Positions 1 through 64,000 of a stretch of DNA of 64,000 bases are shown here, in pieces. Below the pieces are notes generated by a model. It saw only the letters and a list, made by a program, of their open reading frames with translations. It was not told where the DNA came from and did no database searches. This DNA comes from Neisseria bergeri (GTDB taxonomy: Bacteria > Pseudomonadota > Gammaproteobacteria > Burkholderiales > Neisseriaceae), in contig POWY01000001.1 of NCBI GenBank assembly GCA_003044455.1, positions 372,001 to 436,000 of the forward strand, read 5' to 3'. Made by a program: the position numbers and the translations under genes. Numbering within the stretch: position 1 is the first letter of the stretch; every line of letters starts with the position of its first letter.

Positions 1-387
1 CGCCTTGCGATGCTGCTTGCCGTGTTAAACCGCCACGGCGGCATCGCCTGCTTCGACCAAGACGTATTCCTCAACGCCGTCGGCGGCGTCAAAATCGGCG
101 AACCGGCGGCGGATTTGGCAGTCATCCTCGCGATGCTTTCCAGCTTCCGCAACCGCCCGCTGCCCGAAAAAATGGTTGCATTTGGAGAAATCGGTTTGAG
201 CGGTGAAGTCCGCCCCGTCGCGCGCGGACAAGAGCGGCTCAAAGAAGCGGAAAAACTCGGCTTCAAACGCGCCATCGTTCCCAAAGCCAATATGCCGCGC
301 AACGCCAAAGAGTTTCCTAACCTGAAAATCTACGGCGTTTCGAGTTTGCAGGAAGCCATTGATATTTGTCGGGAAGATAGGGATTGA
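1..387 (+). CDS. radA: DNA repair protein RadA, C-terminal part (5' end outside window)
   Basis: The reading frame is open from the first base and ends at a TGA at 385-387. The 128 visible residues are the C-terminal Lon-protease-like domain of RadA (Sms), with the family stretch GEIGLSGEVRPVARG and the usual ending in which lysine-rich helices precede a short acidic tail. RadA is a RecA-related branch-migration factor in recombinational repair. The ATPase and zinc-finger parts would lie upstream of the window. An inverted DUS pair follows at once and probably ends transcription. The identification rests on the domain alone but is strong. Confidence 0.9.
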   Translation, partial: RLAMLLAVLNRHGGIACFDQDVFLNAVGGVKIGEPAADLAVILAMLSSFRNRPLPEKMVAFGEIGLSGEVRPVARGQERLKEAEKLGFKRAIVPKANMPRNAKEFPNLKIYGVSSLQEAIDICREDRD

Positions 388-391
388 AAGG

Positions 392-421
392 AAATGCCGT
401 CTGAAGGTTCAGACGGCATTT
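392..421. terminator. Inverted DUS pair after radA
   Basis: ATGCCGTCTGAA and its inverse, separated by two bases, form a 14-bp stem flanked by A and T residues, five bases after the radA stop. In Neisseria such inverted DUS pairs commonly act as factor-independent terminators and as DNA uptake signals. Confidence 0.75.
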
Positions 422-515
422 GGTTTGTGGCGGATTGAAACAAGAAGGCATACCGGCGACAGATAAGATTTGCGGCAAAGTTGCCTGTGATATGGCAAAA
501 ACGCACACGCCCGTC

Positions 516-609
516 ATTCCCGCGAAGGCGGGAATCCGGAATCGTCCGTTTCGGCAATGATTGGAAATCACGGCAACCCAACCGCTTGGATTCCCGACTT
601 CGCGGGAAT
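516..609. repeat. NIME: two dRS3 repeats flanking an RS spacer
   Basis: Two 20-bp dRS3 units (ATTCCC-N8-GGGAAT) lie at 516-535 and 590-609 around a 54-bp spacer. This is the composition of a neisserial intergenic mosaic element. The stretch 422-657 holds no gene apart from this. The DUF302 gene on the minus strand ends just to the right at 658. Confidence 0.8.
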
Positions 610-657
610 GAGGGGCGTGTGCATTTGATTTCCATCCGCCATATGTCGGCGACGGGT

Positions 658-1137
658 TTATTCGCCTACGGTTTTTTGTATCAGTTTTTCGGCGTTTGCC
701 AAAGTGTTTGCCACTTCGTCAAAACCGATGCGGCTGCCGGCGATGAGGGCGCGCGTATCGGTATAGGCGGCGCGTACTTTGCCGTCCGTTTCGGTAACGA
801 GGACGCGCAGGGGCAGTTGCAGTGCGAAGGCGGGGTCTTTGACCATCAGCGGCGTACCGGCTTTGGGTGTGCCGAACACGATGACTTTTGCCGGCTGCAT
901 GGTCAGGCCGTTTCGGCGTGCCGCTTCCTGATGGTCGATGACGGCAAAAATGTCCATCCCTTTGCTTTTTATGGCGGTTTCAAGGCGGCTGACGGTTTCG
1001 TCAAAACTGTATTTTGAGGTGAGGGTATGCGTGGTCATAGCGGTTTCGTTTTGGGTGGGCGGTTTGCCGGCAGGGTGTGCCGAAGCGGTTGAAATGCAGA
1101 GTGCGGATGCGGCAATCAGGGGGAGTATGTGCTTCAT
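658..1137 (-). CDS. DUF302 family exported protein
   Basis: 159 residues. The start chosen is the ATG at 1137, which has a GGAAAAAGGAAAT ribosome site and opens a signal peptide (MKHILPLIAASALCISTASA, cleavage near residue 20). An upstream in-frame start would add 41 residues of DUS-derived sequence and is rejected. The mature part matches the DUF302 fold (SKYSFDETVSRLETAIKSKG, then PLRVLVTE), a small alpha/beta domain of unknown biochemical role found in periplasmic and lipoprotein contexts. It lies downstream of the rhodanese gene on the same strand with a DUS hairpin between, so partial co-transcription is possible. Function is not known. Confidence 0.8.
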   Translation of the reverse strand: MKHILPLIAASALCISTASAHPAGKPPTQNETAMTTHTLTSKYSFDETVSRLETAIKSKGMDIFAVIDHQEAARRNGLTMQPAKVIVFGTPKAGTPLMVKDPAFALQLPLRVLVTETDGKVRAAYTDTRALIAGSRIGFDEVANTLANAEKLIQKTVGE

Positions 1138-1218
1138 CGTATTTCCTTTTTCCTTATCGGTTTGTTTGTCAGGCTTCGGACGGGGCGGCACGCGCCGCGC
1201 CGAGTGCCGGAACGCCGT

Positions 1219-1252
1219 ATGCCGTCTGAAAGCCTGTCTTTTCAGACGGCAT
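1219..1252. terminator. Inverted DUS pair between rhodanese and DUF302 genes
   Basis: DUS at 1219-1230 and its inverse at 1241-1252 sit five bases beyond the rhodanese stop on the minus strand. Probable attenuator or terminator for the rhodanese transcript. Confidence 0.65.
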
Positions 1253-1256
1253 TGCG

Positions 1257-1616
1257 TCATTTCATCCCTTTTTTGAGCAGGTCTTCATAACCGCCGTGAT
1301 TGGCAACATTTGTATAACCTGCTTTTTTCAGCTCTTGAAGGGCGGCTTCGGCACGCCGTCCGCTGCGGCAGTAGAGGTTGATCGGCGTGTCTTTGTCGGG
1401 CGCGGCTTCGTGTATGCGGAGGACGATTTGGTTAACGGGGATATTGACCGCGTTGTGCAAATGACCTTCGCTGAATTCCTGTTCGCTGCGGACATCGATC
1501 CAAACGGCTGAATGTTGCGCGGTTTGGGCAGCGGATACGGGTTTTTGCGGGGCAGCCTGTGCGGCAAAGGCGGCTGAGGCAATGAGTGCGGCGGTAATCA
1601 GGTGTTTGATATTCAT
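1257..1616 (-). CDS. Periplasmic rhodanese-like protein (PspE type)
   Basis: 119 residues, starting at the ATG at 1616 behind CAGGAGAAC. Residues 1-22 are a signal peptide ending in AAQAA. The rest is a single rhodanese domain: VWIDVRSEQEFSEGHL, then the active-site loop CRSGRR with Cys83, then a C-terminal helix. Single-domain exported rhodaneses such as E. coli PspE move sulfane sulfur in the periplasm; the physiological partner here is unknown. Much longer open frames over the same stretch have no family match before this Met and are shadows of recB. Confidence 0.85.
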   Translation of the reverse strand: MNIKHLITAALIASAAFAAQAAPQKPVSAAQTAQHSAVWIDVRSEQEFSEGHLHNAVNIPVNQIVLRIHEAAPDKDTPINLYCRSGRRAEAALQELKKAGYTNVANHGGYEDLLKKGMK

Positions 1617-1654
1617 AGGGTTCTCCTGCGGTTGTCGTCTTAAGGGACGGGAAG

Positions 1655-4600
1655 TTATTTTATCTGTTCCAAAGCGGCGGCATCTATGTCCCAACGCCAA
1701 ACGCCGCCGCCTTTGCCGTCTATGCCGCGCAAAAACAGGTAGCGGACGGAAACGGCGGCGGGCGGTTGTCCGCGCAGTTTGAAGTAGCGCGCGGCGGCAA
1801 CGGCGTAAATCAGTGCCTGAAGGTAATAGTGGTGGTGCGCGACGGCCTCGTCCATCGCCTGCCGCGTGTAGGCGGATGCGTCCGCGCCGAGGTAGTTCGA
1901 CTTGTAGTCGATGATGCAGATATTGCCGTCGGGGTCTTGGCAGACCATATCGATAAAGCCGTTTAAAAAGCCGTTGACGGTGTGGAAGTCGAGCGTTTCG
2001 GCGGCGGCACGGCAGACTTCGGGCAGCCGGACATCGTCGCGGGCAAACCAGTCGCGCAGCCGTTTGAGGTCGAAGTCTTCGGTGTGGAGGGTAAAGCCCA
2101 TTTCGGGACAGCGGCACTCGGGCGGGATGTCGGACAGGCCGTATGCCCCCGTCAGCGGCGTTTTGCGGCAGGCTTCCGCCATTTCGGCAACGGCGGGCAG
2201 CCATATTTCTTCAAACCCGTATTTTTTCAGCTTGTCGGTGATGAGGGTTTCCTGTTCGGCAGCTGCTTGTCCGAATTTGAAATCTTCAAGAATTTCGTGC
2301 AGGCACAGCCCCGCCTGAGTGCCTTTCGGAAAGTCGTGTATCGATATGCCGTCTGAAGCCGTCGGCGTTTCAGACGGCATCGCCGGTACCGAGGTTTCGG
2401 CGGCATCCAAGGACGGGCAGGCATCTTCTTCGCCGCCGTCGGGCGTTTGGGTATGGCGGCTTAAGGCGGTAAAGCTGGTGTGGCGGACAAATCGGAATAC
2501 GCGTTCGGGAATGCTGTTTGCGGCAAATTCGGCGGTTTGATCGGCGTTGCCGCAATATACGGCAGGGGGCGGCGCATCTTCCGCGAAGGCGAAATCCGTG
2601 CTGTCAGGGGCGTTGTCCGCCACGCGCCGCCAGTTGCGTTTGAGCATCGCAATGCCGTCTTTTTCACACGCATAGGCACGGCGGACGGTTTCGCGGCTGT
2701 CTTGCGGCAAGCCTTCGATCAGGTAGGCGAGGGGGTTGTCGGCGGTATCGGAAGAATAGGCGGCGTAGATGTTGAGCTGTTCCTCGGCACGCGTCAGTGC
2801 GACATAAAGTAGGCGCAGGCGTTCCGCCATTTCTTCGTCGGCGTATTGCTTCTGTTCGTCTTCCGACAGTTGCGCCTTTGCCAAGAGTTCGGTTCGGTTT
2901 GCGCTTTGGTGGAGGATTTGCCAGTCGGACGGCTTGGTATCTTGCGCGTCCCACGTAAACGGACAGTACACCAGCGGATACTGCAAACCTTTCGAGGCGT
3001 GCATGGTAACGATTTTGACCAAGTCTTCGTCGCTTTCCAGACGGATGGCGCGGTTGTCGCCGCCGTTGTTGCCGGCCAGGCTGATTTGGTCGCGCAGCCA
3101 TTTGTGCAGCGCGGCGGGGTTGCGGTTTTGCGCGTCTTCGGCGGCAAGCAGTTCGAGCAGTTGGAAATAATTGGTCAGGCTGCGCCCGTTGTTCCGGCTT
3201 AAAAGGCGCGTTTCGATGCCGTGTGTTTGGGAAAACTGCTGCATGGCGGCGAAAATGCCGTATTTTTGCCATATGTCGAGTGCGGTTCGGGCAGATTCCG
3301 CCCAATGCAAAATCTCGCTTTCGTTTTGGTTGAAGTCGTGCAATTGCTGCGCGTCATAGCCGAATATGCTGCTTGTCAGAACAAAGCGCAGCGTTCCGGC
3401 GCGGCGCGGTTCGAGCCAGAAGCCGATGAGTGCGGACAGGGCGGCGGCTTCGGGCGAGGCGAACACGGATTCGCGCGAAAGCAGGACGCTTTGCACCTGC
3501 CGTTTTTTCAGTGCGGCGGAAACCATCACCGCCTCGTTGTGCGTGCGTACCAGAACGGCAATATCGCCCGACTGCAGCGGACGATCTTTGAAATTCAGAC
3601 GGCATCCGGCGGCTTCGTTGAGCGCGCGGGCGATTTCGTCGGCGCAATAGTCGGCGGCACGGCGGCGCAAAACGTCTTTGTTGGCTTTTTCATTGTCGTT
3701 TTCGTGCAGCCAACGGACCTGTACGGCAGGACGTTTGGGCGACAACCTGCTTTCGGCACGCGCCGCGCCGACTTCCGAATAGCCGATGTTTTCCAAAACG
3801 AACGGGCGTTCTTTGAGGCGGAACAGCGCGCCGATGCTGCCGATAAGCGCGGCGTGGCTGCGGTAGTTGGTGGCGAGCGTGTAGCGGTGCCGCGCGTCTT
3901 CCGCCGCCTGAAGGTAGGCGTAAATGTCCGCACCGCGAAAGCTGTAAATCGCTTGTTTGGGGTCGCCGACCAGAAACAGTGGGCGGTTTCGGGCGATGAA
4001 GATTTTTTGGAAGATTTCGTATTGCAGCGGGTCGGTGTCTTGGAACTCGTCGATCAGCGCGGTTTCCCAGTTTTCGGCAACGGCGCGGGCGAGGGTTTCG
4101 GCATGCGGATTGTCGGTCAGCGCGGTGTGGACATCGAGCAGCAGGTCGTCGAAACCGCGTTCGCGGCGCGATTTTTTCATCTCGGCAAGGCTGCGGTTGA
4201 GGTATCCGATTAAATCCAGTTGCAGCCGGATCATTGTTGCTTCTTCCGCTTCTTCGAGTGCGTCCAAATCGCGCCCGAAGTCTGCCAGTTTCTGCAATTC
4301 GGCAAATACTGCCGCATCGGGCGTTTTGCCTTTTTTCAGTCCAGCTTCGAGTTTGTCGGACGAGAGTTTCAAGAGCCGTTCGTGCAGCTTTGCCTCCAAA
4401 AAGGGCAAATCCGGCGACAGGGCTTTTTGTTCCAACGCGTCAAACAGTTCGGCAAAACTGTTTTTCCGATACGAATTGCCGTTTAAAAGGTGGTGGATGC
4501 GCCAAAAAGTTTCTTTTAATTCAGCCAGATTTCCGCAAATGTTTTGCCAGCTTTCCAAAGCGGCGTCCCGGGCTTGCGGCAAATCCGCCTGCAGAAGGCG

Positions 4601-5269
4601 GAAACTCAGGTACGGGCGGGAGAGGTAGGCGCGGATTTGGGCAAGGACGGTTTGCGGCACAGCTTTGCGTTTAAACGCCAATGCGGCAAGCACCGGATCG
4701 CCGCTGACGCGTTCGCGCCAAAAATCTTGCGCCGGGACGAGCAGGCGGTCGCCGTCTTCTTCGGTCAGTTCGACATCGAACGGTGCTTGGCACAAAAACG
4801 CGTAGTCGCGCAGGATACGTTGGCAGAAGCCGTGTATGGTATAGATGGCGGCGTTGTCGAATTGCCCGATGGCGGCTTTGAGGCGGACAATCAGGCGCGT
4901 CCGGCCCTCTTTTTGCAAAGCCTGTTCCAAGAGTGCGGGCAGGAAGGTGTCGCCTTTGTGGTGTTCGGCGCAGTAGGCGGCAATGCCGTCTGAAAGCGCG
5001 CCGTCTCCAAGTTCGGCAATTTCTTTGCTTTCCAAAACCTGCAACACATCGTCCAAACGTGCGCGCAGGCGTGTTTTCAGCTCGGCGGTGGCGGCTTTGG
5101 TGAAGGTTACGACCAATACGCGCTCGACGCTTTTTTGTTCCAATACGATCAGGCGCGTAAACAGGGCGGCGATGCCGTAGGTTTTGCCGGTGCCGGCAGA
5201 GGCCTCAATCAGGTTGGTGCCGGAAATGGGGACGGTCAGCGGGTCGAATGCTTGGATGGGTGCGGACAT
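1655..5269 (-). CDS. recB: Exodeoxyribonuclease V beta subunit RecB
   Basis: 1204 residues, close to the usual RecB length. The N-terminal SF1 helicase has Walker A ASAGTGKT (about residues 23-30) and DEFQDTDPLQ. The C-terminal nuclease domain carries the RecB motif around IDYKSNYLG, with the upstream GFIDMV aspartate. RecB is the 3'-5' helicase and only nuclease of RecBCD, which processes double-strand ends; recC and recD are not in the window. The gene contains four DUS copies (2346, 2369, 3594, 4983), two of them forming an in-frame inverted pair between helicase and nuclease domains (see findings). Confidence 0.95.
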   Translation of the reverse strand: MSAPIQAFDPLTVPISGTNLIEASAGTGKTYGIAALFTRLIVLEQKSVERVLVVTFTKAATAELKTRLRARLDDVLQVLESKEIAELGDGALSDGIAAYCAEHHKGDTFLPALLEQALQKEGRTRLIVRLKAAIGQFDNAAIYTIHGFCQRILRDYAFLCQAPFDVELTEEDGDRLLVPAQDFWRERVSGDPVLAALAFKRKAVPQTVLAQIRAYLSRPYLSFRLLQADLPQARDAALESWQNICGNLAELKETFWRIHHLLNGNSYRKNSFAELFDALEQKALSPDLPFLEAKLHERLLKLSSDKLEAGLKKGKTPDAAVFAELQKLADFGRDLDALEEAEEATMIRLQLDLIGYLNRSLAEMKKSRRERGFDDLLLDVHTALTDNPHAETLARAVAENWETALIDEFQDTDPLQYEIFQKIFIARNRPLFLVGDPKQAIYSFRGADIYAYLQAAEDARHRYTLATNYRSHAALIGSIGALFRLKERPFVLENIGYSEVGAARAESRLSPKRPAVQVRWLHENDNEKANKDVLRRRAADYCADEIARALNEAAGCRLNFKDRPLQSGDIAVLVRTHNEAVMVSAALKKRQVQSVLLSRESVFASPEAAALSALIGFWLEPRRAGTLRFVLTSSIFGYDAQQLHDFNQNESEILHWAESARTALDIWQKYGIFAAMQQFSQTHGIETRLLSRNNGRSLTNYFQLLELLAAEDAQNRNPAALHKWLRDQISLAGNNGGDNRAIRLESDEDLVKIVTMHASKGLQYPLVYCPFTWDAQDTKPSDWQILHQSANRTELLAKAQLSEDEQKQYADEEMAERLRLLYVALTRAEEQLNIYAAYSSDTADNPLAYLIEGLPQDSRETVRRAYACEKDGIAMLKRNWRRVADNAPDSTDFAFAEDAPPPAVYCGNADQTAEFAANSIPERVFRFVRHTSFTALSRHTQTPDGGEEDACPSLDAAETSVPAMPSETPTASDGISIHDFPKGTQAGLCLHEILEDFKFGQAAAEQETLITDKLKKYGFEEIWLPAVAEMAEACRKTPLTGAYGLSDIPPECRCPEMGFTLHTEDFDLKRLRDWFARDDVRLPEVCRAAAETLDFHTVNGFLNGFIDMVCQDPDGNICIIDYKSNYLGADASAYTRQAMDEAVAHHHYYLQALIYAVAAARYFKLRGQPPAAVSVRYLFLRGIDGKGGGVWRWDIDAAALEQIK
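2346..2380. repeat. Inverted DUS pair inside recB
   Basis: DUS at 2346-2357 and inverse DUS at 2369-2380 lie wholly within the recB reading frame, encoding a short linker (MPSETPTASDGIS on the recB strand) just before the nuclease domain. Such pairs are normally intergenic. Confidence 0.9.
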
Positions 5270-5305
5270 AGCGTGTATGAAAACGGTTGGACGGTAAAAC
5301 GGGAA

Positions 5306-5336
5306 ATGCCGTCTGAAAAAGGGTTTCAGACGGCAT
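5306..5336. terminator. Inverted DUS pair between DyP peroxidase and recB
   Basis: DUS 5306-5317 and inverse 5325-5336. It follows the minus-strand peroxidase gene and lies just upstream of recB. Likely terminator of the peroxidase transcript. Confidence 0.7.
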
Positions 5337-5344
5337 CGTCCGGC

Positions 5345-6253
5345 TTAGAGGTTTTGCAGGCGTTCGACAGACGGCGCGTAGTAGTATCCGCCCGAAACGG
5401 CGGCGGAGAGGTGCCGGAGCAGCAGGTCGGTTTTGCCGTCCGTGTCGCCGAACATACTCAATAATTGTGCTTCGATATTGTGCAGCGTGCGGCAGTATGC
5501 GGTAAACATCAAACCGTGTTCGCCGCTGATTTTGCCGAAGGGCAGGCTGCGGCGGACGATTTTCAGACCAATGCCGTTTTCTTTCAGGTTGACGCGGCCG
5601 AGGTGCGAATCAGGCAGGCGGACATCGCGGCTGAATTCGTCGTTGGTTTCCTTGCTGCGTCCGACCGAGGCTTCCTGTTCGGCGACGGGGACAGCATCCC
5701 ATTTTTTCAAATCGTGCAGGTATTTTTGCAGCAGGACATAGCTGCCGCCCGCATCGGGTTTTCCTTCGGGGATGATGGCGACTTCGCGGACGTTTTCATC
5801 GCCCTGCGGGTTTTCCGTGCCGTCGACGAAACCGTCCAGTCCGCGATCCTGATACAGACGCAAACCGTGTTCTTCGGACGCGACGCATATGCTGTCGCCG
5901 AACGCGCCCAAAACGGATTGGGCAAGCGCGTAGGCGGCGTTTTGGCGGAAGGATTGGATGTGGATGTACATATCGTGCTGCGTGGACGGTGCAAGCCCGT
6001 TGCCCATTTCGGGGAAAGGTTTGATTTCACTGCCTTCGCCCGTATGTCCGAATGTTTTCCAGGCTTTGCTGCCGAAGGCGATGGTCAGACCCAGAATATC
6101 GTCCGGAAAACGGGTTTTCAAGGCGGATAACGCGTCGAGCGAAGCGCGGCAGGCGGCTTTAATATCGTTGAGGCGGTTGGCGGCGAAGTCGGCTTCGATA
6201 AAGATGCCGGCTTGGGCGTGGTCGGGAATGATGGCGGATTGGGGCGTGTTCAT
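5345..6253 (-). CDS. DyP-type heme peroxidase (YfeX-like)
   Basis: 302 residues from the ATG at 6253, preceded by AAAAAGGAAC; a start seven codons upstream is less well placed. The signature GFVDGTENPQGDENVREVA and the later LPFGKISGEHGLMFTAYCRT block identify the dye-decolorizing peroxidase family, YfeX/P-type, with the distal Asp and Arg in GFVDGTENP. There is no signal peptide or Tat motif, so it is probably cytoplasmic. Family members use H2O2 and a heme b cofactor; physiological substrates are uncertain. It is monocistronic between two DUS-bounded units. Confidence 0.88.
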   Translation of the reverse strand: MNTPQSAIIPDHAQAGIFIEADFAANRLNDIKAACRASLDALSALKTRFPDDILGLTIAFGSKAWKTFGHTGEGSEIKPFPEMGNGLAPSTQHDMYIHIQSFRQNAAYALAQSVLGAFGDSICVASEEHGLRLYQDRGLDGFVDGTENPQGDENVREVAIIPEGKPDAGGSYVLLQKYLHDLKKWDAVPVAEQEASVGRSKETNDEFSRDVRLPDSHLGRVNLKENGIGLKIVRRSLPFGKISGEHGLMFTAYCRTLHNIEAQLLSMFGDTDGKTDLLLRHLSAAVSGGYYYAPSVERLQNL

Positions 6254-6535
6254 GATGTTCCTTTTTGGTGTCATCTGTTTCGGGTGGATTATAGCACCGA
6301 ATCGGCAGGCGGATTTTTGCCGGAACAGCGTGTGTGAATCCGCCGTTTGCGTACCTGATGCCGCTTTTCGGTTTCGTGCCGCCCGCCGCCTTTTCCGCCC
6401 CCTTTATTCCCGCTTCCGGCGGCTTCGGCATATCTTTCCCATTCTGGTTTGGAATAACCATATAAAAAAAGTATTCTTTGTGTTTGCCGCAATTTCACTT
6501 AGAATGCCGCACTTGCACACTTTTTACAGGAGAGG

Positions 6536-7363
6536 ATGATGTTGGAAAAATTCGTACTCGGCGGCATTGCCGCATTGGTTTTGGCGGCCTGCGGCGGTTC
6601 GGAAGGCGGCAGCGGAGCATCTTCCGCGCCTGCACAATCGGCAGTTTCCGGTTCTTTAATCGAGCGCATCAACAATAAAGGCACGGTTACCGTCGGCACG
6701 GAAGGCACTTACGCACCGTTTACCTACCACGACAAAGACGGCAAATTGACCGGCTATGATGTGGAAGTAACCCGCGCAGTTGCCGACAAACTGGGCATCA
6801 AAGTCGAATTTAAAGAAACGCAATGGGATTCGATGATGGCGGGTTTGAAGGCGGGGCGTTTCGACGTGGTGGCAAACCAAGTCGGCCTGACCAGCCCCGA
6901 ACGTCAAGCGACATTCGACAAATCCGAACCTTACAGCTGGAGCGGTGCGGTTTTGGTCGCGCGTAACGACAGCAACATTAAATCCATAGCCGACATTAAA
7001 GGCGTGAAAACCGCGCAATCCCTGACCAGCAACTACGGCGAAAAAGCCAAAGCGGCAGGCGCGGAACTCGTACCGGTGGACGGTTTGGCACAATCGCTGA
7101 CCCTGATTGAACAAAAACGCGCCGATGCGACTTTGAACGATGAATTGGCGGTATTGGACTACCTGAAGAAAAACCCGAATGCCGGCGTGAAAATTGTTTG
7201 GTCCGCACCTGCCGATGAAAAAGTCGGTTCCGGTCTGATTGTCAACAAGGGCAATGACGAAGCCGTGGCGAAATTCAGCACGGCAATCAACGAGCTGAAA
7301 GCCGACGGCACGTTGAAAAAACTGGGCGAACAATTCTTCGGAAAAGACATCAGTGTTCAATAA
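6536..7363 (+). CDS. Polar amino-acid ABC transporter, substrate-binding lipoprotein
   Basis: 275 residues. The lipobox LVLAACGG places acylated Cys20 after a short signal peptide, so it should be anchored in the cytoplasmic membrane facing the periplasm. The rest is a bacterial extracellular solute-binding domain, family 3 (GTEGTYAPFTYHDKDGKLTGYDVEVTRAV). Two adjacent ATGs occur at 6536 and 6539. It is the first gene of a three-gene importer operon with the permease and ATPase that follow. Related neisserial binding proteins take cystine or cysteine; the ligand here is inferred, not shown. The 6254-6535 upstream region is AT-rich near 6460-6505 and should hold the promoter. Confidence 0.9.
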   Translation: MMLEKFVLGGIAALVLAACGGSEGGSGASSAPAQSAVSGSLIERINNKGTVTVGTEGTYAPFTYHDKDGKLTGYDVEVTRAVADKLGIKVEFKETQWDSMMAGLKAGRFDVVANQVGLTSPERQATFDKSEPYSWSGAVLVARNDSNIKSIADIKGVKTAQSLTSNYGEKAKAAGAELVPVDGLAQSLTLIEQKRADATLNDELAVLDYLKKNPNAGVKIVWSAPADEKVGSGLIVNKGNDEAVAKFSTAINELKADGTLKKLGEQFFGKDISVQ

Positions 7364-8069
7364 TTTCCTTGTTTCGCTGCCGTTTATGACGGAAACACGC
7401 GCCGATATGATTGTCAGCGCGTTTTTGCCTATGGTCAAGGCCGGTTTTATAGTCTCGCTGCCGCTGGCGGTGGCGTCGTTCCTGATCGGGATGGTGATTG
7501 CCATCGCCGTGGCTTTGGTGCGGATTATGCCCGCCGGCGGCATCATGCGGAAAATCCTGCTGAAATTGGTGGAATTTTATATTTCCGTCATTCGCGGTAC
7601 GCCGCTGTTGGTACAGTTGGTCATCGTATTCTATGGTTTGCCTTCCGTCGGCATCTATATCGATCCGATTCCCGCCGCCATCATCGGCTTTTCGCTCAAT
7701 GTCGGCGCATATGCTTCCGAAACCATACGCGCGGCAATTTTGTCCGTGCCGAAAGGGCAGTGGGAAGCAGGTTTCTCCATCGGTATGACCTATATGCAGA
7801 CTTTCCACCGCATCGTCGCGCCGCAGGCATTCCGCGTTGCCGTGCCGCCTTTGAGCAACGAGTTTATCGGTTTGTTCAAAAACACCTCGCTCGCGGCGGT
7901 CGTAACGGTAACGGAATTGTTCCGCGTCGCTCAGGAAACGGCAAACCGTACCTACGATTTTCTGCCCGTCTATATCGAAGCCGCATTGGTTTACTGGTGT
8001 TTCTGCAAGGTTCTGTTCCTGATTCAGGCGCGTTTGGAAAAACGTTTCGACCGCTATGTCGCCAAATAA
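7353..8069 (+). CDS. Polar amino-acid ABC transporter, permease
   Basis: 238 residues from a GTG at 7353, overlapping the previous gene by 11 bases behind GGAAAAG; an ATG at 7386 is an alternative. It has about five membrane segments and the His/Glu/Arg/Gln (HisM) family permease block EFYISVIRGTPLLVQLVIVFYG, with the ATPase-docking loop around GFSLNVGAYASETIRAAILSVPKGQWEAG. It is a single permease, so it probably works as a homodimer. The overlap suggests translational coupling to the binding protein. Confidence 0.9.
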   Translation: MFNNFLVSLPFMTETRADMIVSAFLPMVKAGFIVSLPLAVASFLIGMVIAIAVALVRIMPAGGIMRKILLKLVEFYISVIRGTPLLVQLVIVFYGLPSVGIYIDPIPAAIIGFSLNVGAYASETIRAAILSVPKGQWEAGFSIGMTYMQTFHRIVAPQAFRVAVPPLSNEFIGLFKNTSLAAVVTVTELFRVAQETANRTYDFLPVYIEAALVYWCFCKVLFLIQARLEKRFDRYVAK

Positions 8070-8078
8070 GGAGTTGTT

Positions 8079-8834
8079 ATGATTAAAATCCGCAATATCC
8101 GCAAAACCTTTGGCGAAAACACCATTTTGCGCGGCATCGATTTGGATGTGGGCAAAGGGCAGGTGGTTGTCATCCTCGGGCCTTCCGGCTCGGGTAAAAC
8201 AACATTTCTTCGCTGCCTAAACGCGTTGGAAATGCCCGAAGACGGACAAATCGAGTTTGACAATTCGCAGCCATTAAGCATTGATTTTTCTAAAAAACCA
8301 AGCAAACACGATATCTTGGCACTGCGCCGTAAATCCGGCATGGTGTTCCAGCAATACAACCTCTTTCCGCACAAAACTGCGTTAGAAAACGTAATGGAAG
8401 GGCCGGTTGCCGTACAAGGCAAACCTGCCGCCCAAGCGCGTGAAGAGGCTGTCAAATTGCTTGAAAAAGTCGGTTTGAGCGATAAAATTGACCTCTACCC
8501 CTACCAGCTTTCCGGCGGTCAACAGCAGCGCGTCGGCATTGCCCGAGCATTGGCGATTCAGCCTGAACTGATGCTGTTTGACGAACCGACTTCCGCGCTC
8601 GATCCTGAATTGGTGCAAGACGTGTTGAATGCCATGAAGGAATTGGCACAAGAAGGCTGGACCATGGTTGTCGTTACCCACGAAATCAAGTTCGCGCTGG
8701 AAGTTGCCACGACCGTCGTCGTGATGGACGGCGGCGTTATTGTCGAACAAGGCAGCCCGAAAGAGTTGTTCGACCACCCCAAACACGAACGGACGCGGAA
8801 ATTTTTAAGCCAAATCCAATCTGCCAAGATTTGA
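8079..8834 (+). CDS. Polar amino-acid ABC transporter, ATP-binding protein
   Basis: 251 residues, nine bases after the permease with a GGAG site. Walker [11 protein letters not shown], signature LSGGQQQR and Walker [15 protein letters not shown] are all intact, as in GlnQ/HisP-type ATPases. It powers the importer formed with the two preceding genes. An inverted DUS pair 15 bases downstream closes the operon. Confidence 0.92.
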
Positions 8835-8847
8835 TTGACTATTTGTG

Positions 8848-8883
8848 AAAAATGCCGTCTGAAGCCTTCAGACGGCATTTTTT
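8848..8883. terminator. Bidirectional DUS-pair terminator between ABC ATPase and pgm
   Basis: DUS 8852-8863 and inverse 8867-8878 flanked by A and T runs. It sits between convergent genes and would serve both. Confidence 0.8.
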
Positions 8884-8889
8884 CGATGT

Positions 8890-10272
8890 TTACAGAGGCC
8901 AGCTTAAATTTGGATTGCTTTCGATGACGGCTTTGAACCGGTTTTGAATCCGCTCGATGGCTGCTTGCGTATCCGCCTCAAAACGCAATACTAAAATCGG
9001 CGTGGTATTGGAAGCGCGCATCAGTCCGAAGCCGTCGGGAAATTCAACGCGCAAGCCGTCGATGGTGATGATTTCGGTCGCACCTTCAAACTTGGCATTG
9101 GCAGCCAGCTCTTCAATCACTTTGTGGCCGTTGCTGCCTTCAGGCAGGTCGATGTTGAGTTCCGGAGTGGAAATACTTTGCGGCAGGCTGTTCAACACTT
9201 CGGACGGATTATCGGAGGCGGACAGGATTTCCAAGAGGCGTGCGCCGGCATACAGGCCGTCGTCGAAGCCGAACCAGCGTTCTTTGAAGAAGATGTGTCC
9301 GCTCATTTCGCCGGCAACCAGCGCGCTGGTTTTTTTCATAGCGGATTTGATGAAGCTGTGGCCGGTTTTTTCCATCACAGGTTCGCCGCCGTGTTCTTTA
9401 ATCCACGGGGCAAGCAGACGGGTGGATTTGACGTCGAAAATCACTTTCGCGCCGGGGTTGCGGCTTAACACGTCTTTGGCGAACAGCATCAGTTGGCGGT
9501 CGGGATAAATAATGTTGCCGTCTTTGGTGACCACGCCCAAACGGTCGGCATCGCCGTCAAACGCCAGGCCGATTTCGGCATCGCCGTTTTTCAGCGCGGC
9601 AATCAAATCTTGCAGGTTTTTCGGTTTGGAAGGATCAGGGTGGTGATTAGGGAAATTGCCGTCCACTTCGCAGAAGAGTTCGGTCACTTCGTTGCCCAAA
9701 CCTTTATAGAGTTTGCCTGCGAATGCGCCACCTACGCCGTTGCCTGCGTCGATGGCGATGTTCATCGGGCGTTTGAGTTTGATGTGGCCGACGATGTGGT
9801 TGTGGTATTCGTCAGAGATGTCTTTTTCGGTTACGTTGCCTTGTTTGTCGGCGGCAACAAAACCGTCTTTTTCAATAATGGCTAAAAGTTCTTGAATGAC
9901 TTCGCCTGCGAGCGTGTCGCCGCCGAGCATCATTTTGAAACCGTTGTAATCAGGCGGATTGTGGCTGCCGGTAATCATCACGCCGCTGCCGCCGCATTCG
10001 TTGACGGCGGCAAAATAGAGCATGGGCGTGGCAATCATGCCGACATTGAGGACATCGATGCCGCTGTCGGTCAGACCGCGTTGGATGTGTGTCATCAGTT
10101 CGGGGCCGCTCAAGCGTCCGTCGCGTCCGAGAGCGATGCGGGTGATGCCTTTTTCGGCGGCTTTGGCGGCGATGGCTTTGCCGATGAGATAAGCGGCATC
10201 GTCGGTCAGGGTTTTGCCGACGATGCCCCGGATGTCGTAGGCTTTGAAGATGTCGCGGGCAATATTTGCCAT
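8890..10272 (-). CDS. pgm: Phosphomannomutase/phosphoglucomutase
   Basis: 460 residues of the alpha-D-phosphohexomutase family. The phosphoserine loop is TGSHNPPDYNGFK, the metal loop is FDGDADRLGVV, and the sugar-binding loop is GEMSGHIFF. It starts MANIARDIFKAYDIRG, as in AlgC-type enzymes. These interconvert hexose 1- and 6-phosphates; in Neisseria, Pgm is needed for full-length lipooligosaccharide. It is transcribed alone, convergent with the ABC operon. Confidence 0.93.
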   Translation of the reverse strand: MANIARDIFKAYDIRGIVGKTLTDDAAYLIGKAIAAKAAEKGITRIALGRDGRLSGPELMTHIQRGLTDSGIDVLNVGMIATPMLYFAAVNECGGSGVMITGSHNPPDYNGFKMMLGGDTLAGEVIQELLAIIEKDGFVAADKQGNVTEKDISDEYHNHIVGHIKLKRPMNIAIDAGNGVGGAFAGKLYKGLGNEVTELFCEVDGNFPNHHPDPSKPKNLQDLIAALKNGDAEIGLAFDGDADRLGVVTKDGNIIYPDRQLMLFAKDVLSRNPGAKVIFDVKSTRLLAPWIKEHGGEPVMEKTGHSFIKSAMKKTSALVAGEMSGHIFFKERWFGFDDGLYAGARLLEILSASDNPSEVLNSLPQSISTPELNIDLPEGSNGHKVIEELAANAKFEGATEIITIDGLRVEFPDGFGLMRASNTTPILVLRFEADTQAAIERIQNRFKAVIESNPNLSWPL

Positions 10273-10392
10273 AGGGGTTTTCTCGTTTCGGTTTCAGGAA
10301 AGGAGGCTATTTTAACACGTTGCAACATTGTCCGAAGGTCTGCGGGAGGTGTTCAGACGGCATATGTGCTTGGATTTTATGCCGCCTGAAAC

Positions 10393-10422
10393 AAAAAAAG
10401 CAGCCTTTTATGCAGGCTGCTT
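10393..10422 (-). terminator. Rho-independent terminator after ppiB
   Basis: AAGCAGCC and GGCTGCTT form an 8-bp stem over an 8-base loop, followed on the minus strand by seven T residues. It begins 14 bases past the ppiB stop. A single DUS lies further on at about 10350. Confidence 0.85.
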
Positions 10423-10435
10423 CCGAATTATCGGT

Positions 10436-10945
10436 TTATACGGCTTCGGCTTTGATAATGATGACAGGTTCGGTCGGAACATCATCATGGTAGCCGTGGC
10501 GTTTGGTGGATACGCCTTCGATGGCGTCGACAGCGTCAAAACCGTCGACTACCTTGCCGAATACGGCATAACCCCAGTCTTGTACGACGGTTCTGCCGTA
10601 CATTTCTTTGGAGCGTTGGTTGAGGAAGGCATTGTCGGCAGTGTTGATGAAGAATTGCGCACTGGCGGAATGGGGGTCAGAAGTGCGTGCCATGGCGATG
10701 GTGTATTTATCGTTGGGCAGGCCGTTGGACGCTTCGTTTTGAATCGGATCGCGCGTTTCTTTTTCGTTCATGTTTTCATCCATGCCGCCGCCTTGAATCA
10801 TGAAGCCTTTGATGACGCGGTGGAAGATTACGCCGTCGTAGAAGCCATCTTTGACGTATTGTTCAAAGTTTTTGGCGGTAACGGGGGCTTTGTCGAAATC
10901 GAGTTCGATTTTGATGTCGCCTTTGTTGGTGTGCAGGATAATCAT
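10436..10945 (-). CDS. ppiB: Peptidyl-prolyl cis-trans isomerase B (cyclophilin)
   Basis: 169 residues from the ATG at 10945. The cyclophilin core [14 protein letters not shown], with catalytic Arg/Phe, and [11 protein letters not shown] are present. There is no signal peptide, so it is the cytoplasmic type. A longer in-frame start at 11032 would read through a DUS and is not used. It catalyses proline isomerization in folding proteins. Confidence 0.93.
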
Positions 10946-11000
10946 GGGTTTCCTTTCGTTGAAAATCACAGGCAAAATTGGGAGGCTTGAGGAAAATCCA

Positions 11001-11032
11001 ATGCCGTCTGAACGGATTATGTCAGACGGCAT
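11001..11032. terminator. Imperfect inverted DUS pair between DASS transporter and ppiB
   Basis: DUS at 11001-11012 and an inverse copy with a changed first base (GTCAGACGGCAT) at 11021-11032. It lies just after the stop of the transporter gene on the minus strand. Confidence 0.6.
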
Positions 11033-11050
11033 CGTTTTAGGGAATCGGAT

Positions 11051-12466
11051 TTACATCAGGAAGAAGTATGCCCACAGCGAAACCAGCGCGATACAGAGGA
11101 TGTTCAGCAGTATGCCGACGTTCATCATTTCGCGTTGCCTGATTAAGCCCGTGCCGAACACAATCGCGTTGGGCGGCGTGGCAACCGGCAGCATGAAGGC
11201 ACAAGATGCGCCGACACCGATGACGAATACCAAGACTTGTTCGGGCAGACCCATTTGCGCGGCGATGCTGGCGAAAATAGGCACAAGCAGGGCGGCAGAA
11301 GCCGTGTTACTGGTGAACTCGGTCAGGAAGATGATGAAGGCGGCAACCACGAAAATCACCAGCAATGCGGGAGAATGGGAGAACGTGGAAGCAACTTGCT
11401 GACCCAGTGCTTCAGATGCGCCGGAAGATTGCAGCAGCGCACTCAGGCTGATACCGCCGCCGAAGAGCATCAATACGCCCCAGTCGGTGTTGCGGGCGAC
11501 TTCCTTCCATTGCGCCACGCCGAAGACAACGACGGCAACGGCGGCAATCAGGGCGATAACGGTATCGGGGTTGGAAATACCGAATGCGGCTTTGATTTTG
11601 GCACTGAATACCCAAGAGACGGCAGCGGCAAGGAAAATCAGCAATGCGATAACGCGGTGCAAAGTCCACGGAATCGATTCGGCTTTAACTTCCACGCGCT
11701 CGTTCAAATTAGGTTTGAGGATGACGTACAGGGAGAACAGCATCAGCGGCAGAATCAACAGCATCATGGGCAGACCGAGTTTCATCCAGCTGACGAAATC
11801 GAGATTCAGGGCTTTGGCGGCAATCATGTTCGGCGGCGAACCGACGACTGTTCCCAAGCCGCCGATACTGGCGCAATAGGCAATGCCGAGCAAAACGAAG
11901 ACATAGGTTTTGCGTTCTTTTTCCTGGTCGAGGTGGCTCATCATACCCATTGCCAAAGGCAGCATCATCGCGGCGGTGGCGGTGTTGCTGATCCACATGG
12001 ACAGAAAGGCGGTAACGAGGAACAACATCAAAACCGCCGCTTTCATATTGCCGCGCGACAGGCGCAGCAGGCTGACGGCGATTTTGCGGTCGAGACGCTG
12101 CATATGCAGGGCGGTGGCGAGTGCGAAACCGCCGAAGAAGATGTAAATCGTCGGGTCGGCGAAACCTGCCATTGCCTTTTTGATGTCCATGTCGGGGAAA
12201 CCGAGTACGACGGCGAGAATCGGCACCATCAGTGCGGTTACGGTAATGTGGACGGCTTCGGTGAACCAAAGTGCGGCAACGAAAATCAGCAGCGCGATGC
12301 CTTTGTTGGCATCGGGGGCGTAGGGCAGGATGTGGTAAATGCCGAAACAGGCGACGGCGGAAATAATGGTGGTCAGCAGCCCCTTAAAGTCGGTAATCGG
12401 CTTTTGCGCACTGAGCAGCTCGACGTTTTCGGGATGCTGGGTTTTGTCCTTTGCATGCAGGTTCAT
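11051..12466 (-). CDS. DASS-family anion/sodium symporter
   Basis: 471 residues with about 11-13 hydrophobic segments. The paired SNT motifs of the divalent anion:Na+ symporter family are visible: WISNTATAAMMLPLAMGMM and TEFTSNTASAALLVPIFASIA. Such proteins import dicarboxylates, citrate or sulfate; the substrate cannot be told from sequence. The start ATG at 12466 has an AAAGGAG site. It is monocistronic. Confidence 0.88.
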   Translation of the reverse strand: MNLHAKDKTQHPENVELLSAQKPITDFKGLLTTIISAVACFGIYHILPYAPDANKGIALLIFVAALWFTEAVHITVTALMVPILAVVLGFPDMDIKKAMAGFADPTIYIFFGGFALATALHMQRLDRKIAVSLLRLSRGNMKAAVLMLFLVTAFLSMWISNTATAAMMLPLAMGMMSHLDQEKERKTYVFVLLGIAYCASIGGLGTVVGSPPNMIAAKALNLDFVSWMKLGLPMMLLILPLMLFSLYVILKPNLNERVEVKAESIPWTLHRVIALLIFLAAAVSWVFSAKIKAAFGISNPDTVIALIAAVAVVVFGVAQWKEVARNTDWGVLMLFGGGISLSALLQSSGASEALGQQVASTFSHSPALLVIFVVAAFIIFLTEFTSNTASAALLVPIFASIAAQMGLPEQVLVFVIGVGASCAFMLPVATPPNAIVFGTGLIRQREMMNVGILLNILCIALVSLWAYFFLM

Positions 12467-12695
12467 GAATGCTCCTTTAAGGTAACAAAATCGGTTTTTC
12501 TTTTGTGTTGTGCAATTCGAAACGGTTTGCGGAACCGCCGGTTCTGCAACTGGTTCGAGTATATTTGTAATCCGATGTAGTGTAAATATATTGTAAACGA
12601 TTTGTCGGTTTTGCTTATGAGATGGGATTGATATGTAAGGAGAAAAACAGGATGCATCAGGGGGGATTCATCCTGTTTGGGAGAAATAAACCGAT

Positions 12696-13055
12696 TCAGT
12701 CCGGGCGGCAGGCGGCGCGGGCGGCAAAGAGTGCGAGAACCGTACCCGCCATATCGGCAAGGACATCGCCCAAACTGCCGGTTCGCGTTGCGGTAAACCA
12801 TGCCTGCGCGCATTCGCTGACTACGGCGAAACAGAAGGCGAACGCAATCAGGCTGCGGTAGGGGATGGGGCGGCTTTCGGTTCTGAATGCTTTGGTCAGA
12901 AGCCAGATTTGTGCGAAAAACAGGGCGAGGTGTGCGGCTTTGTCGAAATGCGGAAACGGCGGCGGCGCAGTTTCGGCGGGTCTGAGCAGCGCATAGATGC
13001 CGCCGGCAAACCACAATGCGGAAAGCAGGGCAAAGCGGTTGCGCGGCAGCTTCAT
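12696..13055 (-). CDS. VanZ-like small membrane protein
   Basis: 119 residues from the ATG at 13055 (GAGG site). It has four hydrophobic helices and the VanZ-family ending ECAQAWFTATRTGSLGDVLADMAG. Longer frames upstream overlap the preceding gene and are rejected. The start overlaps the stop of the next gene upstream (13052-13258) by four bases, so the two are translationally coupled. Cellular role is unknown. The 12467-12695 gap upstream of the DASS gene shows nothing beyond AT-rich sequence. Confidence 0.75.
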   Translation of the reverse strand: MKLPRNRFALLSALWFAGGIYALLRPAETAPPPFPHFDKAAHLALFFAQIWLLTKAFRTESRPIPYRSLIAFAFCFAVVSECAQAWFTATRTGSLGDVLADMAGTVLALFAARAACRPD

Positions 13056-13258
13056 GCTGCCTCCTCGTCCAGCCACGTTTGGCAGATTTTGGACAGGCGC
13101 AGGAATTTGCCGCCGCGTGCGGCAAGTATGTCGTGCCATTGTGCCACTTCTTCGGCGGACGGTGCGTCGTCGATGCTGCATTCGTACAGCAGGAAATCGA
13201 GGGTTTCTTCGATGACAGGGACGGATTCGGTTTGGATAAGCTGCTTGAGTTCGGTCAT
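13052..13258 (-). CDS. Small conserved acidic protein, function unknown
   Basis: 68 residues (MTELKQLIQTESVPVIEETL, ending WLDEEAA), with no membrane segment and no motif I recognise. It lies in an operon-like position downstream of pth and overlaps the vanZ-like start by ATGA. It has two cysteines and is probably helical. I infer it is real from its coding pattern, coupling and tight spacing. Confidence 0.65.
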   Translation of the reverse strand: MTELKQLIQTESVPVIEETLDFLLYECSIDDAPSAEEVAQWHDILAARGGKFLRLSKICQTWLDEEAA

Positions 13259-13285
13259 GACTGTTCGGATATGGAAATCGGGGAA

Positions 13286-13314
13286 ATGCCGTCTGAAAGG
13301 GCTTCAGACGGCAT
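13286..13314. terminator. Inverted DUS pair after pth
   Basis: DUS 13286-13297 and inverse 13303-13314, directly after the pth stop on the minus strand. Confidence 0.7.
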
Positions 13315-13318
13315 CGGG

Positions 13319-13897
13319 TCATTTGCTGTGCAGGAAGCGAGTTGCTTCTTCCCATTTTCCGGCAAGGATGCCGGGTATGGCTTGCAGGGATTTGGCGATG
13401 GCATCGTCAATCTGTTGGCGGTGTTCCGCACTGGGTTTGTTCAGGACATAGCCGACGACGAGGTTGCGGTCGCCCGGGTGGCCGATGCCGAGGCGCAGGC
13501 GGTAATAGTCTGCCGTGCCGAGTTTTGCCTGAATGTCTTTCAAGCCGTTGTGTCCGCCGTTGCCGCCGCCGAGTTTGAATTTGATCCGTCCGCAAGGAAT
13601 GTCGAGTTCGTCGTGGACGACGAGGATTTCTTCGGGTTTGATTTTATAAAACTGCGCAAGGGCGGCAACTGCCTGTCCGGAACGGTTCATGAACGTGGTC
13701 GGCTTGAGCAGCCAGACATCGCCGTCGGGCAGGGTGGCACGGGCGACTTCGCCGAAGAATTTTTTTTCTTCTTTAAACGAAGCCTTCCACTTCCACGCCA
13801 GTTCGTCGAGGAACCAAAAGCCTGCATTGTGGCGGGTCTGTTCGTATTCTTTGCCCGGGTTGCCCAAGCCGACAACCATTTTGATTGTGTTTGACAT
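13319..13897 (-). CDS. pth: Peptidyl-tRNA hydrolase
   Basis: 192 residues. [19 protein letters not shown] carries the catalytic His and Asn; later blocks are [15 protein letters not shown] and [25 protein letters not shown]. It releases tRNA from peptidyl-tRNAs that drop off ribosomes. An eight-A tract on the coding strand (EEKKFF) is noted but not evidence of phase variation. Confidence 0.95.
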
Positions 13898-13920
13898 GAT
13901 ATTTTCCGTGTTTCTGTCGA

Positions 13921-13947
13921 ATGCCGTCTGAAGGCTTCAGACGGCAT
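13921..13947. terminator. Inverted DUS pair between rnfH and pth
   Basis: DUS 13921-13932 and inverse 13936-13947, immediately beyond the rnfH stop. Confidence 0.7.
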
Positions 13948-13949
13948 GG

Positions 13950-14228
13950 TTATTCTTCTTGATTTTGAACGCGTTTGCGGCGCGCTTCTTTGGGGTCGAT
14001 CAACAGCGGGCGGTACACTTCGATGCGGTCGCCGTCGCGCAGCGGCGTATCGTCTTTGACGGCTTTGCCGAAAATGCCCAAAGGCGCGGAATGCAGGTTT
14101 AAATCTTCAAATATGCCGTCCAAACCGCTTTGCAGTGCGGCGGCGCGGACGGTTGTTCCCTCGGCAAGCTGCATCGTTTTCAAAACCTGCCGGTCGGGCA
14201 GACCGTACACAATCTCAATTTCAAGCAT
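13950..14228 (-). CDS. rnfH: RnfH family protein (RatB)
   Basis: 92 residues of the ubiquitin-fold RnfH/UPF0125 family: [13 protein letters not shown] at the start, then [24 protein letters not shown]. The start overlaps the ratA stop by eight bases, the usual ratA-rnfH pairing. Molecular role is unsettled; despite the name it is not clearly tied to the Rnf complex. Confidence 0.88.
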
Positions 14229-14664
14229 AACGGCGATCCGCCTCTTTAACGAACGCCTCGACCAGCGTGGCGGAAAGGTGGTTGAAGACGGGGGAAATTA
14301 AGGCAGACAAAACGGCATTGGAAAAATCGTATTCAAGCTTGAATTCGATTTTGCACATATCGTCGCCCAAATCGATGAATTTCCACGTTCCACGCAAGGT
14401 TTTGAACGGGCCTTCGAGCAGTTCCATACGGATTTCCCTGCCGGGGATGTTGCGGTTGTGCGTGGCGAATGATTGGCGAACGTGCATATAGTCCATAAAC
14501 AGCCGCGCCTTCAGTTCGTTGCCGTTGCGCCCGATGACCTCGGTTTTGCTGTACCACGGTAGAAAGTTCGGGTAATCCTCAACCTTGTCGACCAGCTCGA
14601 ACATTTTGTCCGCGCTGTGCAGCACCAAGATGTTTTTTTCAACTTTTTTCACGGGCATCACCAA
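14221..14664 (-). CDS. ratA: RatA / coenzyme-Q-binding START-domain protein
   Basis: 147 residues (a Met two codons later is an alternative start). The sequence [17 protein letters not shown] and the C-terminal [20 protein letters not shown] are typical of the Coq10/RatA family. Related proteins bind ubiquinone (Coq10); E. coli RatA has been reported to block 70S assembly. The toxin label should not be taken as proven here. Co-transcribed with rnfH. Confidence 0.87.
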
Positions 14665-14791
14665 TGCGGTCGTGTATTCGAAGGGCGGTATTATAGCGGT
14701 TTAATTTTAAACCGGTACAGCCTTGCCCCGTTCTGATTTCAATTTAAACCGCCATATCGCAGATTCGCAAAAACCGATACGGCTTTGGCGT

Positions 14792-14825
14792 TTCAGACGG
14801 CATTGAGCGGAAAATGCCGTCTGAA
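14792..14825. repeat. Inverted DUS pair, outward order
   Basis: Inverse DUS 14792-14803 then DUS 14814-14825, in the gap between ratA and ftsH. It could form a 12-bp stem; it follows the ftsH terminator on the minus strand. Confidence 0.7.
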
Positions 14826-14835
14826 AACGGGATGG

Positions 14836-14863
14836 GAAAACGGCAGCTTGCGGGCTGCCGTTT
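14836..14863 (-). terminator. Rho-independent terminator after ftsH
   Basis: AACGGCAGC and GCTGCCGTT form a perfect 9-bp stem with a 6-base loop, followed on the minus strand by TTTT. It starts about 11 bases past the ftsH stop. Confidence 0.8.
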
Positions 14864-14873
14864 GTTCGGGAAG

Positions 14874-16841
14874 TTAAGCCTTGTTTTCAGGCTGCTGCTC
14901 GGACTCTGTCGAAGCGGTGTCTGCCGGGGCGGGTGCTTCGGTTTCTTCCCGAGCCGGAGCGTGCGGCGCGTTATCTTCCGCCGCGTCCGCATTCTCGCGC
15001 AGGTTGTGGCTGTAATCCTTGGGCGGGCTGGGTTGTTTGCCCGCCATAATTTCCAATACCTGATCGCGGTCGATGGTTTCCCATTCCATCAGGGCTTTGC
15101 ACATCGTTTCCATCTTGTCGCGGTTTTCATCGAGGATTTTGTAGGCAACCTGATACTGCTCGTCCAAAATCCGGCGGATTTCCGCATCGATGTCCTGCTG
15201 GGTTTTCTCGGAAATGTTTTGCGAACGGGTTACGCTGCGTCCCAAGAACACTTCGCCTTCGTTTTCCGCATAAACCATCACGCCCATTTTGTCGCTCATG
15301 CCGTAGCGCGTTACCATCTCGCGCGCCATTTGGGTTGCGCGTTCAAAGTCGTTTGATGCGCCGGTGGAGATGCGTCCGACGAAGATGTCTTCGGCAATCC
15401 GTCCGCCGAACAGGATGGAGAGCTGGCTCAACATCTGGTCTTTATACATACTGATGCGGTCGCGTTCGGGAAGCTGCCAAGTCAGGCCCAGTGCGCGTCC
15501 GCGCGGCATGATGGTTACTTTGTGGACGGGGTCGGTAAAGGGCAGGCTTTCGGCAACAATCGCGTGTCCGGACTCGTGATACGCCGTCGCACGTTTTTCG
15601 TCTTCGTGCATCACCATACTGCGGCGTTCCGGACCCATATAGATTTTGTCTTTGGCATCTTCAAAATCGCTCTGATCGACTTTGACTTTGTTGCGGCGGC
15701 CGGCAAACAGGGCGGCTTCGTTGACCAAGTTCGCCAAATCCGCGCCGGAAAAACCCGGCGTGCCGCGCGCGAGGGACATCAAATCTACGGATTCGTCCAA
15801 AGGCACTTTTTGGGCATGGACTTTCAAAATCTGTTCGCGCCCGCGGATATCGGGTAAGGGGACGACCACTTGGCGGTCGAAGCGGCCGGGGCGTTGCAGT
15901 GCCGGATCGAGTACGTCGGGACGGTTGGTTGCCGCAATCACAATCACAGTCTGATTGCTTTCAAAACCATCCATTTCAACCAACAATTGGTTTAATGTTT
16001 GCTCGCGCTCGTCGTTGCCGCCGCCCAAACCTGCGCCGCGTTGGCGGCCTACCGCGTCGATCTCGTCGATAAAGATGATGCAGGGGGCGTTTTTCTTCGC
16101 CTGCTCGAACATATCGCGGACGCGGCTCGCGCCGACACCGACGAACATTTCGACAAAGTCGGAACCGGAAATGCTGAAGAACGGCACGCCGGCTTCACCT
16201 GCAATCGCTTTCGCCAAGAGTGTTTTACCGGTTCCCGGGCTGCCCGCCAGCAGGATGCCGCGCGGCACGCGGCCGCCAAGGCTTTGATAGCGGTTCGGCG
16301 CTTTGAGGTAATCGACGATTTCCTGCACTTCTTCTTTGGCTTCGTCGCAGCCGGCGACATCGGCAAAGGTCACTTTATTGGCATCTTTGTCCAGCAGGCG
16401 GGCGCGGCTTTTGCCGAAGGAGAATGCGCCGCCTTTTCCGCCGCCGCCCGTCTGCATACGCATAAAGTAGAACCATGCGCCAATCAGCAGCAGGACGGGC
16501 AGCAGGCTGTAAAACAGGGCAGTCAGCGCGCTCGGTTTTTCTTCCGGCGTTACTTTTACGCGGACGTTTTTGTCTAAAAGCGTTTTGATTAGGTTGTCGT
16601 CCAAAGGCGCGTTGGTAAAGAAGGTGCTTTTGTCGGTGCGCTCGCCTTTAATCAGGTAACCGCTGACGACGGATCCTTCGATGTTGACGCCGGATACTTC
16701 GCCGTTGTTGACCTGTTGGATGAACTGAGAATATTCGATTTGTCCGTTGTCTTCTTTTTTACCGTCTAAAGCGTTGAACGCAGCCATCAGGCCGATACCC
16801 AAGGCGACCCAGACAAGGATTGATTTAAAGGTGTTCCCCAC
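14874..16841 (-). CDS. ftsH: ATP-dependent zinc metalloprotease FtsH
   Basis: 655 residues. Two N-terminal membrane helices bracket a periplasmic domain; then an AAA module (Walker A GSPGTGKT, Walker [15 protein letters not shown] region) and the M41 protease with HESGH zinc site. The C-terminal tail is rich in Glu, Ala and Pro. It degrades membrane and regulatory proteins. It lies 63 bases after rlmE, the classic rlmE-ftsH operon. Confidence 0.96.
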
Positions 16842-16904
16842 TTAGCAAGGCTCCATAATTGAGGTGTAAAACGGAAATGATTGTAAAGCACGCCGTCTGT
16901 ATTG

Positions 16905-17525
16905 TCAGCGTTTATTTTTGCCCAATAAATAAATCTCACTGGAGCGATTGCGCGAGGCTTCGGGTTTACGTGTCTGCACCGTGCCGAAAATTTCGCGCAT
17001 GGCTGCCATGTATTCCTGATAGCCTGCACCCTGAAAGACTTTGACCAGAAAGCTGCCTCCGGTTTTCAGGTGTTGCGAGGCGAAGTCCAAAGCCAGTTCG
17101 CACAGATAAAAGCTGCGTGCCTGGTCGGTTACGGCATTGCCCGACATATTGGGCGCCATATCGCAGATTACAAGGTCGAGCGGGCGGTTGTCCAACAAGG
17201 TTTCGAATTGTGCCAGTACGTCGTTCTCGCGGAAGTCGCCCTGAATGAAGGACACGCCCCCTATGGCTTCCATAGGCAGGATGTCCAAGGCGAAAACTGC
17301 TCCGGAAGTACCCGTCAGCTTGGCGGCAACCTGCGACCAGCTTCCTGGCGCGCTGCCCAAGTCGGCAAGTACCGTGCCGGGTTTGATTAATTTGTCTTTT
17401 TCGTTGATTTCCAAAAGTTTGTATGCGGCACGGGCGCGGTAGCCGTCTTTTTGCGCCATATGGACGTAATGATCGTTGACGTGTTCGTACAGCCACGCTT
17501 TTGAGGATTTGGAACGTACAGCCAT
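16905..17525 (-). CDS. rlmE: 23S rRNA 2'-O-methyltransferase RlmE (FtsJ/RrmJ)
   Basis: 206 residues. The start MAVRSKSSKAWLYEHVNDHYV and the SAM site LADLGSAPGSWSQV, with the K-D-K-E tetrad regions (DMAPNMSG, LVKVFQG), identify the enzyme that methylates U2552 of 23S rRNA. First gene of the operon with ftsH; divergent from yhbY. Confidence 0.95.
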   Translation of the reverse strand: MAVRSKSSKAWLYEHVNDHYVHMAQKDGYRARAAYKLLEINEKDKLIKPGTVLADLGSAPGSWSQVAAKLTGTSGAVFALDILPMEAIGGVSFIQGDFRENDVLAQFETLLDNRPLDLVICDMAPNMSGNAVTDQARSFYLCELALDFASQHLKTGGSFLVKVFQGAGYQEYMAAMREIFGTVQTRKPEASRNRSSEIYLLGKNKR

Positions 17526-17570
17526 AGTGGTTCGCGGGTCGGAATGGAAACCGCGTATTGTACGTTAATT

Positions 17571-17600
17571 TTGCCGTTGCCGTGCCAAATCGCGTACAAT
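17571..17600 (+). promoter_or_regulatory. Candidate promoter for yhbY
   Basis: TTGCCG (17571-17576), an 18-base spacer, then TACAAT (17595-17600), about 34 bases before the yhbY start. A minus-strand TACAAT at 17557-17562 could belong to the divergent rlmE promoter. Confidence 0.45.
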
Positions 17601-17634
17601 GCCGCATTATTCTTTTTATTCAAGCAGTAGGAAA

Positions 17635-17919
17635 ATGACGGATACCAAATTGAACACCAAAGAAATTTTGGAACTGAAAGCGCGCGCGCACCATCTCCAT
17701 CCTGTTGTGATGGTCGGTCAGCAGGGTCTGACGGACGCGGTCATCAAGGAAACCGATGCGGCACTGACGGCGCATGAGCTGATTAAAGTGCGCGTATTCG
17801 GCGACGACCGTGCCGAACGTATCGAAATCTGCAATGCCTTGTGTGAGGCGGTTGACGCGCAACTGGTTCAGCATATCGGAAAACTTTTGGTATTGTGGCG
17901 TAAGAATATCGAAGCCTGA
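17635..17919 (+). CDS. yhbY: YhbY-type CRM-domain RNA-binding protein
   Basis: 94 residues from the ATG at 17635 (AGGAAA site). A single CRM domain: LKARAHHLHPVVMVGQQGLT with the G-Q-G loop, ending GKLLVLWRKNIEA. YhbY proteins associate with pre-50S ribosomes. Placement opposite rlmE-ftsH matches many Gammaproteobacteria and Betaproteobacteria. Confidence 0.92.
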   Translation: MTDTKLNTKEILELKARAHHLHPVVMVGQQGLTDAVIKETDAALTAHELIKVRVFGDDRAERIEICNALCEAVDAQLVQHIGKLLVLWRKNIEA

Positions 17920-18063
17920 TTTTGGAAGGGGTTTGTTCTTTAACGGGCGGGACGCTGTCCTCCGGCGCGGCATTCCGGCGTGCCGAAACCCTTTCCGGTG
18001 AAAACGGATTTTGATTACTGCCCGATGCCGTCTGCAAGTTGCGGCGGCTTTCGTATGATTTGA

Positions 18064-19092
<1,029 letters not shown>

Positions 19093-19113
19093 TTTTTAGT
19101 CGGTTTGATTGAA

Positions 19114-19145
19114 ATGCCGTCTGAAACCATGGTTTCAGGCGGCAT
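19114..19145. terminator. DUS hairpin with one mutated arm, between hemB and PLP enzyme gene
   Basis: DUS 19114-19125 and inverse copy TTCAGGCGGCAT (one base changed) 19134-19145, extended by the pairs AAACC/GGTTT. It lies between convergent genes. Confidence 0.7.
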
Positions 19146-19155
19146 TTTGCGTGGA

Positions 19156-20313
19156 TTATACAGTCGTATCGAGTGCGGCGGAAATATCATTCCAAATATC
19201 ATCTACATCTTCGATACCGACAGAGAAACGCAGCAGACCGACCCTGATGCCCATTTCCATTTTCACATCATGCGGCACGCCGCTGTGGGATTGGGAATAG
19301 CAATGGTTGACCAAACTTTCCACGCCGCCGAGGCTGGAAGCCATTTTGACCAGTTTCATGTTTTTAATCACGTTATTGGCCGCTTCACGCGTGTCGTTTT
19401 TGAGATAAACCGTAACCACGCCGCCGATACCTTTGGGCATTTGTGTTTTCGCCAGTTCGTAATGCTCGTGCGACGGCAGGCCGGGATAGAACACTTTTTC
19501 AATGGCAGGATGGGCTTCCAAACGGCGTGCAATTTCGAGTGCGTTTTGGCAATGGGCGTTCATGCGCAGAGCCAGTGTTTTGATACCGCGCAACACCAGC
19601 CAGCAGTCCATCGGGCCTGCAATCGCACCGGTATGCACCATCATATCGTGCAAAGGCTGCGCCAGCTCTTTGGTTTTGGCAACGACGATGCCCATCAACA
19701 CGTCGGAATGGCCGCACAAATATTTGGTAGCAGAATGGAACACAAAATCGCAACCCATATCCAACGGCTGTTGCAGATACGGCGTGGCAAAGGTGTTGTC
19801 GATGCCGACCAGCGCACCGGCCGCTTTGGCTTTCACGGCAAGGGCTTTGATGTTTACCAAGCGTAAAAGCGGATTGGACGGCGTTTCCAGCCAAACCAGT
19901 TTGACCTTGTGCGCTTTAAGCAATTCGTCCAAATTATTGGGATTGCCCAAATCGGCAAAAACAACGTTCACTCCCCATTTTTGATAAACATCGACCAATA
20001 AGTCATACGCGCCGCCGTAAATATCGGCGACGGCGACAATGGTATCGCCAGGGCGCAGGAAAGTACGCCACACGGCATCAATTCCCGCCATACCGCTGGA
20101 AAACGCAAAACCTGCCACACCGTGTTCCAAATCGGCAACGGTGTCTTCTAAAATCTGACGGGTCGGGTTGCTCAGGCGCGAATAACGGTAAGGCACATTT
20201 TCGCCGATTTCGTGCAGAGTAAACATACTGTTTTGATAAATCGGCGGCATCAGCGCGCGGTTGTGTTCGTCGCAATTGTAGCTGGAATGAATGGCGCGGG
20301 TCGGGAATTTCAT
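19156..20313 (-). CDS. Cys/Met metabolism PLP-dependent enzyme (cystathionine beta-lyase or gamma-synthase type)
   Basis: 385 residues. The PLP lysine is in FHSATKYLCGHSDVL; other family blocks are YSRLSNPT, FSSGMAGI and SLGGVESLVNHC. The family covers MetB, MetC and related lyases that act on cystathionine or homoserine esters. The exact reaction cannot be fixed from these motifs. Monocistronic and divergent from folE2. Confidence 0.85.
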   Translation of the reverse strand: MKFPTRAIHSSYNCDEHNRALMPPIYQNSMFTLHEIGENVPYRYSRLSNPTRQILEDTVADLEHGVAGFAFSSGMAGIDAVWRTFLRPGDTIVAVADIYGGAYDLLVDVYQKWGVNVVFADLGNPNNLDELLKAHKVKLVWLETPSNPLLRLVNIKALAVKAKAAGALVGIDNTFATPYLQQPLDMGCDFVFHSATKYLCGHSDVLMGIVVAKTKELAQPLHDMMVHTGAIAGPMDCWLVLRGIKTLALRMNAHCQNALEIARRLEAHPAIEKVFYPGLPSHEHYELAKTQMPKGIGGVVTVYLKNDTREAANNVIKNMKLVKMASSLGGVESLVNHCYSQSHSGVPHDVKMEMGIRVGLLRFSVGIEDVDDIWNDISAALDTTV

Positions 20314-20514
20314 CTGTTTCTGCCTTGTAAGATATGAATAATCGGGATTTTATCACTATCCCGAAAATAGAAACAATCAATGCAGCCGCCAAAAGCAAGT
20401 GATATAATCTCGCATTTGCAGGCAGGCGGCCAACAGCGTTTTTTCAGACGGCATCTGCCTGCCATACAATACACACATCTCAATAATTATCTGAATATTA
20501 AGGACAAACAACGC

Positions 20515-21288
20515 ATGAACGCCATTGCAGACGTGCAATCCAGCAGAGATTTACGCAACCTGCCGATCAATCAGGTCGGCATTAAGGACCTGCGCTTCCC
20601 GATTACCCTGCAAACTGCAGAAGGCATCCAGTCCACCGTTGCCCGTCTGACCATGACGGTTTACCTGCCTGCCGAGCAGAAGGGGACGCATATGTCGCGC
20701 TTTGTCGCATTGATGGAGCAACATGCCGAAGCCTTGGATTTCGCACAATTGCACAGGCTGACTGCCGAAATGGTCGCACTTTTGGATTCCCGCGCCGGCA
20801 AAATCAGCGTTTCTTTCCCGTTTTTCCGCAAGAAAACCGCGCCGGTATCCGGTATCCGGTCCTTACTGGATTATGATGTCAGCCTCACGGGCGAAATCAA
20901 AGACGGGGCATACGGACACAGTATGAAGGTCATGATTCCCGTAACCTCGCTTTGCCCGTGTTCCAAAGAAATTTCCCAATACGGCGCGCACAACCAGCGT
21001 TCGCACGTTACCGTCAGCCTGACTGCCGATGCCGAAGTCGGTATCGAGGAAGTCATCGATTGTGTGGAGGCGCAGGCAAGCTGCCAACTCTACGGCCTGC
21101 TCAAACGCCCCGATGAAAAATACGTTACCGAAAAAGCCTACGAAAACCCGAAATTCGTGGAAGATATGGTGCGCGATGTCGCTACTTCGCTGATTGCCGA
21201 CAAACGCATCAAGAGCTTTGTCGTCGAGAGCGAGAATTTCGAGTCTATCCACAACCATTCGGCTTATGCCTATATCGCGTATCCGTAG
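20515..21288 (+). CDS. folE2: GTP cyclohydrolase I type 2 (FolE2)
   Basis: 257 residues from the ATG at 20515 behind AAGGA; longer frames run through an upstream DUS (about 20442) and are rejected. The family blocks are [41 protein letters not shown] with the catalytic Cys, and [13 protein letters not shown]-like ending. It makes 7,8-dihydroneopterin triphosphate, the first step of folate/queuosine synthesis, with less dependence on zinc than FolE1. Confidence 0.93.
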
Positions 21289-21483
21289 GCGCGTTTGTGA
21301 TGTCCAAATGCCGTCTGAAAGGCGTTTGGGCGTTATTGGCGAATCTGCCGCCGCTTCACTTTCCGAGCCGCCGAAGGACGGGCAAAGTCCGGATAAGGTC
21401 CGACGGCGAGGGCGGCTTGTATGTGCGGCAGTGCCGTATCGGTTTGAAATCAATTTGCAATACAAGTAATAAAAGGATGCACG

Positions 21484-22149
21484 ATGACAGTATTAAGCAA
21501 AGAGCAGATCCTATCCGCATTTAAAAACCGCAAATCGTGCCGGCATTACGATGCGGCACGCAAAATCAGTGCCGAGGATTTTCAGTTTATTTTAGAACTC
21601 GGGCGTTTGTCGCCCAGTTCGGTCGGTTCGGAGCCTTGGCAGTTTGTTGTGGTTCAAAACCCCGAAATCCGACAGGCAATCAAGCCGTTTTCTTGGGGTA
21701 TGGCGGATGCTTTGGATACCGCCAGTCATTTGGTGGTGTTTTTGGCGAAGAAAAATGCCCGCTTCGACAGCCCGTTTATGTTGGAAAGCCTCAAGCGGCG
21801 CGGTGTTACCGAACCGGACGCCGTAGAAAAATCTTTGGCGAGGTATCAGGCGTTTCAGGCTGACGATATCAAGATTTTGGACGATTCGCGTGCCTTGTTT
21901 GACTGGTGTTGCCGCCAGACCTATATCGCGTTAGCCAACATGATGACGGGTGCGGCGATGGCAGGTATCGATTCCTGCCCGGTGGAAGGTTTCAACTATG
22001 CCGATATGGAACGCGTATTGTCCGGGCAGTTCGGTTTGTTCGATGCGGCAGAATGGGGCGTGTCCGTCGCCGCGACATTCGGCTACCGCGTTCAGGAAAT
22101 CGCCACGAAAGCGCGCAGGCCGTTGGAAGAAACCGTTATTTGGGCATAA
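21484..22149 (+). CDS. NAD(P)H-dependent nitroreductase family oxidoreductase
   Basis: 221 residues of the FMN-binding nitroreductase fold: FKNRKSCRHYDAARKIS at the start, LGRLSPSSVGSEPWQFVVV, and GMADALDTASH. NfsB-like size. Natural substrate unknown. The 21289-21483 gap upstream has one DUS at about 21308 and no gene. Confidence 0.88.
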   Translation: MTVLSKEQILSAFKNRKSCRHYDAARKISAEDFQFILELGRLSPSSVGSEPWQFVVVQNPEIRQAIKPFSWGMADALDTASHLVVFLAKKNARFDSPFMLESLKRRGVTEPDAVEKSLARYQAFQADDIKILDDSRALFDWCCRQTYIALANMMTGAAMAGIDSCPVEGFNYADMERVLSGQFGLFDAAEWGVSVAATFGYRVQEIATKARRPLEETVIWA

Positions 22150-22153
22150 GGCA

Positions 22154-22189
22154 ATGCCGTCTGAAAATGCAAGGATTTTCAGACGGCAT
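22154..22189. terminator. DUS-pair terminator between nitroreductase and pseudouridine synthase
   Basis: DUS 22154-22165 and inverse 22178-22189, extended by AAAAT/ATTTT pairs; it ends in a T run (TTTTT). Convergent genes on both sides. Confidence 0.75.
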
Positions 22190-22201
22190 TTTTATGCTTA
22201 T

Positions 22202-22960
22202 TTAAAACGATTCGCCGGGGGCGAGATAACGCCATTTGCCGGGCGGCAGCCTGCCGAGTTTGACCTTGCCCATGCGGATGCGTTTCAGCCCGATGACGCG
22301 CAGTCCGACCAGTTCGCACATACGGCGGATTTGCCGCTTTTTACCTTGTTTCAATACGAAACGCAGTTGGTCTTCGTTTTGCCATTCTACTTTGGCGGGA
22401 CGCAGTTTCTCGCCGTCCAAGCTCAACCCGTGGTTCAGCAGCGCAAGTCCTTTTTCGTCCAATTTGCCGCGCACGCGCACCAAATATTCTTTTTCACTGC
22501 CGCTGTTTTCGCCGATAAGCTGCTTGGCGATACGGCCGTCTTGCGTCAATACCAGCAATCCGACCGAGTCGATGTCCAGCCTGCCGGCGGGGGCAAGACC
22601 GATTTTGTGTTTCGGATCGAAACGGATGCGGCCGGTGTCGCCTTCCCAGCGATTTTCGGGGGTAATCAGTTCGGCGGCGGATTTATAGCCTTTTTCCGCT
22701 TGTGCGCTGACATAGCCGACGGGTTTGTTCAACAGGATGGTAATGCGTGCCGCCTGCTGTTCGTGGGCTTTCTTGTTCAGTTCGATACGGTCTGCCGGTG
22801 AAACTTTCTGACCGAGTACGGCGGTTTTGCCGTTGACCGTTACCCAGCCCTGTCCGATGTAGCCGTCGGCTTCGCGGCGCGAACAAAGCCCGAGTTGCGC
22901 CATACGTTTGGACAGGCGCACGGCATCTTCTGTATGGTCGGGGGGAGTTTTTGGATTCAT
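22202..22960 (-). CDS. rRNA pseudouridine synthase (RluB/E/F family)
   Basis: 252 residues. An N-terminal S4 RNA-binding domain ([21 protein letters not shown]) is followed by the RsuA-type catalytic motif [17 protein letters not shown] with the active Asp. The end [26 protein letters not shown] is most like RluF. Target uridine not assignable. Last gene of a minus-strand run after nadK. Confidence 0.88.
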
Positions 22961-22984
22961 AGGTGTTTTCCGGTAAGGGGCGGT

Positions 22985-23875
22985 TCAGACCAATTGTTCG
23001 CCCCAGTGCAGTTTTTGGCGCAGGGTTTTGAAATATTGGTAGTCGGTCGGATGTAGGATGCGTAAGGGGTTGCGGTAGCGGCGGATGGTGATGCGGTCGA
23101 GGCTTTGCACGTCGATATGGGTTTGACCGTCGAAATGGACGCGCGCGTCGCCGCCTTGGGTAACGAGGATTTCGATTTCGGACGTGTCTGGAATGGCGAT
23201 GGGGCGGTTGGTCATAGATTGCGGGCAGATGGGGACGAGCGTGAAGGCGTGCAAACCTGCCTGCATGATGGGGCCGCCGGCGGCAAGCGAATAGGCGGTC
23301 GATCCGGTGGGGGTGGAGACAATCAGCCCGTCCGAACGTTGTGTATAGACGAATTCCCGATTGACGAAGACTTCAAACTCAATCATCTGTCCGGCACCGC
23401 CCCGTGAGAGGACGGCATCGTTGAGGGCGATGGCGCGTTCGGCGGTTTTGCCTTCGCGGATGAGTGCGGCTTCAATCAGGATGCGCTCTTCGGCAAGGTA
23501 TTTCCCTTCTAAAACGGGCAATAGCTTGTCCGTCATATATTCGCGGGGAACTTGGGTCAGGAAGCCCAAATGACCTTGGTTGATGCCGATAATCGGAACG
23601 GCGCGCGGGGCGATTTCGCGGGCGGCGGAGAGAAAAGTGCCGTCTCCGCCCAAAACGGCGACCAGGTCGCAGTATTGTCCCAGTTCGGTTTTGTTGACGA
23701 TATGGCAGCCGATGGTGTCTTGGGTATAGATGCAGCATTCCCTTACGCCGACTTCGTCGAGATAGACGGTAAAGCCGTGCTGCTTCAAAAATGTAATCAG
23801 TGTGTGTGCAGTATCTTGGATGTCGGGCGTGTTGGGGCGGGTTACGATGCCGATGTTGTGAAAAGGGCTGTTCAT
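22985..23875 (-). CDS. nadK: NAD kinase
   Basis: 296 residues. The GGDGTFLSAAR motif and NDAVLSRGGAGQMIEFEVFVN / STPTGSTAYSLAAGGPI blocks define NadK, which makes NADP from NAD and ATP. It begins 19 bases after the SCP2-domain gene and ends 24 before the pseudouridine synthase, so the run is probably one operon. Confidence 0.95.
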   Translation of the reverse strand: MNSPFHNIGIVTRPNTPDIQDTAHTLITFLKQHGFTVYLDEVGVRECCIYTQDTIGCHIVNKTELGQYCDLVAVLGGDGTFLSAAREIAPRAVPIIGINQGHLGFLTQVPREYMTDKLLPVLEGKYLAEERILIEAALIREGKTAERAIALNDAVLSRGGAGQMIEFEVFVNREFVYTQRSDGLIVSTPTGSTAYSLAAGGPIMQAGLHAFTLVPICPQSMTNRPIAIPDTSEIEILVTQGGDARVHFDGQTHIDVQSLDRITIRRYRNPLRILHPTDYQYFKTLRQKLHWGEQLV

Positions 23876-23894
23876 GTCGGATGCCGTCTGAAGG

Positions 23895-24458
23895 TTAGTC
23901 TATCCAAATGTCGCGTTCGAGCCGGTCAAGGCGTTCGTTGAGGCGGGCAACGTCGTCGCGCAGTTTGTCCACTTCTTCCATCCAGGCGGACAGGGTGGAG
24001 GCGTCGATATCGGGTTTGCGTGAAAATTCGCCGATTTGTTCGGCTATGCTTCTGCCGATTTGTTTGATGCCGTGTCCGATATCGGCGGCGCGGCTGCCGA
24101 TGCTGTTGCCGAGCTGCGTGCCGAAAATCCGTGCCAATTCGTCCGATGCGCGGGAACGCAGGCTGCCGAGCAGGGACAGTACCGCGATGCCGAGGATGAG
24201 GTCGCCTTCGAGCCCGATGTCGCCCGCCCCGGGTTCGCCGCCTTGGAGGATTTTCTGTATCGCGCTGTTGCGGAAGATGATTTCGGTGTCTGCAAAGCCG
24301 TTTCCCGCCGAGAGCAAACCGTCTTTTGTGATGCGTCCCGCCAGTTTCAGCCCGGCAATGTTCAGGGTCAGTGTTTTGCCTGCAAAGGCGGCAAGTTCCG
24401 AGCGGCTGTCCGAGCTTTGCAGAATCAGGCGGTTGATGATGGGGAGGAGGGCGGACAT
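23895..24458 (-). CDS. SCP2-domain protein, UbiJ-like
   Basis: 187 residues. The N-terminal half matches an SCP2 sterol-carrier fold (SELAAFAGKTLTLNIAGLKLAGRITKDG; LEGDLILGIAVLSLL), and the C-terminal 35 residues form a coiled coil (EEVDKLRDDVARLNERLDRLERDIW). This is the layout of UbiJ, an accessory factor in aerobic ubiquinone synthesis. It does not sit beside ubiE or ubiB here, so the assignment is by architecture only. Confidence 0.7.
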   Translation of the reverse strand: MSALLPIINRLILQSSDSRSELAAFAGKTLTLNIAGLKLAGRITKDGLLSAGNGFADTEIIFRNSAIQKILQGGEPGAGDIGLEGDLILGIAVLSLLGSLRSRASDELARIFGTQLGNSIGSRAADIGHGIKQIGRSIAEQIGEFSRKPDIDASTLSAWMEEVDKLRDDVARLNERLDRLERDIWID

Positions 24459-24508
24459 ATTTTCTGATTGGGGCGGAGAATGCCTGTTTGTTGCTGTTGC
24501 CGCTTATT

Positions 24509-25285
24509 TTACAGGCTTAAGCCGTTATCGCAAACGGTACGGATGATTTTGCCCACGCTGTCGTCGGGTGCGAAATCCGGCGCGGGCAGGCCGAGTTTGG
24601 CGGCTTCTTCCGTATAAAATTCGCGGCGTGTCGGGTGGCGCGGTTCGATAATGTTTTTCAGCCGCCTGCCGCCGGGTTTGAATGCCGTCTGAAACAGGCT
24701 TTCGACGGCGATGTCGCGGTGGACGATATTGACAGGCCAGTTGCCGCCTTGGATGTTTTGCTTTTGAACAAGGCGGCTGACGGGATGGCGTTCGGCGCAA
24801 TAAAGCCCGCCCGGCCGCAGGATGTCGATGTTCGGAACGCCGCTGTCGAGCAGGTGTTGTTCGGCGGCGAGGATTTGTCGGGCGGACTCGGTTTGCGGAT
24901 TGGGTGTGGCGGTTTCGTCGCATTCGCGCACTTTATCGCCGTAAACGCTTGTGCTGCTGGTGAAAATCAGGTGTTGCACGTTGCACGCCCGGGCAAGCTC
25001 TGCCCATTGTTTGACGGTGTCGGCGTAATGCGTCAGGGAAGAGGGCGGCAGCAGGAAATACCAAACGGGTTTGTCGGCGTGGTTTTGCCACAATGCCGTC
25101 TGAAAGGCATCGGTGCAGCCGAGGTCGAAGATGTCGAGGTGTATGGGCAGGTTGATGTCGTCCGAAGTCAGGTTGCGTTTTATGGCGGCGACGCGGCTGC
25201 CGTGTCGGTAAAACTTTTGTGCCAGCGGCAGGCCGAGGTAACCTAGGCCTGTGATGGAGATATGGGGCGGGGGGACTGCGCGCAT
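24509..25285 (-). CDS. NAD(P)-binding SDR/epimerase-family protein (YeeZ-like)
   Basis: 258 residues with a Rossmann start (ISITGLGYLGLPLAQKFY) and the SSTSVYGDK active region of extended SDRs. Two DUS copies are embedded in frame, both read as FQTA (near 24683 and 25094). Substrate unknown. Upstream of the SCP2 gene by 50 bases on the same strand. Confidence 0.78.
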   Translation of the reverse strand: MRAVPPPHISITGLGYLGLPLAQKFYRHGSRVAAIKRNLTSDDINLPIHLDIFDLGCTDAFQTALWQNHADKPVWYFLLPPSSLTHYADTVKQWAELARACNVQHLIFTSSTSVYGDKVRECDETATPNPQTESARQILAAEQHLLDSGVPNIDILRPGGLYCAERHPVSRLVQKQNIQGGNWPVNIVHRDIAVESLFQTAFKPGGRRLKNIIEPRHPTRREFYTEEAAKLGLPAPDFAPDDSVGKIIRTVCDNGLSL

Positions 25286-25339
25286 TCGCTGATACCGTCG
25301 GGTAAGTGCCGTCTGAAGGCTGATTCGGACGTTATGGGT

Positions 25340-25996
25340 TTACGGGTTGCCGTTGCCGTTGCCGATTTTGCGGTCGTATTCCGCACGGTGTTCGGGCAAA
25401 AGATAAGGACGCAGGAGGCTTAAGGTGCGGCGGATGCCGCGTGCTTTGGAGTCTTCGGTCAGCTTGGTGCGCCCGCGCAAGGAGCTGTCGAAGTCGAACC
25501 AGTATTTCGTGACCATCCACATATTGACGGCGAGGTCGTTCATAGCGGTCTGATCGGCGTTGATGACGTTCAGACCGTTGAGCTGGGTGAGCAGGTTGAC
25601 CAAGAGCGGGGAGACTTTGGCTTGGGTAAAGGTATTGTGTTCGCCCAAAAGTTCGGCACTGCGTGCAAGCAGGGTATTCACGTCGCTGAAGAGGAAACGG
25701 TATTCCCACATCACATCGTAAATCCCTGCCATATAGTTGATGGAATCTTCGACATTGGACGGCAGCACGGCTTTGTTGAGGTATTCCAGCAGGGCTTCGC
25801 TATAACGTTTGAACAGTTGGACGATGATTTCGTCTTTATTGCGGAAGTGGTAATAGAGATTGCCCGGACTGATGCCCAAATGCGCCGCAATATGGTTGGT
25901 GCTGATGTTGCGCTCGCCTTCCTCGTTGAAGAGCGCAAGGCTGGCGTCGATGATGCGGGTGTAAGTATTGGTTTTTGCAATGCGGGTCACGGGCAT
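25340..25996 (-). CDS. TetR/AcrR family regulator
   Basis: 218 residues from the ATG at 25996 (AAGGAG site). The N-terminal HTH reads IIDASLALFNEEGERNISTNHIAAHLGISPGNLYYHFRNKDEI (two stretches of the TetR helix-turn-helix); the rest is a ligand/dimer domain. Targets unknown. It starts 11 bases after murB ends, so it probably shares the murB transcript. Confidence 0.85.
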   Translation of the reverse strand: MPVTRIAKTNTYTRIIDASLALFNEEGERNISTNHIAAHLGISPGNLYYHFRNKDEIIVQLFKRYSEALLEYLNKAVLPSNVEDSINYMAGIYDVMWEYRFLFSDVNTLLARSAELLGEHNTFTQAKVSPLLVNLLTQLNGLNVINADQTAMNDLAVNMWMVTKYWFDFDSSLRGRTKLTEDSKARGIRRTLSLLRPYLLPEHRAEYDRKIGNGNGNP

Positions 25997-26007
25997 ACTC
26001 CTTGGAT

Positions 26008-27048
26008 TTATAGGCTGAACGAAGCAGGCAGCCAATTGGGTTCGGCGTGTAATTCTACCTGAAATCGAGTAAATACTGTATTGCAGACGTGTTGCGCCAG
26101 CTTCCAGATATCGTCTGAAGAAGCATTGTTTTTGTTCACTAAAACCAAAGCCTGCCTGTCGTGTACCGCCGCGCCGCCGATTTGGAAGCCTTTCAGACGA
26201 CATTGGTCGATCAGCCAGCCTGCCGCAAGCTTGACCGAACCATCGGGCTGCGGATAGCGTGGCATATCGGGATGCTGCTGCAACAGGGAAGCAGCTTTTT
26301 CTGCACTGACGACGGGATTTTTAAAGAAACTGCCGACATTGCCCAAAACTTTCGGGTCGGGTAATTTGCTGTTGCGGATGGCGGATACCGCATCGGAAAC
26401 GCCTTTTGCCGTCGCCTCCCTGCCTGCACTCAGTTCGGCAACCTTCGCCGCCAAATCGCCGTAGCCCAAGTTCGGCACAAAATGCGTTTTTAATGCAAAT
26501 ATGACCGAAACAATCACATAACGCCCTTTGCCTTCCTGCTTGAACAGGCTTTCGCGGTAGGCGAAGCGGCAGTCGGCATTGGAAAGGGTTACAAAGGTTT
26601 CCGTATCCAAATCAAAGCAGCGCACGCTGTGAATCACATCTTTTGCCTCCACTCCGTATGCGCCGATGTTCTGCACGGGCGACGCGCCGACCATACCCGG
26701 AATCAGGCTCAGATTTTCCAAACCGCTCAAACCCAGCGCGACGGTGTGCAACACGAAATCGTGCCAAATTTCGCCCGCCTGCGCTTCAATCAGAACCATG
26801 CCGTCTGAATGCGCAATCTCGCGTATGCCCTTGTTTTCCATATGGACGACCAGTCCGTCGTAATCCTGCATCAAAAGGATATTGCTGCCGCCGCCGAGCC
26901 ATAAAACGGTATCGCGGTCGAACTCGGGCAGTCGGACGATGTCGCGCAACTCGTCGGCGTGTTCGAGTGCGATAAAGGCTTGGGCTTGGGCGCGCAGGCC
27001 GAAGGTGTTGTAGGGGGTGAGGTCGGTTTGGTATTGGATGGGTTGCAT
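26008..27048 (-). CDS. murB: UDP-N-acetylenolpyruvoylglucosamine reductase
   Basis: 346 residues, type I MurB. Motifs are YNTFGLRAQAQA, the FAD loop LWLGGGSNILL, GLENLSLIPGMVGASPVQNIGAYG, and the C-terminal Ser/Glu region ending HAEPNWLPA. It performs the second committed step of peptidoglycan precursor synthesis. Confidence 0.95.
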   Translation of the reverse strand: MQPIQYQTDLTPYNTFGLRAQAQAFIALEHADELRDIVRLPEFDRDTVLWLGGGSNILLMQDYDGLVVHMENKGIREIAHSDGMVLIEAQAGEIWHDFVLHTVALGLSGLENLSLIPGMVGASPVQNIGAYGVEAKDVIHSVRCFDLDTETFVTLSNADCRFAYRESLFKQEGKGRYVIVSVIFALKTHFVPNLGYGDLAAKVAELSAGREATAKGVSDAVSAIRNSKLPDPKVLGNVGSFFKNPVVSAEKAASLLQQHPDMPRYPQPDGSVKLAAGWLIDQCRLKGFQIGGAAVHDRQALVLVNKNNASSDDIWKLAQHVCNTVFTRFQVELHAEPNWLPASFSL

Positions 27049-27124
27049 GGGTTTAAACTTTAAAATGAGTATTGTCAGTGGCGGGCTTCAGCCCATTGTT
27101 TTGATATTTTAATCGTCGGAGTTT

Positions 27125-28504
27125 TCAGACGGCCTTATGCGATCTGACCATCTCCCTGCTGCACAATTCCAAGCACCACACCAAGGCGACGGCTGCGATG
27201 GTGAGCGAGGCGATCAATGCCGTCCAGAAGCCGTAAATGCCCATATCGAAACGGTAGGCGAGCAGGTAGCCCGGCAACAGGCCGCAGCCCCAGAAAGCGG
27301 CGGCGTGGATGAACATCGGAACTTTTGTGACTTTATAGCCGCGCAGGGCATAGGACGCGATGCATTGGGTGAAGTCTGCCGGTTGGAACAAGCCAGCAAA
27401 CAGTAAGACGGTGGCGGCGATGCTTAAAACCGCAGGATCATTGTTGTACATACTTACCAGCGGCGAACGGAATAATACCAAAGAAAGCACGGTAATCACG
27501 GCGAGCATCCAACCCAACACCAGCGACACGCCCGAAATATAACGAGCCCGCGAAAATTCGCGCCGTCCTAATGAAAAACCGATGCGCACCGTCCCTGCCG
27601 AGCCGACGCTTTGCGGAATCATATAGAGAATCCCCGACAAACTGATGCCGACTTGCTGCGCCGCCACATAATCCTCGCCGAAAGGCGCAATCAAAAACAC
27701 GATAAACGAAAACGCGCTGGCTTCCAAAAAATAAGACAGTCCGATGGGCGCGCCGATTTTCCAAATCTGTTTGAACACCGCCCAATCCGGCTTGCCGAAT
27801 TTTGCCGTCAGTCCGAACGGGCGGAAGAATTTTTCCTTGGCGATATAAATCCACAATGCCAGCGCGCTGAACCAAAACACCGCCATCGTCGCCAGTCCGC
27901 AGCCCGCGCCGCCCAAAGCGGGCATACCGAATTTGCCGTAAACGAAAATATAGTTCAGCGGCACGTTCAACACAAACGCCGCGAAACTGACCAGCATGAT
28001 CAGGCGCGGGCGGTTCAGGCTGGAAGCGTAGGCGTGCAGGGCGCGGTGCACCATTGCCGCCGGCATCGCCAGGCTGGTGAACAGCATATACTGCGCCATC
28101 GTGCCTTCCACATAATCGCTCAAGGTCAGCCAGTTGCGGAATGGCGTAATCGCCGCCCACATCAATGCCATGCCGAAAATTCCCAAGATCAGCCCGAACC
28201 AAATCCCCTGCCGCCCCGTTTCGCCCACTTCGGCGGTTTTACCCGCGCCGTAAAGCTGGGCAATCATCGGGTTCAGTGCCGCCATAATGCCCATAAAGGT
28301 AATATAAACCGTGGCAAACGCGCTGCTGCCCAAAGCCACCGCCGCCAAATCCTCCTTACCCGCACCGCCCGCCATCACGGTATCGACGAAACCGATGCCC
28401 ACCTGCGCGACCTGCGCCAACAACATGGGCAGGGCAAGGGCGGTCAGCAGGCGGACTTCTTTCAGGAAGACGGAAAAGGAAAAGCGGTCGAGGTCGAGCA
28501 GCAT
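27125..28504 (-). CDS. norM: MATE multidrug efflux pump NorM
   Basis: 459 residues with 12 hydrophobic segments. It is nearly identical to the gonococcal/meningococcal NorM I know, starting MLLDLDRFSFSVFLKEVRLL, with small differences near the C-terminus (CLELCSREMVRSHKAV). A Na+-coupled exporter of quinolones, ethidium and other cations. An AG-type DUS (AGGCCGTCTGAA on the minus strand) overlaps its end at 27124. Confidence 0.95.
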   Translation of the reverse strand: MLLDLDRFSFSVFLKEVRLLTALALPMLLAQVAQVGIGFVDTVMAGGAGKEDLAAVALGSSAFATVYITFMGIMAALNPMIAQLYGAGKTAEVGETGRQGIWFGLILGIFGMALMWAAITPFRNWLTLSDYVEGTMAQYMLFTSLAMPAAMVHRALHAYASSLNRPRLIMLVSFAAFVLNVPLNYIFVYGKFGMPALGGAGCGLATMAVFWFSALALWIYIAKEKFFRPFGLTAKFGKPDWAVFKQIWKIGAPIGLSYFLEASAFSFIVFLIAPFGEDYVAAQQVGISLSGILYMIPQSVGSAGTVRIGFSLGRREFSRARYISGVSLVLGWMLAVITVLSLVLFRSPLVSMYNNDPAVLSIAATVLLFAGLFQPADFTQCIASYALRGYKVTKVPMFIHAAAFWGCGLLPGYLLAYRFDMGIYGFWTALIASLTIAAVALVWCLELCSREMVRSHKAV

Positions 28505-28839
28505 AAGTGTTCAATCAACAAAAATGCCGTCTGAAACAAAAAAACGGCAGCAGGGAGTGATGAGAAATAGTGGTGCACATTATATAGTAAAAAAATGCCG
28601 TGCCGTCAGACGGCGGATACAGGGTATAAAAGTATATTCAGATTGTGTGTATTTTATGGTAAAGTTTGGTTTTAACGACTTGACGGCATTGAGCCGTCGG
28701 ACAGGGGCTGTTCGGATTCTGAATCGGAAGGAAGCATCGCCGTTTTGACAGCGGCGTGATGCGTTGCGGCAAAGATGCCGTCTGATTGCGGATCGGGCAG
28801 CCTTTTGTGTTTGCAAAATAAAATAGAAGGCAGATTCTC
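28505..28839. other. Intergenic region norM-hisZ
   Basis: 335 bases without a gene. It holds one DUS near 28525, an imperfect one near 28774 (ATGCCGTCTGAT), a short palindrome around 28604-28617 and an AT-rich stretch 28575-28680 that should contain the divergent promoters. No clear -35/-10 pair was assigned. Confidence 0.6.
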
Positions 28840-30012
28840 ATGCAGACTTGGCAGCTTCCGGAACATATCGCCGACGTACTGCCCACGAACGCGCGGCAGC
28901 TTGAAAGCGCGAGGGAGCGGTTGTTGGCACTGTTCCGCGTACACGGTTACGAGTTGGTCCAACCCCCGTTGATGGAATACAGCCACTCCCTGCTGACGCA
29001 TATTGACGCGGGCTTGTCGTTGAAAACCATTTTGGTGGTCGATCAGTTGAGCGGCAGGCAGTTGGGTATCCGCGCCGACATCACGCCGCAGGTGGCGCGT
29101 ATCGATGCCCATCTTTTGTCCGCCAACCAAGGGATTAACCGATTGTGTTACGCAGGCTCCGTGTTGCACGCGCAGCCCGACGGTCTGCTGAATATGCGCG
29201 AACCCTTGCAGGCGGGTGCGGAAATGTACGGTTTCGCCGACATCCGTGGCGATATCGAACTGATTGACCTGATGCTGAAAAGCATGAAAATTGCCGATAT
29301 GGGCAAAGTGCTGCTTTCGCTGGGGCATATCGGCATATTCCGCGCCTTGTCCGATGCGGCACATTTGGATGCGGGGCAGTCCGCAACGCTGCTTGCCTTG
29401 ATGCAGGATAAAGATACCGGGGCGGTCGAAGCGCAGGTCAAGGCTTGGAAGCTGGACGGTATGTGGGCAAAAGCATTCTCGCTGCTGCCGCGCCTGTACG
29501 GCGGGCGTGAAGTGTTGTCCGACGCGCGCGGACGGTTGCCGGATTTGTCGGCGGTCGGCAGCGCGTTGGACGAATTACAGGCGGTGTGCGACGCATTTCC
29601 CGATTGTGAAATCCATATCGACTTGTCCGAGCTGCGTGTCGACAATTACCACACGGGCTTGCTGTATGCCGCCTATGCCGCCGATTTCCACGACGCGGTC
29701 GCGAGAGGCGGGCGTTATGACGGATTGGGCGGATATTTCGGCAGGGCGCGCCCGGCAACGGGATTCAGTTTCGACTTGCGCAGCTTTATCGGGCGTTTGC
29801 CCGCCATAGAACGGCAGCCCGCCGTGTTGGTCGATGCGGAAGATGCCGAAGTGGCGCGCGAAGCAGTCGAAGCCTTGCGTGAACAAGGGCAGTGTGTCGT
29901 GATTGACTACGGTATCGGGCACAATGTTTCGGAAGAGCTTGCAGGCCGTCTGAAAAAGACGGACGGCGTTTGGCAGGTTGTGAAACGCCAAATACCCGTT
30001 CATAGCGGATGA
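28840..30012 (+). CDS. hisZ: ATP phosphoribosyltransferase regulatory subunit HisZ
   Basis: 390 residues, a class II aaRS-like paralogue of HisRS that lacks tRNA-binding domains: LPTNARQLESARERLLALF, YELVQPPLMEY, IRADITPQVARID and RGGRYDGLGGYFGRARPATGFSFDL. It activates the short-form HisG, which is not in this window. A DUS variant (AGGCCGTCTGAA) is at 29943 in frame. Confidence 0.92.
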   Translation: MQTWQLPEHIADVLPTNARQLESARERLLALFRVHGYELVQPPLMEYSHSLLTHIDAGLSLKTILVVDQLSGRQLGIRADITPQVARIDAHLLSANQGINRLCYAGSVLHAQPDGLLNMREPLQAGAEMYGFADIRGDIELIDLMLKSMKIADMGKVLLSLGHIGIFRALSDAAHLDAGQSATLLALMQDKDTGAVEAQVKAWKLDGMWAKAFSLLPRLYGGREVLSDARGRLPDLSAVGSALDELQAVCDAFPDCEIHIDLSELRVDNYHTGLLYAAYAADFHDAVARGGRYDGLGGYFGRARPATGFSFDLRSFIGRLPAIERQPAVLVDAEDAEVAREAVEALREQGQCVVIDYGIGHNVSEELAGRLKKTDGVWQVVKRQIPVHSG

Positions 30013-30068
30013 AAGGCAAACCGGGGCGGGGCGCAAAAGCCGCACCGGTTTGGGGATTTCCGCAATAA

Positions 30069-31394
<1,326 letters not shown>

Positions 31395-31409
31395 GGTTTT
31401 GCAGTAAAA

Positions 31410-31445
31410 ATGCCGTCTGAAGCCCTAATCGGTTTCAGACGGCAT
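31410..31445 (+). terminator. DUS-pair terminator after purA
   Basis: DUS 31410-31421 and inverse 31434-31445 followed by TTTTT, 15 bases past the purA stop. Confidence 0.8.
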
Positions 31446-31466
31446 TTTTGTTGCTGTTTTATCTGA

Positions 31467-31609
31467 TATAGTGGAGTAACAAAAATCAGGACAAGGCGAC
31501 GAAGCCGCAGACAGTACAAATAGTACGGAACCGATTCACTTGGTGCTTCAGCACCTTAGAGAATCGTTCTCTTTGAGCTAAGGCGAGGCAACGCCGTTAA
31601 TCCGCTATA
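31467..31609. mobile_element. Correia repeat enclosed element (CREE)
   Basis: 143 bp bounded by the Correia inverted repeats TATAGTGGAGTAAC and GTTAATCCGCTATA, with the standard interior (GACAAGGCGACGAAGCCGCAGACAG split over 31490-31512; CTTAGAGAATCGTTCTC). It sits at a TA site. The length lies between the roughly 105 and 155 bp classes. Correia elements are miniature, non-autonomous, and can bring promoters, an IHF site and RNase III-cleavable ends. Confidence 0.92.
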
Positions 31610-31721
31610 TTTTCTGTCCGGACACGGTTTGTCGGGGGGTATATCAATGCGGCGTATCCGGTGCGGAAATGGATACGGTTGGTGCCGGTATGGAAACCTG
31701 ATGTTTTCAGACGGCATATAC

Positions 31722-31757
31722 AAAAAAACCGTACTGCTTGCGCGTACGGTTTTTTTT
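31722..31757. terminator. Bidirectional Rho-independent terminator next to htpX
   Basis: ACCGTAC (31728-31734) and GTACGGT (31744-31750) with A7 on the left and T8 on the right, so it works on both strands. It ends the minus-strand htpX transcript. A single inverse DUS lies just left at about 31706. Confidence 0.85.
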
Positions 31758-31773
31758 GTCGTTTCAAATCGGC

Positions 31774-32613
31774 TCAGAGCGATTTGAGGCGGGCAATGCG
31801 GTTGTCCAGCGAAGGGTGGGTGCTGAGCAGGGAGTCGCGCGTATCTCCGGCGATGCCCATTGCGTTCATTTCTTCGGGCAAATCGACCGGGTTGCCTTTA
31901 AGCCTTTGCAGGGCGGAAATCATTTTCGGAGCGCCGACCAGTTTTGCCGCACCCGCATCGGCGCGGTATTCGCGTTGGCGGCTGAACCACATGACAATCA
32001 GGCTGGCAAGGAAGCCGAACAGGATTTGGAATACCATGCTGACCAGGAAATAAGTTCCCTGCGATTGGCTGCCGTCGTTGTTTCGGGCAATCAGGTTGGC
32101 AATAATGCGCGACAAGAACACGACAAAGGTATTGACCACGCCTTGAATCAGCGTCAGTGTAACCATATCGCCGTTGCCGACGTGCGCCATTTCGTGCGCC
32201 AACACGGCTTCCACTTCGTCGCGCGTCATATGGTCGAGCAAACCGGTGCTGACGGCGATCAGGGAGCTGTTTCTCGATGCGCCCGTAGCAAAGGCATTGG
32301 GTTCGGGGGAGTGGTAGATGGCGACTTCGGGCGTTTTCAGGTTCCATTGCCGCGCTTGGGCTTCGACAGTGTTCAAAAGCCAGGCTTCTTCTTCGGTGCG
32401 CGGCGTGTCGATGACTTCCGCGCCGACCGATTGTTTGGCGATGAATTTGGACATCAGCAGCGAAATAATCGAACCAGTGAAGCCGACGACGGCGGAATAC
32501 GCCAACAGGCTGCCTGCGCCGCCCCGGCTGTTGATGCCCAGAACCGCCAAAACAATGTTGATTACGACCAAAACAGCGATATTGGTAGCCAAAAACAGAA
32601 AAATGCGTTTCAC
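31774..32613 (-). CDS. htpX: Membrane zinc protease HtpX
   Basis: 279 residues from a GTG at 32613 with AAGGAAC; no ATG lies nearby, and the N-terminus [17 protein letters not shown] fits HtpX. Four membrane segments surround the zinc site [12 protein letters not shown]; the third ligand Glu is in [10 protein letters not shown] stress protease that cuts misfolded membrane proteins, partly overlapping FtsH. Confidence 0.95.
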
Positions 32614-32749
32614 GGATGTTCCTTTTTGGTAGGGTGTGATGTTTTGAAATTTTGGGGATTGTCCCAAAAAGTTGCCGGCTTGTGAATATCAGGCTCGGCA
32701 AAGGTATGCAAAACATTTGCTTGCAAATGGCAGTTTGTGCAGTTGGTTT

Positions 32750-32778
32750 TTGAACTATTGTGCCAAGCCGTGTAGAAT
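32750..32778 (+). promoter_or_regulatory. Candidate sigma-70 promoter for adk
   Basis: TTGAAC (32750-32755), 17-base spacer, TAGAAT (32773-32778). It lies about 50 bases before the adk start, in a well-placed AT-rich gap. Confidence 0.6.
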
Positions 32779-32815
32779 CGTAAATTATCTGTTTGATTCC
32801 AATAAACACATTTAA

Positions 32816-33475
<660 letters not shown>

Positions 33476-33532
33476 ATCGAAAAGGTCGTACCCACGGGCA
33501 GGCTCCGCACTCTGAAAACAGGAAATCAGGTT

Positions 33533-33824
33533 TTCAGACGACCTATTTTTGATAAAAAGCGTGTTGCAACCGAAAAACAATCATTCGGCGTCATTCCCGC
33601 GCAGGCGGGAATCCATTTCTGAATTTGGGCAATCGCTGTTTAAATCTGATGAACTGAGTTTTATCAATGGATTCCCGCCTGCGCGGGAATGACGGCTGAT
33701 GTGCCGGTTCAAATTCATCCGAAACAGTTTGTCGGGACTTGAGTCCGCGTAGGTCGGACATCATGCCCGACCTACGGTTTGAATTTACGTTGTACTGCAA
33801 AAAAGACGATAAAGGTCGTCTGAA
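33533..33824. repeat. Variant DUS copies and a NIME in the adk-pyrF gap
   Basis: The 368-base gap 33476-33843 has no gene. It holds a DUS of the form AGGTCGTCTGAA twice (inverse at 33533-33544, forward at 33813-33824), two dRS3 units (33593-33612 and 33671-33690) around a 58-bp spacer, and a hairpin at 33749-33775 (GTAGGTCGG / CCGACCTAC). Confidence 0.8.
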
Positions 33825-33843
33825 AACCCGAAACGAAAACACC

Positions 33844-34575
33844 ATGAATCCTTTAATCACCGACTTCCAAACTCCGCAACAACGCACCCCCGTCATCGTT
33901 GCCCTTGATTTTGCCAACGAAAAAGACACGCTCGGATTTGTCCGCAACCTTGATCCGGCGTTGTGTCAAATCAAAATCGGCAAAGAGCTGTTTACCGCAA
34001 CCGGCCGCAATTTGGCAGAAAGCTTAATCAATCAAGGTTTCAAACTTTTCCTCGATTTGAAATACCACGACATTCCCCACACCGTCGCGCAAGCCTGCAA
34101 AGTCGCTGCCGATATGGGCGTTTGGATGGTCGATATGCATGCCTCAGGCGGCCGCCGTATGATGGAAGCCGCCGCCGAAGCCGTTGCGGGATATCAAACC
34201 AAGCCGCTCTTAATCGGCGTAACCGTGTTGACCAGCATGGAACAAAGCGATTTGGCGGAAATCGGTTTGAACATCGCCCCTGAAGAACAAGTCATCCGCT
34301 TGGCGAAACTGGCGCAAAGTTCAGGCTTGGACGGCGTGGTCTGTTCCGCCCAAGAAGCCGCGCCGCTGCGCCGCGAATTAGGGCAGGATTTTGTCTTGGT
34401 AACGCCCGGTATCCGCTTGGACGTTGCCGGCAACAATGACGACCAACGCCGCATTATGACACCGGCCGAAGCCTTGGCGGCAGGTTCAACCTATTTGGTA
34501 ATGGGCCGCCCTGTAACCCAAGCCGCCGATCCGGTCGCCGTATTGCGCGAAGTGAACCGCGTGGCAAACGCTTAA
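33844..34575 (+). CDS. pyrF: Orotidine 5'-phosphate decarboxylase
   Basis: 243 residues from the ATG at 33844. Motifs are [26 protein letters not shown] and the catalytic [13 protein letters not shown] (D-x-K-x-x-D). VTPGIRLD forms the phosphate-binding loop. The last step of UMP synthesis. An upstream in-frame start passes through the variant DUS and is rejected. Confidence 0.95.
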
Positions 34576-34670
34576 GCATCAACAATTTTGATGCTGTTCA
34601 AAGAAACTGCCTCACTTTGATACGGTAGATAAATAACCAGAAAATTTCAGCTTAGAAAGGAATTTATCCG

Positions 34671-35063
34671 ATGTCTCAATGTGGTTCAGATGTGAGCAAT
34701 ATTTTTGATTATGATGCATTTCCGGAAGATGATTTGCTTGTAAAGGATACTCCTGTTGGGTGGTATGCGATTGTGTCGCATAAAATTGTCGAAGAGGGGC
34801 TTCCTATTAAATTTATGTATCGGGAACATCAAGGGGATTTACCATTTGATAGCGGATGGCGGGTATTTTCCGGAACAGAAGATGATGAATACTCGAATAA
34901 CCCTGATAACTTCTCCTTTCATAGTTTGACGCGGCTTACTCATTATCAAGCAGATGTTGGGGAGCTGTTTTGGGCGGATATAGGTAGCGTTTTTGAGAAA
35001 AAAGAAGGAGAGGATTGCTTTTCACCTGTTACCGATTGGTCTCCTTTTGACTTTGAAGAATAA
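34671..35063 (+). CDS. DUF2185 (immunity-protein-like) protein
   Basis: 130 residues, very acidic, no signal peptide. The core KFMYREHQGDLPFDSGWRVF then SGTEDDEYSNNPDNFSFHSL resembles DUF2185, a family often placed among immunity proteins of polymorphic toxins (Imm33-like). The gene and its flanks (34600-35150) are clearly more AT-rich than the neighbours pyrF and hldA, which hints at transfer. AAAGGAATTT precedes the ATG. No toxin gene is adjacent. Family call from memory of the motif pattern. Confidence 0.6.
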   Translation: MSQCGSDVSNIFDYDAFPEDDLLVKDTPVGWYAIVSHKIVEEGLPIKFMYREHQGDLPFDSGWRVFSGTEDDEYSNNPDNFSFHSLTRLTHYQADVGELFWADIGSVFEKKEGEDCFSPVTDWSPFDFEE

Positions 35064-35167
35064 TAAAAAGCCAGATTTTATTATTAATCAGTAAATTTGC
35101 CAGATAATTACTGAGAATACAGTGAAGTTTTCACACACAAAAAACAACTTATTTTGGAGTGCATAAA

Positions 35168-36130
35168 ATGCCCGCCAAGTTTCAACAAGAAACCCTCAAA
35201 TCCCGTTTCGCGCAAGCCAAAGTCCTGGTTGTCGGCGACGTGATGCTCGACCGCTATTGGTTTGGCGACGTGTCCCGAATTTCGCCCGAAGCCCCCGTGC
35301 CGGTGGCAAAAATCGGACGTATCGACCAACGCGCGGGCGGTGCGGCGAACGTTGCGCGCAATATCGCTTCGCTGGGCGGCAAAGCAGGGCTGTTGTCGGT
35401 AACCGGCGACGACGAAGCCGCCAACGCGCTCGACGCGCTGATGGTGCAGGACGGCGTCGCCTCCTATCTGATGCGCGACAAACAAATCGCCACCACCGTC
35501 AAACTGCGCGTCGTCGCCCGCAACCAGCAGCTTATCCGCCTTGATTTTGAAGAACATCCCAACCGCGAAGTATTGGAACAAATCAAGCGGAAATACCGCG
35601 AAATCTTGCCCGAATACGACGCAATTATTTTTTCGGACTACGGCAAAGGCGGTCTGTCGCACATCTCCGATATGATCGATTGGGCGAAACACGCGGGCAA
35701 AACCGTATTAATCGACCCCAAAGGCGACGATTACGAAAAATACGCCGGCGCAACCCTGATTACGCCCAACCGCGCCGAATTGAAAGAAGTGGTCGGCAGT
35801 TGGAAAAACGAAAGCGAACTGACCGAAAAAGCGCGAAACCTGCGCCGCCACCTCGACCTGACCGCCGTTTTACTGACCCGAAGCGAAGAGGGCATGACCC
35901 TGTTCAATGACGGCGAACCCATTTACCAGCCCACCCGCGCCCAAGAAGTTTACGACGTGTCCGGCGCAGGCGACACCGTCATTGCCGGAATGGGCTTGGG
36001 GCTGGCTGCTGGTTATACCATGCCTGAAGCCATGCACCTCGCCAATACCGCCGCCGGCGTCGTCGTCGCCAAACTCGGCACGGCGGTCTGTTCGTTTGCA
36101 GAGTTGGTTGAAGCACTGGACGGGCAATAA
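35168..36130 (+). CDS. hldA: D-glycero-beta-D-manno-heptose-7-phosphate kinase
   Basis: 320 residues from the ATG at 35168, with GGAG eight bases upstream. PfkB-family sugar kinase: VVGDVMLDRYWFGDVSRISPEAP, the GG in RAGGAANVARNIASLGG, and the anion hole DVSGAGDTVIAGMG. It lacks the cytidylyltransferase domain of E. coli HldE, so it is the separate RfaE1 form. Makes heptose 1,7-bisphosphate for the LPS inner core. Followed by hldD of the same pathway. Confidence 0.93.
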   Translation: MPAKFQQETLKSRFAQAKVLVVGDVMLDRYWFGDVSRISPEAPVPVAKIGRIDQRAGGAANVARNIASLGGKAGLLSVTGDDEAANALDALMVQDGVASYLMRDKQIATTVKLRVVARNQQLIRLDFEEHPNREVLEQIKRKYREILPEYDAIIFSDYGKGGLSHISDMIDWAKHAGKTVLIDPKGDDYEKYAGATLITPNRAELKEVVGSWKNESELTEKARNLRRHLDLTAVLLTRSEEGMTLFNDGEPIYQPTRAQEVYDVSGAGDTVIAGMGLGLAAGYTMPEAMHLANTAAGVVVAKLGTAVCSFAELVEALDGQ

Positions 36131-36135
36131 ATCTT

Positions 36136-36168
36136 TTCAGACGGCATGACCATTCAATGCCGTCTGAA
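36136..36168. repeat. Inverted DUS pair between hldA and hldD
   Basis: Inverse DUS 36136-36147 then DUS 36157-36168, in a 63-base gap between co-oriented genes. It could attenuate read-through into hldD. Confidence 0.7.
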
Positions 36169-36193
36169 ACCCTCAAAACAAAGGAAACCCAAT

Positions 36194-37198
36194 ATGACCA
36201 TCATCGTAACAGGCGCGGCCGGCTTCATCGGCAGCAACATCGTCAAAGCACTTAATCAACGTGGTATTACCGACATCGTCGCCGTCGATAATTTGAGCAA
36301 AGGCGAAAAATTCAAAAACCTTGCCGAGTGCGAAATCGCCCACTACCTCGACAAACACGAATTCATCCGCCAAGTGAGGGAACACATTTTACCTTATCAA
36401 AACATCGAAGCTGTTTTCCATCAAGGCGCGTGTTCCGACACCATGAACCACGACGGTTTGTATATGATGGAAAACAACTACCAGTACACGTTGGATTTGC
36501 TGGACTGGTGTCAGGACGAACGCATCCCCTTCCTTTATGCCTCCAGTGCGGCGGTTTACGGCAAAGGCGAAATCTTCCGCGAAGAGCGCGAACTCGAAAA
36601 ACCGCTCAACGTGTACGGCTACTCCAAATTTCTGTTTGACCAAGTATTGCGCCGCCGTATGAAAGAAGGCCTCACCGCCCAAGTCGTCGGCTTCCGCTAC
36701 TTCAACGTTTACGGACAACACGAACAACACAAAGGCCGCATGGCATCCGTCGCCTTCCACCACTTCCACCAATACCGCGAACACGGTTACGTCAACCTGT
36801 TCGGCAGCAACGACGGCTACGGCAACGGCGAACAAACCCGCGACTTTGTCAGTGTCGAAGACGTTGCCAAAGTCAACCTCTACTTCTTCGACCATCCCGA
36901 ACTCTCCGGCATCTACAACCTCGGAACAGGCCGCAGCCAACAGTTCAACGAACTCGCCGCCGCCACCGTCAACGCCTGCCGCGCAGCCGAAGGCAAACCT
37001 GAAATGAGCTTGAAAGAGCTGGTAGAAGAAGAACTTATCCGTTACATCCCCTTCCCCGACGCGCTCAAAGGCAAATACCAAAGCTTCACCCAAGCCGACA
37101 TCACCAAACTGCGCGAAGCTGGATACAAGGAAGAATTTTTGGATGTCAAAGCAGGCGTCGACCGCTACGTCAAATGGATGCTGGAAAATTTGGCTTAA
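36194..37198 (+). CDS. hldD: ADP-L-glycero-D-manno-heptose 6-epimerase
   Basis: 334 residues from the ATG at 36194 (AAGGAAACC site). [14 protein letters not shown] binds NADP; the S-Y-x-x-x-K triad is SSAAVYGKG ... YGYSKFLFD. The motif [19 protein letters not shown] is HldD/RfaD. Last step of ADP-heptose synthesis, which supplies the LOS inner core. Confidence 0.95.
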
Positions 37199-37227
37199 AC
37201 ACGATTGGTCATTTTGTTTGAAAGAAA

Positions 37228-37254
37228 ATGCCGTCTGAACTTTTCAGACGGCAT
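37228..37254. terminator. DUS-pair terminator between hldD and clpA
   Basis: DUS 37228-37239 and inverse 37243-37254 with flanking A4 and T5. It serves the convergent hldD and clpA transcripts. Confidence 0.8.
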
Positions 37255-37261
37255 TTTTGAT

Positions 37262-39553
37262 TTATGCGGAGGCGGTTTTTATTTTGACCTTGTTTTTCTT
37301 GAATTTCAACACGGCTTCTTCTTTCGCCGCATTCCAGTCTATCCGCACAAAACCACCGTCGGCGAGTTTGCCGAACAGGAGTTCGTCGGCGAGCGGTTTG
37401 CGGATTTTTTCCTGAATCAGGCGGTGCATCGGGCGCGCACCCATTTGCGGGTCGAAACCTTTTTCTGCCAAGTATTTACGCAATGTCGGTGTGAATTCGG
37501 CTTCGACTTTTTTGTCGAGGAGCTGGTGTTCGAGCTGGAGCAGGAATTTGTCCACGACTTTGGCGATGACGGGTTCGGACAAGGGCGCAAACGGGATAAT
37601 CGCGTCCAAGCGGTTGCGGAACTCGGGCGTGAAGAGCTTGTTGATGGCCTGCATTTCGTCGCCGCGTTCGCGTTTGGCGGTAAAGCCGAGGCTGGGACGG
37701 CTGAGGCTTTCCGCGCCTGCGTTGGTGGTCATAATCAGAATGACGTTGCGGAAATCGGCACTCTTGCCGTTGTTGTCGGTCAGTTTGCCTGCGTCCATCA
37801 CTTGCAGGAGGACGTTGAAAATATCGGGGTGGGCTTTTTCGATTTCGTCCAAGAGCAACACGCAGTGCGGCTGTTTGTTGACGGCTTCGGTCAAAAGACC
37901 GCCTTGTTCAAAGCCGACATAGCCCGGTGGCGCGCCGATGAGGCGCGATACGGCGTGGCGTTCCATGTATTCGGACATGTCGAAACGTTGCAGCGGTATG
38001 CCCAGCGAATAGGCAAGCTGTTTGGCGGCTTCGGTTTTGCCCACGCCGGTCGGGCCGGAGAAGAGGAAACTGCCTATCGGTTTGTCGGGCAGGGCAAGGC
38101 CGGAGCGCGACATTTTGACGGCGGCAACCAACGCATCGATGGCGTTTTCTTGACCGTAAACCATATTTTTCAAATCACGGCCGAGGAATTGCAGCACTTG
38201 TTTGTCTTCGTGTGACACGGTTTTTTCGGGAATCCGCGCAACTTTGGCGATGACGGTTTCGATTTGCGCTTTACCGATGACTTTTTTCTGTTTGGATTTG
38301 GGCAAAATTCGTTGTGCCGCGCCTGCTTCGTCCATCACGTCGATGGCTTTGTCGGGCAGGAAACGTTCGTTGATGTAGCGGGCGGAGAGTTCGGCGGCGG
38401 CTTCAAGTGCGCCTTGCGTGTAGCGCACTTGGTGGAAGCCTTCGAACATCGGTTTCAAGCCGCGCAGGATTTGCACGGTTTCGGCGACGGTGGGTTCGAC
38501 CACGTCGATTTTTTGGAAGCGGCGGCTTAAGGCGTGGTCTTTGTCGAAAATGGTGCGATATTCGTCGTAAGTGGTCGCGCCGATGCAGCGTAGCGAGCCT
38601 TTCGCCAGCGCAGGTTTGAGTAGGTTGGACGCGTCCATCGTGCCGCCGCTGGTGCTGCCTGCGCCGATGATGGTATGGATTTCGTCGATAAACAAAATGG
38701 CGTGCGGGATTTTTTCGAGCTGTTTCAAGACGGATTTGACCCGCGCTTCAAAATCGCCGCGGTATTTTGTGCCCGCCAAAAGCGAACCCATATCCAGTGC
38801 GTATACTTCGGCATCTTTGAGTGCGTCGGGAATGTCGCCGTTGACGATTTGATGTGCCAAACCTTCCGCCAGCGCGGTTTTGCCCACGCCCGCTTCGCCG
38901 ACCAAAAGCGGATTGTTTTTGCGGCGGCGGCATAGGATTTGCACCAGCCGTTCCATTTCGTGTTTGCGACCAATCAAAGGGTCGATACGGCCGGCTTTGA
39001 CTTCGGCGTTGAGGTTGACGGTGTACTCCGATAAAGGGTTTTTGCTCGGTTTGGTGCGGTTCTCATTATCGTCGTCCATGCCGTCTGAAGAATAGTTGCC
39101 ATCGTCTTCATCTTCATCGGGAGAGCCGTGGGCAATACAGCGCAAAACTTCAAAACGCGTAACCGATTGCAGCTTGAGGAAATAAACGGCGTGGCTGTCG
39201 GTTTCGCTCATCAGCGCGACCAAAACGTCCAAAGGCTCGACCAAGCCTTTGCCTGCCGATTGGGTATGCACCATCGCCCGTTGGATGACGCGTTGGAAGC
39301 CGAGCGTGGGCTGGGTTTCGACCGTGTCTAAAAGGTGGTCGGGAATCAGGGGGGTATTTTCGGCAACGCTGGCGGCGAGTTGTTCGGACACCACTTTCAA
39401 ATCCGTGCCGCAGAGCTTGAGGACGTTGGGGACGGCGGCATCTTCTTCGATGAGTACCAAAAGCAGATGCTCGAGGCTGATAAATTCATAATGGGCGTTG
39501 CGCGCCTCGCGGTAAAGCTGCTGCAAAATCTGTTCTAATTCAGGGGCAAGCAT
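37262..39553 (-). CDS. clpA: ATP-dependent Clp protease ATP-binding subunit ClpA
   Basis: 763 residues from the ATG at 39553 (GAGGAG site), starting MLAPELEQILQQLYREARNA. A Clp N-domain is followed by two AAA+ modules with Walker A GEAGVGKTAL and GPTGVGKTEAA. It unfolds substrates for ClpP. A DUS lies in frame at about 39079 in the linker before the first AAA module. Directly follows clpS. Confidence 0.96.
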   Translation of the reverse strand: MLAPELEQILQQLYREARNAHYEFISLEHLLLVLIEEDAAVPNVLKLCGTDLKVVSEQLAASVAENTPLIPDHLLDTVETQPTLGFQRVIQRAMVHTQSAGKGLVEPLDVLVALMSETDSHAVYFLKLQSVTRFEVLRCIAHGSPDEDEDDGNYSSDGMDDDNENRTKPSKNPLSEYTVNLNAEVKAGRIDPLIGRKHEMERLVQILCRRRKNNPLLVGEAGVGKTALAEGLAHQIVNGDIPDALKDAEVYALDMGSLLAGTKYRGDFEARVKSVLKQLEKIPHAILFIDEIHTIIGAGSTSGGTMDASNLLKPALAKGSLRCIGATTYDEYRTIFDKDHALSRRFQKIDVVEPTVAETVQILRGLKPMFEGFHQVRYTQGALEAAAELSARYINERFLPDKAIDVMDEAGAAQRILPKSKQKKVIGKAQIETVIAKVARIPEKTVSHEDKQVLQFLGRDLKNMVYGQENAIDALVAAVKMSRSGLALPDKPIGSFLFSGPTGVGKTEAAKQLAYSLGIPLQRFDMSEYMERHAVSRLIGAPPGYVGFEQGGLLTEAVNKQPHCVLLLDEIEKAHPDIFNVLLQVMDAGKLTDNNGKSADFRNVILIMTTNAGAESLSRPSLGFTAKRERGDEMQAINKLFTPEFRNRLDAIIPFAPLSEPVIAKVVDKFLLQLEHQLLDKKVEAEFTPTLRKYLAEKGFDPQMGARPMHRLIQEKIRKPLADELLFGKLADGGFVRIDWNAAKEEAVLKFKKNKVKIKTASA

Positions 39554-39554
39554 A

Positions 39555-39857
39555 TTAAATCTCCTCGACAATACATTGCAGCGGATGCCCTTCGGCTTTT
39601 GCCCGCTGCATGACCTGCCGTTGTTTGGTTTGGGCAATATCGCGCGTGTAAGTGCCGCACAGGCCTTTGCCTTCGTGATGAACCAAGAGCATTACCGCTA
39701 CCGCCTGTTCTTGTCCGAGCATGAAGATTTCGGTCAGGATTTCGACGACAAATTCCATCGTGGTGTAATCGTCGTTCAATAGGAAAACGCCGTAACGTTT
39801 CGGTGGGGCGGTTTTTTGGTCGCTTAAAAGCGTATCGGATTGGCAGTGTGTCGTCAT
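39555..39857 (-). CDS. clpS: ClpS adaptor protein
   Basis: 100 residues. YGVFLLNDDYTTMEFVVEIL is the N-degron binding face; AVAVMLLVHHEGKGLCGTYTRDIA completes the family. It delivers N-end-rule substrates to ClpA. Its stop adjoins the clpA start (one-base gap), so the pair is coupled. Confidence 0.95.
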   Translation of the reverse strand: MTTHCQSDTLLSDQKTAPPKRYGVFLLNDDYTTMEFVVEILTEIFMLGQEQAVAVMLLVHHEGKGLCGTYTRDIAQTKQRQVMQRAKAEGHPLQCIVEEI

Positions 39858-39953
39858 AAGTTGTTTTCTATCGGGAAGAAGCCGTTTTCAGACGGCATTT
39901 CTGTTGTATTTTCGGTCTTTCCGCTTATTTTCTCACTTTTTTGGAAACATAGC

Positions 39954-39982
39954 TTGACGTTTCGGCTTAACAAATGTAAAAA
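39954..39982 (+). promoter_or_regulatory. Candidate promoter for the cold-shock gene
   Basis: TTGACG (39954-39959) with a weak TAAAAA 17 bases on. It would give a 5' leader of roughly 115 bases, as cold-shock mRNAs usually have. The leader itself was not folded. A single inverse DUS is at about 39888. Confidence 0.35.
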
Positions 39983-40106
39983 GACGGTTAAGCAGAAGCC
40001 GGCACTCGACCAAGTATATAAAGCTGGGGAGAAACGCTGAACGTTTAAGTTTGCTGTATGCCTTATTTTGCTGATTTTGTTAATTTTTAAGTATAGGAAG
40101 TTTCTA

Positions 40107-40310
40107 ATGGCAACCGGTATCGTAAAATGGTTTAACGACGCTAAAGGTTTTGGTTTCATCACTCCTGACGAAGGTGGCGAAGATTTGTTCGCTCACTTCT
40201 CAGCGATCAATATGGAAGGTTTCAAAACCCTGAAAGAAGGCCAACGCGTCTCTTTCGACGTAACCACCGGCCCTAAAGGCAAACAGGCCGCCAACATTCA
40301 GGCAGCTTAA
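40107..40310 (+). CDS. csp: Cold-shock domain protein
   Basis: 67 residues from the ATG at 40107. [20 protein letters not shown] holds RNP1 (KGFGFI); DLFAHFSAI holds RNP2. A single OB-fold RNA chaperone, probably abundant. Followed by a strong terminator. Confidence 0.95.
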
Positions 40311-40341
40311 TTCCTGATGTACGGTCAAACGTATATTTGAA

Positions 40342-40374
40342 AACGGCGGGACAGGAAATGTCCCGCCGTTTTTG
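40342..40374 (+). terminator. Strong Rho-independent terminator after csp
   Basis: AACGGCGGGACA (40342-40353) and its exact complement (40359-40370) over a 5-base loop, then TTTT. Confidence 0.92.
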
Positions 40375-40726
40375 TCTGCCGTTTTGCGGGCGGCGGGTCA
40401 GGCAGCCCGTGAGGGGGCGGCTTCAGACGGCATCGGACGGCAAACCGGGAAACTCCTGCGGATTGGGCGCGCCCATCCCGTCCGACGGCAAAATGCCGTC
40501 TGAAGCCGGCGGCGGAAAAATCCCCAATCCCCGCCCGCCTTATCCTGAACTTGTGTGTACCCTGTTGTGGAAAAGTAGCTTAGTATTTTGACGGATAAGG
40601 GAAAATCAGTGCTGATGAAAAAATGTGCAATGTTGTCGGCAAAAGGCAGTGCGGCATAAAACGGCAAACGGACAGGCACGGGGTAAAACGTGCCGCCTCG
40701 GTCTTCAGACGGCATCGGCAGGGCGT
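40375..40726. other. Intergenic region csp-pmbA with a long DUS inverted repeat
   Basis: About 350 bases without a convincing gene. A 15-bp inverted repeat containing DUS (inverse 40422-40433, forward 40493-40504, each extended by GGC/GCC) encloses about 60 bases. A further inverse DUS at 40704-40715 lies just beyond the pmbA stop. Confidence 0.7.
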
Positions 40727-42058
40727 TCAGCTTCCGGCAACTGTCATCCCCGCAATCAGGATAGAACCGATTTTGTTGGACGAACGCCGCAAAGCGTCAT
40801 CCGCCACGCCGACGATGTCGCGGTACATATCCTGCAAGCGTCCGGCTACGGTAATCTCGTGGACGGGGTAGGCAATCACGCCGTTTTCCACCCAAAAACC
40901 CGCCGCACCGCGCGAGTAGTCGCCGGTAATGGCGTTTACGCCTTGCCCCATGAGCTCGGTTACCAACAATCCCGTGCCCATTTCTTTCAGCAGGTCTGAT
41001 TGCGTTTCGTGCGTATGGTTCAAATACAGGTTGTGCGCGCCGCCGGCGTTGCCCGTGGTCTGCATACCGAGTTTTCTCGCACTGTAACTGCTGAGGAAAT
41101 AGCCTTCGACGATGCCGTCGCGGATAACGAAACGCGACCGCGTGGCGACGCCTTCGGAATCAAAATAGGTGCTGCCGAAGGCGCGGGGAATATGCGGCTC
41201 TTCGCGCAGGCTGAGGAAATCGGGCAGAACCTGCCTGCCTATGCTGTCAATCAGGAAGCTGCTTTGGCGGTAGAGCGCGCCGCCGGAGAGTGCGCCGACG
41301 AGGTGTCCGATCAGACCTCCCGAAACGGTCGCATCGAATAGGACGGGGTAGCTTCCGGTCGGAATGCTGCGGCTGTTCAAACGACGTAAGGTACGTTCGG
41401 CGGCGGTTTGACCGATTTGCGCCGGGCTGTCCATGTCTTGATGGCGGCAGGAGGAATCGTACCAGTAGTCGCGCTGCATGCCGTTTTCGTCGGCGGCAAC
41501 GACGCTGCATGAAATGCTGTGGCGCGTGCCTTGCTGGTGTGCGGCAAAACCGTGGGTGTTGCCGTAAACGTATTGGTAATGTCCGGTTTGTACCGCCGCC
41601 CCTTCGGAGTTTTCGATGCGCTCATCCTCGTTCAGGGCGGCTTGTTCGCATTGTTTTGCCAACTCGACGGCGGCTTCCGTGCTTAAATCCCATTCGTGGT
41701 AACGGTCGAGGTCGCCGACGTGTTGCGCCATAAGCGAAGCGTCTGCCAAACCTGCGCAATCGTCTTCGGCAGTGTAGCGGGCGATGTCGATGGCGGCGCG
41801 GACGGTGTCGCGCAGGGCTTGTTCGGAGAAGTCGGCGGTGCCGGCGCGGCCTTTGCGTTTGCCGACGTAAACGGTAATGTCCAGCGACTTGTCCTGCTGA
41901 AACTCGATTTGTTCGATTTCGCCCAGCCGCACGCTGACGCTTTGTCCCAATGATTCGCTGAAATCGGCTTCGGCGGCGGTTGCGCCCGTCGCTTTTGCCA
42001 AGTCGAGCGTGCGGCGGCAGAGGTCGAGGAGTTCGGAAGCGGTGTGGTTGAACAGCAT
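40727..42058 (-). CDS. pmbA: Metalloprotease-related protein PmbA/TldE
   Basis: 443 residues from the ATG at 42058; a longer frame to 42313 overlaps the darP promoter region and is rejected. Family blocks are VRLGEIEQIEFQQDKSLDIT, PVLFDATVSGGLIGHLVGAL and GDYSRGAAGFWVENGVIAYPVHEITVAGRL. TldE partners TldD in a protease that matures microcins and CcdA-type proteins; tldD is not in the window. Confidence 0.93.
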   Translation of the reverse strand: MLFNHTASELLDLCRRTLDLAKATGATAAEADFSESLGQSVSVRLGEIEQIEFQQDKSLDITVYVGKRKGRAGTADFSEQALRDTVRAAIDIARYTAEDDCAGLADASLMAQHVGDLDRYHEWDLSTEAAVELAKQCEQAALNEDERIENSEGAAVQTGHYQYVYGNTHGFAAHQQGTRHSISCSVVAADENGMQRDYWYDSSCRHQDMDSPAQIGQTAAERTLRRLNSRSIPTGSYPVLFDATVSGGLIGHLVGALSGGALYRQSSFLIDSIGRQVLPDFLSLREEPHIPRAFGSTYFDSEGVATRSRFVIRDGIVEGYFLSSYSARKLGMQTTGNAGGAHNLYLNHTHETQSDLLKEMGTGLLVTELMGQGVNAITGDYSRGAAGFWVENGVIAYPVHEITVAGRLQDMYRDIVGVADDALRRSSNKIGSILIAGMTVAGS

Positions 42059-42209
42059 AAAAATCTTTCTTGATGATGCTTTGCGGCATTTTAACCGTTT
42101 CGGCCGACAGGGGCAAAAGTACCGGTTAACAGGCATATGGGGAAAAATGCCGTCTGAACGCGGAATCATTCTGTTAAAATGCGCTATTGGAAAAAATTCG
42201 AGAATCAAG

Positions 42210-42716
42210 ATGTTTGAACAAGAAGACGAGTGGATCAGCAAAACCCAAATGAAAAAGCAGATGAACGGTTTGCAGGATTTGGGTATGGAACTGACCAAGC
42301 TCTCAAACGACACACTGAAAAAAATCGGCTTGGACGAAGATTTGTACGAAGCCGTCGTTACCTATAAAAAAATTACGTCCAACGGCGCGCTCAAGCGGCA
42401 GGCGCAATTTATCGGCAGGCTGATGCGCGACACCGATCCCGCGCCCATCGAGGCGTTTCTTGCCAAGCTGCGTGGCGACGATGCGGCGCACAATGCCTTT
42501 TTGCAACGCGTGGAACAGGCGCGCGTACGGTTGTTGGCGGACGACGGCGCGCTGACGCAGTTTATGTCGGATTTTCCGCATGCGGACGCGGGCAAGCTGA
42601 GGACACTCATCCGCAATACCAAAAAAGAGCAGGAGCAAAACAAACCGCCGAAAAACTTCCGCGCCCTGTTTCAAGAATTGAAAACCGTGATGGAAAACGG
42701 GGACGAGGAAATTTAG
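42210..42716 (+). CDS. darP: DarP (YjgA), 50S-subunit assembly factor
   Basis: 168 residues from the ATG at 42210. The DUF615 pattern is clear: ISKTQMKKQMNGLQDLGMEL, GALKRQAQFIGRLMRD, and NKPPKNFRALFQELK. It binds pre-50S ribosomes. Divergent from pmbA with a DUS at about 42148 in the shared upstream region; this divergence is common in Proteobacteria. Confidence 0.92.
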   Translation: MFEQEDEWISKTQMKKQMNGLQDLGMELTKLSNDTLKKIGLDEDLYEAVVTYKKITSNGALKRQAQFIGRLMRDTDPAPIEAFLAKLRGDDAAHNAFLQRVEQARVRLLADDGALTQFMSDFPHADAGKLRTLIRNTKKEQEQNKPPKNFRALFQELKTVMENGDEEI

Positions 42717-42762
42717 GCATATTTTCAGACGGCATCCGCCGTCATTCTGATTGGAGGATAAA

Positions 42763-43476
42763 ATGTTGTTCCGTAAAACGACCGCCGCCGTTTTGGCGGC
42801 AACCTTGATGCTTAACGGCTGTACGGTAATGATGTGGGGCGTGAACTACCCGTTCAGCGAAACGACCGCCCACAAACACGTTGACAAAGACCAAATCCGC
42901 GCCTTCGGTGTGGTTGCCAAAGACAATGCCCAATTGGAAAAGGGCAGCCTGGTGATGATGGGCGGGAAATACTGGTTCGTCGTCAATCCTGAAGATTCGG
43001 CGAAACTGACGGGCATTTTGAAGGCAGGGTTGGACAAGCAGTTTCAAATGGTTGAGCCCAATCCGCGCTTTGCCTACCAAGCCCTGCCGGTCAAACTCGA
43101 ATCGCCCGGCAGCCAGAATTTCAGTACCGACGGCCTTTGCCTGCGTTACGATACCGACAGGCCTTCCGACATTGCCAAGCTGAAACAGCTTGAGTTTGAA
43201 GCGGTTGAACTCGACAATCGAACCATTTACACGCGCTGCGTCTCCGCCAAAGGCAAATACTACGCCACACCGCAAAAACTGAACGCCGATTATCATTTTG
43301 AGCAAAGTGTGCCTGCCGATATTTATTACACGGTTACGGAAAAACATACCGACAAATCCAAGTTGTTTGAAAATATTGCATATACGCCCACCACGTTGAT
43401 ACTGGATGCGGTGGGCGCGGTGCTGGTTTTGCCTGCGGCGGCTTTGGGCGCGCTCATGGATGCCGCCGGAAAATGA
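42763..43476 (+). CDS. Predicted lipoprotein, function unknown
   Basis: 237 residues from the ATG at 42763 (TTGGAGG site). The lipobox MLNGC gives acylated Cys22. A hydrophobic C-terminal stretch (TTLILDAVGAVLVLPAAALGALMDAAG) could be a second membrane anchor, unusual for a lipoprotein. I recognise no domain. A DUS lies between it and darP. Probably envelope-located. Confidence 0.75.
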   Translation: MLFRKTTAAVLAATLMLNGCTVMMWGVNYPFSETTAHKHVDKDQIRAFGVVAKDNAQLEKGSLVMMGGKYWFVVNPEDSAKLTGILKAGLDKQFQMVEPNPRFAYQALPVKLESPGSQNFSTDGLCLRYDTDRPSDIAKLKQLEFEAVELDNRTIYTRCVSAKGKYYATPQKLNADYHFEQSVPADIYYTVTEKHTDKSKLFENIAYTPTTLILDAVGAVLVLPAAALGALMDAAGK

Positions 43477-43482
43477 GCAGCA

Positions 43483-43511
43483 ATGCCGTCTGAAAAGCCT
43501 TCAGACGGCAT
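43483..43511. terminator. Inverted DUS pair between lipoprotein gene and recJ
   Basis: DUS 43483-43494 and inverse 43500-43511, seven bases after the lipoprotein gene stop. Confidence 0.75.
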
Positions 43512-43544
43512 TTCAAACACATCCGCACTGTAAAGTTACACGCT

Positions 43545-45245
43545 ATGTCAGCCAAAATCCAAACCCGATCCGTCAATACCGACGTTTTTAATCATTTGCT
43601 CGCCGCCGGTGCCGATCCTTTGATTGCGCGGCTGTGTGCTGCGCGTGATGTGCAAAGTCCTGCCGAGTTGGACGACAAGCTTGCTGCGCTTTTGCCGTAT
43701 CAAACGCTGACAAACTGCGAAGCCGCCGCCCGCCGTTTGGCGGATGCGGTTGAGCGTCAGGAAAAAATCTTGATTGTCGCCGACTACGATGCAGACGGTG
43801 CGACGGCGTGTTCCGTCGGTATGAGCGGTTTGGCGGCGATGGGGGCGAAAGTGAATTTCCTTGTGCCCAACCGCTTTGAACACGGCTACGGCTTAACGCC
43901 CGAACTTGCCGAAATCGCCGCCGAGCAGGGCGTGGATTTGCTGATTACGGTGGACAACGGCATCGCCAGCATTGCAGGCGTGGCGCGTGCGCAGGCTCTG
44001 GGTTTGGACGTGATCGTAACCGACCACCATCTGCCTGCCGAGACCGTGCCTGACTGCATCATCGTCAATCCGAACCAAAAAGGCTGCGGTTTTCAAAGCA
44101 AAAGCCTGGCGGGCGTGGGCGTGATTTTTTATGTATTGACGGCGTTGCGTGCCGAACTGCGCCGCCGCAATTATTTTTCAGACGGCATCAAAGAGCCGAA
44201 TCTGGGCGACCTTTTGGATTTGGTCGCACTCGGTACCGTTGCCGATGTCGTTACTCTAGACCACAACAACCGTATCCTCGTGTCGCAAGGTTTGAAACGG
44301 ATGCGTTCGGGCAAAATGCGCCCCGGCATCCGCGCCTTGTTTGAAGTGGCGCGACGGGATTGGCGCAAGGCTCAGCCGTTTGATATGGGCTTTGCGTTGG
44401 GCCCGCGCATCAACGCCGCCGGACGGCTGGATGATATGTCGGTCGGCATCGCCTGTCTGTTGGCGCAAGATGATGCCGAGGCGCAGGAACTGGCGGCCCA
44501 GTTAAACAACCTCAATATCGAACGCCGCGAAATCGAGCAATCCATGCTACAAGACGCGCTGAGTGATTTTCCTGAAACCCTGCCTTCAGGTCAGACGACT
44601 TTGGTGGCATATCGCGACGACTTCCATCAAGGCGTGGTCGGCATCGTTGCCAGCCGCCTCAAAGACCGTTTTTATCGTCCGACCATCGTGTTCGCTCCGG
44701 CGGATAACGGCGAAGTGCGCGGTTCGGGGCGTTCCATTCCCAATCTGCACCTGCGCGACGCTTTGGACTTGGTGTCCAAACGCCATCCCGATTTGATTTT
44801 GAAATTTGGCGGACACGCGATGGCGGCGGGTTTGAGCATACTCGAACACAATATCCCCGCGTTTCAGACGGCATTTGAAGAAGCCGTGCGCGAGATGGTG
44901 TGCGAAGACGATTTGTCGCAAACATTCATCACCGACGGCAGCCTGCCTGCCCGCGACATTACGCTGGAACAGGCGCAAAACCTTGCCCGCCACGTTTGGG
45001 GACAAGGCTTCGCTCCGCCAAGTTTTACCGACGAATTTCACGTTGTCCGCCAGCAGCCTTTGGGCGCGGAGGGCAAACACAAAAAAGCGTGGCTGCAAAA
45101 AGACGGCTGCGAATTTGAAGCCATGTTTTGGCGTTGCAGCGAAGACATCCCCGAATACATCCGCACGGTGTACCGCCCCGTTGCCAACGAATGGCGGAAT
45201 AATCTCGAATTACAGCTTTATATCGACTACTGGGAAGCGGCGTAG
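43545..45245 (+). CDS. recJ: Single-stranded-DNA-specific exonuclease RecJ
   Basis: 566 residues. DHH-family motifs: VADYDADGATACSVGM, ITVDNGIAS, TDHHLPAE (DHH), and the C-terminal DHHA1 GSGRSIPNLHLRDAL / LKFGGHAMAAGLS. A 5'-3' exonuclease in RecF-pathway recombination and mismatch repair. Two DUS copies are in frame (44177 and 44863). Confidence 0.95.
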   Translation: MSAKIQTRSVNTDVFNHLLAAGADPLIARLCAARDVQSPAELDDKLAALLPYQTLTNCEAAARRLADAVERQEKILIVADYDADGATACSVGMSGLAAMGAKVNFLVPNRFEHGYGLTPELAEIAAEQGVDLLITVDNGIASIAGVARAQALGLDVIVTDHHLPAETVPDCIIVNPNQKGCGFQSKSLAGVGVIFYVLTALRAELRRRNYFSDGIKEPNLGDLLDLVALGTVADVVTLDHNNRILVSQGLKRMRSGKMRPGIRALFEVARRDWRKAQPFDMGFALGPRINAAGRLDDMSVGIACLLAQDDAEAQELAAQLNNLNIERREIEQSMLQDALSDFPETLPSGQTTLVAYRDDFHQGVVGIVASRLKDRFYRPTIVFAPADNGEVRGSGRSIPNLHLRDALDLVSKRHPDLILKFGGHAMAAGLSILEHNIPAFQTAFEEAVREMVCEDDLSQTFITDGSLPARDITLEQAQNLARHVWGQGFAPPSFTDEFHVVRQQPLGAEGKHKKAWLQKDGCEFEAMFWRCSEDIPEYIRTVYRPVANEWRNNLELQLYIDYWEAA

Positions 45246-45302
45246 AGGCGGCGGAACGCCGTTTGAATGTGATTTCTGTTCCTTCATCGTATTTCCTTTT
45301 CG

Positions 45303-45420
45303 GTTGAAACCCCACCCTTTAGGGCGGTAGAATCAGACCTTATTTGGGAGGGGCGTAACCCCTTCCAAATCAGGGCAACACATAGGGCGGTGCTTTATGT
45401 GTCGTCCTGTGTGTTGAAAC
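45303..45420 (-). repeat. Structured repeat element, copy A (recJ-pcnB gap)
   Basis: The segment has three adjacent hairpins: 45312-45327 (CCACCC/GGGCGG), 45342-45370 (ATTTGGGAGGGG / CCCCTTCCAAAT) and 45376-45416 (CAACACATAGGGCG against CGTCCTGTGTGTTG). GTTGAAAC stands at both ends. Read on the minus strand it aligns base for base with the plus strand at 47065-47195 over its first 75 or so positions, mostly with transition differences. The first hairpin recalls IS200/IS605 right ends, but no transposase is present. Confidence 0.6.
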
Positions 45421-45475
45421 ATTTGCCTGTTTGTACGACGGGAATGTTCCCAATCGGAGAAGGCGCATCAAATTT

Positions 45476-45510
45476 CAGACTCTGCCACAAAAGCAGGGTC
45501 TGATTTTTTT
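45476..45510 (+). terminator. Rho-independent terminator in the recJ-pcnB gap
   Basis: CAGACTCTGC and GCAGGGTCTG form a 10-bp stem with one G-T pair, then a seven-T run. It probably ends the recJ transcript or a transcript across the preceding structured element. With copy A and the next promoter it accounts for the 432-base gap 45246-45677. Confidence 0.85.
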
Positions 45511-45521
45511 GGAGGGCAATC

Positions 45522-45530
45522 TGTTATAAT
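45522..45530 (+). promoter_or_regulatory. Extended -10 promoter candidate for pcnB
   Basis: TGT-TATAAT is a consensus extended -10. No good -35 is present. It lies about 145 bases before the pcnB start, leaving a leader that contains a DUS (45623-45634). Confidence 0.5.
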
Positions 45531-45677
45531 GACGCGTTGCCGCCGCGAGGGCGGCGTGATTCGGACGGCGTAGTTTCTACGCCTTTTGTTTATGGTTACG
45601 GCATCTTGCAAACCTGCGCCCGATGCCGTCTGAACACGGTTGCCCGTGGAGATGCCGCTCTTCGGGTCAGAATATTT

Positions 45678-47039
45678 ATGCTGAAAAAATGGTTGAATAA
45701 GATGCTGCCTTCCGGTCGGAGCAGTAAAAAAGCGGAAAGTAAAACGGTCATTCCTGCCGAAAGACACAACATCCGTGCCGAAATGTTGAGCTTTGCCGCC
45801 GAAAACGTCATACGCCGCCTGAAAGGGGCAGGGTTTCAGGCTTATGTGGTCGGCGGCGCGGTCAGGGACCTGCTGCTCGGCATCGAACCCAAGGATTTCG
45901 ATGTCGCAACCGATGCCACGCCCGAACAGGTGCACAAACTCTTCCGCCGCAGCCGCATCATCGGCAGGCGTTTTCAAATCGTCCACGTTATGAACGGCGC
46001 GGAAACCATAGAGGTAACGACTTTCCGGGGCGGTGCGAAGGTTCATCAGAACGCGCGCGGCAGAATCATGAAGGACAACACCTACGGCAGCATCGAAGAA
46101 GATGCGATGCGGCGCGATTTTACCTGCAATGCCTTGTATTACAATCCTGAAAAAGAAGAAATTTTGGATTTCCACAACGGAATTGCCGATGTTGCCGCCC
46201 GCAGGCTGGTGATGATTGGCGATGCCGCCGAACGCTATCGGGAAGACCCTGTCAGGATTTTGCGCGCCATCCGCCTGTCGGGCAAATTGGGCTTTGAGCT
46301 GTCGGAGGAAACCGCCGCACCGATTGCCGAATCGATATGCCGTCTGAAGCACGAACCTGTGGCAAGGCTGTTCGACGAAATCATGAAACTGCTGTTTTCA
46401 GGGCACGCGCGCGAGTGTCTGAAACGTTTGAACGGATTTGACATACCGGACGACATCCATCCGCTGCTCAATGCCTTGCGCGTTTCAGACGGCATCGCCG
46501 GAAAAATGACGGTGCTTGCCTTGAAAAATACCGATGAGCGGCTGCGTGCCGACAAATCGGTTTCGGTCGGTTTCGTACTGGCGGCCCTGATGTGGCCCGA
46601 GTTGGAACGCCATTGGAAAAGCAATCTGCAACAGGGTTTGAAACCCGTGCCCGCCCTGTCCGATGCAATCAATACGATGCGCGAAACCGTCGAACGCGGT
46701 TGGGGCGTGCCGCAACGCTTTTCCGCCACGATGCGCGAAATTTGGATGTTCCAGCCGCAGTTTGAAAACCGCAAAGGCGCAAGGCCGCACAAACTGTTTG
46801 CCCAAACGCGTTTCCGTGCCGCCTATGATTTCCTGCTTTTGCGCGCCGAAACCGGCAATGCGGACCGCGCCCTTGCCGAGTGGTGGACGGCGTTTCAGAC
46901 GGCATCGCAGGAACAGCGGGCCGATATGACCAAAAACGAGGCTGCCGCCCGGCACGAAAAAAACGAAGGACAGGCGAAAAAACGCCGCCGTCGCAGGCGC
47001 AAACTCAAGCCGAAGGTTGTGGGAACGGATTGGGAATAA
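45678..47039 (+). CDS. pcnB: Poly(A) polymerase I
   Basis: 453 residues from the ATG at 45678. The nucleotidyltransferase motif is VVGGAVRDLLLGIEPKDFDV; the class II features RRSRIIGRRFQIVHV and RRDFTCNALYYN follow. The C-terminal tail is very basic (KKRRRRRRKLKPK), as in PcnB rather than a CCA-adding enzyme. Adds 3' poly(A) tails that promote RNA decay. Three DUS copies are in frame (46337, 46484, 46894). Confidence 0.92.
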   Translation: MLKKWLNKMLPSGRSSKKAESKTVIPAERHNIRAEMLSFAAENVIRRLKGAGFQAYVVGGAVRDLLLGIEPKDFDVATDATPEQVHKLFRRSRIIGRRFQIVHVMNGAETIEVTTFRGGAKVHQNARGRIMKDNTYGSIEEDAMRRDFTCNALYYNPEKEEILDFHNGIADVAARRLVMIGDAAERYREDPVRILRAIRLSGKLGFELSEETAAPIAESICRLKHEPVARLFDEIMKLLFSGHARECLKRLNGFDIPDDIHPLLNALRVSDGIAGKMTVLALKNTDERLRADKSVSVGFVLAALMWPELERHWKSNLQQGLKPVPALSDAINTMRETVERGWGVPQRFSATMREIWMFQPQFENRKGARPHKLFAQTRFRAAYDFLLLRAETGNADRALAEWWTAFQTASQEQRADMTKNEAAARHEKNEGQAKKRRRRRRKLKPKVVGTDWE

Positions 47040-47064
47040 CGGTCAACAGACAAGGAGCAATGAA

Positions 47065-47195
47065 GTTTTAACACATGGGGTGAAGCATAAAGTGCCGTTC
47101 TATGTATTATCCTGATTTGTAAGGGGCCTCATCTCCGTAAATAAAGTCTGACCCTGCCTCTCGGAAAAAGGATGTCCGGGTGGGCAGGGTTCAAG
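47065..47195 (+). repeat. Structured repeat element, copy B (pcnB downstream / 5' of small periplasmic gene)
   Basis: It starts GTTTTAACACA and includes CCTGATTTGTAAGGGG. It is the diverged, oppositely oriented partner of the element at 45303-45420. Its right end (GGGTTCAAGC) lies 17 bases before the next gene, so it forms that gene's leader. Confidence 0.6.
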
Positions 47196-47211
47196 CAACA
47201 AGGAAAAATTG

Positions 47212-47535
47212 ATGAAAAAATGTATTTTGGGCATTTTGACCGCGTGTGCCGCCATGCCCGCATTTGCCGACAGAATCAGCGATTTGGAAGCACGTCTGGC
47301 GCAGTTGGAACACCGTGTCGCCGTATTGGAAAGCGGCGGCAATACCGTCGAAATCGACCTTTTCGGTTCAAATTCCACCATGTATGTATGCAGCGTTACG
47401 CCTTTTCAGAAGACGTTTGAGGCAAGCGGCTGGAATGAAGGCGTGGCGCGGCAGAAAGTGCGTCAGGCGTGCAACCGCGAAACTTCGGCAATGTTTTGCG
47501 AAGATGAGGCAATCCGATGCAGAAAATTCGATTGA
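47212..47535 (+). CDS. Small periplasmic protein with coiled coil, function unknown
   Basis: 107 residues from the ATG at 47212 (AAGGAAAAA site). Signal peptide MKKCILGILTACAAMPAFA, then a leucine-zipper-like coiled coil DLEARLAQLEHRVAVLES, then a Cys-containing domain with four Cys (VCSV, QACN, MFCED, IRCRK) that could form two disulfides. Not recognised. The coiled-coil start resembles trimerizing segments of other periplasmic proteins. Confidence 0.75.
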   Translation: MKKCILGILTACAAMPAFADRISDLEARLAQLEHRVAVLESGGNTVEIDLFGSNSTMYVCSVTPFQKTFEASGWNEGVARQKVRQACNRETSAMFCEDEAIRCRKFD

Positions 47536-47558
47536 TGTATCGGTTGGAGGGATAAAGA

Positions 47559-47597
47559 AACGGATACGGAGCTTGGCTTCCGTATCCGTTTTTTCTG
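47559..47597 (+). terminator. Rho-independent terminator
   Basis: AAACGGATACGGAG pairs with CTTCCGTATCCGTTT and a T6 run follows. It ends the small periplasmic gene. A single inverse DUS at 47620-47631 separates it from phoH. Confidence 0.88.
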
Positions 47598-47638
47598 CCT
47601 GATTTTCTGTGCATCGGGTTTCAGACGGCATTGGAATG

Positions 47639-48592
47639 TCAGTCGTGTTCTGCCGATTCGTAGGCTTCGACGATTTTTTGCACTAAAGGATGCCGGACGA
47701 CGTCTTCACTGGTAAAGGTGTGGAAATACAGGCCTTCTACATCGTGCAGTTTCTCACGTGCGTCTTTCAATCCTGATTTGATGTTTTTGGGCAGGTCAAT
47801 CTGGCTGATGTCGCCGGTGATGACGGCTTTCGCACCAAATCCGATGCGGGTCAGGAACATTTTCATTTGTTCGGGTGTGGTATTTTGTGCCTCGTCGAGG
47901 ATGATGTATGCGCCGTTGAGCGTCCTGCCGCGCATATAGGCGAGCGGGGCAATCTCAATCAGACCTTTTTCAATCAGCTTGGTTACACGGTCGAAGCCCA
48001 TCAGGTCATAGAGGGCATCATAAAGCGGACGAAGGTAGGGATCGACTTTCTGGGTCAGGTCACCGGGTAGAAAACCCAGTTTCTCACCGGCTTCGACAGC
48101 AGGCCGGACTAAAACGATGCGTTCGATTTGGTGTTTTTCCATTGCGTCAACGGCGGCGGCGACGGCAAGATAGGTTTTGCCCGTGCCTGCAGGCCCCAGC
48201 CCGAATACGATATCGTGGTTGAGCAGGGCGCGGATATAGCCGTTTTGTCTGGGTGTCCTGCCGCCGATGCTGCCGCGTTTGGTGCGGAAATAATAGGCGT
48301 GGTCATGGTTTTTTTCTTGATGACCGGCATCTTCGGTTTGGGCTTCGACGGCGGCAAGCCTGATGTCGCCGTCGTTTAGGTCGCGCGTCTGCGCCGTTTC
48401 CAAGAGTTTGAGCAGTGCGCGTTTGCCGGCGTGTGCAAATGCGCCGTTGAAAGTGAAATGTTCAAAACGGCGGCTGATGTGGATATCGAGTGCTTTAGCA
48501 AGTAAATCAAGGTTGTTGTCAAAAGAACCGCACAGACGCTGCAACGCCAAGTTGTCGGTTTCTTCTAAATGCAGGTGGACGGTATGTGTCAT
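47639..48592 (-). CDS. phoH: PhoH family ATPase (YbeZ-like)
   Basis: 317 residues. The P-loop is GLGPAGTGKTYLAVAAAVDA; IILDEAQNTTPEQMKMFLTRIG is Walker B; an N-terminal region is followed by RTPRQNGYIRALLNHDIVFG. PhoH/YbeZ proteins are linked to RNA and ribosome quality control with YbeY. Lies 38 bases after the glycosyltransferase on the same strand. Confidence 0.92.
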   Translation of the reverse strand: MTHTVHLHLEETDNLALQRLCGSFDNNLDLLAKALDIHISRRFEHFTFNGAFAHAGKRALLKLLETAQTRDLNDGDIRLAAVEAQTEDAGHQEKNHDHAYYFRTKRGSIGGRTPRQNGYIRALLNHDIVFGLGPAGTGKTYLAVAAAVDAMEKHQIERIVLVRPAVEAGEKLGFLPGDLTQKVDPYLRPLYDALYDLMGFDRVTKLIEKGLIEIAPLAYMRGRTLNGAYIILDEAQNTTPEQMKMFLTRIGFGAKAVITGDISQIDLPKNIKSGLKDAREKLHDVEGLYFHTFTSEDVVRHPLVQKIVEAYESAEHD

Positions 48593-48630
48593 ATGAAGGT
48601 CCGAATAGTTGGATATTGTGTGATTTTAAT

Positions 48631-49827
48631 CTATTTCACCGGTATTTTCTTACCGTATTCTGCGATTGCCTGTCGGAAAATGCCGATCAACCTGCCTATA
48701 ACGGCATTTTCGCCAAATTCGTTCAGACAGTTTTCCCTAAGTCGGGTAGGTTCAAAATCAGAGTGGTGTTCATACATTTTGATGAGTGCGTCGGCAAGGG
48801 CATCGTCGTCGTCAACAGGAACCAAATATCCGTTGCCGTCTGAAACAATAGATTCCGCACCGCCGCAGCGTGTTGCAATGACGGGCAATCCTTGGGACAG
48901 TGCTTCGATATAGACCACGCCGAAGGTTTCTGTGCGGCTGGCAAGGACGAATGCGTTGCTGTTCCTCATCAAATCCAATACTGCTTCGGGCTGTAATGCG
49001 CCTAAAAATGTAACGGCATGGGCAATTCCCAACTGACGTGCCTGCCGTTTCAGGTTTGTTTCTTCTTGTCCGCTGCCGCCGATATTCAAACGGAGGTTGG
49101 GGTGTTTTGCCAAAGCACGGGCAAAGGCAGTGAGCAGGACATCGTGTCCTTTGAGGCGGCGAAGGTGCGAGACGGTGCAGAAGGTAAAATATTTGTCCGG
49201 ACGATTGATTTGCGGGGGATTGAAGGCTCGGGTAAAGATGTTACCCAGAATGTTAGGCAGATATTGCCATATAGTGCCGTATTTATGTTGCAGGACTTGG
49301 GCGAAACGGCGGCTGACAGCGAGCAGTGCGGAGGCGTGTGCCGCCGCATTTTTCATAGGCTGCCATTGGTGCGGGCGCACCAAACCGCGCGTAATGGTGC
49401 TGCTGTGTTCCGTGACGACATAGGGGATGCCGTATTTTTGGGAAATCTTGAAGGCAAGTATGCCGGCATAGTTCATACAGTGGGTATGGATGATGTCGGG
49501 AATGCCGTTTTCCCCGATATAGCACTCAAAGGCCTTTAATCCTGCCCGCACCCAGCGGATGCGGTCGATGTCGATGAACGGAAAACGGGGGAAGAAATAC
49601 ATGCTGCGCCATGTATAGATGTCCAAACCTTTTTGCCGGTATTGGGCAAAACCGTAAGGGCCGGTCAGGATGCTTGCCGGTTCTTTGCGCAAGTAGCGGA
49701 ACATCGGTGCAAGCACGGCGGTTTTGATGCCTTTGCGTTGGAGGGCCTGTGCTTGATTTTGGAAAAAAATCCCGTCCACATCCTGTTCGGATTGCGGATA
49801 CCATGAGGGGATGACGAGGACGTGCAA
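48631..49827 (-). CDS. GT4 family glycosyltransferase
   Basis: 398 residues. GT-B fold with C-terminal glycosyl transferase 1 motifs: FCTVSHLRRLKGHDVLLTAF, LNIGGSGQEE, and EALSQGLPVIATRCGGAESIV (E-x7-E region). The N-terminus MHVLVIPSWYPQSEQDVDGIFF is complete in homology but the only in-frame start is a TTG at 49827 without a ribosome site; this edge abuts the prophage. Acceptor unknown, probably an envelope glycan. Confidence 0.85.
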   Translation of the reverse strand: MHVLVIPSWYPQSEQDVDGIFFQNQAQALQRKGIKTAVLAPMFRYLRKEPASILTGPYGFAQYRQKGLDIYTWRSMYFFPRFPFIDIDRIRWVRAGLKAFECYIGENGIPDIIHTHCMNYAGILAFKISQKYGIPYVVTEHSSTITRGLVRPHQWQPMKNAAAHASALLAVSRRFAQVLQHKYGTIWQYLPNILGNIFTRAFNPPQINRPDKYFTFCTVSHLRRLKGHDVLLTAFARALAKHPNLRLNIGGSGQEETNLKRQARQLGIAHAVTFLGALQPEAVLDLMRNSNAFVLASRTETFGVVYIEALSQGLPVIATRCGGAESIVSDGNGYLVPVDDDDALADALIKMYEHHSDFEPTRLRENCLNEFGENAVIGRLIGIFRQAIAEYGKKIPVK

Positions 49828-49947
49828 GGGTTCGTGAAACCTAATGAGATAAATATATAGGGGTTGATGAGAAAAATGGGACGAAAGAGGATGACGGGGG
49901 ATTTTGTGGGATGGAAAAAATGCAAGGGAGTTGCAAATATTGCAATA

Positions 49948-49981
49948 AAAACGGACGGTATTTTTATCGTCCGTTTTTTGT
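49948..49981. terminator. Terminator at the prophage edge
   Basis: AACGGACG and CGTCCGTT around GTATTTTTAT, with A and T runs on both sides. It ends the minus-strand phage late operon three bases past the gpG stop. Confidence 0.85.
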
Positions 49982-49983
49982 TG

Positions 49984-50427
49984 TCAAAGTCCTTTTTTGA
50001 GGGCGGCGATGGCGATGTCGAGGATTCTGCGTTCGGCACCGGGTTGGAGTTGGTTGTTGCCGTTGATGGGGAGATAGGGGCGTGCTGGAAGGTTGGTTTT
50101 GTGACCTCGCCCTGCTCGTCCGCCGAGGTGGTGGATGGCGGCGTATTTTTTATTGCTGCCGATTCGGGCATAGTTGCTGCCAACCTGTGTAGTCAGGCTG
50201 GCGGCAAGTTGCCCGCTTTTTTGCAGGGTCTTGCCTCCCTCATCTGCGGCACGCCGACTTCGTTTCCACCGCTGCTCGCCCCAGCTTTCGGATTCGAAGT
50301 TTTCTTCGGTCATAAATAGCAACTCAGTTGCAATACCGCGCATCATGGGGCGGGTGTTTGCGGCGTTTTTAAGGAGCGTACTCAGACCGTGTTCGAGTTT
50401 GGCAGCATCGAGTTTGATTTCCAGCAT
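49984..50427 (-). CDS. Phage virion morphogenesis protein (Mu gpG type)
   Basis: 147 residues, starting MLEIKLDAAKLEHGLSTLLK and containing RRAADEGGKTLQKSGQLAAS and HHLGGRAGRG, as in the phage_tail_S/gpG family. In Mu, G acts in head/tail morphogenesis and lies just after F, as here. It is the last phage gene on this side. In Mu, protease I and capsid T would follow and are missing. Confidence 0.88.
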   Translation of the reverse strand: MLEIKLDAAKLEHGLSTLLKNAANTRPMMRGIATELLFMTEENFESESWGEQRWKRSRRAADEGGKTLQKSGQLAASLTTQVGSNYARIGSNKKYAAIHHLGGRAGRGHKTNLPARPYLPINGNNQLQPGAERRILDIAIAALKKGL

Positions 50428-50429
50428 AA

Positions 50430-51332
50430 TCAGCCTTTTAACAGTTTAAGCACCCAAGTCAGCGAAGCGGTGGACAGGGCGTTTTTGAATCTGTCGTTGC
50501 CCATCATCGTTTTCAGGGCAATGCGGGCGATGTCCGGATGGGTTACCTGCGCCTTATCCACTGCGATTTTCGCCATACGGGACAGCATAGACTTGCCTTG
50601 GTTGGCGTTGAAGCCCGCATTGGGGGCAATAAATTTGTTGTTGATGCGAATGCCGGTGCGCTGTGCGTAACGCTCCTCTCCGGTATAGGGATTCGCGCCT
50701 ATATTGACGGTGATGGACTCAAGAGTCGGTCGGGGCAGGACACGGTTTTCTCCCATACTGCGGGACAGCGGTTTGACACGGCAGCGACAGCGGTAGTCCA
50801 AAGGAGGGTACAAAGTATTCCACACGGGGTCGTCTGCGGCATAGACGCGACCGTGCATCATACGGTGGGTATCACGAGTGCGGCTGTCGTTGATGGCGAC
50901 GTACTGCCAATAAGGGTACGTGTCGATGGAGTCCATCATTTCGGCGTAGCGGCCCGCCATGTAGGCCGACTGCATATTGGTCAGATAGATGGTTTTCAGG
51001 CGGTGGGGGCTACCGAGCTGTACGCTTTGGGTTTCTCCTTCGGGATTTTGAACTTCCTGCCTGCCCCACCAGCCTTTGCGCTGTAGAACGGGGGCGAGTT
51101 CTCGGCTGAACTCTTCCAGCGTCCGGCCTTGTTCGGCGGCATCGACGACGGCGGAATAGATATCGGAGAGCACATCCATTTTGGCGGTTTTGGCCACCGT
51201 AAAGGCAGTGGCGTGCGCGTCGTCCAACATATCCTGCCAGTCCCAAGATACGGCAATGCCTTTTTGCTTGAGATAGGCGACGGCGGCTTCGGGTTTCATG
51301 CCGAAGACGGCTTTAATATCTTCGGGGTTCAT
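50430..51332 (-). CDS. Phage minor head protein (Mu gpF / SPP1 gp7 family)
   Basis: 300 residues. The C-terminal part holds the phage_Mu_F motif: DTHRMMHGRVYAADDPVWN then PPLDYRCRCRVKPLS. It is thought to help DNA entry with the portal. Somewhat shorter than Mu F. Overlaps the portal gene end by four bases. Confidence 0.9.
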   Translation of the reverse strand: MNPEDIKAVFGMKPEAAVAYLKQKGIAVSWDWQDMLDDAHATAFTVAKTAKMDVLSDIYSAVVDAAEQGRTLEEFSRELAPVLQRKGWWGRQEVQNPEGETQSVQLGSPHRLKTIYLTNMQSAYMAGRYAEMMDSIDTYPYWQYVAINDSRTRDTHRMMHGRVYAADDPVWNTLYPPLDYRCRCRVKPLSRSMGENRVLPRPTLESITVNIGANPYTGEERYAQRTGIRINNKFIAPNAGFNANQGKSMLSRMAKIAVDKAQVTHPDIARIALKTMMGNDRFKNALSTASLTWVLKLLKG

Positions 51333-52798
51333 GATTTAAGCTCCTGTGCTACTTCAATCCTGCCGACCAAGTCGGAAAGGAAAATCAGGCGCGCCAACTC
51401 GTTTTGCAAGGCGGTATCGTCCATATTCGGATAGGCGGCGGACAGACGATCGAGCAGGTTTTCGGCGGTTTCTCCACGACTTAATTCGGCCACTAGGACG
51501 GCAGTCAGCAGGTCGCCTTGTGTATTCAGACGGTCTGAGTTAGGGGCGAGTCCGTCGATGACCAAACCTGCATCCGTCAAATCGCCCTCGGTAAAGTCGG
51601 CAGCTTTTGCCTCCGGGCTTGCTTGAACGCCCTCGAGCAAATCCCCATCTTCCAAACCGTATGTGCGCTGCCAGTATTGCTTGGTGAACTTGGCACCGGC
51701 ATCCACCATCATCTTATCCCGTTCGGCACGCTCTCTGGTGCCGCTTTCCTCATTTTCGAACAGCACGAATTTCGGACGGGCAACGTCTCCGAAATTTATC
51801 TCTATTACCCACTCTATCAACTGATTGAACGTTGTCTCCACGATTCGTTTGTCGCTGTCGCGGATGTCGTCCGTTACTTCCAAGCCTGCGGTCGCGCTGG
51901 CGTGCGTGCTGTCTTTTTCGGTGGTTTGGTCTTGTCCGAGCAGCGCAATGCTGATTTCGGAGCGGCAATAACGAATGAGCTTGTCGTAGGCATCAATAGA
52001 TGAGGCCTTACCGCTTGCCTCGTGGATTTCGACGCTGGAATCATTGGGAATGGTGCCGACGCTGTTGCCGATCAGGGCTTCGAGCGCATCCAGCAGCTTG
52101 TCGGTATCCTGCGGGGTATTGGAACGAGGTTCTTTACCAATCAGCCAAGGCGCACCGTATTTTTCGGTGAACTGCATCCAGAATTTAAGGCCGCCGCGTT
52201 TGAAGGTGACCAGCCAAAAAACCAAGCCCAAATCGCCCAAACCGTAGGGGTTTAGATAATCTGCCTCATGTGTCGGGCAAAGAAACTTATAAGGCGGAGG
52301 AACGGTATCGGTCAGCCCATTTTGGATGTAACGCAGCTCGCCTTCGTCGTTGAAGGCGAACCACTCTTGCGGCTTGGCGATGATTTTGTCAGGCAGCCAT
52401 GCAGAATCGGTACGCCAAATCAGTTCGATGGGCTGGTAGCCGTAAAAAACGGCGTTTAAAACGTCTTTAATCAGGCGGTAAACATCGGTTTCAGCCAGCC
52501 AGCTATCGACAAAATCCCGGACATTTTTAGGGGTGTCGTCGCCCTCAAGCCGCCATTCGAGGCGGGCGACAGCTGCTTTTCGGCGGCGCACCAGCGAGCC
52601 GACCAACGGGTCGCGCATCAGCTCGCGGTAAATGGAGATTTGCCTGCCCATTTTGCGCAAAACAGGGTCGGGATTAGGTAGCCAGCCGTTGAAACCGCTG
52701 AAAAACGGGCGGGAAACGGCGAGATGTGCAGATAAATCCTGCGGCTTGAAGGTCATGATGCCTTGGCTGGTTTTGAGTTTGAGGTGGGGTTTGGGCAT
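51329..52798 (-). CDS. Phage portal protein (Mu gp29, DUF935)
   Basis: 489 residues. The pattern IYRELMRDPLVGSLVRRRKAAV and QFTEKYGAPWLIGKE fits Mu gp29/DUF935. Forms the ring through which DNA is packaged. A DUS-like TTCAGACGG lies at about 51527. Confidence 0.92.
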   Translation of the reverse strand: MPKPHLKLKTSQGIMTFKPQDLSAHLAVSRPFFSGFNGWLPNPDPVLRKMGRQISIYRELMRDPLVGSLVRRRKAAVARLEWRLEGDDTPKNVRDFVDSWLAETDVYRLIKDVLNAVFYGYQPIELIWRTDSAWLPDKIIAKPQEWFAFNDEGELRYIQNGLTDTVPPPYKFLCPTHEADYLNPYGLGDLGLVFWLVTFKRGGLKFWMQFTEKYGAPWLIGKEPRSNTPQDTDKLLDALEALIGNSVGTIPNDSSVEIHEASGKASSIDAYDKLIRYCRSEISIALLGQDQTTEKDSTHASATAGLEVTDDIRDSDKRIVETTFNQLIEWVIEINFGDVARPKFVLFENEESGTRERAERDKMMVDAGAKFTKQYWQRTYGLEDGDLLEGVQASPEAKAADFTEGDLTDAGLVIDGLAPNSDRLNTQGDLLTAVLVAELSRGETAENLLDRLSAAYPNMDDTALQNELARLIFLSDLVGRIEVAQELKS

Positions 52799-52819
52799 GA
52801 TATGTACTCTTTAAATACT

Positions 52820-54322
52820 TTAATAACCTTCGGTTAACGCGCTTTTTCGGCGGATTCGGCGGCTGGCTACGCGTATCGGTCCGGTATTCAGCTCGCGGCT
52901 GGCGTAATGGGCAAGGACAAAGGCAATCGCCGCATCGCCGTGGCGTTTTTTGCCGTCTTGACTTTTGGTGCGTACATCGGGGATGCGCGGCACGCCTCTG
53001 ACCAGCTCGAAGGCGCGCAGGTCGGTCAGGATGTCTTCGTCTTTGGGAATGCCGTCCAGTGTGCCGTCTTCGAGGGCGGCTTTGAACGGCGCGGTATGGG
53101 TGCGGTACCAGTTTTCCGAGAGCATGACCGACTCGCATACCTCCGCGCCAAATTCGTCGCGCATGGCTTCGGCTATTGACTGACCGTTGCCGCGCGCGTC
53201 CAATGCTGCGCCGCGCAGATTGGGTAAGCCGTGCAACAGGTGTTTCATAATTTGCTCTTGTTGGGCAAACGGCATATTGCCCAACTCCAACACGAACGGC
53301 GGCTTAAGGCTTAAATTAGGCTGCTGCAATAAAGGGACGATGACGGTACGGTCTCCGCTGCGGGCAAAGTCTTCGCCGACAAAGCTGGTACGGGTTTTAT
53401 CCAAACCGTCGAGCAGCGGTTGCAGGGTGTCGGCTATCCAGTCCGCTACTTCGGCAGCACGGCGCGGCTCGGGCAAGAGGCCGAACTCATCGGTCTGGTC
53501 GTATCTGATAACCGGCGTGTATGGGGTCATACGGCTTTCGATTAAGGCACGGTTCAGCCATTTGCCGCCGCCGTTTTTGGGGATACAGTCCAACTCTTCG
53601 GATGCGTCGTCGCCGTAGAAATCACGGATTTCCTTGCACCACGCGGCTTCGCCGTCTGCCGTCCACTCTTTGCCCAAACGCAGGCAGATGCGGCGGTAGA
53701 GGCCGTCTGAAACAGCCTCGTCGAAAGTAATACGGTGGATGGAATAAGGTTTTTTGCCCGCACGAATGTCGGTAATCAGCTCGTTGAAGGGGTTATCCAC
53801 GCCGTCATGGGTAGAGATGATGTGTACCTGCCCGCCCCACATCAGCAATGCCATTGCCGCTTTGAGCAGCTCGCCGAGCTGTTCGTGGAACGCCGCCTCG
53901 TCAATGATGACGCGCCCCTGCTTACCGCGAAGGTTTGAGGGGCGGCTGGATAAGGCGGTAACGCGCCAGCCGGACGCGAAACGGATAACGAAGGCTAACA
54001 CGGCCTGGCGGTCGTCGCCTTCGACAAACACTTCCTCGGTTTCTTCGATTTCGCCTGCCGCCAGCTGATAATGCTTCGCCCAGCCTGCACAGTCTCGGAT
54101 AAACTCCAAGGCCATGTCTTTGTTATAGCCGATGTACCATGCGTCCATGCCTTTAGCGGATGCGGCCAGCAAGGCGGTATCGGCAGCTTCTCCCCAGCTC
54201 AAACCGATGCGTCGGGATTTTTCGCAGAGTTTGACGGGAGCGTTGTCGGCGCACCAACGCTGCTGATAAGGCAGCAGCGCCATCGGGGTGCGGTCTTCGA
54301 TTTTATTTTCAGGCGACATCAT
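52820..54322 (-). CDS. Phage terminase large subunit (Mu gp28)
   Basis: 500 residues. It lacks a canonical GxxGxGK P-loop; the ATPase centre is the KSRRIGLSWGEA type used by Mu-like gp28. RVIIDEAAFHEQL is Walker B; a C-terminal nuclease domain follows (FARSGDRTVIVPLL and ALDARGNGQSIAEA). Pumps DNA into the head. A DUS variant AGGCCGTCTGAA is at 53700. Confidence 0.93.
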   Translation of the reverse strand: MMSPENKIEDRTPMALLPYQQRWCADNAPVKLCEKSRRIGLSWGEAADTALLAASAKGMDAWYIGYNKDMALEFIRDCAGWAKHYQLAAGEIEETEEVFVEGDDRQAVLAFVIRFASGWRVTALSSRPSNLRGKQGRVIIDEAAFHEQLGELLKAAMALLMWGGQVHIISTHDGVDNPFNELITDIRAGKKPYSIHRITFDEAVSDGLYRRICLRLGKEWTADGEAAWCKEIRDFYGDDASEELDCIPKNGGGKWLNRALIESRMTPYTPVIRYDQTDEFGLLPEPRRAAEVADWIADTLQPLLDGLDKTRTSFVGEDFARSGDRTVIVPLLQQPNLSLKPPFVLELGNMPFAQQEQIMKHLLHGLPNLRGAALDARGNGQSIAEAMRDEFGAEVCESVMLSENWYRTHTAPFKAALEDGTLDGIPKDEDILTDLRAFELVRGVPRIPDVRTKSQDGKKRHGDAAIAFVLAHYASRELNTGPIRVASRRIRRKSALTEGY

Positions 54323-54449
54323 CGATACCTAGAATTTGCTTTCTAATCATTCGGCATGTTGATTGGGAAATTTTGATATTCCTACTCAAAGGATGGCGTC
54401 TGCCACGACTGGGAGGAAGTTTGTTTTTAAGTCTGATACAGGTAATCAT
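54309..54449 (-). CDS. Possible 46-residue phage protein between gp27 and gp28
   Basis: ATG at 54449 overlaps the gp27 stop as ATGA; the frame ends inside the gp28 start. It reads MITCIRLKNKLPPSRGRHPL then a possible HTH (NIKISQSTCRMIRKQILG). It fills the otherwise empty 54323-54445 gap. No homologue is known to me; the sequence is more AT-rich than its neighbours. Confidence 0.4.
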   Translation of the reverse strand: MITCIRLKNKLPPSRGRRHPLSRNIKISQSTCRMIRKQILGIDDVA

Positions 54450-54991
54450 GACGCAATCCCCAAGATCTGTTTGCGGATGGCTTCGGCAGCACTGTCGGAC
54501 AGCCCGCCTTTTTTCGCCTGCTTGGCCACGTTTTCGGCGGCGGCTTCGACTTTGGCTTTAACTTTTGCCTGATATTCTTTCAGGCGCGTTCCGGCGGTAA
54601 TCAGACCGCTGATTTTGCGCGCTCCTTCGCTCATGATGCCGAAGCGGTCGAGCGCGTTCAGTTCTTCAGACGGCATTTCGCCGATTTGCACCAATGCCTC
54701 GAACAATTCGGTCTGCAACATCGCCATCAGGGCTTCGGAGCGTGTATCGCCTTCATCGGCTGCGCCTTCGGCAATCAGGCGTGCCGCTTCAGTGCTGTTT
54801 TTGATGGCGGCAAACCGACGCTGGACTTTCTGCCCGTAGCGGTGGGCGGCGGAACGGCTGATTTCGTAGCCCTGCTGCTGCAACCATTCCGCCAGTGCCT
54901 GATAGTCGGCGAAACCGTTTTCGACGAGTTTGCGCTCAAATTCGTGTCGGACGGCTTCGGGTAATTGGTCTATCGTGCTGCGCTTGGCCAT
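54446..54991 (-). CDS. Phage small terminase-like protein (Mu gp27, DUF3486)
   Basis: 181 residues from the ATG at 54991; a longer frame lacks homology. MAKRSTIDQLPEAVRHEFER, then QQGYEISRSAAHRYGQKVQ (HTH-like) are DUF3486. Probably recognises phage DNA for packaging. A full host-type DUS is in frame at 54665-54676 (reads MPSEE). Confidence 0.9.
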   Translation of the reverse strand: MAKRSTIDQLPEAVRHEFERKLVENGFADYQALAEWLQQQGYEISRSAAHRYGQKVQRRFAAIKNSTEAARLIAEGAADEGDTRSEALMAMLQTELFEALVQIGEMPSEELNALDRFGIMSEGARKISGLITAGTRLKEYQAKVKAKVEAAAENVAKQAKKGGLSDSAAEAIRKQILGIAS

Positions 54992-54992
54992 A

Positions 54993-55310
54993 TCAGCTCC
55001 ACACTTTTTCGGGACGGGCGATACCGGCGCGGCACTCGACCGTGTATTCGGCAATATCGACACCCAAACTGGTCAGGTCGGCAAACCACAAGCCGTGCGG
55101 TGCTTTATTCAGCTCGACCATTTTGCGGTCGGCAAGGTAGTCGAGCTGCTGGCGCAGTTCGGTGGCGGTGGTCCGCGGGTAAATCGCGTTCATGATGTCC
55201 AGCAGAAAGGTCTCGCTGGTAGTGTGCGGGCGGGCTTTATTAAGGGTGTTGATAATGTTCCAACGCATCCCCTCGCGGCGTTGTTTGGCGATCAGTTCCT
55301 GGCTAATCAT
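54993..55310 (-). CDS. Mu gp26-like phage protein
   Basis: 105 residues with a winged-helix look: SETFLLDIMNAIYPRTTATELRQQLDYLADRKMVEL. It matches the VpaChn25_0724/Mu gp26 group of unknown role. Tightly packed between gp25 and gp27. Confidence 0.82.
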   Translation of the reverse strand: MISQELIAKQRREGMRWNIINTLNKARPHTTSETFLLDIMNAIYPRTTATELRQQLDYLADRKMVELNKAPHGLWFADLTSLGVDIAEYTVECRAGIARPEKVWS

Positions 55311-55627
55311 TTCTTTACGCTTTCCATTTTGTAGATTTCAGTGAGTTTTTCTGCGACGTTGTCGAGTTTGGCTTCGAGGACGACTTGATTGCGGATGTAG
55401 TCTTCGCGCAGGACGTATGTCAGCGGCAGACCGGCATTGAATTCCGCCAGTTTGTTTTCCATGATTTCGACTTTGCCTTGTAGGCGTTCCTGCTGTTTTT
55501 GGCGTTCGTCCTGCTGCTCGCGGAATTGCGCCAGCAGCATTTTGCCGAAGGTAAAACAAATGCCGAGGAAGGAGAGTAAAAAGCCGACAAGCTGCCAAAA
55601 TTCGATGTGGATAAAGGTTTTTTCCAT
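55307..55627 (-). CDS. Mu gp25-like membrane protein (DUF2730)
   Basis: 106 residues. One N-terminal membrane helix (FWQLVGFLLSFLGICFTFGKML) then a long charged coiled coil (QQDERQKQQERLQGKVEIMENK). DUF2730 pattern; role unknown. Overlaps the next gene by four bases. Confidence 0.82.
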   Translation of the reverse strand: MEKTFIHIEFWQLVGFLLSFLGICFTFGKMLLAQFREQQDERQKQQERLQGKVEIMENKLAEFNAGLPLTYVLREDYIRNQVVLEAKLDNVAEKLTEIYKMESVKK

Positions 55628-55630
55628 TGT

Positions 55631-55864
55631 TCACCTCTGAAATCCGTGTTCAAAATATTCTTGGCAGACAACACAGCGCGTACAGCCTTGGACGGCTTTT
55701 TGCCTGGCTTCGGGTATCGGGCTACCGCAATCTTCACAGTGGCTTAGGCTGGCGGTGGTTTCAGAGTGCGAAGCCTGCCCGTGGTACGGCGGTTGATGCT
55801 TTGCCAGGGATTCTGCGAGAAAGATGGCTTCGCGTTCGGATGCGCGGTCGGCAAAATCAGTCAT
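55631..55864 (-). CDS. TraR/DksA-type C4 zinc-finger phage protein
   Basis: 77 residues. The zinc finger is CEDCGSPIPEARQKAVQG then CTRCVVCQEYFE (C-x2-C-x17-C-x2-C). These small proteins bind the RNA polymerase secondary channel like TraR. Mu and its relatives carry one at this place. Confidence 0.9.
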   Translation of the reverse strand: MTDFADRASEREAIFLAESLAKHQPPYHGQASHSETTASLSHCEDCGSPIPEARQKAVQGCTRCVVCQEYFEHGFQR

Positions 55865-56147
55865 TTTTCAGACGGCCTTTCGTGTACCAGTTCTGCCAGC
55901 CCTCAATTTGGATTTCGAGCTTTTGACAGTATTCACCGTAGCGCACGGCATGGTTCAAGAGTTGTTCGGGAGAGCCGCCACTCAGACGCTCGGGGCGTTC
56001 GTATTTGACCAGCAGCCCGGTAGATACAGGCGGCAAATCCACTGTCGGTACGGTTTTAATCGGGGTATCCGAAGGCACGGTTGTAGAGGTGCAGGCTGTT
56101 AGAGCCGATACCGTTAAAACCATTGCCGTCTTTTTTAATCGTGTCAT
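55857..56147 (-). CDS. Rz1-like spanin lipoprotein
   Basis: 96 residues, signal peptide and lipobox LTACT (Cys19). It starts inside the Rz gene in another frame and extends past its end, the classic Rz/Rz1 layout. Longer than lambda Rz1. A DUS variant (AGGCCGTCTGAA) is at its 3' end (55867-55878). Confidence 0.75.
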   Translation of the reverse strand: MTRLKKTAMVLTVSALTACTSTTVPSDTPIKTVPTVDLPPVSTGLLVKYERPERLSGGSPEQLLNHAVRYGEYCQKLEIQIEGWQNWYTKGRLKND

Positions 56148-56445
56148 GCGTTTGCTCCTGTAAAGTGTTTTTGGTTTTATCCAGTTCGCTCAGGGCGGAT
56201 GCCAGCTCAATGCTTTGACGCTGCGCGAAGTCATGCCAACGCTTCGTTTCCGCCTGCGCTTTTTTAAGCTCGTCGGCGTATTGTTTGGCTGCCGCCTTTG
56301 ATGAGTTTTGGTAGGCGGTAATCAGGGCGGTTTGCTTGGCATCGGCTTTGTCGGCGGCATAGTGATAGCCGTTTAGCCAAATGCCCAAAACAATCAATGC
56401 ACGCCATGCCAATGCCGATTTGTTTTTGTACAAAAAGTCAATCAT
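56056..56445 (-). CDS. Rz-like spanin
   Basis: 129 residues from the ATG at 56445. One N-terminal membrane helix (WRALIVLGIWLNGYHYAADK) is followed by a long helical coiled-coil (KAAAKQYADELKKAQAETKR). It would pair with the embedded Rz1-like lipoprotein to disrupt the outer membrane at lysis. Confidence 0.75.
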   Translation of the reverse strand: MIDFLYKNKSALAWRALIVLGIWLNGYHYAADKADAKQTALITAYQNSSKAAAKQYADELKKAQAETKRWHDFAQRQSIELASALSELDKTKNTLQEQTHDTIKKDGNGFNGIGSNSLHLYNRAFGYPD

Positions 56446-56776
56446 TGCCGCTCCATTCTTCCGCATTCGCGGATTTTTTGATTTCTGCCAACTGCGGTAC
56501 GGCGGCGATGCCGCGTTTGATTAATGCATACCCGCCGACCAATGCGCCATAAGCCCACCAGAGCCATTCCGGCGCATCTGCTGTTTGAGAGAACTTATAG
56601 GTCATAGAAGCGGCTGCCACGTTTGCCCATAGTTTGGTATGGCTGATTTTCCCTGTGGCCGGATTAGAGACCAAGCCGCCCAGCCATCGGAAAAAGGCGG
56701 TTATTTGCGACGCTTTTTTTTGGCTGCGCGTTTCGAGGCGGCTACCCCGCTCTTGCGGTGGGCTTGCGTCCAACAT
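56438..56776 (-). CDS. DUF2644-like phage membrane protein (holin candidate; start uncertain)
   Basis: Up to 112 residues. The DUF2644 pattern FFRWLGGLVSNPATGKISHTKLWANVAAASMTY and a second helix WLWWAYGALVGGYALI (two hydrophobic segments) suggest a holin-like inner-membrane protein. The first ATG (56776) has AGGG directly against it, a poor spacing, and the first 30 residues overlap another gene. It may instead be made by -1 frameshift from that gene (see findings). Homology begins at about residue 27. Confidence 0.7.
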   Translation of the reverse strand: MLDASPPQERGSRLETRSQKKASQITAFFRWLGGLVSNPATGKISHTKLWANVAAASMTYKFSQTADAPEWLWWAYGALVGGYALIKRGIAAVPQLAEIKKSANAEEWSGND

Positions 56777-56874
56777 CCCTGAGTCGGCATGGCGTAGCGA
56801 ATGCCTAGGTCGCCGTGGCTGAAATCGGGCAGCATGGCTGCGGTCATTAGGGCGATGAGTGACTTTTTTGACAT
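56701..56874 (-). CDS. 57-residue phage protein ending at a slippery A AAA AAG
   Basis: ATG at 56874 with a good AAAGGGAGAC site. Sequence MSKKSLIALMTAAMLPDFSH, then GDLGIRYAMPTQGCWTQAHR, then KSGVAASKRAAKKKRRK. The heptamer A AAA AAG lies in frame four codons before its stop. No domain recognised. It lies between lysozyme and the DUF2644-like gene in the lysis cassette. Confidence 0.65.
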   Translation of the reverse strand: MSKKSLIALMTAAMLPDFSHGDLGIRYAMPTQGCWTQAHRKSGVAASKRAAKKKRRK

Positions 56875-56887
56875 GGTTTGTCTCCCT

Positions 56888-57391
56888 TTAATCAGTGTTA
56901 TCTGCAGACGCGTGAATCAGGTTTTGCGCCACACGGCGTACCCAGCCCTTGCCGAAAGAGGTGAACGTACCCAGCTTGGTATAAAAGACCAGACGCTCGG
57001 CGTTGAACCGCAATAAAAGGTCGTTTTCGGGGAGTGAATTGATGGCTTTGAGACTGATTTCGCCGATGATGCCGTCGTCCGGCACTCCTGCGGCGCGTTG
57101 GAGCATACGGGCGGCATTGCCGTAACCGTGGTTGACGCAGGCATCGAAGAATTGGAACGCGACCGCTTCCGGCATTTGGTCGGCGTGGTAACGCTGCCAA
57201 AACGCCTTTCGGTAAATGCCGATAGCCTGTTCACGCGTCATGGCACGCATGGAACCGTTAAAGCCGTTTGCCATTGCGGTACGCTTAGTGATGCCCCAAT
57301 TGGTTTCGCCGCCGGGGTCTTTGGGATGGTTGACGTAACCGCCCTCGTGGGAGAGGACGCGGTTGATGAATTGATTGAATTTGTCTGACAT
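56888..57391 (-). CDS. Phage endolysin, GH108 lysozyme (Mu gp22 type)
   Basis: 167 residues from the ATG at 57391. The N-terminal motif HEGGYVNHPKDPGGETNWGIT has catalytic Glu16; the C-terminal peptidoglycan-binding-3 part contains FDACVNHGYGNAARMLQRAAG. No signal peptide, so it needs a holin. First gene of the lysis cassette. Confidence 0.93.
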   Translation of the reverse strand: MSDKFNQFINRVLSHEGGYVNHPKDPGGETNWGITKRTAMANGFNGSMRAMTREQAIGIYRKAFWQRYHADQMPEAVAFQFFDACVNHGYGNAARMLQRAAGVPDDGIIGEISLKAINSLPENDLLLRFNAERLVFYTKLGTFTSFGKGWVRRVAQNLIHASADNTD

Positions 57392-57398
57392 GGAAAAT

Positions 57399-57428
57399 CC
57401 CCGTATTGAGGTTGAAATCAATACGGGG
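57399..57428 (-). terminator. Hairpin separating the 57485 gene from the lysis cassette
   Basis: CCCCGTATTGA and TCAATACGGGG form an 11-bp perfect stem over eight bases, followed on the minus strand by ATTTTCC. It would stop the repressor-side transcript before lysozyme. A DUS variant (57439-57450) is beside it. Confidence 0.7.
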
Positions 57429-57484
57429 ATTGTAGGGAAGGCCGTCTGAAGGGGCTTTTAATGGAGGTTAAAACCTAACGGAGG

Positions 57485-58072
57485 CTAAGGTGTAATACAC
57501 AGCTCAACTTCGGGATTGCATTTATCGCTTTTCATATATGCTTCATTTGAATCGTCCATTGCCTCAATCTGCATAGGCATATCCGATTTTGCCAACATGG
57601 AAACACTTTTTTGCTTACGATTGACCGTAATGAAATAATCCACTCCATTTTGATTATAAGTAGCTTGCATTTTTTTGACGGCAGTCTGAATAGCATCCAT
57701 AAATGCCAAACGGTCTATCTCGGAGTCCAACGCAATAGCTGTGTAATACATACTCACTAAGCAATTGTTGATTCTTTGGGTTTTAGCCAATGTATTACAA
57801 TTTATCCGGACGTTCTCAAAAATATCTCCTTCCTTGACCAGTTTTGCAGACAACGTAATGCCATTACCAAGGTCTTTTATTTGACGGGTCTTGCCTGCAA
57901 CAATTAAAATTCTTGGGAACAAATCCATCATTCCATTGTTCAATTCATTGAACCGTTCCGAAAATGTTTCAGGATGAGGACCAATCATCCCTCCTGTTTT
58001 CATCACTCCTCCCGCATTGACCAGATGTGCAGCAGCCAATAAGAAAATTCCAAGATATATTTTTGTTTTCAT
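57485..58072 (-). CDS. Secreted protein, function unknown, in prophage
   Basis: 195 residues from the ATG at 58072. Signal peptide MKTKIYLGIFLLAAAHLVNA. Mature part has four Cys (RINCNT, NNCLVS, SDKCNPEVELC) and mixed alpha/beta character (DAIQTAVKKMQATYNQ; VDYFITVNRKQKSVSM). Noticeably AT-rich against the phage late genes, as cargo genes often are. It lies 17 bases after the excalibur gene and in operon with the repressor. Not recognised. Confidence 0.75.
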   Translation of the reverse strand: MKTKIYLGIFLLAAAHLVNAGGVMKTGGMIGPHPETFSERFNELNNGMMDLFPRILIVAGKTRQIKDLGNGITLSAKLVKEGDIFENVRINCNTLAKTQRINNCLVSMYYTAIALDSEIDRLAFMDAIQTAVKKMQATYNQNGVDYFITVNRKQKSVSMLAKSDMPMQIEAMDDSNEAYMKSDKCNPEVELCITP

Positions 58073-58089
58073 TCTATTTCTTTCAGAAA

Positions 58090-58326
58090 TTATCTTTTCT
58101 TTTTCGGACAATTCTTGCCGTTTCCACCTGGGTTGCAGTCGCAAGCCTGACCGTCGCCATCCCTGTCCAAACTCTTCCAGCCGCTTAATCCTGCTTTTTT
58201 GCGGGCTTCATAAAATTTCTGCGCCGCCTGCTGCGTCGGAAAGTCTTTGCAGCTTTTCGCCAAGGCGGGCGTGGGTGAAGCAAACATCATAACAGACACC
58301 AGTAATGTCAAATAACCCTTTTTCAT
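58090..58326 (-). CDS. Exported excalibur calcium-binding domain protein
   Basis: 78 residues. Signal peptide MKKGYLTLLVSVMMFASPTP-ALA. The mature part is an excalibur domain: CKDFPTQQAAQKFYEARKKA and the DRDGDGQACDCNP calcium loop, then a basic tail GKNCPKKKR. The domain is usual in extracellular nucleases and surface proteins; alone its role is unknown. It starts nine bases after the repressor stop with AAGGAGAC. Confidence 0.88.
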   Translation of the reverse strand: MKKGYLTLLVSVMMFASPTPALAKSCKDFPTQQAAQKFYEARKKAGLSGWKSLDRDGDGQACDCNPGGNGKNCPKKKR

Positions 58327-58335
58327 TTTGTCTCC

Positions 58336-58983
58336 TTAATACAGGTTTTTCGAGACTTGAACCACCTGCCCGATGACCTGTATGTCGGGGTGGTCTGCCA
58401 GCATCAGCGGCATAGGCGGATAGGTCGTGTTGTCGGAAATCAAGAGCAGGTTGCCGTCAACTTGGCGTTGGATGCGTTTGACCCATAATACATCGCCACT
58501 GCGGATGACGTAGATATTGCCGTCGCGCGGGTTGGTTTTTGAGGTATCGACCAAGAGCGTGTCTTTGCTGCTGATGGTCGGCTCCATGCTGTCGCCTTTG
58601 GCAGTAACGATATTGAGGTCTTGCTCGTGCAGACCGCGTTGGCGTAGCCAGTCTTTACGGAACGCCAAATGGTTTGCCGGTTCGGTAACTCCATAGGCAG
58701 TTGTTCCATGACCTGCCGAAACTTCCACGTCGTACATCGGGATGTAGGCGTAATCATCTCGGTCATACTTCTCTACTCCGAGAAAATTTCCACTTTTTCC
58801 AATCAGCCAATTCGCATCAACCTGGAAAATTTCCACTATTGACTGAATCATTTTCAGAGGAGGACGTTGTTTTCCACGCAGAACATCTTTCAACCTGGTT
58901 GGTTTTTCTCCTATTCTTTCGGCAAATTCATCAATTGTAATCTTATTAAATTCAATAATTTGCCTAATTTTTTCCAAAACCAT
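58336..58983 (-). CDS. Prophage repressor, XRE HTH plus S24 peptidase
   Basis: 215 residues. HTH: IDEFAERIGEKPTRLKDVL; S24/LexA-like C-terminal domain with Ser132 (KGDSMEPTI) and Lys169 (VKRIQRQ). An Ala90-Gly91 pair (VEVSAGHGTT) sits where LexA and CI cleave. It plays the role of Mu c by position, divergent from ner, but Mu c itself is of a different type. Operator-like 12-mers lie upstream and inside the gene. Confidence 0.9.
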   Translation of the reverse strand: MVLEKIRQIIEFNKITIDEFAERIGEKPTRLKDVLRGKQRPPLKMIQSIVEIFQVDANWLIGKSGNFLGVEKYDRDDYAYIPMYDVEVSAGHGTTAYGVTEPANHLAFRKDWLRQRGLHEQDLNIVTAKGDSMEPTISSKDTLLVDTSKTNPRDGNIYVIRSGDVLWVKRIQRQVDGNLLLISDNTTYPPMPLMLADHPDIQVIGQVVQVSKNLY

Positions 58984-59124
58984 GCCAAAAAATCCTCAAA
59001 TAAGTGGAAATAAAACTTGAAATAGTGGGATATTTCCACTATTATTTATCCAACATTTAACCAAGATTGTTTAAATCTTTAAGCAATCACGATTCTAGCA
59101 CGAGAACGAAATAGGAGATATTCC
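58984..59124. promoter_or_regulatory. Divergent repressor/early operator region
   Basis: A 141-base AT-rich gap. AATAGTGG (59021-59028) and CCACTATT (59036-59043) form a palindrome; ATTTCCACT occurs at 59032-59040 and inverted at 59003-59011. These are probable repressor sites overlapping the two promoters. Promoter hexamers were not resolved. Confidence 0.7.
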
Positions 59125-59313
59125 GTGAAAGCAGAAAAAATTAAAGAAGGTTTCCGAGAGCGCGGCGAAACGATGAAAGATTGGTGCATTGCGCGTGGCT
59201 ATGATCCGACGTACGTGTCCCGCATTCTGAACGGAACCGTCAAGGCAAACCGTGGGAAGGCACACCGTATCGCACAGGAACTCGGTCTAAAAGCGAAACA
59301 GGAAGTGGCGTAG
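59125..59313 (+). CDS. Ner-like phage DNA-binding regulator
   Basis: 62 residues from a GTG at 59125 behind ATAGGAG. MKDWCIARGYDPTYVSRILNGT is a helix-turn-helix; the whole looks like a Cro/Ner protein. First early gene, where Mu ner lies. Probably turns down both early and repressor transcription. Confidence 0.78.
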   Translation: MKAEKIKEGFRERGETMKDWCIARGYDPTYVSRILNGTVKANRGKAHRIAQELGLKAKQEVA

Positions 59314-59321
59314 GAGTAAAT

Positions 59322-59612
59322 ATGGCAGAAAGTAAAAGGGTACAACGGCTATTGAGGGTCTTTATCGCGCTTGACGAGCATCCGATTATCGGTCTGAGCA
59401 ATAAGGATTTATCGGTCGGACTGGGGCTGACGCCATCACAAGTCAGCAGGGATATTGATGATTTGGTTGCATCGGGATTGGTCATCAAACTTGAAAACGG
59501 CAACTACGCCTACGGCATCAAAACCCTGCAAATCGCCGAGCGGTTCAGGCAGCAGCATGAACGGCTGCAAAGCAAGATTGCCGAAATAGGCAAGCGGGTA
59601 AATGTAGATTAA
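59322..59612 (+). CDS. IclR-type winged-helix phage protein
   Basis: 96 residues. RLLRVFIALDEHPIIGLSNKDLSVGLGLTPSQVSRDIDDL is split here as an IclR-like wHTH (first 55 residues), followed by a short helical tail. Eight bases after ner. Target unknown. Confidence 0.75.
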   Translation: MAESKRVQRLLRVFIALDEHPIIGLSNKDLSVGLGLTPSQVSRDIDDLVASGLVIKLENGNYAYGIKTLQIAERFRQQHERLQSKIAEIGKRVNVD

Positions 59613-59656
59613 CGGATTTTGAAATGTGCCGACGTCGGCACATTTGGAGAAACAAA

Positions 59657-60532
59657 ATGAGCAATGAAGTTGAAGTAATGGATGCGGTTGCAGTGCAAAA
59701 CTACCAAGCCGCGCACAGCGTGATGGTAATGGAGCAATGGGGTAACGGCGAAACCTATGACGAACCCACTTGGATTGAGCGCGGACGCCAAGCTGTACGG
59801 CAGACGATGGAAGGTATGTTTGAGTTGGGACGAGCTTTAATCATCTTAAAAGAACATACTGACCACGGACGGTTTGAACAAATTGCAAAAAATCAATTCG
59901 GATTAGGCAGGAGTGAGACAGCACGATTAATGCGGGCAACACAACGCTTCGCCACACCGCAAATGCAGAAAGCACAATCCAAGCTGATGGATTTGGGCAA
60001 ATCCAAGCTACTGGAATTATTGGTAGAAGATGACGTTACTTTGGTGGAACTGACCGAAGGCGGCGACATTAACGGACATACGTTGGATGACGTAGACCGC
60101 ATGACTGTGAAAGAGCTGCGCGTCGCCCTGCGCGAAAGCCGTGAAAACCTCGCCGCCAAAGACGAAGTGATGAAAATCAAAACAGCCAAAATTGATGAGC
60201 TGGCCGAGAAGCTGGCTAAGAAGCAAACCGTTGTAAGAGAGCCGAAGGCGGAAGACGTAGGCAGCGAGTTGGCGATGCAGTTAACAAGCCTTGAGGTCGG
60301 TATCCGCAGTCAAGTGAGCCGTCTGAAAGATTTGTTCGACCAACTTAATGCGCACAGTGAGGCACACGGGATCAGCCATCAGGCAAAGATGGTCGGCACG
60401 CTCAATCAAATTATTTTGGACTGCGAGCAACTGCGCGAAAGCTATGCCCTGCCGACCGAAGCACCGACAGACAATGTGCCGGAATGGTTGGGCGGTGAAA
60501 CGGGAGAAGGCGATGAATCCGGCAATGATTGA
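59657..60532 (+). CDS. DUF3102-like phage protein
   Basis: 291 residues from the ATG at 59657 (TTTGGAG). The N-terminal half resembles DUF3102 (FELGRALIILKEHTDHGRFEQIAKNQFGLGRSETARLMRAT), a ParB-like/HTH group; the C-terminal half is coiled coil (RESRENLAAKDEVMKIKTAKIDELAEKLAK). Ends overlapping the transposase start by 20 bases. Confidence 0.72.
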   Translation: MSNEVEVMDAVAVQNYQAAHSVMVMEQWGNGETYDEPTWIERGRQAVRQTMEGMFELGRALIILKEHTDHGRFEQIAKNQFGLGRSETARLMRATQRFATPQMQKAQSKLMDLGKSKLLELLVEDDVTLVELTEGGDINGHTLDDVDRMTVKELRVALRESRENLAAKDEVMKIKTAKIDELAEKLAKKQTVVREPKAEDVGSELAMQLTSLEVGIRSQVSRLKDLFDQLNAHSEAHGISHQAKMVGTLNQIILDCEQLRESYALPTEAPTDNVPEWLGGETGEGDESGND

Positions 60533-62291
60533 GCGTCTTAAGGCAGTCGAGAATCAGGCGGAAGCAATGGGACGCGGCGCACGCTCTGCATATCTTAAGC
60601 AGCAGGCGCAGGAATTGGGCATCAGCCTTGCCACGCTATACCGCAAGCTGGAGGCGGTCAGCGTCAAGCCGACGCGCAAACGGCGCAGCGATGCGGGCAA
60701 GACGGAGCTTAAACCGGAAGAAGCCAAATTGATTTCGGCAGTTTTGGTGGAGGCGATGAGGCGCAACGGCAAGCGGTTGATGTCGGTGCGGCAGGCGGTG
60801 GAAATGCTGCGCGCCAACGGGAAAATCGAGGCGGCGCGGATTGATGGGGAAACCGGGGAAGTCATCCCCCTTTCTGAAAACACCATTACCCGGGCTTTAC
60901 GGGAATACAAGCTGCATCCCGACCAGCTTTTGCAGCCCGAACCCGTCAGCCGCATGAAATCGGAACACCCGAACCATTGTTGGCAAATCGACCCGAGTTT
61001 GTGCGTTTTGTATTACCTGCCGCGTCAGGGCAAGGATACGGGGCTGCGGGTGATGAAGGAAGAGGAGTTTTATAAAAACAAGCCGAAAAACGTCGTCAAA
61101 ATCGAAAACGACCGCGTTTGGCGGTACACGGGGACAGACCATGCCTCCGGTACGATTTCGGTGCGTTATTACTTCGGCGGCGAAACCAGCGCGAACCTCT
61201 GTGATTTTTTCATCTACATGATGCAGGCGAAAAAAGATATTGGAAAAGACCCGTTTCGCGGCGTACCGCGCATGGTCATGCTTGACCCAGGCAGTGCGAA
61301 TACTTCGGCGGCGTTTAAAAATTTGTGCAAGTCCTTGGATGTGCATGTGCAAATCAACAAGCCGGGCAATCCGCGTGCCAAAGGGCAAGTGGAAAAAGCC
61401 AACGATATTGTGGAAACGGCATTTGAGAGCGGATTGCGCTTTACCGAGGTACACGACATCGACCGGCTCAATGCTTTATCGGAACGCTGGATGCGTTACT
61501 ACAACGGTACGCAAAAACACAGCCGCCACGGCATGACCCGCTATCAGGCGTGGAACAAAATCAAACCCGGGCAGCTCATCCTGCCGCCGCCTGCGGAATA
61601 TTGCCGAGAGCTTGCCGTCAGCGCGCCGAAAGAGGCGAAAGTCTCGGCGGATTTGGAAATCCGCTTCGGCGGACGGGTATATAGCGTGAAAGGCATTCAG
61701 GGGATTTTGGTCGGTCAGAAGGTTTTGGTCGGTAAGAATCCTTGGGAGGTAAACGGGGCGCGGGTCGCCACTTATGACGAAGATGGTAATGAGGTTTGGG
61801 TATCCGTACCCGAAGTGGTGTTTGACGAGATGGGCTTCCGCTCCGATGCGGCAGTCATCGGGGCGGAATACAAAGCTCCTGCCGATACGGACGCGCAGCA
61901 GCATCGCAAAGAGTTGGACAAGCTGGCGATGGGTGCGGAAACGCTGGAGGCGGCAGCCGCCAAACGCAAAGGCAAGGCAGTCCCATTCGGCGGCGAAATC
62001 GACCCGTACAAGCATCAGGAAGATACGCTTGCCGCGCGAAATACGCTCTTTATGCCCAAACAGGGACAGCAGATGGCGTACAACCGGATGGAGGTTTCGG
62101 AGCAGGTATTGAGCAAGGTCGAAATCGCCAAACGCTTAAAACCCCGCGTCGAGGCAGACGGCGGCGACTGGAAACAGGCAGTGTCGGTCATCCTCAAATA
62201 CTACCCGGAAGGTGTGACCGAGGGCAGGCTGGAAGAGGCGTTTGAACGTATCCGGACAAGATGCCGTCTGAAACTTTTGAAAACCGGTTAG
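60513..62291 (+). CDS. Mu-type transposase (MuA homologue)
   Basis: 592 residues from the ATG at 60513. N-terminal DNA-binding HTH region, then the DDE core: Asp160 (WQIDPS), Asp258 (MLDPGSAN), Glu294 (GQVEKAND), a D-D-35-E spacing. A beta-barrel (Mu-type C-terminal) follows (EIRFGGRVYSVKGI). All three catalytic residues are present. A DUS is in frame at 62261 near the end. Confidence 0.93.
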   Translation: MNPAMIERLKAVENQAEAMGRGARSAYLKQQAQELGISLATLYRKLEAVSVKPTRKRRSDAGKTELKPEEAKLISAVLVEAMRRNGKRLMSVRQAVEMLRANGKIEAARIDGETGEVIPLSENTITRALREYKLHPDQLLQPEPVSRMKSEHPNHCWQIDPSLCVLYYLPRQGKDTGLRVMKEEEFYKNKPKNVVKIENDRVWRYTGTDHASGTISVRYYFGGETSANLCDFFIYMMQAKKDIGKDPFRGVPRMVMLDPGSANTSAAFKNLCKSLDVHVQINKPGNPRAKGQVEKANDIVETAFESGLRFTEVHDIDRLNALSERWMRYYNGTQKHSRHGMTRYQAWNKIKPGQLILPPPAEYCRELAVSAPKEAKVSADLEIRFGGRVYSVKGIQGILVGQKVLVGKNPWEVNGARVATYDEDGNEVWVSVPEVVFDEMGFRSDAAVIGAEYKAPADTDAQQHRKELDKLAMGAETLEAAAAKRKGKAVPFGGEIDPYKHQEDTLAARNTLFMPKQGQQMAYNRMEVSEQVLSKVEIAKRLKPRVEADGGDWKQAVSVILKYYPEGVTEGRLEEAFERIRTRCRLKLLKTG

Positions 62292-62315
62292 GTTTCAACC
62301 GAAAAGGAAAACACG

Positions 62316-63461
62316 ATGAAACAGAGTTTTCAGAAAATCGGCAAATCCTATGCGGCGGCGGCAGCCGAAATCGGATGCAGCAAACCGATGCTGGTGGCGG
62401 TGGTCAATCACGGGCAATGGCCGAAAAAAAACGCAGCCGAGCTGCGAAGGAAATTGAAACAATTTTTTGAAACGAATGGTGCGGAAATCCCGGCGTGCCT
62501 GAGAAACGAACCGGAAGCCGCACCTGCCCAAGCAACTTACGAAGACAAGGACAACGAGATGTTACTACGAAAAGCAACTTTAAACCAAGCGGCAAAACAA
62601 CATTTTAGCTTATTCCGCGACCCGTTTAACGACGAAATCCAGTCTGCGGATGATGTGTATATGACGCCGGATGTGCGTTATGTGCGTGAGGCAATGTTTC
62701 AGACGGCCTGCCACGGCGGTTTTGTGGCGGTGGTCGGCGAAAGCGGTGCGGGTAAATCAACATTGCGAGAAGACCTGCAAGACCGTATCAACCGCGAAGG
62801 TCGACAAATCATCCTGATCGAGCCTTATGTCTTGGCGATGGAAGACAACGACCAAAAAGGCAAAACGCTTAAGGCGGTACATATTGCCGAGGCCATTTTG
62901 GAGGCAGTGTCGCCCGGGAGCGGCCCGAAACGCAGCCCGGAAGCACGTTTCCGCCAAATCCACCGCGCTTTGTCGGAAAGCGCGAAAGCCGGCAACAAAC
63001 ACCTGCTTCTGATTGAGGAAGCGCACGGCCTGCCGCTGCCGACCCTGAAACACCTGAAACGCTTTTTTGAGCTGAAGAACGGTTTTGAACGACTGCTCGG
63101 CATCGTCTTAATCGGACAGACGGAGTTGGCGCAAAAGCTCAGCGAAAACAATCCTGCGGTGCGCGAGGTGGTGCAACGCTGCGAAGTGGTTACGCTTTTG
63201 CCGCTGACCGACGGCAAGCTCGAAGGCTATCTCAAGCACAAATTTGCCCGCGTCAATGCGGATATGGCGAAGATTTTAGATCAGAGCGCGATTGATGCGG
63301 TTGCCGAGCGTCTGACAGTCAAAAGCCGCACGAGCAAGGGATTGGAAACCAACAGCCTGCTCTATCCACTGGCGGTCAACAACTTGGTGGCGGCAGCGAT
63401 GAATCAAGCGGCGGAGCTTGGTTTTGAGATCGTTGACGGCGATGTGGTACGGGGGGTGTGA
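62316..63461 (+). CDS. MuB-type AAA ATPase, transposition target-selection protein
   Basis: 381 residues. An N-terminal HTH (SYAAAAAEIGCSKPMLVAVV) is followed by an AAA module with Walker A GESGAGKST (141-149) and Walker B LLLIEEAHG, then a C-terminal helical domain. It should bind target DNA and activate MuA. A DUS variant (AGGCCGTCTGAA) is at 62698. Confidence 0.9.
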   Translation: MKQSFQKIGKSYAAAAAEIGCSKPMLVAVVNHGQWPKKNAAELRRKLKQFFETNGAEIPACLRNEPEAAPAQATYEDKDNEMLLRKATLNQAAKQHFSLFRDPFNDEIQSADDVYMTPDVRYVREAMFQTACHGGFVAVVGESGAGKSTLREDLQDRINREGRQIILIEPYVLAMEDNDQKGKTLKAVHIAEAILEAVSPGSGPKRSPEARFRQIHRALSESAKAGNKHLLLIEEAHGLPLPTLKHLKRFFELKNGFERLLGIVLIGQTELAQKLSENNPAVREVVQRCEVVTLLPLTDGKLEGYLKHKFARVNADMAKILDQSAIDAVAERLTVKSRTSKGLETNSLLYPLAVNNLVAAAMNQAAELGFEIVDGDVVRGV

Positions 63462-63462
63462 G

Positions 63463-63603
63463 ATGCAAAGAAACAAAATCGGACCGGCTGTCGTCATCGT
63501 ATTGCTCTCCATCGTCATTACGGTACAGGCGGTGATGGCGGAACCCTGCCGACAGCATCCGCCCGTGCAGATAAACGAATACGACAAGGGACAGTACCGA
63601 TGA
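63463..63603 (+). CDS. 46-residue exported or membrane phage protein
   Basis: ATG at 63463, one base after the MuB stop. MQRNKIGPAVVIVLLSIVIT is a membrane helix or signal; AVMAEPCRQH could be a cleavage site. Not recognised. Accepted on coupling and hydrophobic pattern. Confidence 0.55.
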   Translation: MQRNKIGPAVVIVLLSIVITVQAVMAEPCRQHPPVQINEYDKGQYR

Positions 63604-63708
63604 AAACCGTTTGTCCGATTTGGGTTTGAAAAATACAAGTCCTTGATACGGCTATATATTTTTTACCCTTTGATTTTAATAATTGTTTGATTTATAAGGA
63701 AATGCGAA

Positions 63709-63978
63709 ATGCAAGTTTTAAAAAGGCACGCGCTGCCGGACTGGTGCGGTGCGGCGTTTTGGCGGTGGGTTCCGGTGGGGCTGCTGACAGGCATCTGGTG
63801 GGTAGTCGCGGTGTTGGCACTGCATACCTGCGCGCCCGAGCCTGCGCTCAAAGCGGCGGAGCCGTCCAAGATGGAGGCAATGCGGCGCGCGGCGGACGAG
63901 GAGTCGGCACGGCTTGAAGGCATATATGAACGCATGAGTGACGAGGAGCAGATGCGGGGGGTGGTGTATGAACCGTAA
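63709..63978 (+). CDS. Phage membrane protein, function unknown
   Basis: 89 residues from the ATG at 63709 (AAGGAAATGCGAA). One helix (PVGLLTGIWWVVAVLALHTC) and a charged C-terminal helix (MEAMRRAADEESARLEGIYE). No family known to me. The 63604-63708 gap is AT-rich and could hold a promoter. Confidence 0.65.
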   Translation: MQVLKRHALPDWCGAAFWRWVPVGLLTGIWWVVAVLALHTCAPEPALKAAEPSKMEAMRRAADEESARLEGIYERMSDEEQMRGVVYEP

Positions 63979-64000
63979 ACGACCCCCGAAACGGATACGC
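63968..64000 (+). CDS. Start of the next phage gene (cut by window end)
   Basis: ATG at 63968, overlapping the previous gene by 11 bases. It reads MNRKRPPKRIR and runs off the window. Basic N-terminus only; product not assignable. Confidence 0.35.
   Translation, partial: MNRKRPPKRIR

Follow-up and report, generated by a model that had tools for sequence, protein, structure and literature searches.

In a Mu-like prophage of Neisseria bergeri, the repressor gene is followed on its own strand by two genes for exported proteins and then by the endolysin gene. We propose, with evenly balanced confidence, that this arrangement is a lysogenic operon with exchangeable exported exclusion cargo, combined with a hairpin that locks the downstream endolysin. 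What we observe is the gene order, the exchange of genes in the slot between repressor and endolysin, the conservation and covariation of the hairpin, and the burial of the endolysin Shine-Dalgarno sequence in folding calculations. Exclusion genes in lysogenic operons and a lock of the T4 gene e type are already known, and the present arrangement would be a variant of these. Coordinates are those of the window, the whole 64,000-nucleotide stretch analyzed.

The probable repressor operon and its prophage

The genes concerned are as follows.

58336..58983, minus strand: phage repressor with helix-turn-helix and S24 (LexA-like) domains, 215 amino acids (PF00717 7e-24, PF01381 1e-7, phrog_4 2e-45)
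58090..58326, minus strand: P0002, exported Excalibur-domain protein, 78 amino acids (PF05901 27.1 bits, phrog_5854 2e-12)
57485..58072, minus strand: P0001, exported 195-amino-acid protein without known family (signal peptide by eye)
56888..57391, minus strand: endolysin, glycosyl hydrolase 108 (PF05838 3e-29, phrog_315 8e-56)

The repressor is presumably the first gene of an operon with P0002 and P0001. On the minus strand, 9 bases separate repressor and P0002 and 17 bases separate P0002 and P0001; a first-pass annotation of the same DNA had described co-oriented genes with these gaps, and the coordinates agree. The AT-rich character that it gave the second exported protein holds for the cargo, seen as a dip in GC content to 0.40 at 57400-57999 from 0.50-0.59 in windows between 49.9 and 56.5 kb. 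Scans of 56000-60000 listed no minus-strand promoter-like site and a single weak terminator-like site, at 58510-58494 within the repressor gene, leaving repressor and cargo genes on one strand with no clear terminator or promoter in between. We infer that the repressor is co-transcribed with both cargo genes, and 58983-57485 is very probably a lysogenic operon with exported cargo.

Upstream of the repressor lies a region of regulatory appearance.

59021..59043, no strand assigned: palindrome AATAGTGG...TTTCCACTATT, set between the two boxes of a promoter-like site that reads rightward (-35, 59017; -10, to 59045)
58823..58840, no strand assigned: the operator-like repeat once more, within the repressor coding sequence (repeat search, family D1)
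59125..59313, plus strand: small helix-turn-helix regulator, divergent from the repressor (phrog_925 2.5e-23)

The palindrome is a candidate repressor operator, and the small regulator, named by its position, stands in the place of Ner.

The surrounding prophage looks complete, with a left end placed by eye near 49.9 kb, adjoining a glycosyltransferase gene. It has a Mu-like set of a transposase core (the rve match scores under its cut-off), ATPase B, GemA, Mor, and Mu-type head and tail genes. Beyond the window the element goes on with Mor, GemA, capsid, sheath, tape measure, and baseplate J, and with a D12 methyltransferase whose end falls at about 86.2 kb in window coordinates. The lysis/head operon, which the endolysin gene opens, points leftwards from 57.4 to 50.0 kb, immediately downstream of the repressor operon and on the same strand. 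Taking 49984-57391 together with L161/L162, this operon occupies the left end of the prophage, and the remaining late genes run rightward beyond the window. Mor, GemA, AAA ATPase B, capsid, sheath, and baseplate are shared with the Neisseria and Pasteurellaceae Mu-like phages MuMenB, Pnm, SuMu, and 3927AP2, from which the window prophage differs in the leftward lysis/head operon downstream of the repressor. It also differs from phage Mu, in which the endolysin comes after the C activator, and from 3927AP2, in which it comes after a Mor-family gene. At the host boundary, the glycosyltransferase-like gene (48631-49827, by eye) starts with TTG about 150 bases or less from the prophage left end, and the insertion may have displaced the start that it had originally.

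An exchangeable slot between repressor and endolysin

Loci were collected by repressor (20 loci), by endolysin (the best 80 of 106 matching stretches), and as stretches of Neisseria genomes. Two endolysin loci, L098 and L102, were left out because their matches begin inside the protein, and the remaining 78 plus six Neisseria genome stretches gave a base of 84 in which a slot was counted if a repressor match lay on the same strand no more than 4.7 kb upstream of the endolysin. A slot was found in 25 of these 84 loci (the endolysin part being drawn from the best 80 of 106 matches), all of Neisseria type as judged from endolysin identity or genus; L031-L050, viral-collection contigs that carry no host name, were so called from 83-100% endolysin identity. 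We take the other contigs of that collection to be of Haemophilus or Moraxella type, from the look of their sequences. Six non-Neisseria loci are not among the 25 because the presumed repressor has a helix-turn-helix match and lacks the S24 domain.

The slot measures 596-2,857 bp over the 25 loci and holds the P0001 family in 8, lipoprotein C17 in 6, the C19/C18 pair in 6, the C33 family in 3, and a PDC-M11 pair and a PH-domain gene in one each. These counts are not independent, since many loci are near-copies and certain isolates may have entered twice, through two collections. The presence/absence survey of neisserial Mu-like prophages that the first-pass annotation had called for finds P0001 relatives in 8 of 25 slots and other cargo elsewhere. 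Its view of a repressor operon with cargo set apart from lysis gains from the recurrence of the layout in 25 loci with six kinds of cargo, and from the published precedent of the transposable phage Fc02 (PMC9936078). An Excalibur motif occurs in 10 of the 25 slots, always with the P0001 family (8) or C17 (2). In L050, the P0001 relative and its Excalibur protein adjoin an SNase gene with an Excalibur domain of its own (PF00565 3e-27, PF05901 2e-9).

Nineteen distinct cargo proteins, a selection that includes loci outside the 25, were compared with PADLOC, and seven gave clear matches: PDC-S42 (1e-22 and 5e-21), M18A (1e-105), M18B (2e-69), M11A (3e-128), M11B (7e-49), and S33 (2e-12). An eighth matched capP weakly (2e-4), and C19, C18, C44, C47, C32, and C17 gave no PADLOC match. 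PDC families are themselves defense candidates. Among the 25 slots, no more than 4 contain a clear match (L032 and L033, which are near-copies, L037, and L155); L057 and L066, outside the 25, hold others. In L155, the S33 match is a RelA/SpoT-domain protein, encoded after an NA37-family gene at 4905-6985. The candidates PDC-M11, M18, S42, and S33 thus occupy the same slot in related phages, and P0001 and P0002 match none of them. Together, slot exchange and the PADLOC pattern indicate a cargo slot that holds defense candidates in some loci and unnamed proteins in most.

A PDC-S42 protein followed by two small genes occurs both in the slot of the Neisseria-type L032 and in that of L057, from another phage group, whose upstream regulator has a helix-turn-helix and lacks the S24 domain. 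Genome G019 (L006/L119, G019:C50) retains only a C-terminal P0001-matching fragment, which adjoins a PH-domain gene, and a near relative of that gene fills the L044 slot, a pattern that suggests exchange with the chromosome. In L154, at 6047-7330, the endolysin frame runs into a DDE transposase (Pfam), with the rest of the endolysin downstream.

The exported proteins P0001 and P0002

Both cargo proteins have signal peptides by eye. That of P0001 lacks a lipobox, and both are plain, with no visible anchor or surface-export signal, so the earlier idea that this cargo alters the host surface finds no support. The Excalibur domain of P0002 scores 27.1 bits against a Pfam cut-off of 22, and P0002 had no match among PDB sequences. 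P0001 has no convincing family match in Pfam, PHROGs, NCBIfam, or PADLOC, the last giving just a weak Cas11d match (E 0.015), and no match in phage or plasmid records. The first-pass annotation had held that neither protein has a known role in Mu growth, and that homologues with lysis or virion functions would refute its reading; none of the Pfam, PHROGs, NCBIfam, and PADLOC searches returned such a protein. Seven members of the P0001 family share four invariant cysteines in the part behind the signal peptide, which would fit an oxidizing compartment.

The P0001 profile is present in 5 of 83 genomes of the host family, all within the window's genus and one as a C-terminal fragment. Relatives were also seen in six viral contigs and at one place in species genomes (N. 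sicca), in scans with short peptide patterns that distant relatives may escape. In these searches the family is confined to Neisseria, and an Excalibur protein lies alongside in 8 of 8 slots. L005, from a different genus of the host family and 25% identical in its match, was rejected, having dropped out in the profile search and having no recognizable phage genes adjoining; the match is one of two tandem exported proteins at 776-1890, a pair flanked, by eye, by a malate:quinone oxidoreductase-like end and a transporter. YajQ/DUF520 was likewise set aside as a relative (19.1 bits against a Pfam cut-off of 23.2, below cut-off in NCBIfam, and E 0.91 for the PDB YajQ).

The AlphaFold model of P0001 is poor (pLDDT 53), and that of C17 reaches pLDDT 80. 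By sequence of elements the two models agree over the core (helix, three strands, two helices, three strands), and P0001 has an extra short C-terminal element and N-terminal helix relative to C17. A common fold is a possibility. The P0001 and C17 profiles give a non-significant probability of 1.2%, and P0001 against the C33 profile 0.1%, whereas the C17 and C33 profiles are related (91.9%, E 7e-7). The structural homologues of P0001 that the first-pass annotation had suggested seeking did not appear: none in the PDB scored 0.001 or better (best 4ygt, DUF4309, E 0.02), and VIA-align gave no row at Z 5 or more. For C17, the PDB likewise gave nothing at 0.001 or better, and BFVD gave one match at 1.5e-5, an ABC transporter periplasmic binding protein of Siphoviridae sp. 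ctLeG9 (TM 0.57, rmsd 18.3), followed by ranks of 2e-3 to 5e-3 that include protein 32 of Bacillus phage BCASJ1c. Compared with Moraxella-like lipoproteins (alignment A4), the P0001 and C17 profiles shared only signal peptides.

A hairpin over the endolysin ribosome-binding site

The endolysin leader has three features of interest.

57396..57431, minus strand: perfect 14-bp hairpin with an 8-nt loop (arms 57396-57409 and 57418-57431)
57398..57402, minus strand: Shine-Dalgarno-like GGGGA of the endolysin, in the 3′ arm (sequence and folding calculation)
57429..57434, minus strand: -10-like hexamer TACAAT, overlapping the 5′ arm, a candidate late promoter

The 3′ arm stops four bases short of the endolysin AUG. 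A hairpin had previously been placed at 57399-57428 as a boundary between cargo and lysozyme; it is indeed present, but it is three base pairs longer and overlaps the endolysin ribosome-binding site, and so is not merely intergenic. Nor does it go with the repressor operon. In 25 loci the first gene upstream of the endolysin is Mor-like, and 21 of them keep the hairpin (drawn from the best 80 of 106 matches, with Mor confirmed for two members), and retention when a Mor-like gene replaces the cargo indicates that the hairpin belongs to the endolysin. Between the P0001 gene and the hairpin, 57439-57450 carries AGGCCGTCTGAA, which we take to be a DNA-uptake-like sequence; several related phages differ from it at one base.

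We scored leaders with a strict test requiring a stem of at least 9 bp, the Shine-Dalgarno in the 3′ arm, and four or more consecutive T close to the start codon, criteria that were set after viewing the sequences, so that the test was not blind. It was passed by 57 of 78 endolysin leaders, or 43 of 62 distinct ones (from the best 80 of 106 matches), by none of 775 other ORF leaders of the same loci (mechanical ATG ORFs of at least 70 amino acids, not proven genes), and by none of 3,100 mononucleotide shuffles. A looser first test had passed 58 of the 78 leaders, from the same best 80 of 106, against 56 of 356 controls. Some passing leaders have unrelated stem sequences and the same design. 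Among the 21 of 78 that fail (best 80 of 106), L061 has a stem of 17 bp and only three T and L086 a stem of 10 bp; most of the other 19 form no extended stem, and identity to the window endolysin is 38-71% in these 19. For covariation we selected twelve leaders of Neisseria type, 11 of them distinct; 97.4% of cells were paired, against 22-46% in slid controls, and three pairs had changed on both sides. One of five covariation measures, further pair types, was not above shuffles, 448 of 500 of which scored as high. Of the 43 distinct passing leaders (best 80 of 106), 42 have a -10-like hexamer that touches the 5′ arm, against a rate of 0.42 in shuffles.

In folding calculations, the Shine-Dalgarno is paired in a stable stem, its median unpaired probability being 0.0002 in the long transcript and 0.19 in a short transcript taken to start seven bases after the -10-like hexamer, which frees it only partly (range 0.01-0.42). 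The design is absent at the endolysin of phage Mu, where a terminator-like stem lies about 80 bases upstream (by eye). The literature searched, which included few subscription papers, held no prior description of an endolysin hairpin in Mu-like phages.

Discussion

We suggest that the hairpin is probably a lock on the endolysin ribosome-binding site. Because the lysis/head operon lies directly downstream on the same strand, lysogenic-operon transcripts would run on into the endolysin gene, and a lock would be useful here since nothing but the leader stands between the repressor operon and the lysis genes that it points at. By hiding the Shine-Dalgarno, the hairpin would keep endolysin synthesis low, and it may also end some of the transcripts. 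Upon induction, transcription from a late promoter that overlaps the 5′ arm would begin within the hairpin, leaving out part of that arm and freeing the ribosome site; both this late start and the translational block are what we infer from the leaders and their predicted folds. The closest parallel is T4 gene e, in which a hairpin is described that hides the lysozyme ribosome site in long transcripts, cutting lysozyme synthesis from early transcripts 100-fold, and the late promoter lies in the region of the 5′ strand (PMC3014915). The present leader differs from T4 gene e in that the T-run doubles as the spacer to the AUG, in that the upstream operon is lysogenic or Mor-bearing, and in being a prediction from sequence.

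Terminators are common at operon ends, and the hairpin could be just the intrinsic terminator of the upstream operon, sitting on the ribosome site by happenstance; passing leaders do have four to seven T in a row close to the stem (at least four being built into the test). We consider this unlikely. The window copy has only four T, and the terminator scan, whose rule is a G+C-bearing stem followed by at least five T, did not list it, probably because only four T stand behind the G-run; related phages have longer T-runs at the hairpin. The Shine-Dalgarno pairing of the 57 passing leaders, being a test criterion, is not independent evidence in this matter. What counts against happenstance is that the stem ends a few bases from the AUG in phages with unrelated stem sequences and that 0 of 775 other leaders pass. 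For the window, termination by itself is a poorer explanation than a lock, and the two roles can coexist.

For the cargo, the most likely reading in our analysis is that P0001 and P0002 provide envelope-level phage exclusion made in the lysogen, a reading suggested by part of the company that the slot keeps and by three precedents. In the record of Vibrio phage K139, cI, orf2, and glo lie on one strand behind PL under the label "transcription of lysogenic operon," and glo is annotated "periplasmic protein; involved in phage exclusion." The likeness is in the order of repressor first, then accessory genes, on one strand; the differences are that P0001 and Glo have no significant similarity (BLASTP E 0.067 over 48 columns; profile probability 0.3%), that the K139 operon runs on into the integrase, and that K139 is not Mu-like. 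Fc02 is a transposable phage with a divergent ner and an exclusion gene, sie1, that apparently belongs to the repressor transcript in the lysogen, although sie1 lies upstream of the repressor (PMC9936078). Similarly, in Streptococcus phage TP-J34 the lysogeny module includes the gene for the Ltp lipoprotein, which the prophage transcribes; the likeness of an envelope protein in a lysogeny module is drawn from location and expression, not sequence, and Ltp differs in being a lipoprotein of a Gram-positive host (PMC3952083). Against exclusion, P0001 has no significant relative of known function and no Glo match. If the reading holds, the repressor would be made together with the Excalibur protein and P0001 in the lysogen, and both exported proteins would act at the envelope, stopping DNA delivery by other phages.

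The nuclease in L050 makes a serious rival of anti-transformation, in which the cargo would block uptake of naked DNA and so guard the prophage from recombinational replacement, phage exclusion being secondary or absent. Natural competence is a trait of Neisseria, Haemophilus, and Moraxella, transformation in Campylobacter is reportedly blocked by a DNase that the Mu-like element CJIE1 carries, and in L050 a P0001 relative and an Excalibur protein stand beside the SNase with its Excalibur domain. We nonetheless rate this distinctly unlikely, given that the window's slot has no nuclease and that 4 of 25 slots carry candidates of other defense kinds. Classical lysogenic conversion, a change to the host surface or to interaction with the animal host, would suit two proteins that look exported, and a meningococcal Mu-like prophage is said to encode surface-exposed antigens; lacking a visible anchor or surface-export signal, and with cargo that differs among phages and includes defense candidates in some, it seems very unlikely to us. 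The slot leans in part towards defense, and surface change is not demonstrable. That P0001 and P0002 lie directly upstream of the lysis operon on its strand could mean that they are made late, as accessory lysis or periplasm-conditioning factors. This we find highly improbable, as they sit behind the repressor, with the hairpin and the candidate late promoter only downstream of them, do not occur in other phages that have a closely related endolysin, and match no lysis family.

Returning to envelope-level exclusion, which would be the function of both proteins in our model, we offer a bolder and doubtful speculation. P0001, the C17 lipoprotein, and the membrane-anchored C33 may be one fold family of phage-carried envelope shields. 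Its soluble, lipid-anchored, and membrane-anchored forms would replace one another, frequently with an Excalibur protein as partner, and would stop phage DNA crossing the periplasm; the slot that encodes them would be kept safe by a terminator and ribosome-site lock in one, acting on the endolysin.

The slot is a predictable site in Neisseria Mu-like prophages where accessory cargo, partly defense-like, accumulates, and the exported P0001 family, which has no known relatives, supplies candidates for envelope-level phage exclusion. The arrangement also shows how a phage may place its lysis genes behind the repressor without killing the lysogen, and the lock, if true, would carry the T4 gene e mechanism over to transposable phages.
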